Assembly: GCA_002694885.1 (NCBI GenBank)
Contig: NZNM01000159.1
Coordinates: 1 to 50,796, forward strand
Length of the DNA: 50,796 nucleotides
Direction of reading: 5' to 3'
From: Opitutaceae bacterium
Lineage (GTDB): Bacteria; Verrucomicrobiota; Verrucomicrobiia; Opitutales; Opitutaceae
Part shown: in pieces, positions 1 through 50,796 of the stretch
Numbering within the stretch: position 1 is the stretch's first letter
Layout: every line of letters starts with the position of its first letter
Made by a program: the position numbers and the translations under genes
Notes under the pieces: generated by a model
Database searches by the model: none
Told to the model about the DNA's origin: nothing
What the model saw: only the letters and a program-made list of their open reading frames with translations

Positions 1-607
1 ACTCTCCACTAAGGCGGTAGCCGACGGTGACTCCGGCATAATTGCCACTGGCCACAAAAGGTTCCACTCGGCCACGGCCCCGCTCCTTGTTTCCGTTGCG
101 CCAGCCTCCTCCATGAATGAAAACGACCACCGGCAAAGCCTCGCCCCTACGTACTTTGGGCAACATTAGGTCGAGCGTTTGGCGGGGATTGTCCGTATCC
201 GCATAGGGGATGTTTTCAATCACCTGTACCGCGTCAGAGGCAGGGCGGCTTGCTGAGTTTTGCTGATTGTCGTTTTGGTTGCGCAGCCTGCCTGGAGGGC
301 CATTTCCGTCGCTCCGATTACGATTGCCCGTCAATCGGTCGGCCAATTGGGCTAGCTCCGCTCGATCAATAAAGCCATCTTGATTACGATCTAGATTACT
401 GAAATTCGCCTTCATCTGGCGAATCGCCTCGTCCGGAGAAACTTTGCCATCCTGGTTCTTATCCTGATCATCAAGCCAAATCCTGATGCGCTGCTCCCTT
501 GCAGCATCCGCTTCGGGGATTTGCGCTGATTCTCCCGGAATCGCTCCGATAGTAGCCAGAAAGGGCGACAAGACGAGGATAAGGCGATGATTCGTTTTCT
601 TGGGCAT
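1..607 (-). CDS. EF-hand alpha/beta-hydrolase (esterase), 3' part missing
   Basis: The reading frame starts with ATG at 607 and runs off the left edge, so about 202 codons are seen. It opens with a signal-peptide-like segment (residues 8-29). Two EF-hand calcium loops follow: D49-N51-D53-G54...E60 and D73-N75-D77-G78...E84. After a low-complexity N/Q/R-rich linker comes an esterase fold with the oxyanion motif HGGGW at 165-169, typical of BD-FAE/acetyl-esterase-like hydrolases. The catalytic Ser, Asp and His lie beyond the window. It is 37 bp downstream of the sulfatase on the same strand, so the two are probably co-transcribed. Inference: an exported esterase that removes acyl groups from polysaccharides or their fragments alongside the sulfatase. 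The domain calls are firm; the substrate is unknown. Confidence 0.8.
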
Positions 608-644
608 CGTGATATTTTTTTGAAATTCCGATAATGTATTTACT

Positions 645-2090
645 CTACCATTCAACGGCAGCTTCAGCCATGCGGTTTTGCAGCTCTTGCTGCAACCTCT
701 TGACCAAATTGGCGCTTTCCGGATTGCCAGCAAGATTGGTTAGCTCCTCTGGATCGGTTTCGTAGTCGTAAAGCTCCACGCCAAAATCTCCCTCATCCCA
801 CTCGGTGTAGCGATAGCGATTCGTGCGAATTGTGCGCCCTAGGAATTTAGATTTGTCCGCTCGGCGAACGGTTCTGGCTTCGGTCACGCTGTAGGCCGAT
901 TCCCTCAATTGCGTATTGGGATCAGCTAGCACGGGCGACAGGCTCTTCCCCATCACATGGCTCGGTTGCTCGAGTCCGCACAGTTCGCTCAAGGTCGGGT
1001 AAAGGTCAACGAGCTCGGTCGGGGATTTCGCTATCTCCCCTCTCGCAAATTTTTCTCCGGGAGCGGAGATAATCAACGGAACCCGGGCGGAGCCTTCAAA
1101 CAAATCGCTCTTCTGCCACAATCCGTGAGCTCCCAAATGGTATCCATGATCGGATACAAAAATTATGATAGTGTTGTCCGATAAATTCAAGCGGTCGAGA
1201 GCATCCAGCAATTTGCCCACTTGCGTGTCCACCAATGTGATCGACGCGTAGTAAGCTTGAATAATTTCTTTACGGATTTCCACGCCCAACTCGAGCTGGC
1301 CCGGACGATCTTGAAGCGCCGCTTTCGGGATATCATCGCGATCGTCCTCCGGCATGATATACGGATTGATCAGCGATTTTGGATACATGTCGAAATAAGT
1401 GTGGGGCGCTACATAGGGCGTGTGGGGCCGATAGAATCCCATGGCTATGAAGAAGGGACGGCCGGTCTTCTCCGGATGGTTCGCCTCCAGCAATTCGATG
1501 CATTGAGCCGCTCCAATACCATCGGTATGCTCGTACTCCTGACTCACAACCTCCAGCCAGCTCAAGGTTCCTCCCGAGCTCGCTCCTTCGATGATGATAT
1601 TTAAGTCGGATTCGACAGCCTTGTCCACGCCGATGGGATTGCGCACCTCTTCCCAGGAGGCGGGGTCATCACGGCCGTTAGTTCCGATTTGGCCCGGAAC
1701 CCCATAGTGATAGAGTTTTCCCACGCGGGCCACATAGTAGCCGTTGTTTCGAAAGTGCTGGGGCATGGTGAGAACCTGCGGAATATGTTCCCGAAAGTGG
1801 CCTGCGTTAGTCAGAATATGGGTCTGTTCCGGATAAAGTCCGGTCAAAAACGACGTTCGACTGGGGTTGCAGACTGGGTTCTGGGAATAGGCCCGTTCAA
1901 AAAGGATTCCTCGACTGGCCAGACGATCGATCTGGGGTGAATGCACCAACGGATGCCCGTAGGCGCTCAAGTCGCAGTTCATATCGTCCGTGGCGATGAA
2001 GAGAACATTGGGCTTGTCGGCCTGAAGAGGTAGCAGGCTGGCAAGGGCTAGTAAAAGTGGAACGAGGAAGGAAAGCTTCTGGGGATTCAT
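645..2090 (-). CDS. Sulfatase, iduronate-2-sulfatase-like (S1 family)
   Basis: A 481-residue secreted sulfatase with a signal peptide (residues 1-24, ending LQA). D35-D36 supply metal ligands. The formylglycine signature is C74-N-P-S-R78, the classic CxPSR, so the cysteine should be converted to formylglycine by an anaerobic or aerobic FGE encoded elsewhere. A second metal site is D314-H315 in [10 protein letters not shown]. The HFRNNGYY and VGKLYHYG region and the overall order resemble iduronate-2-sulfatase/S1_7 enzymes. Such enzymes hydrolyse sulfate esters of glycosaminoglycans or algal polysaccharides. It is the first gene of a short minus-strand unit with the EF-hand esterase. The exact sulfated sugar cannot be read from the sequence. 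Confidence 0.92.
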
Positions 2091-2143
2091 TTAGATTACC
2101 AGAAAGACTACTCGCCCGAATCACTCAACCACAAAGCACTTGT

Positions 2144-2221
2144 GGTAGGGCTGCCTGTCCCTAGGCAGCCGAATCTCGATTGTAGGGGAAAGTGGCTGCC
2201 TAAGGGACAGGCAGCCCTACC
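2144..2221. repeat. Paired palindromic repeat (family B, GTAG foot)
   Basis: Two copies of a small palindrome (GGTAGGGCTGCCTGTCCC, then GGCAGCC) face each other over a short spacer, so the whole 78 bp forms one long hairpin with a 1-nt arm difference. Both outer ends read GGTAG...CTACC. It lies in the space between the divergent sulfatase and glcD. It belongs to a group of dispersed repeats in this window that share the GTAG foot. Confidence 0.85.
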
Positions 2222-2307
2222 ATTGTCACAATGGTTGAAGAAGTGACTTCTCAATTTTCCTTACCCACCCTAGAAGCTTTACTCTCGCCCATATTCCAAC
2301 TTCCTTG

Positions 2308-3765
2308 ATGGGACCATTCCCCATGTCCGATTTCTACTCCAAGCTAAGATCCATTTTTCCGCCTGATCGGCTTTACGAGGATGCCGCCCGCGTAACGCCC
2401 TACGTGTCCGATGGATTAACGGTGTTTCGAGAGGAACCCAAGGCGGTTGTTATGCCGATCAGCAACGAGGAGGTCGCTGATACACTCAAGCTTTGCCACG
2501 AATTCGAGATTCCCTTCGTTGCTCGTGGCAGCGGGACCAGTCTGTCTGGGGGATCGCTGCCCATACGCGATGGCATCGTCATTAGCTTGAACCGACTCAA
2601 CCAGATCCTCGATCTTGATCCCGACAATCGCACTGCTCGCGTCCAGCCTGGGGTCATAAACTCGGAGATTAGCGCTGCGGCTGCCGACCACGGACTGTAC
2701 TTCGCGCCCGACCCATCCAGCCAAACCGTGTGCACCATTGGAGGCAATCTGGCCTTCAACTCAGGGGGCGCCCACTGCTTGAAGTACGGGATGACTTCCA
2801 ACCACATTCTCGGCCTTACCGTAGCCCTTCCTGATGGAACCGTAGCGGAGCTCGGCAACGACAGCCTGGAAAACGCGGGGCCTGATTGCGTCGGGCTTTT
2901 TGTCGGGAGCGAGGGCTTGCTTGGCATCGCTCTAGAAATTCAGGTGCGGCTTATGCCTGTACCCGAGTCTTTTCAAACGATCCTGGCTAGCTACGATAGT
3001 TTGGAGGCTGCGGGCGATGCTGTCGCAGCTGTAGTGGCTTCAGGAATACTGCCAGGGGCGATGGAAATCATGGATCGCCTGGCGATCGAGGCGGCCGAAG
3101 CAGCCGTCAGCGCAGGCTATCCTGAAGACGCGGAAGCCTGCCTTATTGTCGAACTCGACGGGGAAACCGCGGCGGTCGACGCTGATTTCCAAGCGCTCTC
3201 AACTACGATGGAACAGACAGGAGCCAAAGAAGTTCGCGTCGCCCAAAGCACGGAAGAACGGCTTCTCATCTGGAAGGGCCGCAAGAGCGCTTTCTCTGCC
3301 GTAGGTCGACTTTCCCCTGACTATATCGTTCAAGATGGAGTCGTCCCTCGCTCGAAGCTGGGTCAAGCTCTCAAGGATATTTCGCGCTTTAGTTCAGAAG
3401 CCGGTTTGCGTGTCGCCAACGTATTTCACGCAGGAGACGGCAATCTTCACCCGCTTATTCTTTTCGATGCTACCGAGGCGGACGGACTGGAAAAAGCGGA
3501 GGCTCTAGCCGGTAGGATTCTTCGATTGTGCCTGGAGTTAGGTGGATCGATTACCGGCGAACACGGCGTCGGCGTAGAGAAACTTGAATACATGCCAGAC
3601 ATGTTCTCCCCGACAGATCTCGACGCTTTCAACCGAATCCGACGAGCCATCGACCCGAAGGAAATTTCAAATCGCGGAAAGATGCTTCCCAGCAAAGAGG
3701 CTCCCGCCCTTTCTTCACAGGGTCCTCACCCTCTGGAAAAAGCCGGTGTTATCTCCCGCATGTAG
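2308..3765 (+). CDS. glcD: Glycolate oxidase subunit GlcD (FAD-linked)
   Basis: Catalytic FAD subunit of glycolate dehydrogenase (glycolate to glyoxylate). It has the FAD-binding type 4 (VAO/PCMH) fold: [10 protein letters not shown] near residue 75, PDPSSQ and [11 protein letters not shown] near 135-155, GSEGLLG near 200. The C-terminal half has the conserved [15 protein letters not shown] and GEHGVG motifs. The length (485 aa) and the order match E. coli GlcD along the whole protein. Starts at 2308 (ATG) or 2323 (ATG, giving MSDFYSKL) are both possible; no clear ribosome site decides between them. It is first in glcD-glcE-glcF, with glcE 5 bp downstream. The operon fits use of glycolate released by phytoplankton. 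No glycolate permease or GlcC regulator lies next to it. Confidence 0.95.
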
Positions 3766-3770
3766 CAATC

Positions 3771-4859
3771 ATGGCTGAACAAACGCAAAACATGCTAAAG
3801 CCCAGCTCTATCGACGAGCTGCAATCCATCGTCCGGGATGCAAGCAAGGTAATCGTACAAGGCAGGGAGGAGCGGCTCGCTTCTCCATCTCAAAAGGAAA
3901 TCCTCCTCACCCGCGTCTCGCTTTCCAAACTAAACCGTATCCTTGAGTACCAACCCGACGAATACACAATCACCGTCGAAGCCGGAGCCAAGGTAAACGA
4001 CGTCGCCGATGCACTTTCCGAGCATGGTCAATACCTTCCCTTCAACCCTCCATTCGCGGATGAGAACCTATCCATCGGATCCATCATTGCTCGAGGCCTT
4101 TCCGGTCCGGCGGCTTGTCGCTACGGTATACTTCGGGACTTTATTCTTGGCGTCACTCTCGTCGATGGGCTCGGCGAACGAATTCGAACGGGAGGAAAGG
4201 TGGTAAAAAACGCCGCCGGTTTCGACATTCCAAAACTCATTTGCGGAACTTGGGGCAGCCTGGGAACCATGACCGAGGCCACTTTCAAAGTGTTCCCGAT
4301 CGCCCCCGAATACCGAACACTTGTATTCAAATTTTCCACCTTCGAAGCGGGTCACTCGGCTTATGTAGCGCTGGGTCGTTCCAAATTCACTTTGGATGTT
4401 CTCGATCTCAACCCTGACGGTCACCTGTTCATCAAACTCGGAGGGCAGCCGGGTTCTATGGACAATCGAGTTTTCACTTTGGAAAACGAATTGGGCCTTA
4501 GCGGCGAAGAGCCGGATGAAGCTTTCTGGGACGCGACTATCGCCCTTTGCCGATTTCCAGAAGCTGGGGCTCTGGTCAAAGTGGCTACTAGCCCGAAGAA
4601 TATTCCCGCGTTAGATATAGCCTTGAGACCAAAAGGCCAATCCCGCCGCTACAGCATCAACGGATACGTTGCCTGGGTTCATTGGCATAGCCCTTTGGAC
4701 GAGCTACACAACATCCTGGAAAACTTAGGGCTTACCGGGCAAGTTGTCTCTGGACCCGAAGCCTCCTCGATAGTTGGCAATCAGAGCCAGAACGCTTTCT
4801 TCAACAAAATCAAATCCGCCTTCGATCCGGAGAGCAAGTTTCCTGATTTGTATTCATAA
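3771..4859 (+). CDS. glcE: Glycolate oxidase subunit GlcE
   Basis: A second FAD-binding type 4 subunit (362 aa), shorter than GlcD and without its C-terminal catalytic half, as in GlcE of other bacteria. Visible motifs are VEAGAKVNDVADAL near residue 70, LSIGSIIARGLSGPAACRYG near 105, and GGKVVKNAAGFDIPKLICG near 140-160, a strongly conserved GlcE stretch. It starts 5 bp after glcD stops and is followed by a palindromic repeat and then glcF. It forms the membrane-associated GlcDEF complex that passes electrons to the quinone pool. Confidence 0.93.
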   Translation: MAEQTQNMLKPSSIDELQSIVRDASKVIVQGREERLASPSQKEILLTRVSLSKLNRILEYQPDEYTITVEAGAKVNDVADALSEHGQYLPFNPPFADENLSIGSIIARGLSGPAACRYGILRDFILGVTLVDGLGERIRTGGKVVKNAAGFDIPKLICGTWGSLGTMTEATFKVFPIAPEYRTLVFKFSTFEAGHSAYVALGRSKFTLDVLDLNPDGHLFIKLGGQPGSMDNRVFTLENELGLSGEEPDEAFWDATIALCRFPEAGALVKVATSPKNIPALDIALRPKGQSRRYSINGYVAWVHWHSPLDELHNILENLGLTGQVVSGPEASSIVGNQSQNAFFNKIKSAFDPESKFPDLYS

Positions 4860-4909
4860 TTTACAACCAATCTCGTTTTTGCAGTACCATCTAACTTTGA
4901 GAATCCTCA

Positions 4910-4968
4910 GTAGGAGCGGCTTCACGCCGCGATTTTTCTGTTCTATCGCGGCGTGAAGCCCCTCCTAC
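4910..4968. repeat. Paired REP-like palindrome (family A) inside the glc operon
   Basis: Arms GTAGGAGCGGCTTCACGCCG and its near reverse complement face each other across a 10-bp spacer. The sequence closely resembles pseudomonad REP elements, with a GTAG foot and a GAGCGGC stem. It sits in the 124-bp gap between glcE and glcF, so it would form a hairpin in the glc mRNA. Confidence 0.85.
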
Positions 4969-4983
4969 CATTTAAGAATTCAA

Positions 4984-6252
4984 ATGATTAGCCAAATCTC
5001 CAAAGACAAGCTGGGACCCAAATACGCCTCGATGAAGGAGCCTATCGAGGCTTGTGTGCATTGCGGATTTTGTCTGCCTACTTGCCCGACCTATTCGACC
5101 ATGGGAGACGAAATGAACTCCCCACGAGGACGCATTTTCCTCATGAAGGAAACTCTGGAAGGAAAGATAGACCCATCCGAAATCGATCCCTTCATCGACA
5201 ATTGCCTGGGTTGCTTAGCCTGTGTTACGTCTTGTCCTTCCGGTGTTGAATACGGAGAACTCATTTCGCCCTATCGCTCTTGGTCCGAGGAGCAACGAAA
5301 GCGGGGAACCCTGGAAAAGCTCCAGCGTTTTGCTCTCCTGAAAACCATTCCCTGCCCAGATCGATTTCGGGCCGCTTCCAAAATAGCCAGCGTATTCAAA
5401 CCGGTCGCCCCTTACCTGCCAAAAAGCTTTGGAGCCATGATTGAACTGGCTCCTTCTCAGCTGCCCGAAAAGCAAGAATTCGATCCAATCTATCCAGCGA
5501 ACGGGACACGACGCGGCCGCGTTGCCCTCCTAATCGGATGCGCCCAACAAGCCCTAGCCCCTAAGATCAACCAAGCGGCCATCAATGTGCTCACTCGAAA
5601 CGGCATCGAGGTAGTGGTGCCCGAAAGCCAAGGCTGTTGCGGATCCCTGGCCATGCATATCGGGGCTTCCAAAGAAGCCCAAGCTGCTGCCAAAAAGAAT
5701 TTCGAGGCTTTCCCGGACGACGTAGACGCCATCATCTCCACCGCTGCCGGATGCGGGTCAGGAATGAAGGAATACGGAACCCTCTTCGCTGGAGCCGACG
5801 AGGAAATCGCTGATCAAGCGAAAGCTTATTCCGCCAAGGTCCAAGATGTTTGCGCCTATCTGGATGCGGTAGGCTTCGCCCCACCCGAGAATAGCGAAGC
5901 ACCTCCCATCAAAGTGGCCTACCACGACGCCTGCCACCTGGCCCATGCCCAAAAAATCCGATCAGCTCCCCGTAAACTACTTCAATCCGTTCCCGGAATC
6001 GAACTTTTGGAACCTGCCGAATGGGAGATTTGCTGCGGCTCAGCCGGCAGCTACAATATCGAACATCCGGATACCGCTAAAGAACTGGGAAAACGGAAAG
6101 TGAAGAATCTAATGGCCACCAATCCAGACGTCATCGCCACCGGCAACATCGGCTGCCTCACTCAAATCGAGTTCCACTCCAAAGACAGCGAGAAACCCGT
6201 CCCCGTAGTCCACACCGTTGAGTTATTGGATGGCTGGAGTCCGGGTAGATAG
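4984..6252 (+). CDS. glcF: Glycolate oxidase iron-sulfur subunit GlcF
   Basis: Iron-sulfur subunit (422 aa) that takes electrons from the GlcD/E flavins. It has two 4Fe-4S binding motifs near the N terminus: CVHCGFCLPTCP at about residue 24 and CLGCLACVTSCP at about residue 74. Two CCG domains follow, with CCGSLAMH near 218 and AYHDACHLAHAQ...CCGSAGSY between about 310 and 350, as in GlcF, LutA and HdrB proteins. The length matches E. coli GlcF. It is last in the operon; the gap to glcE is filled by a REP-like hairpin. The gene downstream (purL) is convergent. Confidence 0.94.
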   Translation: MISQISKDKLGPKYASMKEPIEACVHCGFCLPTCPTYSTMGDEMNSPRGRIFLMKETLEGKIDPSEIDPFIDNCLGCLACVTSCPSGVEYGELISPYRSWSEEQRKRGTLEKLQRFALLKTIPCPDRFRAASKIASVFKPVAPYLPKSFGAMIELAPSQLPEKQEFDPIYPANGTRRGRVALLIGCAQQALAPKINQAAINVLTRNGIEVVVPESQGCCGSLAMHIGASKEAQAAAKKNFEAFPDDVDAIISTAAGCGSGMKEYGTLFAGADEEIADQAKAYSAKVQDVCAYLDAVGFAPPENSEAPPIKVAYHDACHLAHAQKIRSAPRKLLQSVPGIELLEPAEWEICCGSAGSYNIEHPDTAKELGKRKVKNLMATNPDVIATGNIGCLTQIEFHSKDSEKPVPVVHTVELLDGWSPGR

Positions 6253-6366
6253 AGTAACACAGGCATCTTGCCTGTTTGGGCGTGGGCACAACGTATCGGG
6301 CGATCTCCGAGCACCCACTTTAATAGTCGAGTGGGCATAGTTGACAGGCTGGAAGCCTATTCTACC
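6253..6366. repeat. Palindromic repeat (family D, variant foot)
   Basis: Starts GTAACACAGGCATCTTGCCTG just after the glcF stop and ends in GCCTATTCTACC. The first arm is nearly identical to the repeat at 10652-10711. The middle carries an extra inverted pair (GAGCACCCACTTTA and TCGAGTGGGC). One foot is GTAA rather than GTAG. Confidence 0.65.
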
Positions 6367-6411
6367 CTTTGTCGCCACAGACTGACGCTCACGCTACTTT
6401 GCGGACTGAAT

Positions 6412-6451
6412 TGTGCAGTGAAACTGATCACGTGATCAGTTTCACTGCACA
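6412..6451. other. Perfect 40-bp palindrome between convergent genes
   Basis: The 20-nt half site TGTGCAGTGAAACTGATCAC is followed directly by its exact reverse complement, with no spacer and centre at 6431/6432. It lies between the 3' ends of glcF (+) and purL (-). There is no T-run on either side, so it is not a standard intrinsic terminator. It could be extruded as a cruciform, act as a two-way RNA hairpin, or be a binding site for a dimeric protein. No second copy was seen in the window. Confidence 0.9.
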
Positions 6452-6495
6452 CAGCAGGATTACTGTATCGAAATGCCGCGTGTTGCGATGAACTT

Positions 6496-9400
6496 CTACC
6501 CCACCCAAGCTCGGGCATTGCGGAAGAAGCGCATCCAAGGCGAATCCTCTCCCCAATCGCTGGGAGCCCAACTGAACTGAGCCGTTCGGAAAACCCTCTC
6601 TGGATGAGGCATGAGAATGGTCGAACGGCCATCTTCGCTGGTCAGGCTGGTTATTCCAAATGGCGACCCGTTAGGGTTCAATGGATACGCTTCGGTGTAA
6701 GTGTGTCCTCCTTCGCGCAACGAGCTCTGGCGAGACTTCGAATCGCCATTAGCCAATGCCGCAGCTTGATGATTATCCACGTAGCGAGCCACAACCAAGC
6801 CTGATCTATCACAATTTCTGGCGGCTTCATCATTTTCAAACTCTGCTCGACCCTCTCCGTGGGCCACCACGATAGGTATCACGCTACCGGCCATTCCGCT
6901 AAAGAGAACGCTGGGCGTATCTTCAACCTTTACCGAAACCAAACGCCCTTCGTAGCGTTCGCTCCGATTTTGCACGAACCGCGGCCAGTGGTCGGTTCCC
7001 GGTATTAAGCTCTTTAGGTTGCTCAGCATTTGGCAACCGTTGCACACGCCCAGTGAAAAGGTATCAGCGCGGTGGAAAAACCGCTGAAATTCCTCTCGAG
7101 CTTTCTCGTTGAACAGAATGCTCTTGGCCCAGCCCTCGCCTGCTCCCAGGACATCTCCGTAACTAAAACCGCCGCACGCTGCGAGGCCACGGAAATCCGC
7201 CAGGGATACTCGGCCGCTAAGGATATCTGTCATGTGGACGTCGATACACTTAAATCCGGCCCTATCGAAGGCACCCGCCATCTCGATCTCGCCATTCACG
7301 CCTTGCTCGCGCAAAATCGCAATTTTGGGTTTAACCGCAAAGGCCGTGGAGATCGCTGAGAAATTCGATGGGGTTAGATCGAAATCTATCTTTGGGCTGA
7401 TGCCCGGGTTTTCTCGATCTTGCCGGATCGCGTGTTCGGAAGCGGCAGACTCGGGATTGTCCCGCAAGCTTTGCATTCTGAAGGTCACATCTGACCAGAC
7501 TGCTCGCAGAGCATAAAGGTCTTCTTCGAAAATCACCTGCCCAGCCTCGGAAATTTGTACCAATCCTTGGGAATTCAATCTGCCAACGATGTTCGAACAA
7601 TCGCCCAAGTTGTGCGATCTCAGAATTTCGAATACGGAAGAGAGATCGTCACCCTTAACCTGGATGACTGCTCCCAATTCTTCGGCAAACAGGGGCCCGT
7701 AAGGATCGCCTTCGCTCAATACTTCGAGGTGAACGCCCACGTTTCCCGCGAACGCCATTTCCACCGCGGCTGCGAAAAGGCCTCCGTCAGATCGATCGTG
7801 GTACGCGAGGATCTTGCCCTCTTTGCCTAGTTGTTGAATGGCGTTCCAGAAATTCTTGAGATCTTCGGCACTGTCGACATCAGGCGTTTCCATACCCATC
7901 TGCCCATAAACCTGACCCAATATGGAGCTGCCCAAACGATTCTTCCCTCGGCCAAGATCGATGAGGATCAAACTTGAATCTCGGTCTTGAACAAGTTGCG
8001 GCGTCAGGGAAAGCTGGATATCCGAACAGCGAGCGAAAGCGGATACAATCAACGACACTGGGGCTGTGACCCGTTTTTCATCTTCCTCATCTCGCCAAAC
8101 CGTGCTCATACTCATCGAGTCTTTGCCGACGGGAATGGTTACTCCCAGCGCCGGGCAAAGCTCCATGCCCACCGCTTGCACCGCTTCAAACAAGTCCGCC
8201 CCATCACCTTCTACGGAAGGAGCCGCCATCCAGTTGGCGGAAAGATTGACCCCGGTCAAAGGGCCGATTTGAGCAGCCGCCAGGTTCGTCAAAGCCTCGC
8301 CCACCGCCAAACGGGCCGAAGCCGCAGCGCTATTCACCGCGGTTGGCGTGCGCTCGCCAATCGACATCGCCTCGCCTGTGCATCCATCGAACGAAGACGC
8401 CGTCACTGCGCAATCGGCAACGGGAACTTGCCAGGGCCCCACCATTTGATCGCGGTGAATCAATCCCGTTACCGTTCGATCACCTATGGTAATGAGAAAA
8501 GTCTTGTCCGCTACTGAAGGATGGGAGAGCACGCGTCGAGCTGCCTCATCCAAGGCAACCCCAACCAGACTCAGAGGAATGAGATTCCGGGAAAGCGCCT
8601 TTTCCTTCCGGTGCATTCGAGGCGGCTTGCCAAGTAGTACCTCCAGGGGCATATCTATCGGTTTGTTCTTAAAATGAGGATCCTCTAGGGAAAGTTGCCG
8701 CTCATCCGTCGCTTCGCCAATGATGGCGAAGGGGCAACGTTCGCGTTCGCAGATCTCCGAGAATGCATCTATCCGCTCGGATGGAACGGCCATCACGTAG
8801 CGTTCCTGAGACTCGTTGCACCAAATCTCCAAGGGACTCATGCCCGGTTCGTCATTGGGAATCTCGCGCAGGTTAAAGCGCCCGCCTTTACCCGCATCAT
8901 TGACCAATTCCGGCATGGCATTGCTCAAGCCGCCCGCTCCAACATCATGGATAAAGGCGATCGGATTCTCCGCTCCCATCGCCCAGCAGCGATCGATCAC
9001 TTCTTGGCAGCGGCGCTCCATTTCCGGATTGTCCCGCTGTACACTGGCAAAATCCAAATCCTCCTCGCCCGAACCGCTATCCATGGAACTGGCCGCCCCA
9101 CCCCCAAGACCAATAAGCATTGCCGGACCGCCCAGTACTACCAGCTTGTCACCAGCGCGGACCGAGCCTTTTTCAATGTGCTCGTGACGAATATTTCCCA
9201 ATCCTCCAGCCAGCATAATGGGCTTATGGTAGCCGCGGAGCTCCGTTGCAGAGCTGAATTCAGAAGTCTCCGGACCTCCTTCTTGTCCTTCAACTTCTTC
9301 CTTCTTCCTTCCTAATTCTTCATTTAGATCCTGCTTCCCCGGCACCGCTTGTTCGAAAGTTCGGAAATAGCCAAGGACATTGGGGCGACCGAACTCGTTG

Positions 9401-10533
9401 TTGAATGCCGCGCCTCCAAGGGGGCCTTCGATCATGATCTCTAGAGCAGAGACGATGCGATTGGGCTTGCCGAAATCTTGCTCCCATTCCCTGACCGCAC
9501 TAGGTATCCTTAAATTGGATACAGTAAATCCGGCTAGACCCGCTTTGGGCTTAGACCCGACACCGGTAGCCCCCTCGTCTCGGATTTCGCCTCCCGAACC
9601 GGTCGACGCTCCCGGAAATGGCGAAATAGCGGTCGGGTGATTATGGGTTTCGACTTTACAAAGGATAGCGACGTCCTCTTCGCTGGCTCCATACTCATTC
9701 GATTCTGGATCTGCGAAAAATCGATTGGCACGACTACCTTCAAACACCGCCGCATTGTCCTTGTAGGCCGATAGGATGCCTTCGCTACGCATCTCGAAGG
9801 TGTTCTTGATCATCTTGAAGAGGGATCTGTCTTTCGCTTCCCCATCGATTTCCCAACTGGCATTGAATATCTTGTGCCGACAGTGCTCTGAATTTGCCTG
9901 AGCGAACATCATTAGTTCGATGTCGTTGGGATCGCGTTCCAGTTTCTGGAAATTTTCGACCAGGTAGTCGATTTCGTCTTCCGCCAGAGCAAGCCCGAGT
10001 TTTCGATTGGCCTCAACCATAGCCTCGCGTCCCCGTAAGATCACCGGAACGCTCGAGAATGGCTTCGGCTCTTCATGACGAAAAAGGACCGATAGCTCTT
10101 CGCTCGACTCAAAGACCGATTGAGTCATGCGATCGTGCAACTTCGAATCGAGCGTTTTCAATTGCGACGGATCCAACTCGGCTCCGCCCAAATCAATCCA
10201 AAAAGCGATGGCCCGTTCGGTCCGGTTCAATTTTGTCAGCCCACAAATATGGGCGATATCGGTCGCTTTCGACGACCAAGGCGAGAGCGTTCCCGTTCGC
10301 GGAGCCACCAATCGCAGCAGTCCGTCTGGATCGTGCCCTTCGAGTTTGGGCCCGTAGGTGAGCAGCTTTTCTAGGACCGATTGCTCGTCTTCGGTCAATG
10401 GCTCCGAGACTTCAGCGACATGAAGATACTCGGCATAAACGCCTTTGATGGGCAGATCGGCAGAGCTCAGTTCGGCCAGGAGCTTTTGTAGACGGAATGC
10501 GGAATGAGACGGCGCGCCACGAAGGATGATCAT
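6496..10533 (-). CDS. purL: Phosphoribosylformylglycinamidine synthase (large type)
   Basis: Fourth step of purine synthesis: FGAR + glutamine + ATP to FGAM. This is the long one-chain form (about 1345 aa; E. coli is about 1295) with N-terminal, two AIRS-like ATP and a C-terminal glutaminase part. Seen are [13 protein letters not shown] at the N terminus, [47 protein letters not shown], and the glutaminase nucleophile in LGVCNGCQM. The ATG at 10533 starts exactly where the family begins; an 8-codon GTG extension to 10557 is the alternative. About 27 extra charged, low-complexity residues (around 9250-9345) sit just before ELRGYHKP, where E. coli has a short loop. Long-type purL needs no purS or purQ, and none is present here. 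Confidence 0.96.
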
Positions 10534-10651
10534 CTCCGTGAACGTTGAAAACTTCACCCGCGCCCGGCAAGCGCGGAATGGAAATTAGAAGAGCGAACAT
10601 TTTTGGGGTTAACAGTGACCTGAGGTCAGATCTCACGATCGCGCATCTAGA

Positions 10652-10711
10652 GTAGCACAGGCATCTTGCCTGTGTTTTCACGACGGCTCACAGGCAAGAT
10701 GACTGTGCTAC
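10652..10711. repeat. Paired REP-like palindrome (family D)
   Basis: GTAGCACAGGCATCTTGCC at the left faces GGCAAGATGACTGTGCTAC at the right. It is upstream of purL and downstream of the MocA-type gene, both on the minus strand. Same family as 6253-6366. Confidence 0.85.
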
Positions 10712-10744
10712 ATTTGGCGAAGCGACTGTTGAACCATGCCTTTT

Positions 10745-10770
10745 GGAGGACTGAGCCAGTCCTCCCTACC
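10745..10770. repeat. Single palindromic repeat (family C)
   Basis: GGAGGACTGAGCCAGTCCTCC followed by CTACC: one hairpin unit with a CTAC foot on one side only. Related units lie at 14122, 47521-47585 and 50112. Confidence 0.75.
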
Positions 10771-10795
10771 CTACATGGAATAGGCTCTAATCCGC

Positions 10796-11821
10796 TTAAA
10801 GCGGTAGCTTGATTCGTTCGCCTAAATTGGCGGAGCGGATTCCTGCTTCAAGAATCTCTTGGGCATCGCGGCTGTAGTCGTCGCGACTCAGAATGAAGGG
10901 ATCTCTCTGGCCGGTGACGACCTCGACAAAATTGTGGGCGGAGTCGCGCATGCCTAACTCGGGCTTGGGAACGGACACTTCAGAGCCTTCCGGATCGTCC
11001 TTGGTCGCCAAATACAGTTTTCCTTTATCGCCTGGCTCCGCGAATAGGGTTCCTTTCGAACCATAGATCGCAGTAGCATAACTGGTAAGATTTCCTATCT
11101 GCGTCCAAGATGCGGTAGCCGTAGCCATTCCCTGAGAATACTTCATGGCGATGATGCCGCTATCCTCTACAGAGAGAAAGTCTTTCACTTGTCCTCCGGC
11201 CAGTCCGACAACGGACTCTGGCAGACCCATGAGCGCGGCTGCCAGTACAGCCCCGTAGCAACAATAATCCTTCATGGCCCCGCCGCCATTCCTACGCTCA
11301 TCGAAGAGCCAATCGCAAAAATACTCGGAGCAACCTAACGCTTCCGGACCACAATGGGCAGCTCGATAAGTGACGCTGCGCAAGGTTCCGATAGAGCCAT
11401 CCTCAACCAGCTTGATGGCTCGCTGGAGCTGCGGCCACCAAGTAAATGGCCAATTTACCACCAGCTGGACGTTATTCTTTCTGGCTGCGATCAACATCTG
11501 ATTGGCATCGTCCAAGTTTGCCGCCAGCGGCTTTTCGATGAGGATATGGAGCCCACGTTCCATGGCTTCGATCGCCATTTGAGAACCTTCTAGATTGCTT
11601 CCAAACACGTAGGCCGCGTCCAGTTTCTCATTTTCGAGCAAAGACGTGGCGTCCTCATAAACCGGACAGCCATAAGTTTCGGTAAAACGCCCAGTCAATG
11701 GCTCGTTCGGATCCGCTGCCGCCACCAATTCCGCGCTTTGGCATTCCGCCGCAGCAGCCGCTTCCGACCAAACATGGTCGTGAGTCAAACCCAACACGCC
11801 AATTCTCAGTTTCTCGCTCAT
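10796..11821 (-). CDS. Gfo/Idh/MocA family oxidoreductase
   Basis: A 341-residue NAD(P)-dependent sugar or inositol dehydrogenase-type protein. The start is placed at MSEKLRIGVLG (ATG at 11821) because the Rossmann beta-strand begins there; 15 upstream codons up to 11866 are in frame but unlikely to be coding. The Rossmann fold runs to about residue 120 with EKPLAANLDDA near 95 (the family's EKP motif with the catalytic lysine). The C-terminal alpha/beta domain has the GGGAMKDYCCYG segment. Members oxidise or epimerise sugars, or act on glycosides. It is flanked by REP-like repeats and has no operon partner on its strand, so the substrate cannot be deduced. Confidence 0.88.
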   Translation of the reverse strand: MSEKLRIGVLGLTHDHVWSEAAAAAECQSAELVAAADPNEPLTGRFTETYGCPVYEDATSLLENEKLDAAYVFGSNLEGSQMAIEAMERGLHILIEKPLAANLDDANQMLIAARKNNVQLVVNWPFTWWPQLQRAIKLVEDGSIGTLRSVTYRAAHCGPEALGCSEYFCDWLFDERRNGGGAMKDYCCYGAVLAAALMGLPESVVGLAGGQVKDFLSVEDSGIIAMKYSQGMATATASWTQIGNLTSYATAIYGSKGTLFAEPGDKGKLYLATKDDPEGSEVSVPKPELGMRDSAHNFVEVVTGQRDPFILSRDDYSRDAQEILEAGIRSANLGERIKLPL

Positions 11822-11957
11822 AGCACCACTTTCGCCGACTGTGATGCCTCTAGAACAGAACCTCAATCACAACCTATGTAAAAATCAGTATTCTTGGCTA
11901 ACAAAAGTAGCGTGAGGCTTCAGCACGAGGAAGCGAATGGAGAGATGATCTACAAGA

Positions 11958-12034
11958 GGTAGGGTCGATTATCCCTAATCGACCGAAATCATAGTCCCAA
12001 AAGCTCGGCTGACTAAGGATAAGCCAGCCCTACC
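11958..12034. repeat. Paired palindromic repeat (family B variant)
   Basis: GGTAGGGTCGATTATCCCTAA at the left and GATAAGCCAGCCCTACC at the right, forming an imperfect 77-bp hairpin with GTAG/CTAC feet. The rest of the 11867-12406 gap holds only a low-confidence 61-codon open frame and the hairpin at 12320. Confidence 0.7.
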
Positions 12035-12319
12035 TTGACCCAACTGACTTATAGAGAAAAACGCCGGCTAAAGCACAGCGCTCCGGAAAAAATTGTTGCG
12101 GCGACCGTGTTGCAAGAGCCCAACTCCATCTACGGTAGCCGCAAGCGACACCCCTACAACGAGATCCGCACATCCGAGAATTGCAAGAAACTCACTCAGA
12201 GTTTCGGGAACCACTTATAACCTTTCATTCGTCTCCAGAATCACGTAAAGACTAAGGCTCCTCGAATATAGAATCGAATTTTTCATGAGATAGCGCCCCG
12301 TAATCACAAAGCGCTGCTC

Positions 12320-12348
12320 GCAGGGGCCTGTTGCTCACGGGCCCCTGC
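12320..12348. other. GC-rich hairpin upstream of a sulfatase
   Basis: A perfect 9-bp stem (GCAGGGGCC at 12320-12328 with GGCCCCTGC at 12340-12348) and an 11-nt loop, about 58 bp before the sulfatase start. No T-run follows, so it is not an ordinary terminator. It might be a 5'UTR structure. Confidence 0.45.
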
Positions 12349-12406
12349 ACTGCCCCCGCTCAACGAAACACTGCAATCCCCGAAACTCTCTATTTCAATC
12401 CCCACA

Positions 12407-13840
12407 ATGAGAATCGTCTCTGTTTTTCCGATCCTCGCATCGCTTCTCTGCTCAATCATAGTTCCCGCAAAGGGCGATCGGCCTAACATTCTCATGATCG
12501 CCGTCGACGATCTGCGGACAGAACTCGGCTGCTACGGGGAGTCCCATATCGTTTCCCCAAACATAGATCGATTGGCCGCCAGTGGACTGCGTTTCGATCG
12601 GGCTTATTGCATGGTACCCACCTGCGGGGCTTCGCGGGCCAGCCTGTTCAGTGGACGCCGACCGAGTCCCGATCGTTTTGTTAGGTATACCGCCCGCATC
12701 GATGAGGATTCGCCTCAATCTATTGGGCTCCACCAGTATCTGAAACGAGCTGGGTATCGCACCGCCAGTTTGGGCAAGATCCTCCACTATCCAGCCGATC
12801 AATCCGATGGGTGGAGCGAATCACCTTGGAGGCCAGATCGTAGTGAGCCAACGATTACAGAACCGATATTGGGCTGGACCGAACCCGCCAATATCAACGC
12901 TCTCCTCAAGCAATCGCGCAACAAGCGCCTTCCCTTCGCATCTTTCGATGCGGAAGACGAAGCCTTGGGAGATGGCAAGGTCGCTGCCGAAGCGGTCAGG
13001 AGGATCAAGACCTTCGCAAAGAGCGAGGAGCCCTTCTTTTTGGCGGTCGGTTTTTTCAAGCCCCACTTGCCATTCAATGCGCCCAAAAAGTATTGGGATC
13101 TCTATGACAAATTGCCGATAGATCTACCGGACAACTACTACCCACCCGAAGACGCCCCAAAAGAGGCCATTCACAATTTCGGTGAGCTGCGCAACTATGG
13201 AGGCGTACCAAAATCGGGGCCGATTCCCGATGCCATGGCCCGGACGCTGATCCGTGGATACTATGCCTGCGTGTCCTATACGGACGCTCAAATCGGGAAA
13301 GTGCTAGACGCTCTGGATGCGGAAGGTCTAGCGGACAATACAATCGTCATACTCTGGGGAGATCACGGCTGGAACTTGGGAGAACATACGCTTTGGTGCA
13401 AGCATTGCACCTTCGAGAACGCTATGCAGGCGCCACTCATCATCCGTTCGCCAGTTCATCGTTCTTCTAGCCAGGGATCCACCACCAAAACTCTTGCCGA
13501 ATTCATCGATATCTACCCCACGCTTTGCGATCTAGCGGGGATCAAACCACCTTCCGGATTAGATGGACAGAGCCTAGTCCCCACCCTCGAGAACCCCGCA
13601 GATCCCGGAAAAGGATTCGCTATCGGCCGCTTCCGCGACGGGGACACCATCCGAACGGACCGATGGCGCTACACCGAATATTCCTCCGAAGAAAGCTCCG
13701 GCAGGTTGAAGATCGTCGCCCGCATGCTCTACGATCATGATCGAGACCCGGATGAAAATCGGAATCTGGCCAATCTTCCAGAGTACGCATCGATCATCAC
13801 CGAGCTTTCAAAACAGCTCAACGCCCAAAAAGGACGATAG
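12407..13840 (+). CDS. Sulfatase, iduronate-2-sulfatase-like, CGASR motif
   Basis: A 477-residue exported sulfatase with a signal peptide (about 1-23, VPAKG). D34-D35 are metal ligands. The formylglycine signature is C73-G-A-S-R77, with Ala where most type I enzymes have Pro. Ala at this place is known from some sulfatases, so activation is still plausible. The second metal site is in LWGDHGWNLGEHTLW near residue 322. The layout (KILHYP, FFLAVGFFKPHLPF, YTDAQIGKVLDAL) places it in the same S1_7-like group as the sulfatase at 645-2090, but the two are clearly divergent paralogues. It stands alone on the plus strand between repeats. Confidence 0.92.
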   Translation: MRIVSVFPILASLLCSIIVPAKGDRPNILMIAVDDLRTELGCYGESHIVSPNIDRLAASGLRFDRAYCMVPTCGASRASLFSGRRPSPDRFVRYTARIDEDSPQSIGLHQYLKRAGYRTASLGKILHYPADQSDGWSESPWRPDRSEPTITEPILGWTEPANINALLKQSRNKRLPFASFDAEDEALGDGKVAAEAVRRIKTFAKSEEPFFLAVGFFKPHLPFNAPKKYWDLYDKLPIDLPDNYYPPEDAPKEAIHNFGELRNYGGVPKSGPIPDAMARTLIRGYYACVSYTDAQIGKVLDALDAEGLADNTIVILWGDHGWNLGEHTLWCKHCTFENAMQAPLIIRSPVHRSSSQGSTTKTLAEFIDIYPTLCDLAGIKPPSGLDGQSLVPTLENPADPGKGFAIGRFRDGDTIRTDRWRYTEYSSEESSGRLKIVARMLYDHDRDPDENRNLANLPEYASIITELSKQLNAQKGR

Positions 13841-14011
13841 TAAAATCCGACGGAGCGGAACCCCAACAATTCTGCCTTTGCTAGAGAGTACCGGCAAAAG
13901 CGGATCTCATTTCAAAAATCTGGACACTCTTTTTGGTAGCCTTACCGAAATGAGTGTCAGTGGAAAAAGCGCGCTGGCATCAACTCTGATTAAGTACGCC
14001 GATCACTTTCT

Positions 14012-14085
14012 GTAGGAAGCTCGCTTCCGGGCGATAGATTCACATGAGTTGCGGCTTCTTGATTCGCTCGCGAGCGAGCTTCCTA
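14012..14085. repeat. Paired REP-like palindrome (family E)
   Basis: GTAGGAAGCTCGCTTCCGGGC on the left and GCTCGCGAGCGAGCTTCCTAA on the right. Upstream in the same 433-bp gap, 13922-13958 holds a smaller imperfect hairpin (GACACTC...GAGTGTC with an inner GGTA/TACC) without a T-run. No gene is seen in 13841-14273. Confidence 0.7.
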
Positions 14086-14121
14086 AAAAAGAAACGACTT
14101 GAGATGATGCCTACTCTCCGC

Positions 14122-14147
14122 GGAGGACCGAGCCGGTCCTCCCTACC
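14122..14147. repeat. Single palindromic repeat (family C)
   Basis: GGAGGACCGAGCCGGTCCTCC followed by CTACC, the same unit as at 10745 and 47560. It lies 127 bp before the monoheme-protein gene. Confidence 0.75.
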
Positions 14148-14273
14148 TTCCGAGATAGCCCTTCAGCGCATCGCCTTAAACCGCATATTAGCGTTGTTCC
14201 TAGTTGGCTCTGAGAAACACTGTCGCCTTGGTCCTAGCTAATTTTCTGGCATTTTTCCAAAACTCGCTCTCGA

Positions 14274-15530
14274 ATGCTTAAGACCCTATCCATCAGCCTC
14301 TTTGCACTTATTGCTCTTCCAAGTTTGGCGGCTCAAAAGTTTTACGAGTCGGCCCCTATCAATTATTACGAAAGCGAGGCCGTCGACAAGATCGCTACCT
14401 ACTTTGCCAACGAGGAAAACCTAAACGACTGGCAACATGCGGAAGATAGCGGATATCTGCAATCTTTCCTGGATGCATTTGAGATCCCGTACGATTCGCA
14501 AACGCTAGTGTTCTCCAAGACCAGTCTTCAAGATAGCCGCATTCGTCCTACCAATCCGCGGGCTATCTATTTCAATGATGAGATCTATGTTGGCTGGGTA
14601 CCTTCGGGCGGAATTCTGGAAATATCCGTTCCCAGCCCGACTACGGGCACGAACTTCTATTCACTAGAAATGGATGTCTTTCCGCCTAAGCTGGTTCGCG
14701 AGGACGATAATTGCCTCCAATGCCATGGCGGATCCTTCACTAGGGACATTCCCGGCCACTTGGTTCGTTCGGTTTACCCTGACCAAACAGGTCAGCCCAT
14801 TTTTAAAGCAGGGACGCGGGTCGTCGACCAAACAACGCCTATTCATCAACGCTGGGGCGGATGGCTGATCGACGGAGCCGACCTCGAGCATATGGGAAAT
14901 CGGATTTACAGCGAAACCACTCAAGGGGCTGATTCCGGTAAAACGTTTACTTTCGACGATTTTCCCTATGACGGCTATCCAGTGGAAGGAGGAGATGTCA
15001 TTGCTCAGTTGATACTGAATCACCAAGTACACCTACGCACCTTGCTAGCGGATGTAGTCCTAGCAACACGACGCGCTCTCCATGACCAGAAAATTATGGA
15101 CGAACTGCTCAATCGCAGAGAGCCGCTCTCCGACTCAACCCGCCGGCGCACCAAGCACGCTTGCGACAAGGTCCTGGCCTATATGTTCTTTGAAGACGAA
15201 GCTGAGTTGCCCCGCTTGGACTTCCAGGCCTCTTTGTTTGGTAAAGCGTTTCACGAACGCGGATCCAAAGACTCGAAAGGCAGATCCCTCTACCAACTGC
15301 GTATGAACCGGCGTATGTTCCGCTACCCGTTCAGCTATATTGTCTACACGGACGCTTTTGACGAGCTACCGCAGGAAGCGCTTGACTACATTTGGCCAGA
15401 GCTCGAGCGCATTCTCGACCCTACAATTCGCCACGAGGACTACCCGTTTCTATCCCGAAGGGAAAAAACAGCGGTTAGAGAAATCCTGCTGGAGACGCAT
15501 CCGCTAGCCGTCGAATACTGGAAAAATTAG
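14274..15530 (+). CDS. Periplasmic monoheme protein of unknown function
   Basis: A 418-residue protein with a cleavable signal peptide (about 1-19, PSLAA). One c-type heme motif is at C147-L-Q-C150-H151, within VREDDNCLQCHGGS. Just before it is a conserved-looking block (PRAIYFNDEIYVGWVPSGG), and just after it RSVYPDQTGQP and HQRWGGWLIDGA. I recognise the general pattern from uncharacterised proteins of planctomycetes, myxobacteria and verrucomicrobia, but no function is established to my knowledge. The C-terminal 150 residues are charged and helical with no recognisable domain. It is a single gene. Inference: a periplasmic redox or sensor protein with covalently bound heme. Confidence 0.8.
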   Translation: MLKTLSISLFALIALPSLAAQKFYESAPINYYESEAVDKIATYFANEENLNDWQHAEDSGYLQSFLDAFEIPYDSQTLVFSKTSLQDSRIRPTNPRAIYFNDEIYVGWVPSGGILEISVPSPTTGTNFYSLEMDVFPPKLVREDDNCLQCHGGSFTRDIPGHLVRSVYPDQTGQPIFKAGTRVVDQTTPIHQRWGGWLIDGADLEHMGNRIYSETTQGADSGKTFTFDDFPYDGYPVEGGDVIAQLILNHQVHLRTLLADVVLATRRALHDQKIMDELLNRREPLSDSTRRRTKHACDKVLAYMFFEDEAELPRLDFQASLFGKAFHERGSKDSKGRSLYQLRMNRRMFRYPFSYIVYTDAFDELPQEALDYIWPELERILDPTIRHEDYPFLSRREKTAVREILLETHPLAVEYWKN

Positions 15531-15580
15531 GAGCCGGGCGACGGATGCCTTTCCATTTTAACGGACCGAGCGTCTGAATC

Positions 15581-15608
15581 GTACAATTCTTTGCGAAATG
15601 GGTACAAT
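15581..15608 (+). promoter_or_regulatory. Candidate AraC-type operator before the isomerase genes
   Basis: GTACAATTCTTTGCGAAA at 15581-15598. A second GTACAAT begins at 15602, exactly 21 bp after the first. The 18-bp block recurs (15 of 18 identical) at 18871, before the SDR-dhaKL-lsrF unit. AraC-family proteins commonly bind direct repeats spaced about two helical turns. The PAS-AraC regulator between the two units (17940-18686) is the obvious candidate. This is inference from two sites only. Confidence 0.45.
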
Positions 15609-15657
15609 ATGAGTTGCCCCATTTGTGATATTCTCATTCGTTACCAATCACCCATTT

Positions 15658-16689
15658 ATGAACTATCCCAAACTCCATAACGCAATGTGGCCCGGACTCG
15701 TTGGCAAAGGCGGCGACGAGCCAGACGCTGAACCGGCAATTAGCCTCGACCGAATGCTCGAACTCACCGCTGGAGCAGAAGTCGATGACCAAAAATTCGA
15801 CGGAATCGACTATTTTCTGTTTCATCCGCACACGGATCCAGACGCTAGCGACGACGAACTGAAAGCGATCGCAGACAAGATTGCCAACCACGGCTTTACC
15901 GTCGGTTCTCTCGTGGCTCCAGTCTGGCCAGGCACCGTCGGCGACTCAGCCATGGGCGACGACGAACAACAGCAGAAATTCCTGACTGCCGTCGAAAAAG
16001 CCTGCCGCATCGCCAAGATTTTCAACGAGCATGGCGTGCGCCAGTATGGCGTCATTCGCATCGACTCTGCTGAGTTCGGCGTAGAGAAGTGGCGTGAAAA
16101 TCCCAAATCCAATACGACTCGGATAGCCGAAACCTTCAAGAAGGCAGCTCAGATCGCGGCCGACAATGGCGAGCGCCTAGCCGCCGAAGGAGAAATCTGC
16201 TGGGCAGGCATGCATTCCTGGAAAGACATGCTCAATCTCCTCGAAGAGGTTGGAATGCCCGAGTCCCTCGGCTTCCAATGCGACCTAGCTCACACCTACC
16301 TGTACCTGATGGGCTACAACGCTCCCGAGCACGCCCTTCTACAAGATGGATACAGTGAAGAAGAGTTTTTCGCCGCTTACAAGACCATGACCGATGCCCT
16401 GCGTCCCTGGGCGATCGATTTCCACGTGGCTCAAAACGACGGAACCGTTCATGGCGCTGGATCGCATGACAAAACAGGCAAGCACTGCCCAGCGGACGAT
16501 CCCAACGGCAAAGTCGATATCGTCAAATGCTCCGGCTACTGGCTTGAAGGAGCCAAAGACCGCGGCATCGAGCACATTTGCTGGGACGGGTGCATGTTCC
16601 CGAACGCAATGCTCGAAGCCCAGGATACCTGGAACACGATCCTTAAATCGATGATCGATGTGCGCGATGCTCACGGCTGGGACGCATAG
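15658..16689 (+). CDS. Sugar phosphate isomerase/epimerase-like TIM-barrel protein
   Basis: A 343-residue protein of the xylose-isomerase-like TIM-barrel superfamily (AP_endonuc_2 type). Likely metal ligands are in GEICW (near residue 181), CDLAHTY (near 216), DFHVAQNDG (near 258) and CWDGCMF (near 315). The start is placed at ATG 15658 ([13 protein letters not shown]); 11 upstream in-frame codons to 15625 are less likely. The next gene, 55 bp downstream, is a second member of the superfamily. A candidate operator lies 59 bp upstream. Within the cluster, a role in aldose-ketose isomerisation or epimerisation of the incoming sugar is likely. The substrate is not identifiable. Confidence 0.85.
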
Positions 16690-16744
16690 GCAATCGCATC
16701 CAATTAACCAAGACTATACTCTTAACCCTAACATCTAAAAACTA

Positions 16745-17566
16745 ATGGCAAACATCTCTCTTGGCGCGGAAGTCTACACCTGGTTTATGCGGGAAACCGG
16801 CAAAGCCTACGATAACAAGCTCGGCCACATGATCGAAATGTGCGAAAAAGCCGGCTTTGAAGGCATCGAACCCATGCACTTTTGGATGGGCGACCTGACG
16901 GATCCGGCGAAGCTAGCCGACAAGCTAAATCAGCACAACGTTAAGCTCGCAGGGATCGCTCTGGTCCTCGACTGGAACAATCCCGAAGAAACCGACGAAG
17001 AACGCCAACAGGCCGACTCCGTCATCGAAACCCTCAAGCAGTTCCCTGGCGCTCCTCTCTGCACCGTGCAAATGCCCAATGGGCGTCACGATCTCGTGCA
17101 ACGCCGCTTAAATCTCGTTTCCTGCGTCAACGCCGTATCCAAGCGGGCCCACGACGCCGGACTGCGCTGCTCCTTCCACCCAAACTCGCCTGAGACGTCT
17201 ATCAATCGGACGGAAGAAGATTACGATGTCATCTTGAACGGGCTAGACAGCAGTGTAACCGGTTGGACTCCTGATGTCGGACACATAGCTAACGGCAGCA
17301 TGGACCCGCTCACCAAGATGAAAGAGTTCAGCTCCCTCATCAACCACGTCCACTACAAAGACTGGGATGGCAATCCCGAGTGGACGCTTATGGGCGAAGG
17401 CAAAGTGGACTTTGTTGGCATCACTCAATGGCTCGTCGACCAAGATCTTGACGGCTGGATTATCTGCGAGGACGAGGCCGACAAAGCGATAGAAGATCCT
17501 GACGGCGTTACCCTTCACGACGGGGAATACTGCAAGGAGAAGCTCTTGCCGATTATCAACGGTTAG
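16745..17566 (+). CDS. TIM-barrel isomerase/inosose dehydratase-like protein
   Basis: A 273-residue TIM barrel of the IolE/IolI/tagatose-3-epimerase type. Visible are FEGIEPMHFWMG near residue 38, the ligand-bearing FHPNSPET near 147, TPDVGHIANG near 182, HVHYKDWDG near 205, MGEGKVDF near 220, and E241/E244 in the closing strand. It is 55 bp after the first isomerase-like gene, and an intrinsic terminator (17593) closes the unit. It probably acts on the same pathway as the first isomerase, either as epimerase/isomerase or as a dehydratase. Which reaction cannot be settled from sequence. Confidence 0.83.
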   Translation: MANISLGAEVYTWFMRETGKAYDNKLGHMIEMCEKAGFEGIEPMHFWMGDLTDPAKLADKLNQHNVKLAGIALVLDWNNPEETDEERQQADSVIETLKQFPGAPLCTVQMPNGRHDLVQRRLNLVSCVNAVSKRAHDAGLRCSFHPNSPETSINRTEEDYDVILNGLDSSVTGWTPDVGHIANGSMDPLTKMKEFSSLINHVHYKDWDGNPEWTLMGEGKVDFVGITQWLVDQDLDGWIICEDEADKAIEDPDGVTLHDGEYCKEKLLPIING

Positions 17567-17592
17567 GACGCCTCTATCCCTGGCACTTTCAG

Positions 17593-17625
17593 ACGCCTGC
17601 GGTGAAAGACCCGCGGGCGTTTTTT
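17593..17625 (+). terminator. Intrinsic terminator of the isomerase pair
   Basis: Stem ACGCCTGCGG (17593-17602) with CCGCGGGCGT (17611-17620), one G-T pair, an 8-nt loop, then six T residues. It is 26 bp after the stop codon. The rest of the gap to 17939 holds the REP pair at 17728 and no gene. Confidence 0.85.
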
Positions 17626-17727
17626 GTGGGGTTAACAGGATTAAAGGACCTATCGAACGGTCTTTTATTTTAGACCCATCATACGCCCGCAATGAGTGTA
17701 TGGCGTCAGCTTTATTTAAGGGCGAGT

Positions 17728-17804
17728 GTAGGAGCGGCTTTATGCCGCGATAATCCAATGAACATAGTAAAGGTATCGAAATCGCGGGGTAAACCCGCTT
17801 CTAC
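17728..17804. repeat. Paired REP-like palindrome (family A)
   Basis: GTAGGAGCGGCTTTATGCCG at the left; the right arm ends in AAACCCGCTTCTAC and is slightly diverged. Same family as 4910, 18744 and 48520. Confidence 0.85.
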
Positions 17805-17939
17805 GGATCTCCAATGACCACTAAACCGATTACCATTGAACCAAACTAACGCTTGCGGGAATTTGCTAGAGATCGCATCCCGCTTACAAATCCCTTGCCG
17901 CCATGCGTCTCCCCTGGTTTTCTCGTCCCCTATTCCCCG

Positions 17940-18686
17940 ATGCCGCTCCCGCCTGAAGCCGATTCCCTATCCCGTTTTATTGCGAAGAATGAGATTGTTA
18001 ATACAGGGCAGCTGCTTTTCGACTTCATCCCTGGGTTGCTCTTTTTCGTCAAGGACGCGAATCGCCACTTCATATATATCAACCAAGAGCTGGCTGACTT
18101 TATGGGCCTCGAGAGCAAGGAGTCGATAGTGGGCCGACCTGACTCCGAATTCTTCCCCGAGGACATCGAAAAAAGCTACGCAGCTGACGATAAACGAGTC
18201 ATCGAGGAAGGCATCACCATTAGCAATAAAGTCGAATTAATCACCACCTCTCAGCGCCTGATTCAATGGCACATCACGAACAAGATTCCTCTCTACGATA
18301 GTGAGGGTAAGGTTTGCGGGCTGGCAGGCGTTACACGCAAGTTTGAGGGAAATACAAACGCGCTCCATCGGTCCGCCCTAGACCAAGCGATCGACTACAT
18401 TGGCGAAAACTATTCCCAGGAGATTAAATTGAAAGACTTGGCCCAGGTCTGCGGACTCTCGCTCAGCGCTTTCGAACGGCACTTCAAAAAGAGCTTCCAC
18501 CTCACGCCGATACAATACCTCAATCGCTACCGAATACAGCAATCCTGCGCAGCCCTGAGCCAGACCGATACACCCATTTCCTCGATCGCTGTGGATTGCG
18601 GCTTCTACGATCAAAGCCATTTTACTCGGTCCTTCCTGAAAGTCTTGCACACCACCCCAGCCGCCTATCGTAAGCGCTACACCTAG
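17940..18686 (+). CDS. PAS-domain AraC-family transcription regulator
   Basis: A 248-residue regulator read from ATG 17940; a TTG start at 17853 would add 29 residues of unconvincing sequence. The N-terminal half is a PAS sensor domain (FIPGLLFFVKDANRHFIYIN at about 25-44 through GKVCGLAGVTRKF near 130). The C-terminal 100 residues are a double helix-turn-helix of the AraC type (IKLKDLAQVCGLSLSAFERHF, then ISSIAVDCGFYDQSHFTRSF, ending TPAAYRKRY). It lies between the isomerase pair and the SDR-dhaKL-lsrF unit, all on the plus strand. Inference: it senses a metabolite through the PAS domain and activates both units through the GTACA...TTGCGAAA sites at 15581 and 18871. Confidence 0.9.
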   Translation: MPLPPEADSLSRFIAKNEIVNTGQLLFDFIPGLLFFVKDANRHFIYINQELADFMGLESKESIVGRPDSEFFPEDIEKSYAADDKRVIEEGITISNKVELITTSQRLIQWHITNKIPLYDSEGKVCGLAGVTRKFEGNTNALHRSALDQAIDYIGENYSQEIKLKDLAQVCGLSLSAFERHFKKSFHLTPIQYLNRYRIQQSCAALSQTDTPISSIAVDCGFYDQSHFTRSFLKVLHTTPAAYRKRYT

Positions 18687-18743
18687 CCCGTGGGAAATTC
18701 TCCGATTCGCGTATTCGATTTTGAATTTAAGTCAGAACCAAGC

Positions 18744-18814
18744 GTAGGAGCGGCTTTATGCCGCGATAGACTCTATGCCCCGGTACGGAAATCGCGGCGT
18801 AAAGCCGCTCCTAC
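18744..18814. repeat. Paired REP-like palindrome (family A)
   Basis: GTAGGAGCGGCTTTATGCCG faces CGGCGTAAAGCCGCTCCTAC with a short spacer. It is the most regular copy of the family in the window and sits just after the regulator gene. Confidence 0.9.
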
Positions 18815-18870
18815 AAGTCGTAAGATCCTATAGTGTCAGATTATGAGGAAATCGAATTAGCGCGGGTTTT

Positions 18871-18898
18871 GTACATATCATTGCGAAAATAGTCCTAG
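18871..18898 (+). promoter_or_regulatory. Candidate AraC-type operator before the SDR unit
   Basis: GTACATATCATTGCGAAA at 18871-18888, 15 of 18 identical to the site at 15581. A weak second half site (GTCCTAG, 4 of 7 matches to GTACAAT) begins 21 bp after the first. It is 94 bp before the SDR-fusion start. Confidence 0.42.
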
Positions 18899-18982
18899 CT
18901 CAATCGGGCTAGTTTCCTTACATTAACGCCTTCTCCCAACTTAAGGATGGCCCCTTCGACAAAATCCGTAAACGCTTAGAAT

Positions 18983-20767
18983 ATGCAAAACGAGTGGAAT
19001 GATGAAGCAGCCCACAATCTGGGCGACGATCCAATTGCGCTTCGTGACTACTCCGCAAAGCTGCTTAACCAAGCAGGCTCTTCGTTTCGTCTACTGCCAT
19101 CCGTCAAATTCGATTCCACGAATGTATTTGGGGAGAAGGAGTCGCTTCTTAAGATCGGCCAACGACCGGATTCGATTTGTCTCGATAGAGATCGGCTTTC
19201 CCGATTGGCGAACTTGCCCAATCTAGATTCCAATCATTTGCGAACGGAATTGCAGCGAAGCGTCCGCGCAGGCGAAATGCTCAAGGCGCCAAACGACGCC
19301 TTATTCCATAGCTGTATTCCATCAACATTTGTCGATCAATGCCAGAGCCCTGCCAGCTTAGCTTTGACCAATCACGTAAAAGCCCAATCCTTGGCCGATG
19401 AGATATTTGGCGAACGCGTGATCGCCCTGCCTCGAAAGCCAACCCTTCTAGAAACCACACAATCGATCATTGAACGGCTCGACGGCTCGACCTCCGATCA
19501 AGCGATTGGCATCCTCGTCCCTGGATTAGGACTTCTATCCTTCGCGGATACTGCCCAGGAATGCTATCAAAGATCGATTGAGCTCAACAGCTTGGCTACT
19601 CGCTATTTCGAATCTCAGAATTCCACAACAAACGAAGAAAATCTCTCTCATCCACTTGATCTGCAAGAGATCGCAGATCTGCGTTTAACCGTATCCAAAT
19701 TGAACGGACAGGCGATGATAGCCGTTCACAACACCTCTAGCCACGCGATATCGTTCGCGGTGAGCGAATACGCTTCTGGATTTTCGCCCATCGCGGAAAA
19801 AGCCGATGACTCGAGACTGGCTGAAGCAGGGGAGATCCAGCATGTCCGCTGGCCCAATCGCGGGGTATTCTCTTTCGCTTCCGACAAGACCGCCGTTCTT
19901 GACCTTGCCACAATCGCTGCCAATTTCGCTGAGGCAATTTCCCTTGCCCAAGCAACCGGAGGCTGGCAAGGCGATGTTCCGAAGCCCAACTTCAAACCAA
20001 AAAAAAGCGGCGTCCTGCAGGGCCAAGTCGCCTTGGTTTCCGGTTCGGCAGCCGGAATTGGTCTCGCGACGGCCACTACACTAACTGAAGCGGGAGCCTG
20101 TGTTGTCGGAGCGGACATCAATCCAGAGATCGAAAGCATCATGGCTGAAATCGGAGCTCTGGGCGTCACCGTGGACCTGACCCAAGAGGATCAGATTCAA
20201 TCGTTGATCACTCGTATAGTACGTGAATTCGGGGGATTGGACATTGTGGTTTCCAATGCCGGAATCTTTACCGCCGGCGCCTACCTGGAGGATATGGAAG
20301 CCGACAATTGGGGACGCAGCATGGCGGTCAACTTGACCAGCCATCAGGCACTTCTCAAACACGCCATTCCGTTCGTTAAAAAGGGAATCAATCCTTCCAT
20401 CATATTCATCGGCTCCCGCAACGTGAATGCTCCCGGAGCCGGAGCTGCGAGCTACTCTTGCGCCAAGGCAGGGTTGACCCAGCTCTGCCGCGTCGCTGCC
20501 CTAGAGCTGGCTCCCGAAGGCGTTCGCGTGAATATTATCCACCCCGACGCCGTATTTGACACCAAACTCTGGACGCAGGAGGCCTTAGAACGATCAGCCG
20601 AACGCTACGGACTTACGGTCGAGCAATACAAGAAGCGAAATCTCATGAAAACCGAGATTACCTCTCGAAGTGTGGGAAACACTGTTGTCGCCGTCGCTTC
20701 CAATGCCTTCGCCAAAACCACCGGAGCTCAGATCCCTGTAGATGGGGGCAACGACCGAATCATCTAA
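18983..20767 (+). CDS. SDR dehydrogenase fused to a degenerate RhaD-type aldolase domain
   Basis: A 594-residue fusion in the arrangement of bifunctional rhamnulose-1-phosphate aldolase/lactaldehyde dehydrogenase proteins (usually nearly 700 residues). The N-terminal class II aldolase domain (about 15-215) keeps the outline (LFHSCIPSTFVD, ADEIFGE, DTAQECYQ) but not the active site. Where the family has HVDHTH there is F116-V-D-Q-C-Q121; where it has a His before GL there is P180-G-L; the WGGGNTS-like loop is absent. The SDR half (about 345-594) looks active: GSAAGIG at 354-360, NAG at 425-427, S478, Y491-x-x-x-K495. It leads the unit with dhaK, dhaL and the LsrF-like gene. Likely role: oxidation or reduction of a sugar or aldehyde, with the aldolase half now structural. 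Confidence 0.85.
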   Translation: MQNEWNDEAAHNLGDDPIALRDYSAKLLNQAGSSFRLLPSVKFDSTNVFGEKESLLKIGQRPDSICLDRDRLSRLANLPNLDSNHLRTELQRSVRAGEMLKAPNDALFHSCIPSTFVDQCQSPASLALTNHVKAQSLADEIFGERVIALPRKPTLLETTQSIIERLDGSTSDQAIGILVPGLGLLSFADTAQECYQRSIELNSLATRYFESQNSTTNEENLSHPLDLQEIADLRLTVSKLNGQAMIAVHNTSSHAISFAVSEYASGFSPIAEKADDSRLAEAGEIQHVRWPNRGVFSFASDKTAVLDLATIAANFAEAISLAQATGGWQGDVPKPNFKPKKSGVLQGQVALVSGSAAGIGLATATTLTEAGACVVGADINPEIESIMAEIGALGVTVDLTQEDQIQSLITRIVREFGGLDIVVSNAGIFTAGAYLEDMEADNWGRSMAVNLTSHQALLKHAIPFVKKGINPSIIFIGSRNVNAPGAGAASYSCAKAGLTQLCRVAALELAPEGVRVNIIHPDAVFDTKLWTQEALERSAERYGLTVEQYKKRNLMKTEITSRSVGNTVVAVASNAFAKTTGAQIPVDGGNDRII

Positions 20768-20919
20768 TGCTAGAACCACAGATAACACTGATTTACACAG
20801 ATTTTACTCAATCGATTAAACATTTATATCCGAATCTCTAATTCTCGACTCGCGTGAATTCCGACCCAAAATTACTTAGCAGTTATCCGCGTGGTCTGCC
20901 CGAAAAATCATAATCTCAA

Positions 20920-21921
20920 ATGAAAAAGCTACTTAACGACCCACTAAAGGCCGCTTCTGAACTCGTCGACGGCCTCGTTGACTACTACAATGGCTCTGTC
21001 GAGCAAGTTAGCCCCGGAGCGATAGCCCTCACGAACATTTCTGACGATAAAGTCGCTCTTCTCGTCGGCGGCGGTACTGGACACGAACCGATTTACCACG
21101 GCCTCATCGGCGAGGGCATGGCGGATGGAGCCGCTTGCGGCGATATATTTGCGGCCCCTCCACCGAACGTCATTCTCGATGCCACCAAAGCCGTCAATCG
21201 CGGAAACGGCGTTCTGTATTTATATGGAAACTACTCTGGCGATGTAATGAATTTTAAGATCGCGTCCCAGTTGGCTGCAGCCGAAGGCATCCGCGTGGAA
21301 ACCGTACTCATTTGGGACGATGTAGCGTCTGCTCCCCCAACTGAAAAGGAGAAGCGTCGCGGCATTGCCGGACTTATTCCCATTGTCAAGTTGGCCGGGG
21401 CTGCGGCCGATAGAGCTGAAAATCTGGATGAGCTCGTGGAGCTGGTCACCAATGCCCGAGATAATACCCGATCCGTCGGTATGGCTTTGGCTCCGGGATC
21501 TATACCCGCCACCGGCAAGCCGACCTTCGAACTGGACGAAGACTCAATTGGAGTTGGTATGGGAATCCATGGTGAACAGGGAGTTGGCGTAGAAAAGATG
21601 ATGTCCGCCGACGAGCTCGCTATCAAAATGGTCGACCTGGTGCTGGCCGACGATTTGCCAATCGGTGAAGGCGACGAAGTTCTCGTTTTCACCAATAGTC
21701 TCGGCTCCACAACCATGATGGAATGCCTAATCGTGCTGAAAAAGGTGAAAGCTCTTCTCGTTGAGAAAGGCGTTAATATTTACGATGTCCTCTTGGGACC
21801 CATGGTTACCTGCCAGGAAATGGCAGGTATCTCTCTTAGCCTAACGAAAATGAATGACACGCTAAAGCCCCTATGGGATGCACCGTGCTCATCTCTTGGA
21901 TACACAAAATTAGGAAAATAA
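20920..21921 (+). CDS. dhaK: Dihydroxyacetone kinase subunit DhaK
   Basis: Substrate-binding subunit (333 aa) of the DhaK/DhaL kinases. It binds a short ketose covalently through a histidine as a hemiaminal. That residue is H217 in GMGIHGEQG, and the second conserved His is H55 in GGGTGHEP. GNYSGDVMNF (near 103-112) supplies the aspartate used in catalysis. The length fits unfused DhaK. dhaL is the next gene, 107 bp on, with a palindromic repeat between them. Family members act on dihydroxyacetone, and some relatives on C4 ketoses such as erythrulose, so the substrate here may not be dihydroxyacetone itself. Confidence 0.92.
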   Translation: MKKLLNDPLKAASELVDGLVDYYNGSVEQVSPGAIALTNISDDKVALLVGGGTGHEPIYHGLIGEGMADGAACGDIFAAPPPNVILDATKAVNRGNGVLYLYGNYSGDVMNFKIASQLAAAEGIRVETVLIWDDVASAPPTEKEKRRGIAGLIPIVKLAGAAADRAENLDELVELVTNARDNTRSVGMALAPGSIPATGKPTFELDEDSIGVGMGIHGEQGVGVEKMMSADELAIKMVDLVLADDLPIGEGDEVLVFTNSLGSTTMMECLIVLKKVKALLVEKGVNIYDVLLGPMVTCQEMAGISLSLTKMNDTLKPLWDAPCSSLGYTKLGK

Positions 21922-21929
21922 TTAGTTTT

Positions 21930-22010
21930 GGTAGGGCTGCTTGTCCTCAAGCAGTCGCACTCTATTTTATGAACAGCATTCTCGGCCGCTTGAGAACAAG
22001 CGGTCCTACC
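21930..22010. repeat. Paired palindromic repeat (family B) between dhaK and dhaL
   Basis: GGTAGGGCTGCTTGTCCTCAA on the left and TTGAGAACAAGCGGTCCTACC on the right: an 81-bp hairpin with GTAG/CTAC feet, 8 bp after the dhaK stop. Confidence 0.85.
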
Positions 22011-22028
22011 AGATAAACCCAATTCTAA

Positions 22029-22664
22029 ATGAGCGCGCCAACCCTCGACCCTACAGACGTTAAACAGATGCTACTCAAAGTGGCCGACGTGATCATAGAA
22101 TCAGAAGAGATGCTATCCCAGGCGGATCGCGACTTAGGCGATGGTGATCATGGTCTAGGAATGCAGCGGGGCTTCACTGCGGCTAAAGCTCAGCTCGAAG
22201 GGCTGGACCCGAAAACAGTCGCTGAGGTCTTTACGACTACCGGTATGGCCTTGATGGCATCCATGGGTGGAGCTTCGGGGGCAGTTATGGGAATGCTCTT
22301 CCAAAGTGGTGGCGCAGCGCTGGGAGCCAACGATTCCCTAGATGCCGACGGTCTATGCGCATTCCTTCAAGGAGCCTGCGACGGCGTTACCAACTTGGGG
22401 GGCGCCAAGCCGGGCGACAAGACCATGGTCGACGCCCTCGCGGGCGCTCGCGACAAAGCTGAGGACATTGACTGCGAAACCGTTTCGGAGGCCTTGCAGG
22501 CCGCCTGTGACGGAGCGACTGAGGGCATGGAAGCTACCAAGGCGATGATCGCCACCATGGGCCGGGCCAAAACCCTGGGAGAGAAATCGATTGGGCATCC
22601 CGACCCCGGAGCCTTGTCTGTATCCATAATCTTCAAGACAATGAGCGACTACGCAAATCAGTAG
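22029..22664 (+). CDS. dhaL: Dihydroxyacetone kinase subunit DhaL
   Basis: Nucleotide-binding subunit (211 aa). The N-terminal magnesium/ADP motif is D35-L-G-D38-G-D40-H-G. MASMGGASGAVMGMLFQSGG, near residue 80, is the second nucleotide-binding stretch, and GHPDPGALS closes the fold. No DhaM (the PTS phosphoryl donor for E. coli DhaL) is nearby, so it may use ATP directly, or DhaM may be elsewhere. A PTS enzyme I gene exists at 30838, but no HPr or EIIA gene is in the window. Its stop codon TAG lies within the GTAG foot of the following repeat. Confidence 0.92.
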   Translation: MSAPTLDPTDVKQMLLKVADVIIESEEMLSQADRDLGDGDHGLGMQRGFTAAKAQLEGLDPKTVAEVFTTTGMALMASMGGASGAVMGMLFQSGGAALGANDSLDADGLCAFLQGACDGVTNLGGAKPGDKTMVDALAGARDKAEDIDCETVSEALQAACDGATEGMEATKAMIATMGRAKTLGEKSIGHPDPGALSVSIIFKTMSDYANQ

Positions 22665-22737
22665 CTCAGCGCTTTAGCCTGAATGTTTTAAAGAATATTA
22701 TTCTATCTGAACTGCTCAGGCGAAAGCGCTGAGCTAC
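22661..22737. repeat. Paired palindromic repeat (family F) overlapping the dhaL stop
   Basis: GTAGCTCAGCGCTTTAGCCTG on the left and CAGGCGAAAGCGCTGAGCTAC on the right. The TAG of the left GTAG foot is the stop codon of dhaL. Confidence 0.88.
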
Positions 22738-22849
22738 TCAAGAAACTAATCACAGTATCTAATACAATTTCGCGATCAATAGCGCTTAATCGCGATTCAA
22801 AAAAATTAATTCTAATAAACCTAACACTAAATAAACACCTTCAAATAAC

Positions 22850-23725
22850 ATGGCAGATCTAGACGATATTAGAGATGGCGACAACTTCGGGCTCAATAGC
22901 CCAGCAGACACGGATTCCTTTTACCTGAAAGGTCTTAACAGCGCAAGCTGGGGCATAAAAAACCGCATGTCGCGAATATTCAATCGCAAGTCCGGCCGGA
23001 CTGTAATGCTGGCATTCGACCACGGTTTTCTCATGGGACCCACTTCGGGACTCGAGCGAATCGACCTGGGCATCGCTTCCCTAGCTGATCACGCGGATTG
23101 CCTTATGGCGACACGGGGCATGCTTCGCTCCTGTATTTCACCAGACAATACAAAACCTGTTTGTCTAAGAACCGATACGGGGACAACGATCCTAACGGAG
23201 ATGAACCATAACGTCCTCATCGACGAAGCCGAAGCCATAAGCATGAACGCTGCGGCCATGGCAGCCATGATTGCTGTTGGGGACCCCGCCACGGAAGCTT
23301 CAACGATCGCTAATATCAGCCGTCTAGTCGATATAGGTCAAAAGTACGGAATTCCTGTTATGGGTGTTACCGCAGTGGGTAAAGACATGGCCCGCGATGC
23401 CCGTTATTTCGGGCTCGCTTCTCGCGTCTGCGCCGAAAACGGGGCCAGCATCGTCAAAACTTACTACACTGAAGGCTTCGAGAACGTAGTCGCTTGTACC
23501 CCCGTTCCCGTGGTTATTGCCGGCGGCAAAAAGCTTCCTGAACTGGAAGCCTTGGAACTCGCCTACAACGCCATCCAGTGCGGCGCTGCAGGTGTCGACA
23601 TGGGGCGCAACGTTTTTCAGTCGGACGCTCCCCTGGCCATGATCAAGGCCATCGGTGGAGTCGTGCATGATAATCTGAAACCGCAAGAAGCCTTCGAACT
23701 CTTCAACGAATTGAAGAATTCCTAG
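22850..23725 (+). CDS. LsrF-type class I aldolase/thiolase
   Basis: A 291-residue DhnA-type class I aldolase matching E. coli LsrF along the full chain and in length. D57 lies in MLAFDHGF; GPTSGLERID follows. The Schiff-base lysine K203 is in IVKTYY, the same number as in LsrF. VIAGGKKLPE (near 222-231) and AAGVDMGRNVFQS bind phosphate. LsrF splits 3-hydroxy-2,4-pentadione-5-phosphate with CoA to DHAP and acetyl-CoA at the end of autoinducer-2 degradation. No lsrK, lsrG, lsrR or lsr transporter is present. Here it ends a unit with an SDR, DhaK and DhaL, so it more likely cleaves a phosphorylated product of that pathway. I leave the symbol empty for that reason. Confidence 0.88.
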   Translation: MADLDDIRDGDNFGLNSPADTDSFYLKGLNSASWGIKNRMSRIFNRKSGRTVMLAFDHGFLMGPTSGLERIDLGIASLADHADCLMATRGMLRSCISPDNTKPVCLRTDTGTTILTEMNHNVLIDEAEAISMNAAAMAAMIAVGDPATEASTIANISRLVDIGQKYGIPVMGVTAVGKDMARDARYFGLASRVCAENGASIVKTYYTEGFENVVACTPVPVVIAGGKKLPELEALELAYNAIQCGAAGVDMGRNVFQSDAPLAMIKAIGGVVHDNLKPQEAFELFNELKNS

Positions 23726-23751
23726 CCGAAATACAATTTTCGCATATTCGA

Positions 23752-23780
23752 GCCGGATGCTTAGGCGTCCGGTTCTTTTT
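23752..23780 (+). terminator. Intrinsic terminator after the LsrF-like gene
   Basis: Stem GCCGGATGC (23752-23760) and GCGTCCGGT (23765-23773) with G-T pairs, TTAG loop, then TTCTTTTT. It closes the catabolic cluster 27 bp after the stop. From here to 24035 nothing convincing is seen. Confidence 0.85.
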
Positions 23781-24035
23781 GGCCTGCTGTATTACTCAAA
23801 TTACAGCATGCCGATTGAACTGCTATTCGTTCTTAGTACCGAGACTAAAATCAATACTACCTTGCAAGGCCTATAGCCCATTAGCGCATAGCTGCAGAAA
23901 TTCTCATTAGTTGATCCCATTTCCTCCTGCAATCGACTTCCTTTAAAATAGCGCAACCTATCGGCAGAGTGTTGCCAGCGACTTTCCAGTAAATTAAGCT
24001 CCAATCCAGCCGAACCTAATTGGGCGAGACGCTGT

Positions 24036-25175
24036 ATGCCGCTTCCCGACTCCAATCCGAACGTATGGCGCCACCAGGCCGGTGGCGGAGCGGTTTCGCT
24101 GTTCGGGCTCCCATTCTTTTTAGTCGGAGTAGGCGTCATTGTGCTCACATTCATTCCTCAGGAAGTTCGCGGAGGTGATCATCTACCCCTATATTTCGGC
24201 ATTCCCTTTGGCGCGATATTCGCGGCGGTCGGCGGAGCGATTCTTTTTGGTCGTATGGAGCTAATCATCGATCGTGCGTCGGGAACCGTTATCAAGAATT
24301 GGAAACTTCTTTCAAAAAACCTCTACGAGCAACGCCGCGAATTGAAAGAGTTTAGCCGGATTCGCCTGAACTCTGAGATTCGGCGAAGCAAGAACTCGAG
24401 CTACACAGTCTACCCTGTAAGACTGGAGGGCGATGGGACTGATCCGTTTTCGATCTCCGAGGGAAGGGCCAAGAATAAAGCCCGTTCACAGGCCGAAAGC
24501 CTGGCCACCTTTCTCTCGTTTTCCATCCACGACGAGCTTTCCGGATCGGTACGAGTGAGGGATTCAGTCACTCTCGATCAGTCGATCCGAGAAAAATTCC
24601 AAAGCGGATCGGAAACTAACCCAATCCCGTATCCGCCAGCCCGCATGAAGTCCCGCGTCGACTATGATGGGAACAGCCTGCAAGTGCAGGTTCCGCCACC
24701 TGGTTTCAACGCTGGCTTTCTCGTTGCCTTCGTCGCCATCGCATTCTTCGAGCTGATCTTCATTTTCAGCTTCGCGATACCTTTTTTCAGCAATTTTGAA
24801 GCCGATTCGCCCGCTCTGATTTTCATCATCATCTTTGGCTTCTTCTTTTTAGGCATCCCGACCCTCATCCTCCTCGCGCTCCTGGGAAACACTTTTCTGG
24901 CCGCTCAATCGGTATCCGTCAGCAACCAGACACTTTCAGTAGCGAAAGGCTGGCCTTTGAGAAAGACGGCAACGCTTCCTGGCAACCAAATCGAAGAGTT
25001 CGTGATCGCCTCGAAGTCCAAAACTCAAGGTAAGCGAAAATCCATCATCACGATTGGAGCAGGCCAAGAGATTCAAGCGGTTTCGGACGAAGCCACCCTA
25101 TCGTTTGGAGCTGGATTATCTGACGAAGAGCTAGCCTACCTCCACGCGCTGGCCAAAGGGATTCTCGTTTCCTAA
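24036..25175 (+). CDS. Membrane protein of unknown function, two-part architecture
   Basis: A 379-residue inner-membrane protein. There are two hydrophobic hairpins: about residues 19-40 plus 50-70, and about 228-255 plus 262-290. Each hairpin is followed by a soluble segment of similar pattern (LIIDRASGTVIKNWKLLSKN after the first, VSVSNQTLSVAKGWPLRK after the second), which suggests an internal duplication of a small beta-rich, PH-like domain. No catalytic motif is visible. The MFS transporter gene is 42 bp downstream on the same strand and may be co-transcribed. No function can be named. Confidence 0.75.
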   Translation: MPLPDSNPNVWRHQAGGGAVSLFGLPFFLVGVGVIVLTFIPQEVRGGDHLPLYFGIPFGAIFAAVGGAILFGRMELIIDRASGTVIKNWKLLSKNLYEQRRELKEFSRIRLNSEIRRSKNSSYTVYPVRLEGDGTDPFSISEGRAKNKARSQAESLATFLSFSIHDELSGSVRVRDSVTLDQSIREKFQSGSETNPIPYPPARMKSRVDYDGNSLQVQVPPPGFNAGFLVAFVAIAFFELIFIFSFAIPFFSNFEADSPALIFIIIFGFFFLGIPTLILLALLGNTFLAAQSVSVSNQTLSVAKGWPLRKTATLPGNQIEEFVIASKSKTQGKRKSIITIGAGQEIQAVSDEATLSFGAGLSDEELAYLHALAKGILVS

Positions 25176-25217
25176 TACGCTTGCCCTCTCCACCCGGGCA
25201 CCCAATAAACCTGGCCC

Positions 25218-26531
25218 TTGAGCAATGAACCCGAACAACCGTCCGCGGATGCCAAGACGCTCTCGCTCGGCATAATCTTCCTGACGATTTTCATCGATCT
25301 AGTCGGGTTCAGCATCATTTTCCCTCTCTTCCCAGCGATTCTTGAGCACTATGGCCAGAGCGGCCTGTTACAAAGTCTAACTCAATCGCTGGACGCGTTT
25401 TCCGAGGCCACGGGAGCGGGCGATCGGTTCACGCCGGTGTTATTTGGCGGCATTCTCGGCTCCCTCTATGCAGCGCTGCAATTCTTCTTCGCTCCGATCT
25501 GGGGCAGCCTTTCCGATCAATACGGTCGCCGCTCAGTGCTACTGGTAACCACTTTAGGCGTTTTCGCGAGCTACTTGCTTTGGGGATTCGCCGGGAACTT
25601 TTTCCTCTTGGTACTGGCCCGATTCTTGGGTGGCTGCATGAGCGGCAACATATCGGTAGCGACCGCTGCGGTAGCAGACATCACCACGAAAGAGAATCGC
25701 TCAAAGGGAATGGGCATCGTGGGCGCGGCCTTTGGTTTGGGATTCATATTGGGACCCGCTTTAGGCGGCATTTTCAGTCAGTTCAATCTCCTCGAATCTC
25801 GCCCCGAACTAGCTCGGATGGGCATCAATCCCTTTTCGATAGTCGCATTCGCCGCCGCCCTCCTCGCTTTGATAAATTTTCTCTGGGTAAGGGCTCGCTT
25901 CGTGGAATCATTGCCAAAAGACAGACGCGGAAAAGGAGAGTCGCGCAATCCGATTGCCCGCCTTTCCGAAAAATTCCCGCCTGAAATCGCCAAAGTAAAC
26001 CTGACCTATTTCGTATTCATGTTCGCTTTCGCCGGCATGGAATTCACGCTGACCTTTCTCGGCGCCGATCGCTTCGGCTTCACTCCCCAGCAAAACGCAT
26101 GGATGATGATTTTCGTCGGTTTTATACTCGCGCTCGTGCAAGGAGGATTAGTCCGGCGTCTGGCTCCTAAATTTGGGGAAAAGCGAGTCGCGATCTTCGG
26201 GCTTAGCTTCGTCAGCATCGGTTTAGTCGCATTGGGATTCGCCAGTTCCATTTCCGAGCTCTATGCTGGGCTTGCTTTGCTCGCTATTGGAGTCGGACTT
26301 TGCAGCCCCACTCTGAGCTCGATGGTTTCCCTATTCGCTCACGAGTCTAGGCAAGGCAGCGTACTGGGCACGTTTCGCGCTATAGGCTCTCTAGCCCGAG
26401 CCGTCGGACCGCTATTGGCGAGCTTCATCTTCTGGTGGTTCGGATCCCTCCAACTTTATTTGTTCGGGGCGGCCATCACCGCATTCTCAGTTTGGCTCTG
26501 CAGCCGAGTTCCCGCTCCGTCGAAGGACTAG
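25218..26531 (+). CDS. MFS transporter (drug:H+ antiporter-like)
   Basis: A 437-residue polytopic protein with about 12 transmembrane helices. Motif A between helices 2 and 3 reads GSLSDQYGRRSVLL (near 97-110). GAAFGLGFILGPALGG (near 174-189) is motif C of helix 5 in drug:H+ antiporters of the TetA type. The only in-frame start that includes the first helix is TTG at 25218 (MSNEPEQPS); an ATG at 25225 is in another frame. It follows the membrane protein by 42 bp. The substrate is not predictable. Confidence 0.87.
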   Translation: MSNEPEQPSADAKTLSLGIIFLTIFIDLVGFSIIFPLFPAILEHYGQSGLLQSLTQSLDAFSEATGAGDRFTPVLFGGILGSLYAALQFFFAPIWGSLSDQYGRRSVLLVTTLGVFASYLLWGFAGNFFLLVLARFLGGCMSGNISVATAAVADITTKENRSKGMGIVGAAFGLGFILGPALGGIFSQFNLLESRPELARMGINPFSIVAFAAALLALINFLWVRARFVESLPKDRRGKGESRNPIARLSEKFPPEIAKVNLTYFVFMFAFAGMEFTLTFLGADRFGFTPQQNAWMMIFVGFILALVQGGLVRRLAPKFGEKRVAIFGLSFVSIGLVALGFASSISELYAGLALLAIGVGLCSPTLSSMVSLFAHESRQGSVLGTFRAIGSLARAVGPLLASFIFWWFGSLQLYLFGAAITAFSVWLCSRVPAPSKD

Positions 26532-26573
26532 CTTGGCGGGAATGGCCTGAAATAATACCCATGCAAAGAGCAA

Positions 26574-27827
26574 TCACGATCCTGTCAATCGACGCATCAG
26601 GGCTACACCTGCTCCATCGTGTCTCGTTTTCCACGGACAACTTTTGATCTGCTCTACGAGCTCAAAGTCCCTTCCAGCAGTCGAGTTGAGAAAACGATCA
26701 ACCACAGCTTCATTCTCGTCCGATTCGACACTACAGGTACTGTAGACTAGCCAGCCGTTTTGTTTCGCAAATCGGGACGCCTGGCTCAGCATGCGATCCT
26801 GTAGTTCGATAAGTTGAGTCCTGTCTTCGGGTTTCATCCGCCACTTAACATCCGGCTTTTTTTGCAAAACACCGGTATTGCTGCAGGGAGCGTCCAGATA
26901 AACCCCTTCGAATTGCCCCGTCTCAACGATATCAATTTTGAAAAGGTCGCTCGCCAGTGTTCGAGCTCTTGAGATTCGCATTCGCTCTAGATTCTCTTTT
27001 AGCCGATCAAAGCGAGGACCCGGCAAATCGACCGCAACGATCTCCTGGAGTTCTTTGCCAAACAGCCTATCGAATAGAACCGTCTTTCCTCCCGGAGCCG
27101 CGCACAAGTCTAAGATACGGCCTTCCCTAAAAACTCCTTGCAGCACTTCAGGACCAACTCGAGTTCCGGGATCTTGGATATAGATCGCCCCTTCCTCGAG
27201 CAACCGGATTGCCTGCGGCCAACCGGATTTATCGATTCTGCGATAAGGCTCCCAAGAAGTTTCCTGCCCAATGCTATTGCTCCCCGATGATATCGGAAGG
27301 CAATAGAGCTCAGGCTCACGTTGATTCCAATCCGTGAATCTTTTCGCTTCTTCCCAACTGAATGACTCCACCCAACGGCGAATTAGCCACTCTGGATGGC
27401 TACTGATTTTCGCCAGTTCACACACAGATTCTGCTGAACTTCTGTCCAAAGCATCCAAATGCTGTCCTACCTTGCGCAAGACTGCATTGGCCATCGCCTT
27501 CTCTCCCGCGCTAAACCGTCTTCCAATCTCGCCAACGGCATTGTCCACGATCTGAGCCTTCTTATCCGGATCGGAGAGGATCTCAAACCCGGCTACCAAG
27601 AGCGCCGATCGCAAACCAGGGCGCGGTCGCTTGCGCAGGAAGCTATCGACAAGAAACTCTAGGAATCGAAGATGACGAACAACCCCATAAAGCAAGAATT
27701 GGCAACGGCGACGCATTCCGCTCTCCATCGAATCGGGTAAGCGCTCCAACAAATGAGAAAGCCTGGCTGGCTGGCTCAAAAACCTTTCCACTAGCCTAGT
27801 GCCCCAATTCCAAGACGTATCTCTCAT
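26574..27827 (-). CDS. rsmB: 16S rRNA m5C967-type methyltransferase RsmB
   Basis: A 417-residue RNA (cytosine-5) methyltransferase with the RsmB layout: an N-terminal NusB-like helical domain (about 30-130) and a C-terminal SAM domain. LDLCAAPGGKTVLFD (near 235) is SAM motif I, DAPCSNTGVL (near 310) holds the motif IV cysteine, and YSTCSVESDEN near the C terminus holds the catalytic motif VI cysteine. ATG 27827 is preferred to TTG 27833. It is convergent with the MFS gene and divergent from the GreA-domain gene. It modifies 16S rRNA during ribosome assembly. Confidence 0.9.
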   Translation of the reverse strand: MRDTSWNWGTRLVERFLSQPARLSHLLERLPDSMESGMRRRCQFLLYGVVRHLRFLEFLVDSFLRKRPRPGLRSALLVAGFEILSDPDKKAQIVDNAVGEIGRRFSAGEKAMANAVLRKVGQHLDALDRSSAESVCELAKISSHPEWLIRRWVESFSWEEAKRFTDWNQREPELYCLPISSGSNSIGQETSWEPYRRIDKSGWPQAIRLLEEGAIYIQDPGTRVGPEVLQGVFREGRILDLCAAPGGKTVLFDRLFGKELQEIVAVDLPGPRFDRLKENLERMRISRARTLASDLFKIDIVETGQFEGVYLDAPCSNTGVLQKKPDVKWRMKPEDRTQLIELQDRMLSQASRFAKQNGWLVYSTCSVESDENEAVVDRFLNSTAGRDFELVEQIKSCPWKTRHDGAGVALMRRLTGS

Positions 27828-27916
27828 TGCCAAACTCGATCTTGTTGCTCGAAGAGTCGCTCGTTGACAACCGCATAAAAAGACGCCTCTCTTAATGGTT
27901 TATTCGCAAAACTTTC

Positions 27917-29773
27917 ATGAACGAAGAAGCCGTACTAGAACTAATTACGCGGAAACCCGAACTCAAGCCGGCCAAAGAAAAGCTCGAGTCCATGCACCCT
28001 GGCAGCTATTGTATCCATCAAAGCTGGGGATTTGGACAAATAAAAGAGTACGATGAGGAAAGCGGCAAGCTGATCATCGACTTCGAAGGGAAAGAAGGGC
28101 ATCGGATGGATCCGGGCTTCTGTGTTGTCACCATGCAGGTGCTTCCTCCCGATCATCTTATGGCTCGCAAAGAGACCGAGCCAGAAGCGATCGCCGAGCT
28201 GGTTTCCAAGAACCAAGGAAATTTGATCGTAGAATTGCTGAAGCAATATCCCAATGGCGCCGCTAGCGCTGTCGAGGTGGAAAGCATTCTCAACCAGGTC
28301 GTAGGCGCTGATACATTTAAAAAGTGGTGGACAGCTACCAAGAAGATTTTAGCGAAAGATCCTCGCATCGCCGTTCCGCCTCGCAAAACGGGCATGTACG
28401 TTTTGAGGGAAGAACCTGTTAGCATTGAAGAAGAGCTAATCGAAGAATACAATGAAACCCAGTCTGCCAAACGCCGCGTTCTAATCGCCGACAAATTGCT
28501 GGATACTGTTCGTGAAAAGCCTGAGATCGAAGATAAGCTCGCTGTAGTTCTTCATGGATTGACCACCGCCGTTAAGGAATCCAATCAGCTATCGCTGGCG
28601 GAAAAGTTAAGGGGCGCCTGGATCCGCAATGACCTGGCTGAGATCTTGGAAGTCGATATTGCCGATTTCGAACCAACGCTACTGGAGCTCGTTAGAGAGC
28701 CCGACACGCTCGACACCCTCGTTAAAGACCTGCCTACCACCTTGCAAACGAGGGCGCTTGAGCTAATCAAGGAGTCTCATCCTGCCGACTGGAAAGAGAT
28801 CTCATTCAATTTGCTGAAAAACAGTAGCGGGAAATTCACTACGGATTGCGTAAACTTTCTATTGCAAAACGGTTTTGATAAGGAGCTTTTGGAAACGTTC
28901 GAACGCTGGCAAACCGAGCAGAATCTAAAGGAGCCGGTGCTCTTGTGGATCGTCAAGAATCGAAACTCCCGGAAATTCGGGAATCTAGTTCGGCCAATGA
29001 TCACTCCTCGATTATTAAATGCGATTTTCTACGCCATCGACTATGAAGCGCTGCAGATCTCAACGACTCGCCGCATCCCGCTCGCAGAAGTTCTGAGCGA
29101 AGACACAGAGCTGATTCCCGACTTGCTCGCGGATGCCGATTCGGAAACGGCCCGCGATTTGGCCAACAACTTGCTTCTCAACCAAGGCTTCGAAGAACTG
29201 ACCAAAAAATCTCTGCTCGCCCGCTTCATCAAGATATTCCCCGCAGTTCAATCCTTGCTGGAAACAGGGGAGGAAAGCAAAGCCTCCGGATTAATTGTAT
29301 CCAAGGAAAGCTACGACAAGGCGGTGGCCGAATACGACGATTTGGTTACCAAGCAGATCCCCGAAAATAGCAAGGCGATCGGCTTGGCTCGGGAACTGGG
29401 CGACTTGAAGGAAAACTCCGAGTACAAGATGGCCAAGCAAGACCAATCATTGCTGCTAGCTCGACGGAATAAGCTGGAGATGGATCTGCAAAAAGCGAAA
29501 ATCTCCGACTTCTCGGAGATCGGAACCGAAGCAGTAGGTATTGGAAGTGTGGTTACACTTCTAGATGAGAACAAAAACAAGGAAATCACCTACACGATTC
29601 TCGGAGCCTGGGACAGCGATCCCGATAAACAGATTATCTCTTATCGCACGCCGTTAGGCAAAGCCCTTCTAGGTAAAACTCCCGGCGACGAAATCGAACT
29701 TCATATCGAAGGAGTTGATAGTCTACTGAAGGTCGTCTCCATCGAACGCTATGTCGACCTCGTGGCCAGCTAG
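27917..29773 (+). CDS. Large GreA/GreB-domain transcription elongation factor
   Basis: A 618-residue protein. Only the last 160 residues are GreA-like. A coiled coil from about 460 carries the acidic tip GDLKENSEY at 495-503, with the Asp and Glu needed for RNA polymerase cleavage stimulation. The C-terminal FKBP-like GreA/B domain (about 535-617) contains ISYRTPLGKALLGKTPGDE. The N-terminal 450 residues are a small beta domain (SWGFGQIKEYDEESGKLIID, near 35-55) and a long helical part of unknown role. Ordinary GreA is about 158 residues; long Gre proteins of this plan are known from chlamydiae, so this may be a shared PVC feature. No separate greA is in the window. A terminator follows. Confidence 0.87.
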   Translation: MNEEAVLELITRKPELKPAKEKLESMHPGSYCIHQSWGFGQIKEYDEESGKLIIDFEGKEGHRMDPGFCVVTMQVLPPDHLMARKETEPEAIAELVSKNQGNLIVELLKQYPNGAASAVEVESILNQVVGADTFKKWWTATKKILAKDPRIAVPPRKTGMYVLREEPVSIEEELIEEYNETQSAKRRVLIADKLLDTVREKPEIEDKLAVVLHGLTTAVKESNQLSLAEKLRGAWIRNDLAEILEVDIADFEPTLLELVREPDTLDTLVKDLPTTLQTRALELIKESHPADWKEISFNLLKNSSGKFTTDCVNFLLQNGFDKELLETFERWQTEQNLKEPVLLWIVKNRNSRKFGNLVRPMITPRLLNAIFYAIDYEALQISTTRRIPLAEVLSEDTELIPDLLADADSETARDLANNLLLNQGFEELTKKSLLARFIKIFPAVQSLLETGEESKASGLIVSKESYDKAVAEYDDLVTKQIPENSKAIGLARELGDLKENSEYKMAKQDQSLLLARRNKLEMDLQKAKISDFSEIGTEAVGIGSVVTLLDENKNKEITYTILGAWDSDPDKQIISYRTPLGKALLGKTPGDEIELHIEGVDSLLKVVSIERYVDLVAS

Positions 29774-29796
29774 TTAATACCTTCGAACTCAGTTTC

Positions 29797-29831
29797 AAGC
29801 CGCGGCTGCACAATGACAGCGCGGCTTTTTT
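29797..29831 (+). terminator. Intrinsic terminator after the GreA-domain gene
   Basis: Stem AAGCCGCG (29797-29804) with CGCGGCTT (29820-29827), a 15-nt loop with a small inner stem, then a run of six T residues. It is 24 bp after the stop codon. Confidence 0.85.
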
Positions 29832-29868
29832 ACTTCTTAATCCTCCATTCTTTCTACTTACTGCTCTT

Positions 29869-30801
29869 ATGAAGCCCGCCTGGGACACTTTGAAAGTGCT
29901 GGCAGAGCCAACGCGGTTGCGTATTTTGGCAATGCTTCTGAGCGAAGAGCTGTCCGTCGCCGAGTTGCAAGAAGCTCTAGGCATGTCCCAATCGCGAATC
30001 TCATCGCAATTGGCTCTCCTGCGACAAGCTGATCTTGTGGTCGACCGTCGCGATGGAAAAAAGAGCTTCTATTCTATTCAGCCACATCTCGAAGCGTCGG
30101 ATGAATCGCTAATCAAAGCTGCGATCAATGCGGTAGCCAACTCCCCCGAAATGAAGGAAGACGAGGAGAGCTTGCGACGCGTCATTCAAAAGCGGAGAAA
30201 AGTGGCAGAAGAATACTTCAATCTTATCGCTGGGAGGTTGGGGAAGAATTATTGTCCCGGTCGATCCTGGGAGGCAATTGGCCATATGCTTCTGCACTTC
30301 GTACCCAAGATTGTAGTAGCCGATCTCGGAGCTGGAGAAGGCATGATTTCTCAACTTATCGCCCGCCAAGCTGAGAGCGTTTATTGCATCGATAATTCCC
30401 CCCAAATGGTAGAAGTCGGAAAGGAACTCGCAGAACGCAATTGCCTCGAGAATCTCCACTATCTGCTTGGCGATATTGAAGACGCGCCGCTCAAGGATGA
30501 GACCGCTCATATTTCACTTCTGAGCCAAGCCCTTCATCACGCAAACCGGCCCGAAAAAGCGATCGCAGAAGCATTTCGAATCACGAAACGCGGCGGACGG
30601 ATAATTATTTTGGATTTGAAGGAGCACAGCTTCGAAAAGGCGCGGGAATTGTATGCCGATACCTGGCTAGGCTTCGCTGAGAACAAAATCCACTCTTGGC
30701 TCAACAACGCCGGATTCGAAAATGTCTCCGTTTCGACCGTTGCGAAGGAAGATGACGAGCCTCATTTTGAAACGATTCTCGCGACTGGTATCAAACGGTA
30801 G
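29869..30801 (+). CDS. ArsR-type regulator fused to a SAM methyltransferase
   Basis: A 310-residue fusion. Residues 1-90 are an ArsR/SmtB winged helix (LAEPTRLRILAMLL; recognition helix ELQEALGMSQSRISSQLALL). Residues about 140-310 are a class I methyltransferase (VVADLGAGEGMISQLIA as motif I, HISLLSQALHHANRPEKAI, ITKRGGRIIILDL). No cysteine metal site of the ArsR type is apparent near the DNA-binding helix. In other bacteria such fusions often lie beside methionine-cycle genes, but there are none here. Its TAG stop is part of the short repeat at 30797. Confidence 0.87.
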   Translation: MKPAWDTLKVLAEPTRLRILAMLLSEELSVAELQEALGMSQSRISSQLALLRQADLVVDRRDGKKSFYSIQPHLEASDESLIKAAINAVANSPEMKEDEESLRRVIQKRRKVAEEYFNLIAGRLGKNYCPGRSWEAIGHMLLHFVPKIVVADLGAGEGMISQLIARQAESVYCIDNSPQMVEVGKELAERNCLENLHYLLGDIEDAPLKDETAHISLLSQALHHANRPEKAIAEAFRITKRGGRIIILDLKEHSFEKARELYADTWLGFAENKIHSWLNNAGFENVSVSTVAKEDDEPHFETILATGIKR

Positions 30802-30819
30802 GGCTGGCTATCCCCTACC
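30797..30819. repeat. Short palindrome overlapping a stop codon (family B)
   Basis: GGTAGGGCTGGC then TATCCCCTACC: a 23-bp unit with the family B foot. The TAG at 30799-30801 is the stop of the ArsR-methyltransferase gene. ptsI ends, convergently, 19 bp further on. Confidence 0.55.
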
Positions 30820-30837
30820 CAAAGCGATCGTACTGGC

Positions 30838-32601
30838 CTACGATATCGACTCCATTCGCGAATTGTAGAATGCAGTCAGGTTCTCGAGAATTTTTATACC
30901 ATCCGTTTCTGAAAGAGCCATTTTAGCTAAGTCACGAGCTTCGCTTAGCTCCATGCTCTGAACCACGAATTTGGCATGAGGCAATAAGCTGGGCGACATG
31001 CTCAATGATTCGATCCCGAGGCCAATTAGTAAGGGAACCAAAATCGGATCTCCCGCCATCTCGCCGCATATCGACACTTCAACGTTCCCTTCGCGAGCGT
31101 TCTTGACGACCATGTCCAGCATTCTGATCACCGCCGGATGCGTTGGTTCGTAAAGATGGGCAACTCGGTCATTCAATCGATCAACCGCCATGAGGTACTG
31201 AATCAGGTCATTCGATCCGATGCTGAAAAACGAGCATTCGGAAACGAGTGTATCACAAGCGATTGCAGCGCTCGGGATCTCAATCATAGATCCGGTTTCA
31301 ATCGATTCATCAAACGCTATCTCTTCGCTGCGCAACTGCTCTTTGGCGATTTCCAGGCATTCATTTGCCTGCTTCAACTCCTCGAAGCCGCTAATCATTG
31401 GATACATGATTCTGACATTTCCATGCACGCTGGCTCGCAAGATAGCGCGCAGCTGCGTAGTGAAAATATCTATATTATCGAGGCAGTATCTTATCGCTCG
31501 GTAACCAAGAAATGGATTAAATTCATGTTGCATTCCCAGCTCTGGAGATAGAGACATTTTATCTCCGCCCAAGTCGAGAGTCCGGATAACAACGGGCCTC
31601 CCGCCCATTGCTTCGGCTGCGCCACGATAGGCTTCAAATTGCTCATCCTCTGTCGGCAGCGATCTTGTATTGAGAAACAAATACTCAGTCCGAAATAAGC
31701 CGACGCCATCGGCTCCGATCTCCACCGCCTTTACCGATTCCTCCGCTGACTCGATATTCGCCTGGAGCTGGATTGGGTGACCGTCCTGGGTCTCGGATAC
31801 TTTTTTTGAGAATGCAAACAGCCGCTCCTCTATCGAAGCCCGTTCATCCTTAAGCTTCCCGTAGCGAAAGAGCGTATCCTCGCTGGGATTGACCACTACT
31901 TTGCCTTCGTATCCGTCTACAAGCACAATGTCTCCCGGAACGACGCTTTGGGAAATATTACCGAGTCCAACCACCGCAGGGATATTCATCGACCTAGCCA
32001 CGATAACCGTATGGCCCGTTTTTCCCCCGAGATCAGTTACGAGGGCCAGCACATGATCCTTATCGATGCTAGCGGAGTCCGAGGGAGCGATTTCTTGAGC
32101 GACAACGACGTGCTTATTATCTGGCCGTTCACCATCATCCAGGGATTCGCCCGTCAGATTGCTAATCAGGCGACGCATGACATCTCGAATATCGCTCGCC
32201 CGTTCGCGAAGATACTCGTCGTCGATCTGCCCAAACGCCTCAATATAACGCGTACCCACTCGCCAAAGCGAGGCTTCCACATTTTCCTCAGCCGCTTGCA
32301 TTTCTCTGACGATCTCGTCGATCAGAGCCTGGTCCTCCAGCACCATTAGATGGGCATCGAAGATTCTAGCTTCTTCCTCACCCAGACTGCCCTCGACTTG
32401 ATCACGAATCTTCTGGATCTGCTTTCTGGTGGACAACAGAGCGTTTTCAAAGCGGGCAACCTCCGCATGATGATGCTCGATTTCCACTTGGTACTTCGGA
32501 ATGGCGATTTCCTTTTCGCGCAGGATCGAAACAGGACCATGAGCGATTCCCGGCGATGCTCCGATCCCCGAATACTCTCTTTCCTCTTTCCTCGATTCCA
32601 T
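30838..32601 (-). CDS. ptsI: PTS enzyme I (PEP-protein phosphotransferase)
   Basis: First phosphoryl carrier of the sugar phosphotransferase system: it takes phosphate from PEP to a histidine and hands it to HPr. The start is set at ATG 32601 (MESRKEEREYSG), since enzyme I proteins begin shortly before GIGASPGIA; the open frame runs 24 codons further up into ispE. The active-site histidine is H197 in GGKTGHTVIVARSMN. The PEP-binding barrel has GVGLFRTEYLF, FLGYRAIRY and FSIGSNDLIQY, and a catalytic Cys in ICGEMAGD. Length 587, close to the usual 570-575. No HPr or EII genes are nearby. ispE, 68 bp upstream on the same strand, may share its transcript. Confidence 0.95.
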   Translation of the reverse strand: MESRKEEREYSGIGASPGIAHGPVSILREKEIAIPKYQVEIEHHHAEVARFENALLSTRKQIQKIRDQVEGSLGEEEARIFDAHLMVLEDQALIDEIVREMQAAEENVEASLWRVGTRYIEAFGQIDDEYLRERASDIRDVMRRLISNLTGESLDDGERPDNKHVVVAQEIAPSDSASIDKDHVLALVTDLGGKTGHTVIVARSMNIPAVVGLGNISQSVVPGDIVLVDGYEGKVVVNPSEDTLFRYGKLKDERASIEERLFAFSKKVSETQDGHPIQLQANIESAEESVKAVEIGADGVGLFRTEYLFLNTRSLPTEDEQFEAYRGAAEAMGGRPVVIRTLDLGGDKMSLSPELGMQHEFNPFLGYRAIRYCLDNIDIFTTQLRAILRASVHGNVRIMYPMISGFEELKQANECLEIAKEQLRSEEIAFDESIETGSMIEIPSAAIACDTLVSECSFFSIGSNDLIQYLMAVDRLNDRVAHLYEPTHPAVIRMLDMVVKNAREGNVEVSICGEMAGDPILVPLLIGLGIESLSMSPSLLPHAKFVVQSMELSEARDLAKMALSETDGIKILENLTAFYNSRMESIS

Positions 32602-32669
32602 TGTAACGTAGCAATTGATAACTGGCCAGGCCGCGACTGAAACAGCAGCGAACCCGCCCTCGCTGGGCT

Positions 32670-33581
32670 TCACGATGAAATGCTCGGATATTCCGTCAAC
32701 CCTATATCCGTAATAGTGGTTTCTTGGAAAAACGCTTGTTCACCCCAGCACTCCCGAACGATTTCCTTAATCCGCCCATACTCATGACTCGAACCCAAGG
32801 CAAAACAAGCGCTTCCGCTACCTGACATCAAACCTCGGCAACCGGTATCATCGGATATCCTCTCCAGTAATAGCGGGATCCCCGGATACTTCGCGCCAAC
32901 CACCGAATCGAAGCTATTTTCCAAAAGATCCGGCAAAGGCAAGTCGCCATTACGCCATCGATCCAACACGTTTTCCACATCATCTGCACTAGCATAACAC
33001 GATCTTTTAGCCGCCAATGCCTTATAGGCCCAAACCGTCGATATCCCAAAACTTGGTTTGAACAAGGCGACTGAGGTTCCTACGAGCGACTGTCGACAGG
33101 GCCCACCCAATGGTTCCAGCTCCTCGCCGCGACCTCTCATAATGAGGGGTTTCCCGTTGAGAAATAGCGGGCAGTCAGACCCGAGACCGGCAGCCAGTTC
33201 CAATAGAGCCTTTCCGTCGTCGATCCCGAACAAAGCCGACAAGCCTCTAAGGACTCCAGCCGCATCACTACTACCCCCTCCCAATCCAGCCCCAATAGGA
33301 ATGCGTTTCACGATTTCTATATCGAGGCCTTCCTCAATACCGAATCTATCGAAAAATCCCTCTGCGGCCCTCCAAGCTAGATTGTCTGCTCCTTCAGAGA
33401 GCTCTATTCCTTCTGTTCTCAAGCGGATGCCCCGATTATTCGGACTTCTGCTCAATCGAAGCGTGTCTCCGAATTCAAGCGGAGCGACTAAGCTAATAAG
33501 ATCGTGGAAACCATCCCCTCTCCTGCCGGTGACGGCTAGCAGCAAGTTGATTTTGGCGGGACAACACAGCTCGATTTGCAT
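32670..33581 (-). CDS. ispE: 4-(cytidine-5'-diphospho)-2-C-methyl-erythritol kinase
   Basis: MEP isoprenoid pathway kinase, fourth step. The start is placed at ATG 33581 (MQIELCCPAKINL), where family members begin; an in-frame extension to 33638 is less likely. The GHMP kinase motif is PIGAGLGGGSSDAAGVL (near residue 90). PAKINLLL at the N terminus and a C-terminal MSGSGSACFAL are further family marks. Length 303. The neighbouring plus-strand genes include ispD and ispF, so three MEP genes lie within 4 kb. The gene is divergent from pyrF, with promoters expected in 33582-33723. Confidence 0.94.
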   Translation of the reverse strand: MQIELCCPAKINLLLAVTGRRGDGFHDLISLVAPLEFGDTLRLSRSPNNRGIRLRTEGIELSEGADNLAWRAAEGFFDRFGIEEGLDIEIVKRIPIGAGLGGGSSDAAGVLRGLSALFGIDDGKALLELAAGLGSDCPLFLNGKPLIMRGRGEELEPLGGPCRQSLVGTSVALFKPSFGISTVWAYKALAAKRSCYASADDVENVLDRWRNGDLPLPDLLENSFDSVVGAKYPGIPLLLERISDDTGCRGLMSGSGSACFALGSSHEYGRIKEIVRECWGEQAFFQETTITDIGLTEYPSISS

Positions 33582-33723
33582 GGGCAAAATGTTAAACCCT
33601 TTCCAAGCTGGGTGGCTGGAGCCATTGAGCAAGCTCACAATTATTCAAGAACTTCGGGAGTCGATTCAACCTATTTGCCTTTGCCAGCTAACCTGTATCC
33701 TATCTTGATAATTCATTGCGAAT

Positions 33724-34440
33724 ATGGGTACCGAAAACGAAACCATCCAATGCGAGCTCATTCTCGCTCTAGATCTCGAAGACCGCCAATCCGCAATAGA
33801 ACTCGTTCGGCGAGCGGGAGACGAACTTCAATGGGTCAAGATCGGACTGCAAATGTTCACTCGCTATGGCCCCGAATATGTGCGAGAAATCGCCGACCTA
33901 GGAAAACGCGTCTTTCTCGATCTAAAGCTGCATGACATCCCCAATACGGTCGGCAAGGCCGTCGAATCGATAAGTGAACTGCCGATCAACATGCTGACGA
34001 TTCACACATGCGGAGGAAAGGAGATGATCGAGAGAGCCGTCACTGCCCAGCAAGAAACGGCTCCCGACCTCAAGCTTCTAGGCGTAACCGTTCTAACGTC
34101 TATGGATGCGGCTTCCTTGTCTGAAATTGGACTGAACCGAAGTCCCGAAGAGCAGGTTCTCGCGATGGCGAACTTGGCAGCAGAATCCGGAATGAGTGGC
34201 CTCGTTTGCTCTCCCCACGAGGTTGCAAAGATCGGCGGCCTCCACGGCGATAGGTTTACACTGGTAACTCCAGGCATCAGACCTTCCGGCTCGGACGCCG
34301 GCGACCAGAAGCGCATCATGACACCGTCGGAGGCCGCGGAAGCGGGAAGCGACTTCATCGTTGTCGGACGGCCTATCTACAACGCCGATGATCCCGAAGC
34401 GGTTGTTCACGGTATACATGAAGAGCTGCAAATGTCGTGA
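33724..34440 (+). CDS. pyrF: Orotidine 5'-phosphate decarboxylase
   Basis: Last step of UMP synthesis. A 238-residue TIM barrel of the short PyrF group. The catalytic DxKxxD array is in FLDLKLHDIPNTVG (near 60-73), LALDLEDR lies at the N terminus, TPGIRPSGSDAGDQKR closes over phosphate, and VGRPIYNADDP ends the barrel. It is the first gene of a plus-strand run. Its stop overlaps the next start by 4 bp (GTGA), which implies translational coupling. Confidence 0.95.
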   Translation: MGTENETIQCELILALDLEDRQSAIELVRRAGDELQWVKIGLQMFTRYGPEYVREIADLGKRVFLDLKLHDIPNTVGKAVESISELPINMLTIHTCGGKEMIERAVTAQQETAPDLKLLGVTVLTSMDAASLSEIGLNRSPEEQVLAMANLAAESGMSGLVCSPHEVAKIGGLHGDRFTLVTPGIRPSGSDAGDQKRIMTPSEAAEAGSDFIVVGRPIYNADDPEAVVHGIHEELQMS

Positions 34441-35246
34441 CGCACCAGGATTTTGTTACCAAGTTCCTCAAAGGCCTCGGAGCTGAGATCGGAGCCTTCG
34501 AATCGCCCGTGCCAGGAATTAAGCCGATCTACATCGACAAGTTTAAAGAATTTGCCGGAATACCCTGCAAAGCGGACTATTACGGAGAAGCTATCAACCT
34601 CCCGTTTCTAGATGAATCTCTCGACTACATCGTCGCATCGCATGTTCTTGAACACTCCGCCAATCCAATCGCAGCGCTTGGTGAATGGTATCGAGCGCTT
34701 AAACCAGGCGGGATCGCCTATGTAATCGTTCCGGACAAGCGCTATACTTGGGACCGGGATCGCCCCGACACTACATTGGAGCACATGATTGAAGACTATC
34801 AGAATGGGGTGACTGACTGCGATCCGACTCACATTGACGATTTTGCTTTCGGAATCGATTGGGCTGAATTCGCGGCGATAACGGAAGAGAATCTCATTGA
34901 AGCGCAACGGCGGCACTACGCTGATTCCTGCAAGGAACAAGTCGCGCGAGGCGAGGATATCAACATACATTTCCATGTATTCACCCCCGGTAATTTCAAG
35001 TCCCTAATTGCTGACGCTTCACGAATGGAATCGATACCCTACGATTGGGAGACCAAAGCTTTTGAAGAGCAATTTCCAGCCGAACACAAGAACGGCATTC
35101 TAGCCATACTAGAAAAGCGGGCGAAAAAGGAATGGCGCCACGCTGTTCCAAACGTCGTTCACAAACTATTCCACCACTCCTACCCCCTAACCAGCACTGC
35201 AATTTCGTTCGAAAAACATTGGAAGACAGCGAACAACAATCAATAG
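34437..35246 (+). CDS. SAM-dependent methyltransferase (Methyltransf_11 type)
   Basis: A 269-residue protein starting with GTG that overlaps the pyrF stop. The class I methyltransferase core is short. GAEIGAFESPVPG (near 15-27) stands where motif I is expected but lacks the usual GxGxG. INLPFLDESLDYIVASHVLEHSANP (near 58-82) and LKPGGIAYVIVPD are typical of the family, often seen near cell-surface polysaccharide genes. The C-terminal 130 residues are specific and unrecognised. The substrate is unknown. ispD probably begins inside its last codons. Confidence 0.82.
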   Translation: MTHQDFVTKFLKGLGAEIGAFESPVPGIKPIYIDKFKEFAGIPCKADYYGEAINLPFLDESLDYIVASHVLEHSANPIAALGEWYRALKPGGIAYVIVPDKRYTWDRDRPDTTLEHMIEDYQNGVTDCDPTHIDDFAFGIDWAEFAAITEENLIEAQRRHYADSCKEQVARGEDINIHFHVFTPGNFKSLIADASRMESIPYDWETKAFEEQFPAEHKNGILAILEKRAKKEWRHAVPNVVHKLFHHSYPLTSTAISFEKHWKTANNNQ

Positions 35247-35935
35247 CGGCGATTCTCCTTGCAGGAGGTTCAGGCAGGAGGCTTTCCACCGAAAGCGAGG
35301 ACAAGATCCTGTTGAAAATCGGTGAGAAACCGATCATTCAATACTCGATGGAAGCCTTCGCCGAGAGCGAAAGTGTGGACACCTTAGCCATTGTATTTCG
35401 CAACGAACGTCAACGTCAGGCGATAGCGAAGGCCGTTCCCGAAACGCTAACCCATTCGCTAATTTGGGTAAAAGGTGGAGCGGAGCGCCAGGACTCCGTT
35501 TGGGCGGGCCTACAAGCTCTTCCCAGCCAAACGGATATCGTCCTCATTCATGATGGCGCTCGACCCATGATTACCAGTCAAGCGATTGGCCAAGTAGCCT
35601 TGGCCGCTGAAACCAGCCAAGCGGCTTGCGTTGCCAGCAGAGTCACCAACACTATCAAAAAAGTCGAGCATTCGAATGGTGGATACGTTTTGAACACGTT
35701 GAATCGAGATGAGCTTTGGTCTATGGAAACTCCTCAGGCATTCAAGTATTCGCTTATTTATGACGGATACTCCGAGGTAATCGCCTCCAGTCAGAAAATC
35801 ACCGACGATCTAGCGGCAATCGAAAGCCAGTCCGTTCCGGTTGCGTTTATTGAAAATCCAAATCCCAACCCGAAGTTGACCAATCCCGAAGACATCGCCT
35901 ATCTTGAGTTCCTAATGCGGCGTTTCCCAAATTGA
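35219..35935 (+). CDS. ispD: 2-C-methyl-D-erythritol 4-phosphate cytidylyltransferase
   Basis: Third MEP pathway enzyme (MEP + CTP to CDP-ME). The sequence IAAILLAGGSGRRLSTESEDK matches the nucleotide-binding N terminus; the usual PKQ is represented by EDKI. GGAERQDSVWAGL (near 85), VLIHDGARPMI and TPQAFKYSLI (near 185) are conserved. The protein must begin just upstream of IAAILL. The only suitable in-frame start is TTG at 35219, which overlaps the methyltransferase gene by 28 bp; no ATG or GTG is available there. Length about 238. ispF follows 27 bp downstream. Confidence 0.9.
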   Translation: MEDSEQQSIAAILLAGGSGRRLSTESEDKILLKIGEKPIIQYSMEAFAESESVDTLAIVFRNERQRQAIAKAVPETLTHSLIWVKGGAERQDSVWAGLQALPSQTDIVLIHDGARPMITSQAIGQVALAAETSQAACVASRVTNTIKKVEHSNGGYVLNTLNRDELWSMETPQAFKYSLIYDGYSEVIASSQKITDDLAAIESQSVPVAFIENPNPNPKLTNPEDIAYLEFLMRRFPN

Positions 35936-35962
35936 GAATTCCGTCAGCAATCTACAGACTCA

Positions 35963-36460
35963 ATGAAATTACGAATTGGCCAAGGCTATGACATCCACCC
36001 CCTGAAAGAGGGTAGACCGATGATACTCGGCGGCGTATCATTCGATACGCCCTACGGGCTGGATGGACATTCCGATGCAGACGCTCTCACCCACGCCATA
36101 TGCGATTCTCTTCTTGGGGCCGCCGGCCTTGAAGATATTGGGCACCAATTTCCCAATACAGACCCCAGGTACAAGGATATTGATTCTCAAGAACTCCTGA
36201 GAGAAGTCGTCTCTAAACTAGGAGAAAAGGGATTCACCATAGAGAATATTGACGCTACTGTCGTTGCCGAGAAACCGAAAATTGGCTCGCGCATCGAGGA
36301 AATGAAACGACGCCTATCCTTAAGCGCTAATATTTCCGAAGAGCAAATCGGCATTAAAGCGACCACTAACGAAGAATTGGGCGCAATCGGGCGAGGCGAA
36401 GGGATCGCCGCCTACGCCAGCTGCCTTATCCAGAAGAAACCTACCTCGACCTGGTCCTAA
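35963..36460 (+). CDS. ispF: 2-C-methyl-D-erythritol 2,4-cyclodiphosphate synthase
   Basis: Fifth MEP pathway enzyme, 165 residues (usual 155-160). The zinc ligands are in GYDIHPL (D and H near residues 9-11) and GHSDADALTHA (H43 region). LGAAGLEDIGHQFPNTDPRYK and the KATTNEELGAIGRGEGIAA segment are strongly conserved. It is 27 bp after ispD in the classical ispD-ispF order. The C terminus has 10 extra residues. Confidence 0.95.
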   Translation: MKLRIGQGYDIHPLKEGRPMILGGVSFDTPYGLDGHSDADALTHAICDSLLGAAGLEDIGHQFPNTDPRYKDIDSQELLREVVSKLGEKGFTIENIDATVVAEKPKIGSRIEEMKRRLSLSANISEEQIGIKATTNEELGAIGRGEGIAAYASCLIQKKPTSTWS

Positions 36461-36539
36461 GCTTCCTGACCAATCCAATTTTGCGGACCCCAAAAGCCAA
36501 TTTGCTGCCACAATAGAACTGAATGAATTGCGTGAAACT

Positions 36540-38141
36540 ATGAAACTTGCCCAAATTCTTGTCCTAGGAACCCTGGCGTTCTTTCCGTCTCTTTTCGCAA
36601 ATACGCCCGCGGACGAAGCCGCCCAGAACCAAATCCTGTTTTTTGGCAATACCTCCGAGCCCCCCAGCCTGGACCCGCACATCAACTCGTCCGTAAACGG
36701 CAGTCGAATCGTAAACTGCTTGATGGAAGGACTAATCTCCTACCACCGTGATGACGACAATATACCCGAGCCCGGTGTCGCCGAATCTTGGAGTCACGAT
36801 GGATCCTACCGGATATGGACTTTCCGATTCCGCAACAATGCTAAATGGTCGAACGGAGATCCGGTAACTGCCCAAGATTTTGTCTATTCCTACAATCGCA
36901 TACTAAACCCGGAGCTCGGGGCTAGATACGCGCAACTTCTCTACGCCATAAAGAATGCCCAAGCTTACAACGAATCCAAAGTCCCATTCTCAGACGTAGG
37001 TGTACGAGCCATTGACGAACACACTTTGGAAATCGAACTTGAAGGTCCAACTCCACACTTTCCCAACATGGTTAAGCACGCTTCTTGGTTCCCCGTTCAC
37101 CCTCCAACGATTGAATCTGCTGGCGGCATGGTAAAACAAGACTCCAATTGGACTCGGGAGAATTATGTGGGCAACGGAGCCTTCACATTGAAGGAATGGA
37201 GCATGAACAAGGTCATTATAGTGGAAAAGAATCCAATGTACTGGGACGCTGATAAGGTTCGACTGAAAGAAGTGCACTTCTTCCCCACCGAAAGCGCCAA
37301 CACCGATAATCAGCGGTTTGATGCTGGTTCCAACCACTATGTTAATACCATCCCCAGCGATCTCATTCCCACTTATATGGAAAATGGTGAACCTAGTCTG
37401 AGAGAAGAACCATACCTAGGGACGTATTTTTACCGATTCAATACCCGAAAAAAGCCATTGAACGACGTTCGCGTTCGGCGAGCCTTAACCTTGGCCATCA
37501 ATCAAAGAGCAATCGTCCGGAGAATTACCAAAGGCGGGCAAACTCCAGCAACAGGATATACGCCGCCAGGAATATCTGGATACAAAGCGCCCGAGCTTGT
37601 AAAGTACAATCCCAGAGATGCCAGAAATCTGCTTGCCGAAGCAGGCTATCCCGGAGGCGAGGGATTCCCTAAACTTACCCTTATCTACAACACTACCGAG
37701 GCCCACCGCGACATCGCAATCGCCATTCAGCAAATGTGGAAAAGCGTTCTCGGAATCGATATTGATCTAAGAAACCAAGAATGGAAGGTATTCTTGGATA
37801 CAGTCCAGCAAGGCGACTACGACATAGCGCGAGCGGGATGGATTGGCGACTACATGTATCCCGATACATTCCTTTTCATGTGGACAACAGGGAATGGCAA
37901 CAATGAGACAGGCTGGAGCAATGCGAAATACGATAAACTAATCTCAGATTCCTACTTGGAAGCCGATCCGGAAAAACGGCTCAAAATGCTCTACGATGCG
38001 GAGACGATTCTGCTAGAAGAAATGCCCATCGCTCCGATTTACTTCTATACTCGCAATTACAGATTGGATACGAGAGTGAGAGGCTGGAATCCGAAACTCT
38101 TGGACAACCATCCATTCAAGTACGTTTATTTCGAAAATTGA
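36540..38141 (+). CDS. oppA: Peptide/oligopeptide ABC transporter binding protein
   Basis: A 533-residue family 5 solute-binding protein read from ATG 36540, with a signal peptide (about 1-20, SLFAN) and no lipobox cysteine. Conserved are GNTSEPPSLDPHINSS, PGVAESWSHDG, the WSNGDPVTAQDFVYSYNRIL stretch, GAFTLKEWSMNKVI and DVRVRRALTLAINQRAIV. It is followed by the two permease genes, giving an OppABC-like importer for peptides. OppA is the closest type; other family 5 ligands (nickel, sugars) cannot be excluded. Confidence 0.9.
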   Translation: MKLAQILVLGTLAFFPSLFANTPADEAAQNQILFFGNTSEPPSLDPHINSSVNGSRIVNCLMEGLISYHRDDDNIPEPGVAESWSHDGSYRIWTFRFRNNAKWSNGDPVTAQDFVYSYNRILNPELGARYAQLLYAIKNAQAYNESKVPFSDVGVRAIDEHTLEIELEGPTPHFPNMVKHASWFPVHPPTIESAGGMVKQDSNWTRENYVGNGAFTLKEWSMNKVIIVEKNPMYWDADKVRLKEVHFFPTESANTDNQRFDAGSNHYVNTIPSDLIPTYMENGEPSLREEPYLGTYFYRFNTRKKPLNDVRVRRALTLAINQRAIVRRITKGGQTPATGYTPPGISGYKAPELVKYNPRDARNLLAEAGYPGGEGFPKLTLIYNTTEAHRDIAIAIQQMWKSVLGIDIDLRNQEWKVFLDTVQQGDYDIARAGWIGDYMYPDTFLFMWTTGNGNNETGWSNAKYDKLISDSYLEADPEKRLKMLYDAETILLEEMPIAPIYFYTRNYRLDTRVRGWNPKLLDNHPFKYVYFEN

Positions 38142-38207
38142 CAGGGCAGGCCGTTTGCTTCGTAAATTCGCGAAAGCTACAGCTTTTAACCAATAACGAC
38201 CTAGCCA

Positions 38208-39125
38208 TTGATCCGCTTTCTCCTCATTCGCCTGCTTCAATCGGTACCAGTCTTGCTGGCTATCTACACCATCACGTTTGTGATGATAAAAGCGACGCCC
38301 GGAAGCCCATTCGATGATGAGCGAAAAGTCCCCCCCGCTGTCCTGGAAAAGCAAATGGAATACTACGGGTATGGGGACTCGCTCTTGAGCCAATATGTGA
38401 ATCTGCTCTACCGCCACATTACCTTCGACTTCCCCCCCATAGCCAGTGTGCCCGGATTGACCTCTGGCGATATCATTAAAGAGCATTTTGGCACCTCCAT
38501 AGAGCTCGGACTACTCGGAATGGCCGCTGCTTTGCTAATTGGCATCCCAGCGGGGATTCTAGCTTCCTGGAAAAAGAACACCGTATTTGATTATATCCCC
38601 ATGAGTTTGTCGATGACAGGCATTTGCCTACCGACTTTCGTCATTGGGCCCATTTTGGCGCTCGTTTTCGCCCTACAATTGAAGTGGACTCCAGTTTCCG
38701 GCTGGTTCGGTTGGGAATATCGCATTCTTCCGGCTCTCACCTTGGGTCTTTTTTACTCCGCTTATATCGCCCGCATGACGCGAGGAGGCATGCTTGAAGT
38801 GCTTGGCTTGGACTACATCCGTACCGCCCGAGCGAAAGGCCTCTCCAACGCCGCGGTCGTTTTCAAGCACGCGCTCCGCGGAGGCATCATGCCTGTAGTC
38901 TCTTTTCTGGGACCCGCCATTGCAGGCGTTATAAGCGGATCATTCGTCGTGGAAACGATATTCCAAGTACCCGGTCTAGGGCGGCACTTTGTGCAAGCTG
39001 CTCTCAATCGTGACCACTCACTAATAGTGACGACTGTATTCTTTTATGCGATACTGATTATAGTAGCCAACATAATCGTTGATATTGTTCAAATCTATTT
39101 GAACCCAAAACTTCGTTACGATTGA
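38208..39125 (+). CDS. oppB: ABC transporter permease, OppB type
   Basis: A 305-residue permease with six transmembrane helices and the large periplasmic loop after helix 1 typical of OppB/DppB (KATPGSPFDDERKV). The EAA loop for ATPase contact reads YIRTARAKGLSNAAVVFKHALRGG (near 203-226). TTG at 38208 is the start (MIRFLLIRLLQS); no ATG fits. Its stop overlaps the oppC start by 1 bp. Confidence 0.9.
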   Translation: MIRFLLIRLLQSVPVLLAIYTITFVMIKATPGSPFDDERKVPPAVLEKQMEYYGYGDSLLSQYVNLLYRHITFDFPPIASVPGLTSGDIIKEHFGTSIELGLLGMAAALLIGIPAGILASWKKNTVFDYIPMSLSMTGICLPTFVIGPILALVFALQLKWTPVSGWFGWEYRILPALTLGLFYSAYIARMTRGGMLEVLGLDYIRTARAKGLSNAAVVFKHALRGGIMPVVSFLGPAIAGVISGSFVVETIFQVPGLGRHFVQAALNRDHSLIVTTVFFYAILIIVANIIVDIVQIYLNPKLRYD

Positions 39126-40216
39126 TGGCGCAAATTCGGCTCAGCCCAAATGAGAGCAAGCTTCCCTCGTCCGAAGGTCTGGTGGAACCGCGTTCTCTGA
39201 CAAACGATGCCTGGCTGAGGCTCCGCAAGAATCGGCTCGCCATGTTTGGGCTAGTTTTTTTCGCCTGTATCACGATCCTATCCTTCTTGGGACCGCTATT
39301 TTACCAACACAGTCCCGAAAGCATTTCTCTTTCTCTCGGCAGCCAACCCCCATTCACTCGCGTCCAATTGATCGAGGTTCGATTCGATGAGGAAAAGGCC
39401 ACTCCCGACGAAGTTATCACCACCGATGAATTCATCGATATCTATGCCGATGATCCAGAATCAGATCTAGCAAAGCTTAACAATAAGACGCAAACCGACA
39501 TAATTGGAATCTATTTTAAGCGACTAGATCGTTTCCATATTTTGGGTACAGACACCAAAGGCCGGGATACGCTCGCCCGGATAATGCAAGGAGGGCGCAT
39601 TTCCCTGGGAGTCGGATTCGTCGCTACCATCGTCGCTCTACTGATAGGCGTTGCCTACGGATCTATTTCTGGATACGTTGGCGGAAAGGTCGACTCTTTC
39701 ATGATGAGGCTCGTGGACATACTTTATGCACTGCCTTTTCTCATATTCGTAATTCTGCTCATGATCGCATTTCAGGATTTTGAACATCAATTGATCCTGA
39801 TCTTCATCGCTATTGGAGCAGTTGAGTGGCTTACGATGGCTCGAATAGTTCGCGGCCAGGTTAACAACATTAAAAGCATGGAATTCGTCGAGGCCGCTCG
39901 AGCCAACGGCGTTTCCACCGCATCGATTATCATCCGCCATCTAGCCCCTAATATCCTGGGGCCGGTAATAGTCTATGCAACTCTGCTCATTCCCGCGGTT
40001 ATGCTGTTGGAATCCACCCTTTCATTTCTCGGGCTCGGCGTGCAGGAGCCAAGCGCGTCTTGGGGAACGCTAATCAAGGACGGCGCTGACCGTATGGCCT
40101 CCTATCCCTGGCTTCTCGTAGTGCCCTCCCTATTCTTCTCGCTAACCCTTTTCGCTATGAATTTCTTGGGCGATGGGCTGCGAGATGCTCTGGACGTAAA
40201 ATCATCGAAAGACTGA
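39125..40216 (+). CDS. oppC: ABC transporter permease, OppC type
   Basis: A 363-residue permease. Helix 1 (about 38-60) is followed by an unusually long periplasmic segment of about 100 residues before GTDTKGRDTLARIMQGGRISL, the standard OppC entry to the permease core. The EAA loop is FVEAARANGVSTASIIIRHLAPN (near 257-279). ATG 39125 overlaps the oppB stop (TGATG). No oppD/oppF ATPase gene follows; the next gene encodes an exporter-type ABC protein, so the ATPases must be shared or encoded elsewhere. Confidence 0.9.
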   Translation: MAQIRLSPNESKLPSSEGLVEPRSLTNDAWLRLRKNRLAMFGLVFFACITILSFLGPLFYQHSPESISLSLGSQPPFTRVQLIEVRFDEEKATPDEVITTDEFIDIYADDPESDLAKLNNKTQTDIIGIYFKRLDRFHILGTDTKGRDTLARIMQGGRISLGVGFVATIVALLIGVAYGSISGYVGGKVDSFMMRLVDILYALPFLIFVILLMIAFQDFEHQLILIFIAIGAVEWLTMARIVRGQVNNIKSMEFVEAARANGVSTASIIIRHLAPNILGPVIVYATLLIPAVMLLESTLSFLGLGVQEPSASWGTLIKDGADRMASYPWLLVVPSLFFSLTLFAMNFLGDGLRDALDVKSSKD

Positions 40217-40248
40217 CCCGCGTCCATGAACTTCAAGTCAAACCGCCT

Positions 40249-41982
40249 ATGCTGAAAGACTTAAAGCTATTTTTGGAGTTGCTACATCCCTACAGGCATC
40301 GCGTTCGGCTAGCTCTCGTTATTGGAGGAATAGCCGGGCTATGCACGGGGGCGGGGATCACAATCGGGGCTGAAAAACTCTTCGGCATCGTTCTCAATGG
40401 CTCTCGTGGGATGCCAACGGGCTCGGTCATCGCAATAGCCAGTATATTTCCGATCCTCTTTCTCGTTATCGGCATATGCACTTTCCTGAGCGCCTATCAC
40501 TTGAACCACGCGGGCTTGAGCGTCATACGCGATTTGCGGGCAGAGATGTTCTCCCACATCCAGCGACTGCCCCTAGCCTTCTTTCAAACCAAGAAGACTG
40601 GCGACCTCATCGCTCGCTTAACCGCCGACACGCAAGCGATGCAATACGCCCTCACCATAACGGGACGCGATCTCGCGATCGCCCCGCTGACCTTTCTCGG
40701 GGCAGTTGGTATGCTGGCTTACAAAGGCTGGGAACATGATGGCGTAATTTACATTTACTGCAGCATCGCCCTGCTCCCTCTGGTGATCTTCCCAGTAAGG
40801 AAACTAACTCAGAAGCTGGGGCAGAAAGCCAAAGCCCAGCAAGAGGAGCTAGCCACCGTCACCAACGACCTTTCCCAGAATATTGGGGCGGCAAAAGAGG
40901 TGCGGGCCTTCAACCTTCAATATAGGGAGAATGATCGGTTCGCATCCAGACTATCCGAGTTGTTTCGCTCGCAAATGAAGGTCGTTAAATACACATTTTC
41001 TCTCTCCCCGTTCGTTGAGATCATCTCCTCAGTTGGCCTGGCATCGGCTTTCGTCATCGGCTACTACAAAGGAGTTAGCGGGGAAGTATTCATCGCCATA
41101 TTTGCCGCCCTTTATTTCAGCTACGCCCCCATAAAGCGAATAAGCTATCTCGCAGGGGAACTAAAAAAGGGCGCTGAATCCCTAAAGCGGATACGAGAAA
41201 TTCTAGCAGAATCCATAGGGATCGACGAGCCCGATGATCCAGCGGATGTCGGCGACCCTGGAGGCGAGATCGTCTTCAGCGAAGTTTCATTCGCTTATGG
41301 CGATACACCCGCTCTTTCTGGAATATCTACGAAAATCGATCCTGGATGCGTTTGCGCTCTAGTCGGGCCTAGCGGAGCCGGAAAAAGCACCTTTGCCAAT
41401 CTCGTTCCTAGATTCTACGACGTAAGCGCGGGAAGCATTTCGCTAGATGGTATCGATATCCGCAATATCAATACTAGTCAGCTTCGTGAGCAAATTGCCA
41501 TCGTTTCGCAGGATCCCGTGCTTTTCGATGACTCCATAATGGAGAATATCCGACTCGGCCGCCAATCGGCAACCGATGATGAAGTCGCACAGGCCGCCAA
41601 ACAGGCATTCGCCCACGAATTTATAGAAAATCAAGAAAGCGGATACCGTACAATTGTTGGAGAACGTGGAGCCCGGCTGTCCGGCGGGCAAAAGCAGCGT
41701 ATCGCCATCGCACGGGCCTTTCTCCGCGATGCTCCCATCTTGATTTTGGATGAAGCCACTTCCGCTCTGGATTCCGAGAGCGAAGGCAAGGTCCAGCATG
41801 CACTTGAGCGACTCGTCGCAGGCAAAACCGTACTCATGATCGCCCACAGATTCAGCTCCATCAAGATCGCCTCTAAGATTATTGTTTTCGAGGATGGCCA
41901 TATCATCGACGAAGGCAGCCATGCGGCTCTATACGATCGTTGCCTGCTTTACAAAAGCCTCTACGATCAGCAATCAGGCTAA
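40249..41982 (+). CDS. ABC exporter, MsbA/lipid A type
   Basis: A 577-residue half-exporter: six transmembrane helices (about 15-310) fused to an ATPase. Walker A GPSGAGKST is near residue 376, the Q-loop follows in IAIVSQDPVLFDD, the signature LSGGQKQR is near 477, Walker B plus D-loop is ILILDEATSALD near 497, and the H-loop is in LMIAHRFSSI. Intracellular loop 1 (LPLAFFQTKKTGDLIARLTADT) is typical of MsbA-like lipid or drug exporters. It comes 32 bp after oppC, in the same direction. It is followed, convergently, by a glycosyltransferase, so a role in cell-envelope lipid export is plausible but unproven. Confidence 0.88.
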   Translation: MLKDLKLFLELLHPYRHRVRLALVIGGIAGLCTGAGITIGAEKLFGIVLNGSRGMPTGSVIAIASIFPILFLVIGICTFLSAYHLNHAGLSVIRDLRAEMFSHIQRLPLAFFQTKKTGDLIARLTADTQAMQYALTITGRDLAIAPLTFLGAVGMLAYKGWEHDGVIYIYCSIALLPLVIFPVRKLTQKLGQKAKAQQEELATVTNDLSQNIGAAKEVRAFNLQYRENDRFASRLSELFRSQMKVVKYTFSLSPFVEIISSVGLASAFVIGYYKGVSGEVFIAIFAALYFSYAPIKRISYLAGELKKGAESLKRIREILAESIGIDEPDDPADVGDPGGEIVFSEVSFAYGDTPALSGISTKIDPGCVCALVGPSGAGKSTFANLVPRFYDVSAGSISLDGIDIRNINTSQLREQIAIVSQDPVLFDDSIMENIRLGRQSATDDEVAQAAKQAFAHEFIENQESGYRTIVGERGARLSGGQKQRIAIARAFLRDAPILILDEATSALDSESEGKVQHALERLVAGKTVLMIAHRFSSIKIASKIIVFEDGHIIDEGSHAALYDRCLLYKSLYDQQSG

Positions 41983-42017
41983 AGCCCCACCTGGATTGGG
42001 CTATTTCTGACATTCGC

Positions 42018-43112
42018 CTATTCGGAATTAATCGAGCTCCCGTGGCTATTCGATATCCTATAATAGGCGTTCACCAGGTCTTCAGCCTCTCTTTGGATTG
42101 TAAAGGCCGATTCGATACGTTCTCGAGCTGATTCCGCCATACGTTGAAGTTTAAGGGGATCATCGGCCATTTGGACAAATCGTTCTCGGATATCGGTGGC
42201 GCTGCCACAATCCACTAGAAAGCCATCCTTTCCATCCCTGACCACCAGTTCAAACCCGCCGGTTCGGCTAGCGATAACGGGAGCGCCGGAACTCATAGCC
42301 TCTAAGCAAGTCAACCCGAAGCCCTCGACACGGGATACCGAGGCAACCATCGACATGGCTCCGTAGAGGGCTGGCAATTCCTTGAAATCAACTTCGCCAA
42401 GCCAAACAAAACGGTCTGCCAAACCAGCTTTTCTTATTTGGTCTTTCAGCCCCTGAACAAAAGGCTCATGCTTAGGCGTGGTCTTTCCGACGATTACCGC
42501 GGTATACTCCGGAAATCGAGGCAATGCGTCGATCATTGCTTCAACAAATAAATCCACGCCTTTTTGAGGACGAATTCGCCCGAATATGCCGATACCTCTC
42601 GATCCAGGTAACCCCAATTCCCTCCATGCCATCGATTTGTCTTTAATAAACGGATACGAATCAACATCGATTCCATGGGGAATAACAAAATCCGCAGTTC
42701 GATCCAAAAAGCTTCCGGCTCTCTCGGAAGTGGTAATGATGGCATCCATACGATGATACAGAAATCGCGTGTAACGACTATGCTTTCGTTGAGCTGTTGA
42801 GGTAAAGACCAGCCTCAAGTCTCTCCTGTAAAGCTTCTTTAAGACTAAGCCCCATAGCATTTCAATATTGCGGCGGGCATGGTAAACGCGGGTAAAGCCA
42901 TCGTCTAACGGCTTTTTGGTGATTCTCAGCAGTTCGCGAAAACGAACGACTGGAAGGTCGCCCTTTACGAAGGCGTCTCCCCAAATCACGAGCGGGATCA
43001 TTTCCATCTGATAGGGCAAGGTTTGCAGCATGGTGGAAGTCACCCCTGAAAATCGCCGCCCCAAATTCGGGAGGATCAATCTGGGCGTTGGCTGCGCTTC
43101 GGTCTTCTCCAT
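42018..43112 (-). CDS. Glycosyltransferase family 4 protein
   Basis: A 364-residue GT-B enzyme of the GT4 group. IPHGIDVDSYPF (near 143) lies at the domain junction, GIFGRIRPQKGVDLFVEAM (near 172-190) binds nucleotide, and the E-x7-E retaining-enzyme motif is EGFGLTCLEAMSSGAPVIAS (near 268). The N-terminal acceptor domain contains TSTAQRKHSRYTRFLYHRMD, similar to lipopolysaccharide-core or exopolysaccharide transferases. It is convergent with the MsbA-like exporter, 35 bp between stops. Donor and acceptor sugars are unknown. Confidence 0.88.
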   Translation of the reverse strand: MEKTEAQPTPRLILPNLGRRFSGVTSTMLQTLPYQMEMIPLVIWGDAFVKGDLPVVRFRELLRITKKPLDDGFTRVYHARRNIEMLWGLVLKKLYRRDLRLVFTSTAQRKHSRYTRFLYHRMDAIITTSERAGSFLDRTADFVIPHGIDVDSYPFIKDKSMAWRELGLPGSRGIGIFGRIRPQKGVDLFVEAMIDALPRFPEYTAVIVGKTTPKHEPFVQGLKDQIRKAGLADRFVWLGEVDFKELPALYGAMSMVASVSRVEGFGLTCLEAMSSGAPVIASRTGGFELVVRDGKDGFLVDCGSATDIRERFVQMADDPLKLQRMAESARERIESAFTIQREAEDLVNAYYRISNSHGSSINSE

Positions 43113-43228
43113 AGATCAAAGGCGGGAAGTATCAGGAGGATCTCCTCCGCGGCAAGTCGCCTTTAGCGAAGGCTCTTTTCCTGTCAGGATAGAGGTTAAA
43201 TGCTCGAGCTGAAGCATCGAGCTACCAA

Positions 43229-43798
43229 TCAAACCATGATATCATGAACCACGCGTCCGTGGACGTCGGTGAGGCGAAAGTCTCGACCCGCATAGCGATA
43301 GGTCAATTCTTCGTGATTGATCCCGAGCAAATGCAAGATCGTGGCATGGAAGTCGTGAACATGCACCGGATTCTCTTCCACCAACATGCCCAACTCGTCG
43401 CTGGAGCCATAGACCATGCCTCCTTTAACGCCTCCCCCGGCTAGCAACATGGAGAAAGCCGTGCTGTGGTGATCCCGACCCGCAGCTACATCCTCTTTGT
43501 GGAGCTGTGTGTAAGGTGTACGACCAAACTCGCCTCCCCAAATAACCAGCGTATCCTCGAGAAGACCTCTTCGCTTTAGATCCGTGATCAATGCCGCCCC
43601 GGCTTTGACCATTGGGAGGCTTTGCGGTTGCGGCTTCCGGAAAGCCCAGAATTCCCGAGTTGCTTCCCAATCAACTCCTCGTTTCAGAGCTTCAGACCGC
43701 TCCGCGATCTCTGAGGAGGCTTTGTCCTCCCCCCATACGGTCGACATTTCTAAGCACATCGCCAATAGGGAGAAAAGCGCTACTCGGGACAAAAACAC
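43229..43798 (-). pseudogene. DUF1549/DUF1553 - DUF1501 chimeric remnant
   Basis: A 189-codon open frame made of two unrelated ends. Residues 1-62 are a signal peptide and the start of a DUF1549/DUF1553 planctomycete-type protein ([14 protein letters not shown] resembles the family's HWAFQP...P segment). From about residue 66 it is the C-terminal third of a DUF1501 protein ([74 protein letters not shown]). In related genomes the two families are usually neighbours, the DUF1549/1553 gene first. A deletion of several kilobases from one into the other, in frame, explains this gene best. A functional short protein is possible but less likely. Confidence 0.75.
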
Positions 43799-43996
43799 GC
43801 CCTAACTCCTAGCAGGTAAGCCCCTGGAAAGCTAGTTCAATTTTGACTGGCGAATGCCAACATTTTCTGAGACAAACCCCTCTTCTCAGGTATCGAAATT
43901 TCAACAGATTTTCCTTGAAACCAGATCCAAAAAGTTGGCGTTAACTCTAACGATTTGGTCAGCCTCTTAATATAGACCTCACCCACTATTCCCCCT

Positions 43997-44491
43997 ATGA
44001 AAACCATCCTTCTATCCCGTCTACCTTTACGATTATTCCTGGCGTTTGCAGTCGGCGCCTTCGCCAGCTTGTCCCATACGGCCCAGGCTCAGGAACTCTC
44101 CGCGGAAGAAAAGCAGAAGCGCATCAAGATGATCGAAAAGCGGGTTAACGAGCAAACCTACGATTTTCTAGACAAGATGGGCGAAATGGAGGGGGAAACC
44201 GTACAGGCAATCGGAACCCAATTGCAGCGGTTTTTCTATCTACGCCAACTCGTTCAAGCAAAAATTCAGGCCGCCCGCCAATCCGCAGGCGACAACCCGC
44301 GAGCACGCCGCCAGGCGATGATGCCAATAAGAGAAGAACTGACGTCACTGTATGCCCAACTGAACAAAGGAGCAAAAAAGGCCCTCAGCAAAAAAGAGCT
44401 AAAGCAATTCAACAAAGTCCTGAAAGAAGTAGCTCCACAACCCCAACAAGGCCGTGGAGGTCCCGGTGGCGGCGGACGCGGGGGACGCTAA
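43997..44491 (+). CDS. Small exported helical protein of unknown function
   Basis: A 164-residue protein with a signal peptide (about 1-31, HTAQAQ). The mature part is highly charged and helical (EEKQKRIKMIEKRVNEQ, QLVQAKIQAARQ, LNKGAKKALSKKELKQFNKVL). The tail is rich in Gly, Arg and Pro (from about 149). No domain is recognised. ATG 43997 gives a good signal peptide. It is upstream of the diheme cytochrome gene, 222 bp away, and may not be linked to it. Confidence 0.7.
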   Translation: MKTILLSRLPLRLFLAFAVGAFASLSHTAQAQELSAEEKQKRIKMIEKRVNEQTYDFLDKMGEMEGETVQAIGTQLQRFFYLRQLVQAKIQAARQSAGDNPRARRQAMMPIREELTSLYAQLNKGAKKALSKKELKQFNKVLKEVAPQPQQGRGGPGGGGRGGR

Positions 44492-44713
44492 TAATCAAGC
44501 GCCAGAAGGATCGAGTCGCTCAGGCGACCACATGTTTCTCCCGAAGGGCCTGCCCAACAGGAGAAGGGGGTCGAGATTTTTTACTCTTTGCATTTGATCC
44601 TCTAGGGTCTATTGTAGCCTGAGTTAAACTTCTATGAATTGTATTCAATAATTGGTTACAATAAATTTTCCTCGTCCTCCTCAGATTCGAATTCACGCGT
44701 TCGCTTTAACTGC

Positions 44714-45772
44714 ATGAAGCCTCTACATCAACTGCAAAGACTATCACAAATTCAAACGGCGATCGGAGCCATCACTATTCTGCTTCTCCAAAGCATTTCC
44801 TTCTCAGAGGACTCACTCCCAGACCATCTGGTCGAGCTGGCTTGGGCCTACGCAATCGAGACAGAGCCCAATCCTCCCTTCGAGGATCACGGCGGCACCT
44901 ACGGACTTCCCGGTACACCGAAACGCTTTACTCGCGAGCAGATCATTGGCGCCAAAGACGGGGTTCGGTTCCAAACCGCTCCCGCCGATTGGTTTCCACA
45001 GGACCATCCGGAAATGCCGGAAATCTATGCCTACGGGGATCCCGACAGAAAGATTATAGCCTGCGCCCTCTGTCACTACCCAAACGGCAAAGGCAAAGCG
45101 GAAAACGCTCCACCCGCGGGTCAAAACAAGGATTATCTGATACAGCAGCTTCTGGATTTTAAGAATGGCCTGCGGAAAAGCGCCGAGCCTCGTAAAACGA
45201 ACTACCAGCTTATGATCGACTGCGCGGTCGGCATGACAGAAGAGGAAATCGAATCTGTTTCCGAATACATGGCTTCGATGCCCTGGACAAAATGGATTCA
45301 AGTCGTCGAAACCGATACCGTACCTAAAACTCGTATACGAGGAGGGTTGCATATTCCACTGGAAGGTGATGAATCGAGAACGGAGCCCATTGGCGATCGG
45401 ATCATCGAAACCCCAGTCCATTCCTATCGCACCGAATTTCTCAGGGATCCACGAGCAGGCTTCATCGCCTACGTTCCGCCTGGTTCCATTGAGAAAGGCA
45501 GAGAGCTCGTCACTTCAGGCGGCGGTAAAACCTTGCAATGCGCGATATGCCACGGACCCGATCTCAATGGCATTGCCAACGTTCCCGGAATAGCCGCTCG
45601 TTCGCCTAGCTACATGGCCCGGCAATTAAACGATATGAAGCAAGGAACCCGAAAGGGTACGATGTCAGCTTTGATGGCGCCAGTCGTTCAAAACCTCAGC
45701 TCCGAGGACATTCTCAATATTGTCGCCTACACAGCATCTCTAGCCGCCCCGCTTCCTGACTACGAAAAATGA
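44714..45772 (+). CDS. Diheme cytochrome c (c4/c553-like)
   Basis: A 352-residue periplasmic protein from ATG 44714; 25 codons upstream to 44639 are in frame but lie before the signal peptide. Two heme c attachment sites are C117-A-L-C-H121 and C276-A-I-C-H280, each in a cytochrome c553-like domain (PNGKGKAENAPP...QLLDFKNG after the first; GPDLNGIANVPGIAARSP, YMARQLNDMKQG after the second). Methionines in MTEEEIESVSEYMASMP and LSSEDILNIVAYTASL regions likely give the sixth ligands. It would carry electrons between periplasmic partners and a terminal oxidase; the partner is not visible. Confidence 0.87.
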   Translation: MKPLHQLQRLSQIQTAIGAITILLLQSISFSEDSLPDHLVELAWAYAIETEPNPPFEDHGGTYGLPGTPKRFTREQIIGAKDGVRFQTAPADWFPQDHPEMPEIYAYGDPDRKIIACALCHYPNGKGKAENAPPAGQNKDYLIQQLLDFKNGLRKSAEPRKTNYQLMIDCAVGMTEEEIESVSEYMASMPWTKWIQVVETDTVPKTRIRGGLHIPLEGDESRTEPIGDRIIETPVHSYRTEFLRDPRAGFIAYVPPGSIEKGRELVTSGGGKTLQCAICHGPDLNGIANVPGIAARSPSYMARQLNDMKQGTRKGTMSALMAPVVQNLSSEDILNIVAYTASLAAPLPDYEK

Positions 45773-45917
45773 AGCCCAAGGGCTCTTTCCTATCCCCAGG
45801 AACCCAATTATTCTGAATACAGTTAAAGACTGTCCGTGATTGCATCGAGAGCGACTCGCTCTCAATAATCCAGTCTTACAAATCAGACTTTTAAAACGAA
45901 CCCAAACCATCTATCAA

Positions 45918-47483
45918 ATGAGCATCTCGATTCGATGGATTATCTGGATTTGCAGCCTCGGAATTGCAGGCGCTATCGCCCAGGATCGTCCCAACATCCT
46001 TTTCATTTTTTCTGATGACCATGCCTATCAGGCGGTCAGCGCCTACGATGGCAGTCTGAATCAAACGCCGCACATCGATCGCTTGGCGGAGGAAGGCATG
46101 CTATTCGAGCGTTGTTACGTAACGAACTCCATTTGCGGCCCGCAGCGAGCCTCCATCCAGACGGGCAAATATTCCCACAAGAATGGCTTCCTGAGAAACG
46201 GGAACAAATTCGACGGGACCCAACAAACCTTTCCCAAGCTCATGCGGAAAGCCGGCTACCAAACGGCCGTCATTGGCAAATGGCACTTGGGCGAACACAT
46301 GGCCCCTCAGGGTTACGACTACTCCGAGGTTCTCATCGGCCAGGGTCCCTACTATAATCCTCCCATGCTGCGCGACGCAGACGGAGACGGAAAGAATCCA
46401 GAACGCATCGAGCATGTTGGCTATACGAGCGACATCATTTCAGACCTTACGCTCAAGTGGCTGAAAGAAGGACGCGATCCCGACAAGCCGTTCATGCTCA
46501 TGACCCAGCACAAGGCTCCTCACCGGAATTGGCAGCCGGGGCCCAAATATTTGACCAAGTACGACGATAGGCAAATGCCAGAGCCGCCAACGCTGTTCGA
46601 GGATTATAGCCGCCGACTGAAAGCCCACCGCGATCAAGCCATGCAAATTGATCGCGACCTCAATGCCAACGACCTCAAACTGGTGCCGCCAATCAATCTG
46701 ACGCCTGAGCAGTTAAAAACATGGACCAACGCCTACCGCGAAAAGAACAACGCGTTCCTCGATGCCCGATTGGATGGCGTGCAAGAGACGCGCTGGAAAT
46801 ATCAGCGCTACATCAAAGACTATTTGCGCTCCATCGCCTCTGTTGACGACGCCGTCGGCGAGCTCCTAGACTATTTGGACGCATCTGGACTAGCTGAAAA
46901 CACCATCGTGATCTACACCTCCGACCAAGGATTCTACCTGGGTGAGCACGGCTGGTTCGACAAACGTTGGATCTACGAGGAATCCTTGAAAACCCCATTT
47001 CTGGTTCGCTGGCCGGGATCCGTGCAAGCGGGTAGCGTCAACGAGAACATCGTTTCCCCGATCGATTTTGCCGCCACCTTCCTAGAGATCGCCGGGGCCA
47101 ATGTTCCTCGCGATCTCGATGGAGCCAGTCTCGTTCCCATCCTGAGAGGAAACACGCCGAGAAATTGGCGGAAAACTCACTACTATCATTATTATGAATA
47201 CCCAGGCTGGCACCTAGTGCGACGCCACTACGGAGTGGTTGATGGACGCTACAAGCTCATCCACTTCTACGAGGATGATGTCGATGAGTGGGAACTGATT
47301 GATCTCGTTGCCGATCCACTTGAGCAGGTGAATTTTTACGATCATCCAGACTACCGCGATATTCGCAGAGATCTGGGTAAAGAGCTAGATCGTCTGCGCG
47401 CCAAATTCGATGTAGCCCAAAAGGATCCCGCTGCTTCCTTCGAAGTCGGCGACACGCCCGCTCGATACCGCTTTTTCGAGTAG
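45918..47483 (+). CDS. Sulfatase, GlcNAc-6-sulfatase-like, CGPQR motif
   Basis: A 521-residue secreted sulfatase read from ATG 45918 ([10 protein letters not shown]), which starts a proper signal peptide (ends AIAQD). D33-D34 bind metal. The formylglycine signature is C73-G-P-Q-R77 followed by [13 protein letters not shown], so the core CxPxR is kept although the usual Ser is Gln. The second metal site is in [19 protein letters not shown] (near 333). The sequence around [11 protein letters not shown] and the long middle region resemble N-acetylglucosamine-6-sulfatase/S1_11 enzymes. It likely desulfates an algal or animal polysaccharide. Single gene, followed by a REP-like repeat. Confidence 0.92.
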
Positions 47484-47520
47484 GGTATACTCAATTTATG
47501 AAAGCTCTTCCGAGGCTAAA

Positions 47521-47585
47521 GGTAGGGAGGATCGTCTCGATCCTACGAAACTCGAACGCGGAGGACCGAGACGGTCCTCCCTACC
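47521..47585. repeat. Paired palindromic repeat (family C)
   Basis: GGTAGGGAGGATCGTCTCGAT on the left faces GGAGGACCGAGACGGTCCTCC plus CTACC on the right. It shows that the single units at 10745, 14122 and 50112 are halves of a paired element with GTAG/CTAC feet. Confidence 0.85.
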
Positions 47586-47699
47586 AAATAACCGAAGCAA
47601 CAGTCTTCGCTACCGCAATTGCGGGGCTACGCCCTTCAAGAGCTTCGGGGCATTAGACCCGATCCGAATAAACAAGCAACGTCCTGATACATCGTTTTT

Positions 47700-48434
47700 A
47701 TGAAACCGTCCTTTCAATCCACAATCTCGCGAATCCTAACGCTAATCGCCTTTGCTACAATGACTACGAGTTGCTCGACCCACACAGACCCGGAAACAGC
47801 TCCGCCGCTTCGCCACGTGGTGCTATTCAAATTCAAGGACGACGCTTCGCCGGTCCAGATAAAGGCTATCGAGGAAGCGTTTCGAGCCCTGCCCGCCAAA
47901 ATCCCTGGAATTACACAATTCGAGTGGGGAACGGATGTGAGCATCGAAGGCAAGGCCCAAGGATTCACCCACTGTTTCCTGGTAACTTTCCAAGATGAGG
48001 CGGCCAGAGAGGTTTACCTCCCGCACCCCGATCACAAAGCCTTCGTGGAAATCCTGAAACCTTCGCTTGACAAAGTTACGGTGGTCGACTTTTTCGCTAC
48101 TGACTCGCAAGGCGCCAGCAATGTCGATGGCAAGTTGCGTCACGTGGTGCTCTTCCAATTCAAAGAAGAAACCAGCGATGAAACCTTGCGGGCCGTCGAG
48201 GGCAAATTCACCTCGCTTCCTGGAGATATACCGGAAATCGCCGCCTACGAATGGGGCACCAACAACAGCCCGGAAGGATTGGCAGATGGATTCACTCATT
48301 GCTTTCTCGTCACTTTCGATGATGAAGCTGGGAGAGAAGTCTACTTGCCCCATCCCTCTCACAAAGAGTTCGGCGCCCTCGTTCGCCCAAATGTGGAAAA
48401 GGTGCTGGTGTTCGATTTTGTGTCTAGCGAGTAG
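47700..48434 (+). CDS. Lipoprotein with two tandem Dabb domains
   Basis: A 244-residue protein with a lipoprotein-like signal (TTSC, Cys at residue 25). Two copies of the Dabb (stress-responsive alpha/beta barrel) domain follow: about 37-133 and 145-242. Each copy has LRHVVLFKFKD (or FQFKEE), EWGT, GFTHCFLVTF and EVYLPHP in the same spacing, so an internal duplication is clear at both protein and DNA level. Single-copy Dabb proteins form dimers; the tandem form would make the dimer within one chain. Dabb proteins of this sort are frequent in planctomycetes and verrucomicrobia, with no known enzymatic role. It stands between sulfatases. Confidence 0.88.
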   Translation: MKPSFQSTISRILTLIAFATMTTSCSTHTDPETAPPLRHVVLFKFKDDASPVQIKAIEEAFRALPAKIPGITQFEWGTDVSIEGKAQGFTHCFLVTFQDEAAREVYLPHPDHKAFVEILKPSLDKVTVVDFFATDSQGASNVDGKLRHVVLFQFKEETSDETLRAVEGKFTSLPGDIPEIAAYEWGTNNSPEGLADGFTHCFLVTFDDEAGREVYLPHPSHKEFGALVRPNVEKVLVFDFVSSE

Positions 48435-48519
48435 GACGCGCGCGTCGCCCGTCGATACCCCTGATCGGGGCTGTCAGACATATTTGCATGTGCTATAATC
48501 CAATCAGGATGCTACATAT

Positions 48520-48581
48520 GTAGGAGCGGCTGTACGCCGCGATTAGCCAAATGACCCATCGCGGCATAAAGCCGCTCCTAC
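48520..48581. repeat. Paired REP-like palindrome (family A) overlapping a sulfatase stop
   Basis: GTAGGAGCGGCTGTACGCCG faces GGCATAAAGCCGCTCCTAC. Read on the minus strand, the GTAG foot at 48578-48581 contains the TAG stop codon of the sulfatase. Confidence 0.88.
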
Positions 48582-50020
48582 CTTTCCATAAAGTCCGGAT
48601 TCGCTTCCGATAGCTGGGCATCGACGCTCTTCCGCCAAGCATCCAATTTTTCCCGTAAACGTTTGGCTAAGCGCGGTCGCGATTGGGCGAGATTTTCCAT
48701 TTTCCCCAGATCGCTTCGCAAATTATAGAGCTCCAATCGCCCATCTTCGAAATACTCAAGCAGCTTCCAATCGCCTTCCCTGATCGCGCTAACCGGGGTG
48801 GTGGTGCGGTAGTAGTGAGGGTAGTGAAAATACAAGGTGTCCCGCTCTAGAGAAGCTTCGCGATCCATCAGCAATCCACTGACATCCACCCCGTCTAAAG
48901 TCTGCTCAATACGCTCCGACAATCCCGCCATTTTTAGAAGTCTCGGATAGAGATCGCTCGTATAGACTATTTCACTACGTTTGAGACTCGCTAAAGTATC
49001 CGGCCCGCGTATCATCAACGGCACTCGGATTCCGCCTTCGTAGCAGCTGCCCTTGCCGGACCGCAAGGGAGCGTTGCTGGTCACTTGCAGCTCCGGGTTC
49101 AACTTGCAGCGGCCAATGAAACCGCCGTTGTCAGACGTAAAGACGACAATCGTGCTTTCTCTCAACCCCAGTCCTTCAATTGTGGAAAGCACGCGACCGA
49201 CATTCTCATCCAAGCTTTCCACCATGGCCGCCATGTGGGGATTGGTGTGATTCTTGGACTTCTCCCTATCGATCTTGCGTCGATACTTCTCCACCACGTC
49301 AGGCTTGCCTTCAATCGGCGTATGAACGGTGTAATACCAAAGATTGAGGAAAAAGGGCTCCTCTTGGTGGCGCTCGATAATCTCGATGGCCTTATCGGTC
49401 AGGCGATCCGTTAAGTAGTCTCCTTCGCGGCCCGGCTCTAAATCTGGAACGTAGCGCCATCCATCAAAATAACGCCGGTACTCACTGCTATACGGATAAA
49501 AGAAAGCTTCCGGGGCGCCCCAGAGCGTTCCACCAATGTTCATATCAAATCCGTGGGCCTGAGGATAGGCCTCTGCATCTCCCAAATGCCATTTTCCGAC
49601 ATGGGCCGTATGGTATCCACTCCTACAAAGAACTTCCGCTAGCGAATCGTGCTCTAATGGCAGAGCGTCCAAAGCGATCGGCTCGAGCAGTTTGCGATTA
49701 CCACGTCTCTGGGCCCACTCCCGCCAGATCGTCATACCCAGTCTGGCAGGATCCTTGCCCGTCATTATCGATGCCCGAGTTAGCGAGCAAACGGGACTGG
49801 CCGCATAGGCATCGGTAAATACAACTGAATCCTCGGTGAGACGGTCCAAATGCGGGGTTTCGTGCAAGTCGCTCCCATAAGAGCCCAAGTCACTCCAACC
49901 GAGATCGTCAGCCACGATCAAAACAATGTTGGGGCGCTCGACTTGACTCCAAGCCATCCAAGGCGTGACAGAACCCAAACCTAGAATGGCCGGGACGATC
50001 GCGAATCTTGCCACGCCCAA
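48578..50020 (-). CDS. Sulfatase, arylsulfatase-like, with altered CSLTR motif
   Basis: A 480-residue exported sulfatase with a signal peptide (about 1-25). D38-D39 bind metal; the second metal site is in VVFTSDNGGFIGRC (near 292). The formylglycine signature is C78-S-L80-T-R82 followed by ASIMTGKDPARLG. Relatives have CSPTR; here the third codon is CTA (Leu) where CCA (Pro) would fit, a one-base difference. Leu at this place is outside the usual CxPxR/CxAxR consensus, so maturation by FGE is doubtful. The start is TTG 50020 or GTG 50014; no ATG fits. Everything else in the protein looks intact. It ends inside a REP-like repeat. Confidence 0.88.
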   Translation of the reverse strand: MGVARFAIVPAILGLGSVTPWMAWSQVERPNIVLIVADDLGWSDLGSYGSDLHETPHLDRLTEDSVVFTDAYAASPVCSLTRASIMTGKDPARLGMTIWREWAQRRGNRKLLEPIALDALPLEHDSLAEVLCRSGYHTAHVGKWHLGDAEAYPQAHGFDMNIGGTLWGAPEAFFYPYSSEYRRYFDGWRYVPDLEPGREGDYLTDRLTDKAIEIIERHQEEPFFLNLWYYTVHTPIEGKPDVVEKYRRKIDREKSKNHTNPHMAAMVESLDENVGRVLSTIEGLGLRESTIVVFTSDNGGFIGRCKLNPELQVTSNAPLRSGKGSCYEGGIRVPLMIRGPDTLASLKRSEIVYTSDLYPRLLKMAGLSERIEQTLDGVDVSGLLMDREASLERDTLYFHYPHYYRTTTPVSAIREGDWKLLEYFEDGRLELYNLRSDLGKMENLAQSRPRLAKRLREKLDAWRKSVDAQLSEANPDFMER

Positions 50021-50111
50021 TTGCGTATGATCAGCAAATCCGTGAGAGCGTCTGTTGGCAAGCTCGACGAGAATTAGAGGGCAGGGCTCAATCCTTAGGA
50101 AGGCGAATGCA

Positions 50112-50136
50112 GACGACCGGGCCGGTCGTCCCTACC
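50112..50136. repeat. Single palindromic repeat (family C)
   Basis: GACGACCGGGCCGGTCGTC followed by CCTACC, a lone unit with a CTAC foot. It lies between the rRNA terminator and the sulfatase start. Confidence 0.7.
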
Positions 50137-50147
50137 TCTAAACCAAC

Positions 50148-50186
50148 AAAAAAAGGGGCCCGGTCCTCCTGTCGGAAAACCGGGCC
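50148..50186 (-). terminator. Intrinsic terminator of the rRNA operon
   Basis: Read on the minus strand: GGCCCGGT (50186-50179), a 14-nt loop, ACCGGGCC (50164-50157), then CC and seven T residues (50154-50148). It begins 5 bp after the end of 5S rRNA. Confidence 0.92.
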
Positions 50187-50190
50187 ATAA

Positions 50191-50306
50191 TCTGGCAATA
50201 ACCTACTCTCGCAGGACATGACGTCCAACTACCATCGGCGGCTGAGGATTTCACGGCCGTGTTCGGGATGGGAACGGGTGGGGCCCCTCGCCTGTGGTCA
50301 CCAAAA
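50191..50306 (-). rRNA. rrf: 5S ribosomal RNA
   Basis: On the minus strand the RNA begins near TTTTGGTGACC and carries the universal CCGTTCCCATCCCGAACACGG segment, then CAGCCGCCGATGGTAGT and GCGAGAGTAGGTTATTGCCAGA. The length is about 116 nt, and the ends GGTGACC/CCAGA are where 5S termini are expected. It follows 23S in the usual order. Exact ends are uncertain by a few bases. Confidence 0.95.
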
Positions 50307-50527
50307 GTGTTTTTAAGGCCTTGCTACGCGTCTTGCCAGAGAACGCAGGCCTTTTCGTTTAAACGATATCGGATACAACTTTTCTTCTCCCTCTTCCTCT
50401 CCGTCTTCTTCGTCTCAAAAGAAGAAGAAGCAGATCATGAAGCAGGCGAGGATCCGTTATCCTAGTCAAAAAATCTCCAATTTTCTTGTCGCTAAGAAAG
50501 TAATACAAGCGCCCAGAACCTAGAATA
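50307..50527 (-). other. 23S-5S rRNA spacer
   Basis: About 220 bp between the 3' end of 23S and the start of 5S. No tRNA cloverleaf is seen. There is an AG/CT-rich stretch (CTTCTTCGTCTC then AAAAGAAGAAGAAGCAG, 50403-50435) that can pair imperfectly with itself, perhaps part of the processing stem. Confidence 0.6.

Positions 50528-50796
<269 letters not shown>

Follow-up and report, generated by a model that had tools for sequence, protein, structure and literature searches.

The stretch of DNA analysed here, 50,796 nucleotides long and called the window below, carries among its open frames a run of seven plus-strand genes, at the coordinates that the initial annotation had given for them. They are listed with the signals around them and two upstream neighbours.

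12407..13840, + strand: sulfatase, an upstream neighbour kept in L159, L160 and L163 (69-72% range); candidate member of the set only
14274..15530, + strand: 418-aa protein that looks secreted, with a single haem-c-like CxxCH motif in its sequence; it precedes T1 in relatives too; candidate member of the set only
15582..15607, + strand: 26-bp element, copy 1, 5' of the T1-T2 unit, TACAWNNNWTTGC-N8-TMCWA (pattern search); putative regulator site
15658..16689, + strand: T1, 343-aa xylose-isomerase-like TIM barrel, putative sugar isomerase (PF01261; AlphaFold model; fold matches)
16745..17566, + strand: T2, 273-aa TIM barrel, IolE-like, putative dehydratase-type enzyme (TIGR04379 below cut-off; Foldseek; His145)
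17591..17622, + strand: terminator-like hairpin 3' of T2, internal to the cluster (folding against shuffles)
17940..18686, + strand: PAS-AraC regulator, open frame from 17853 (PAS_4, HTH_18; start set by relatives)
18872..18897, + strand: 26-bp element, copy 2, 5' of the SDR-DhaK-DhaL-LsrF unit (pattern search)
18983..20011, + strand: class II aldolase half of the SDR protein, apparently dead (GGGNT and HxH lost; high dN)
20012..20767, + strand: SDR half of the same protein, strongly conserved (PF13561; low dN)
20920..21921, + strand: DhaK, substrate-binding kinase subunit (PF02733; GIHGE His)
22029..22664, + strand: DhaL, nucleotide-binding kinase subunit (TIGR02365 above cut-off)
22850..23725, + strand: LsrF-family thiolase/class I aldolase (NF006081; PDB 3gkf; Lys203)
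23750..23775, + strand: terminator-like hairpin 3' of LsrF (folding against shuffles)

The genes had been described as lying between two terminators. Two strong hairpins do exist (17591-17622 and 23750-23775), each of about -21 kcal/mol, and none of 200 shuffles folds as well. However, one of them sits inside the cluster, after T2, and the stretch 15520-15560, ahead of T1, folds at chance level (z -0.20). The internal hairpin divides the cluster into at least two units: T1-T2 comes first, then the PAS-AraC gene, and after it SDR-DhaK-DhaL-LsrF. Translation of the regulator probably begins at 17940 rather than 17853, since its relatives align only from about residue 30 of the frame that opens at 17853. 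The 418-aa CxxCH protein upstream matched no Pfam and no NCBIfam model.

Both units are preceded by the shared motif that the annotation had pointed out, with sites at 15582-15607 and 18872-18897. The window holds these two exact matches against a mean of 0.04 in 100 shuffles, none of which had two, although this expectation flatters the count because the pattern was derived from comparing the two sites. Among 263 loci, exact matches occur only in the window pieces (L003, L060, L137), in L158-L164 and in L166. Both sites are present in L158, L159, L161, L163 and L164, and a single one in L160, L162 and L166. This recurrence, confined to relatives of the cluster, is independent support for the element. 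A search of the whole genome, made with a pattern one N too long, returned 6 matches against 4 in the control, a count that carries no information on the element. The PAS-AraC protein is likely the activator of both units, presumably by binding the upstream element.

All seven genes recur with order and strand unchanged in three other Opitutaceae/Opitutales MAGs (L160, L161 and L164; T1, the regulator and DhaL of L160 were located by tblastn). Conservation in relatives, proposed as a check on the cluster, is thus found, and it exceeds chance. The evidence supports regarding the seven genes as one conserved, apparently co-regulated set. Across the order, T2, DhaK (at least 74% identity) and LsrF (at least 86%) share one distribution, 6 of 177 genomes, a set that consists of one genus (f8/g43) and the window genome and so reflects few independent events. 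T1 and a homologue of the SDR fusion are found in all six as well. In family f8, T1-T2-DhaK-DhaL form a single run and LsrF lies far from it.

The association of the kinase with LsrF extends further. Of 19 genomes in the order that carry LsrF, 18 have DhaK; in another family, f16, the two genes are no more than 1-2 kb apart in 12 of 12 genomes, and they are also close together in Parabacteroides distasonis and Aureibacter. In f16 and these Bacteroidota, DhaK-DhaL-LsrF stands without T1 or T2. Loci L165, L167 and L168 duplicate contigs of G048, G099 and G078, and each was counted once. A functional tie between DhaKL and the LsrF-type enzyme is supported by these data. Separately, L176 contains an LsrF-like match at 33%, which was kept out of the evidence.

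The assignments of these three proteins differ in firmness. DhaL scores above the TIGR02365 cut-off (178.9 vs 138.3 bits). DhaK falls below the equivalog TIGR02363 (320.9 vs 406.25); it is a family member whose identity as dihydroxyacetone kinase is putative. Its GIHGE histidine, which we take to be the substrate-binding residue, aligns with that of the solved DhaK of E. coli and L. lactis. No DhaM was found among the cluster genes. LsrF is above the cut-off of NF006081, the HPD-phosphate thiolase model (424.9 vs 297 bits), is 55% identical to E. coli LsrF and matches 3gkf in the PDB. Lys203, presumably the Schiff-base lysine, is invariant in 11 of 11 aligned LsrFs. In the LsrF tree a branch with 99/95 support parts nine Lsr-, FGGY- and G111-type rows from all those of the cluster, of its f8 relatives and of the DhaK-DhaL-LsrF operons. 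In effect the tree is unrooted (outgroup branch of about 10), so that the DhaKL-linked rows may form a grade.

The SDR protein is, judging from its sequence, an aldolase-SDR fusion of the DHAP-shunt type whose aldolase half is dead. GGGNT and HxH are lost in four of four proteins (the window and three relatives), and in a comparison of four relatives dN is 0.50-0.73 in the aldolase half against 0.06-0.09 in the SDR half, roughly an eightfold difference in evolutionary rate. This is what one would expect if LsrF had taken over the cleavage. The protein stays below the RhaD-SDR model TIGR02632 (232.5 vs 567.75). Its f8 relatives with an intact aldolase half are in a DHAP-shunt setting, adjoined by MtnA in 6 of 6 loci and by MtnK in 5 of 6; on a Shinella plasmid a fusion of the intact type directly adjoins lsrF. 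Since the f8 fusions are 36-37% identical overall to the cluster's protein and belong to a separate MtnK-MtnA operon, the co-occurrence of the SDR gene says little, and we have downgraded it as support.

What might these genes do together? We propose that they form a catabolic regulon with DhaKL and LsrF as its exit module, a reading that we hold with moderate confidence and all the reactions of which we infer. T1 and T2 would isomerise or dehydrate a sugar and the SDR domain would oxidise it, in whichever order, leaving a product whose HOCH2-CO- end is free. DhaKL natively phosphorylates hydroxymethyl ketones and would do so at that end. With its Schiff-base lysine LsrF would then make the adjacent cut, releasing dihydroxyacetone phosphate (DHAP) and either a short acyl-CoA (thiolase mode) or an aldehyde (aldolase mode). 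The PAS-AraC protein would activate both units. Phosphorylation by DhaKL followed by splitting by LsrF, as the annotation had suggested, remains the best reading in light of the conserved set and the DhaKL-LsrF association. No linked transporter was found at the locus.

A more specific version, which we consider doubtful, would be AI-2-like chemistry used for food. T2 would make a deoxy-diketone from an ordinary or deoxy ketose, DhaKL would phosphorylate it in place of LsrK, T1 or the SDR would convert it to a 2,4-dione, and an LsrF of the DhaKL-linked lineage would use CoA to yield DHAP and acetyl-CoA (or lactoyl- or malonyl-CoA). If correct, a sugar would give acyl-CoA directly, bypassing pyruvate.

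The nature of T1 and T2 leads to the first alternative. The pair had been taken for two isomerases, and both are xylose-isomerase-like TIM barrels; T2, however, looks like a dehydratase. T1 matches neither an NCBIfam model nor a PDB sequence, and its AlphaFold model (pLDDT 84) ties with many TIM-barrel sugar enzymes. For T2 the best curated model is TIGR04379, that is IolE (69.2 bits, 4e-19), and the top four Foldseek matches are all IolE chains. At the strand-5 column where epimerases have a Glu, presumably catalytic, T2 has His145, invariant in 25 of 25 proteins and found also in the IolE of L250 and its counterpart L251. T2 thus appears nearer to inosose dehydratase than to an epimerase. 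The cluster could then resemble the inositol route: the SDR would make a ketone from a cyclitol or sugar, T2 would dehydrate it, a hydrolase encoded elsewhere would open the ring, T1 would isomerise the product, and DhaKL and LsrF would correspond to IolC and IolJ, giving DHAP and malonate semialdehyde or malonyl-CoA. A candidate hydrolase exists. A PcaD-like alpha/beta hydrolase is the usual neighbour of T2 in Bacteroidota, within 300 bp in 57 of 80 loci; within the order it occurs in 6 of 177 genomes, five of which are T2 genomes, including that of the window (C162). It adjoins LsrF in G064, G048 and G111 (the last, 75% complete, also carries the SDR fusion; T1, T2 and DhaK were not found there), and G032 has a classical iol operon some 440 bp away from it. 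Three genomes (G000, which is the window genome, G078 and G099) have no IolD above cut-off. Yet true IolD is present in the other three of the six, so that the set is not simply an inositol route. Moreover, T2 falls far short of the 290 bits that the IolE model requires, IolE and the isomerase Art22 come out level in VIA-align (Z 28.5 and 29.0), G078 has no hydrolase, and an inositol dehydrogenase of the usual family is absent from the cluster. We regard this alternative as unlikely.

Two further alternatives question whether the genes work as one pathway. If a single regulator governs two pathways side by side, T1-T2 would serve one sugar and SDR-DhaKL-LsrF another. The terminator between the units fits this, as do DhaKL-LsrF without T1-T2 (f16, Parabacteroides, Aureibacter) and the reverse: most T1-T2 loci in Bacteroidota have no DhaKL or LsrF nearby and the hydrolase is the usual neighbour of T2 in them, so T1 and T2 may serve a chemistry other than the one proposed above. 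The common upstream element, the conserved order and the single run in f8 speak against such a division, which seems to us improbable. Rather improbable, too, is that an upstream enzyme frees dihydroxyacetone, that DhaKL only converts it to DHAP and that LsrF catalyses another reaction. DhaK and DhaL are ordinary members of their families, which fits this, but the cluster contains no obvious aldolase for a non-phosphorylated substrate, the class II aldolase half of its SDR protein being dead, and the association of DhaKL with LsrF across several families and Bacteroidota would be left unexplained.

Breakdown of AI-2 (DPD) itself, an option in the annotation with DhaKL replacing LsrK and T1 or T2 replacing LsrG, agrees with the HPD-phosphate thiolase match of LsrF, but we reject it as the main reading and find it very improbable, as LuxS is found in 0 of 19 LsrF-bearing genomes (control positive in 5 of 14), LsrG in neither the window genome nor the six f8 genomes, an LsrK-like kinase nowhere in the window genome at E<=1e-30, and in the tree the cluster's LsrF is set apart from the AI-2 side. 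Weak LsrG-like matches (25-36% identity) occur in 10 of 12 f16 genomes, and generic FGGY kinases (25-29%) in 7 of 12 f16 and 5 of 6 f8 genomes.

For the proposed DhaKL-LsrF regulon several consequences can be mentioned. To our knowledge, annotations universally place LsrF at the last step of AI-2 breakdown. Here, in f16 (a Verrucomicrobia-side family) and in Bacteroidota operons its partner is DhaKL; with this partner, and with LuxS not found in the 19 LsrF genomes searched in the order, many "AI-2 thiolase" annotations probably denote sugar catabolism. The conserved seven-gene unit offers a compact, testable pathway from substrate to DHAP. In the open-licence literature we found nothing joining lsrF with dhaK, dhaL and rhaD, no title on LsrF paired with dihydroxyacetone kinase, and nothing on inosose or inositol with DhaK and an aldolase, on a 3-keto-glycoside route or on sugar-kinase-apulose; as to apulose and apiose, the seven genes include no transketolase.

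Among the known routes from sugars to DHAP, the cluster seems to represent a variant not yet described. Kinases of the DhaKL type also serve D-apiose and tetrulose breakdown, reportedly described by Carter in 2018. Like the cluster, those pathways (PMC13001218) include a sugar isomerase, whereas the cluster has LsrF and no transketolase pair. With the Lsr (AI-2) operon it shares LsrF, but its kinase is DhaKL, its LsrF is on the other branch of the tree, and no LsrACDB transporter lies within the cluster. The IolE-like T2 is reminiscent of the myo-inositol pathway (IolG-E-D-B-C-J), and DhaKL-LsrF could mirror IolC-IolJ; T2, however, is under the IolE cut-off and IolD is not above cut-off in the window genome. 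By analogy, the logic would be that of 5-deoxyribose, fucose and rhamnose breakdown, isomerase, kinase and DHAP aldolase, with another kinase and another splitting enzyme; in that template, according to PMC6079011, the products are DHAP and acetaldehyde or lactaldehyde. The L-fucose and L-rhamnose pathways are alike in isomerase, kinase and DHAP-forming cleavage, and the SDR is related to RhaD-SDR fusions, but TIGR02632 is far below cut-off and the cluster's kinase and cutter come from different families. The DHAP shunt for 5-deoxyribose disposal (MtnK or DrdK, MtnA or DrdI, class II aldolase) has the same logic of kinase, isomerase and DHAP-forming cut, and the SDR protein is related to the aldolase-SDR fusion beside MtnK and MtnA in f8. 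MtnA and MtnK, searched by tblastn with f8 queries, gave no match in the window. The cluster differs from the shunt in that its kinase is DhaKL, its cutter is of the LsrF type and its aldolase half appears dead.

Seven plus-strand genes, from T1 to LsrF at 15658-23725, make up the cluster, as the initial annotation had proposed:

15658-16689, plus strand, T1 (343-residue xylose-isomerase-like TIM barrel)
16745-17566, plus strand, T2 (273-residue IolE-like TIM barrel)
17940-18686, plus strand, PAS-AraC regulator
18983-20767, plus strand, the SDR fusion (one protein in which a degenerate class II aldolase half is joined to an SDR half)
20920-21921, plus strand, DhaK
22029-22664, plus strand, DhaL
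22850-23725, plus strand, LsrF

Against the curated HPD-phosphate thiolase model, whose cut-off is 297, the window LsrF scores 425 bits. DhaL exceeds its own model cut-off; DhaK, at 321 bits, stays below the 406 required by the dihydroxyacetone-kinase equivalog. Of the two terminators supposed to enclose the genes, two strong hairpins do exist, but one lies inside the cluster, 3' of T2. Elsewhere in the window there are four sulfatases (645-2090, 12407-13840, 45840-47483 and 48578-50020), which point to sulfated glycans as food. A row of FAD-oxidase, FAD-binding and Fe-S/CCG genes at 2305-6252 resembles the glycolate oxidase GlcDEF set. A PTS enzyme I-like gene (30838-32673) lies 7 kb beyond the cluster, and DhaL belongs to the PTS-type family.

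The seven-gene set is real and conserved, and it is probably co-regulated. Scanning a T2 alignment against 84,980 species genomes confirmed 205 relatives, and the analysis used the best 80. By tblastn, all seven genes keep their order and strand in three other loci, from MAGs titled Opitutaceae (L160, L161) and Opitutales (L164). Three more (L158, L159, L163) begin alike and are then interrupted by contig ends; L162 and L166 carry T1-T2 and none of the other cluster genes. Upstream of T1, the relatives have a sulfatase (L159, L160, L163) and a 418-residue protein with one CxxCH motif. The shared upstream motif noticed earlier also holds: TACAWNNNWTTGC-N8-TMCWA matches the window twice, 5' of T1 and 5' of the SDR gene, with 0.04 matches expected. 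As the pattern was built from these two sites, the real test is its recurrence in relatives; among 263 loci, its matches outside the window are in cluster relatives only. We infer that this element is a candidate site of the PAS-AraC protein.

How is the set distributed within the order? Among 177 genomes, the window genome included, T1 occurs in 31, T2 in 6, LsrF in 19, DhaK in 24, the SDR fusion in 11 and the alpha/beta hydrolase discussed below in 6. T2, DhaK (at least 74% identity) and LsrF (at least 86%) coincide in six, namely the window genome and five of g43, a genus of another family (f8). At these thresholds T2, LsrF and DhaK are all missing from the 14 other genomes sampled in the window's own family, a pattern that suggests horizontal transfer. 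In g43, T1-T2-DhaK-DhaL form one run and LsrF is located elsewhere.

DhaKL-LsrF is a recurring module, which the annotation "AI-2 thiolase" obscures. DhaK is found in 18 of the 19 LsrF-bearing genomes of the order, the exception being G111 (naive hypergeometric 1e-18, relatedness ignored). By coordinates, DhaK adjoins LsrF in all 12 LsrF genomes of family f16, and of 10 loci retrieved there, 7 showed a recognisable DhaL between the two. In several f16 genomes (L118-L126) DhaK-DhaL-LsrF is followed by a protein of about 1400 residues with FGE-sulfatase-like, HZS_alpha and cytochrome-like domains; Parabacteroides and Aureibacter (L264, L265) also have a SUMF1/EgtB/PvdO giant and cytochrome genes near the three. 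Another DhaKL type in the order (L131, L132, L134 and others) reads RpiB-DhaK-DhaL-TIM barrel, probably a tetrulose pathway.

We examined nine of 19 LsrF-bearing plasmid records, one of them, a second Shinella plasmid, without annotation. Two Bacteroidota records carry DhaK-DhaL-LsrF, and four carry lsr operons with lsrK (lsrG annotated in three). LsrF immediately adjoins an intact aldolase-SDR fusion on a Shinella plasmid and a stand-alone class II aldolase on a Sagittula plasmid, in both cases alongside an ABC transporter, an FGGY kinase and a GlpD-like enzyme. In a tree of 30 LsrF rows, with an outgroup too distant for rooting, a 99/95 branch sets nine rows (five Lsr, three alphaproteobacterial and G111) apart from those of this cluster and its f8 relatives and from every one of the 12 DhaK-DhaL-LsrF rows.

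The initial annotation spoke of two isomerases. For T1 the fold agrees, although its model (pLDDT 84) is just as similar to one as to another of many sugar isomerases, dehydratases and epimerases; T1 matched no curated model and had no sequence relative in the PDB. T2 fits the description less well and, judging from its predicted structure and one alignment column, may be a dehydratase. The top four Foldseek matches of its model (pLDDT 91) are IolE, IolE and Art22 are level against solved folds (VIA-align), and the epimerase Glu column holds His in T2, invariant in 25 of 25 rows, as in true IolE. In a second recurrent neighbourhood (L192, L205, L211-L231, L043, L049, L051, L052, L055), T1 is accompanied by a 404-423-residue protein matching no Pfam or NCBIfam model, whose Opitutales and Bacteroidota copies share 52-72% identity, and by a MocA-type dehydrogenase whose closest match is levoglucosan dehydrogenase (328 of 650 bits).

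A PcaD-like alpha/beta hydrolase is the usual neighbour of Bacteroidota T2; 57 of the best 80 of 205 loci have it no more than 300 bp away. In three f8 genomes a close relative of this hydrolase adjoins LsrF, with 67-76% identity to the nearest T2-side copies. The window genome has a copy distant from the cluster, at 25490-26287 of contig C162 (L249), 86% identical to f8 copies. Given this proximity to T2 and LsrF and the copy on C162, the hydrolase is likely an extra member of the pathway.

In the window SDR fusion and three orthologues the GGGNT loop is absent and the aldolase HxH, which holds zinc ligands, has become QxC/R/Q. Among these four dN is 0.50-0.73 for the aldolase half and 0.06-0.09 for the SDR half; synonymous sites are saturated, so dN/dS is not claimed.

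DhaKL enzymes phosphorylate hydroxymethyl ketones and LsrF enzymes cut beside a DHAP-like end; the two form a natural exit module leading to DHAP. Several substrates can be suggested. A 5-deoxypentose path fits as one candidate: T1 would give the 5-deoxypentulose, the SDR would oxidise its C4 to a 3-hydroxy-2,4-dione, DhaKL would convert this to HPD-phosphate, and LsrF would cut the latter to DHAP and acetyl-CoA. From a 6-deoxyhexose the product would instead be lactoyl-CoA or lactaldehyde, and from an inositol-type acid malonate semialdehyde.

We know related systems. Intact relatives of the SDR fusion in g43 (L148-L151, L154, L155) adjoin MtnA in six of six loci and MtnK in five, the gene setting of the DHAP shunt; the pair in G032 gave these names, scoring 427 bits (cut-off 279) and 521 bits (cut-off 275) in NCBIfam. 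In two f2 loci the relative adjoins a 41% identical MtnA relative, and L152 and L153 have neither MtnA nor MtnK. An isomerase, a kinase and a DHAP-forming aldolase are the known template for 5-deoxyribose, fucose and rhamnose, according to PMC6079011 (related papers: PMC12632272, PMC6302742 and PMC13001218). The putative route of the seven-gene set is a new form of these DHAP-yielding sugar pathways.
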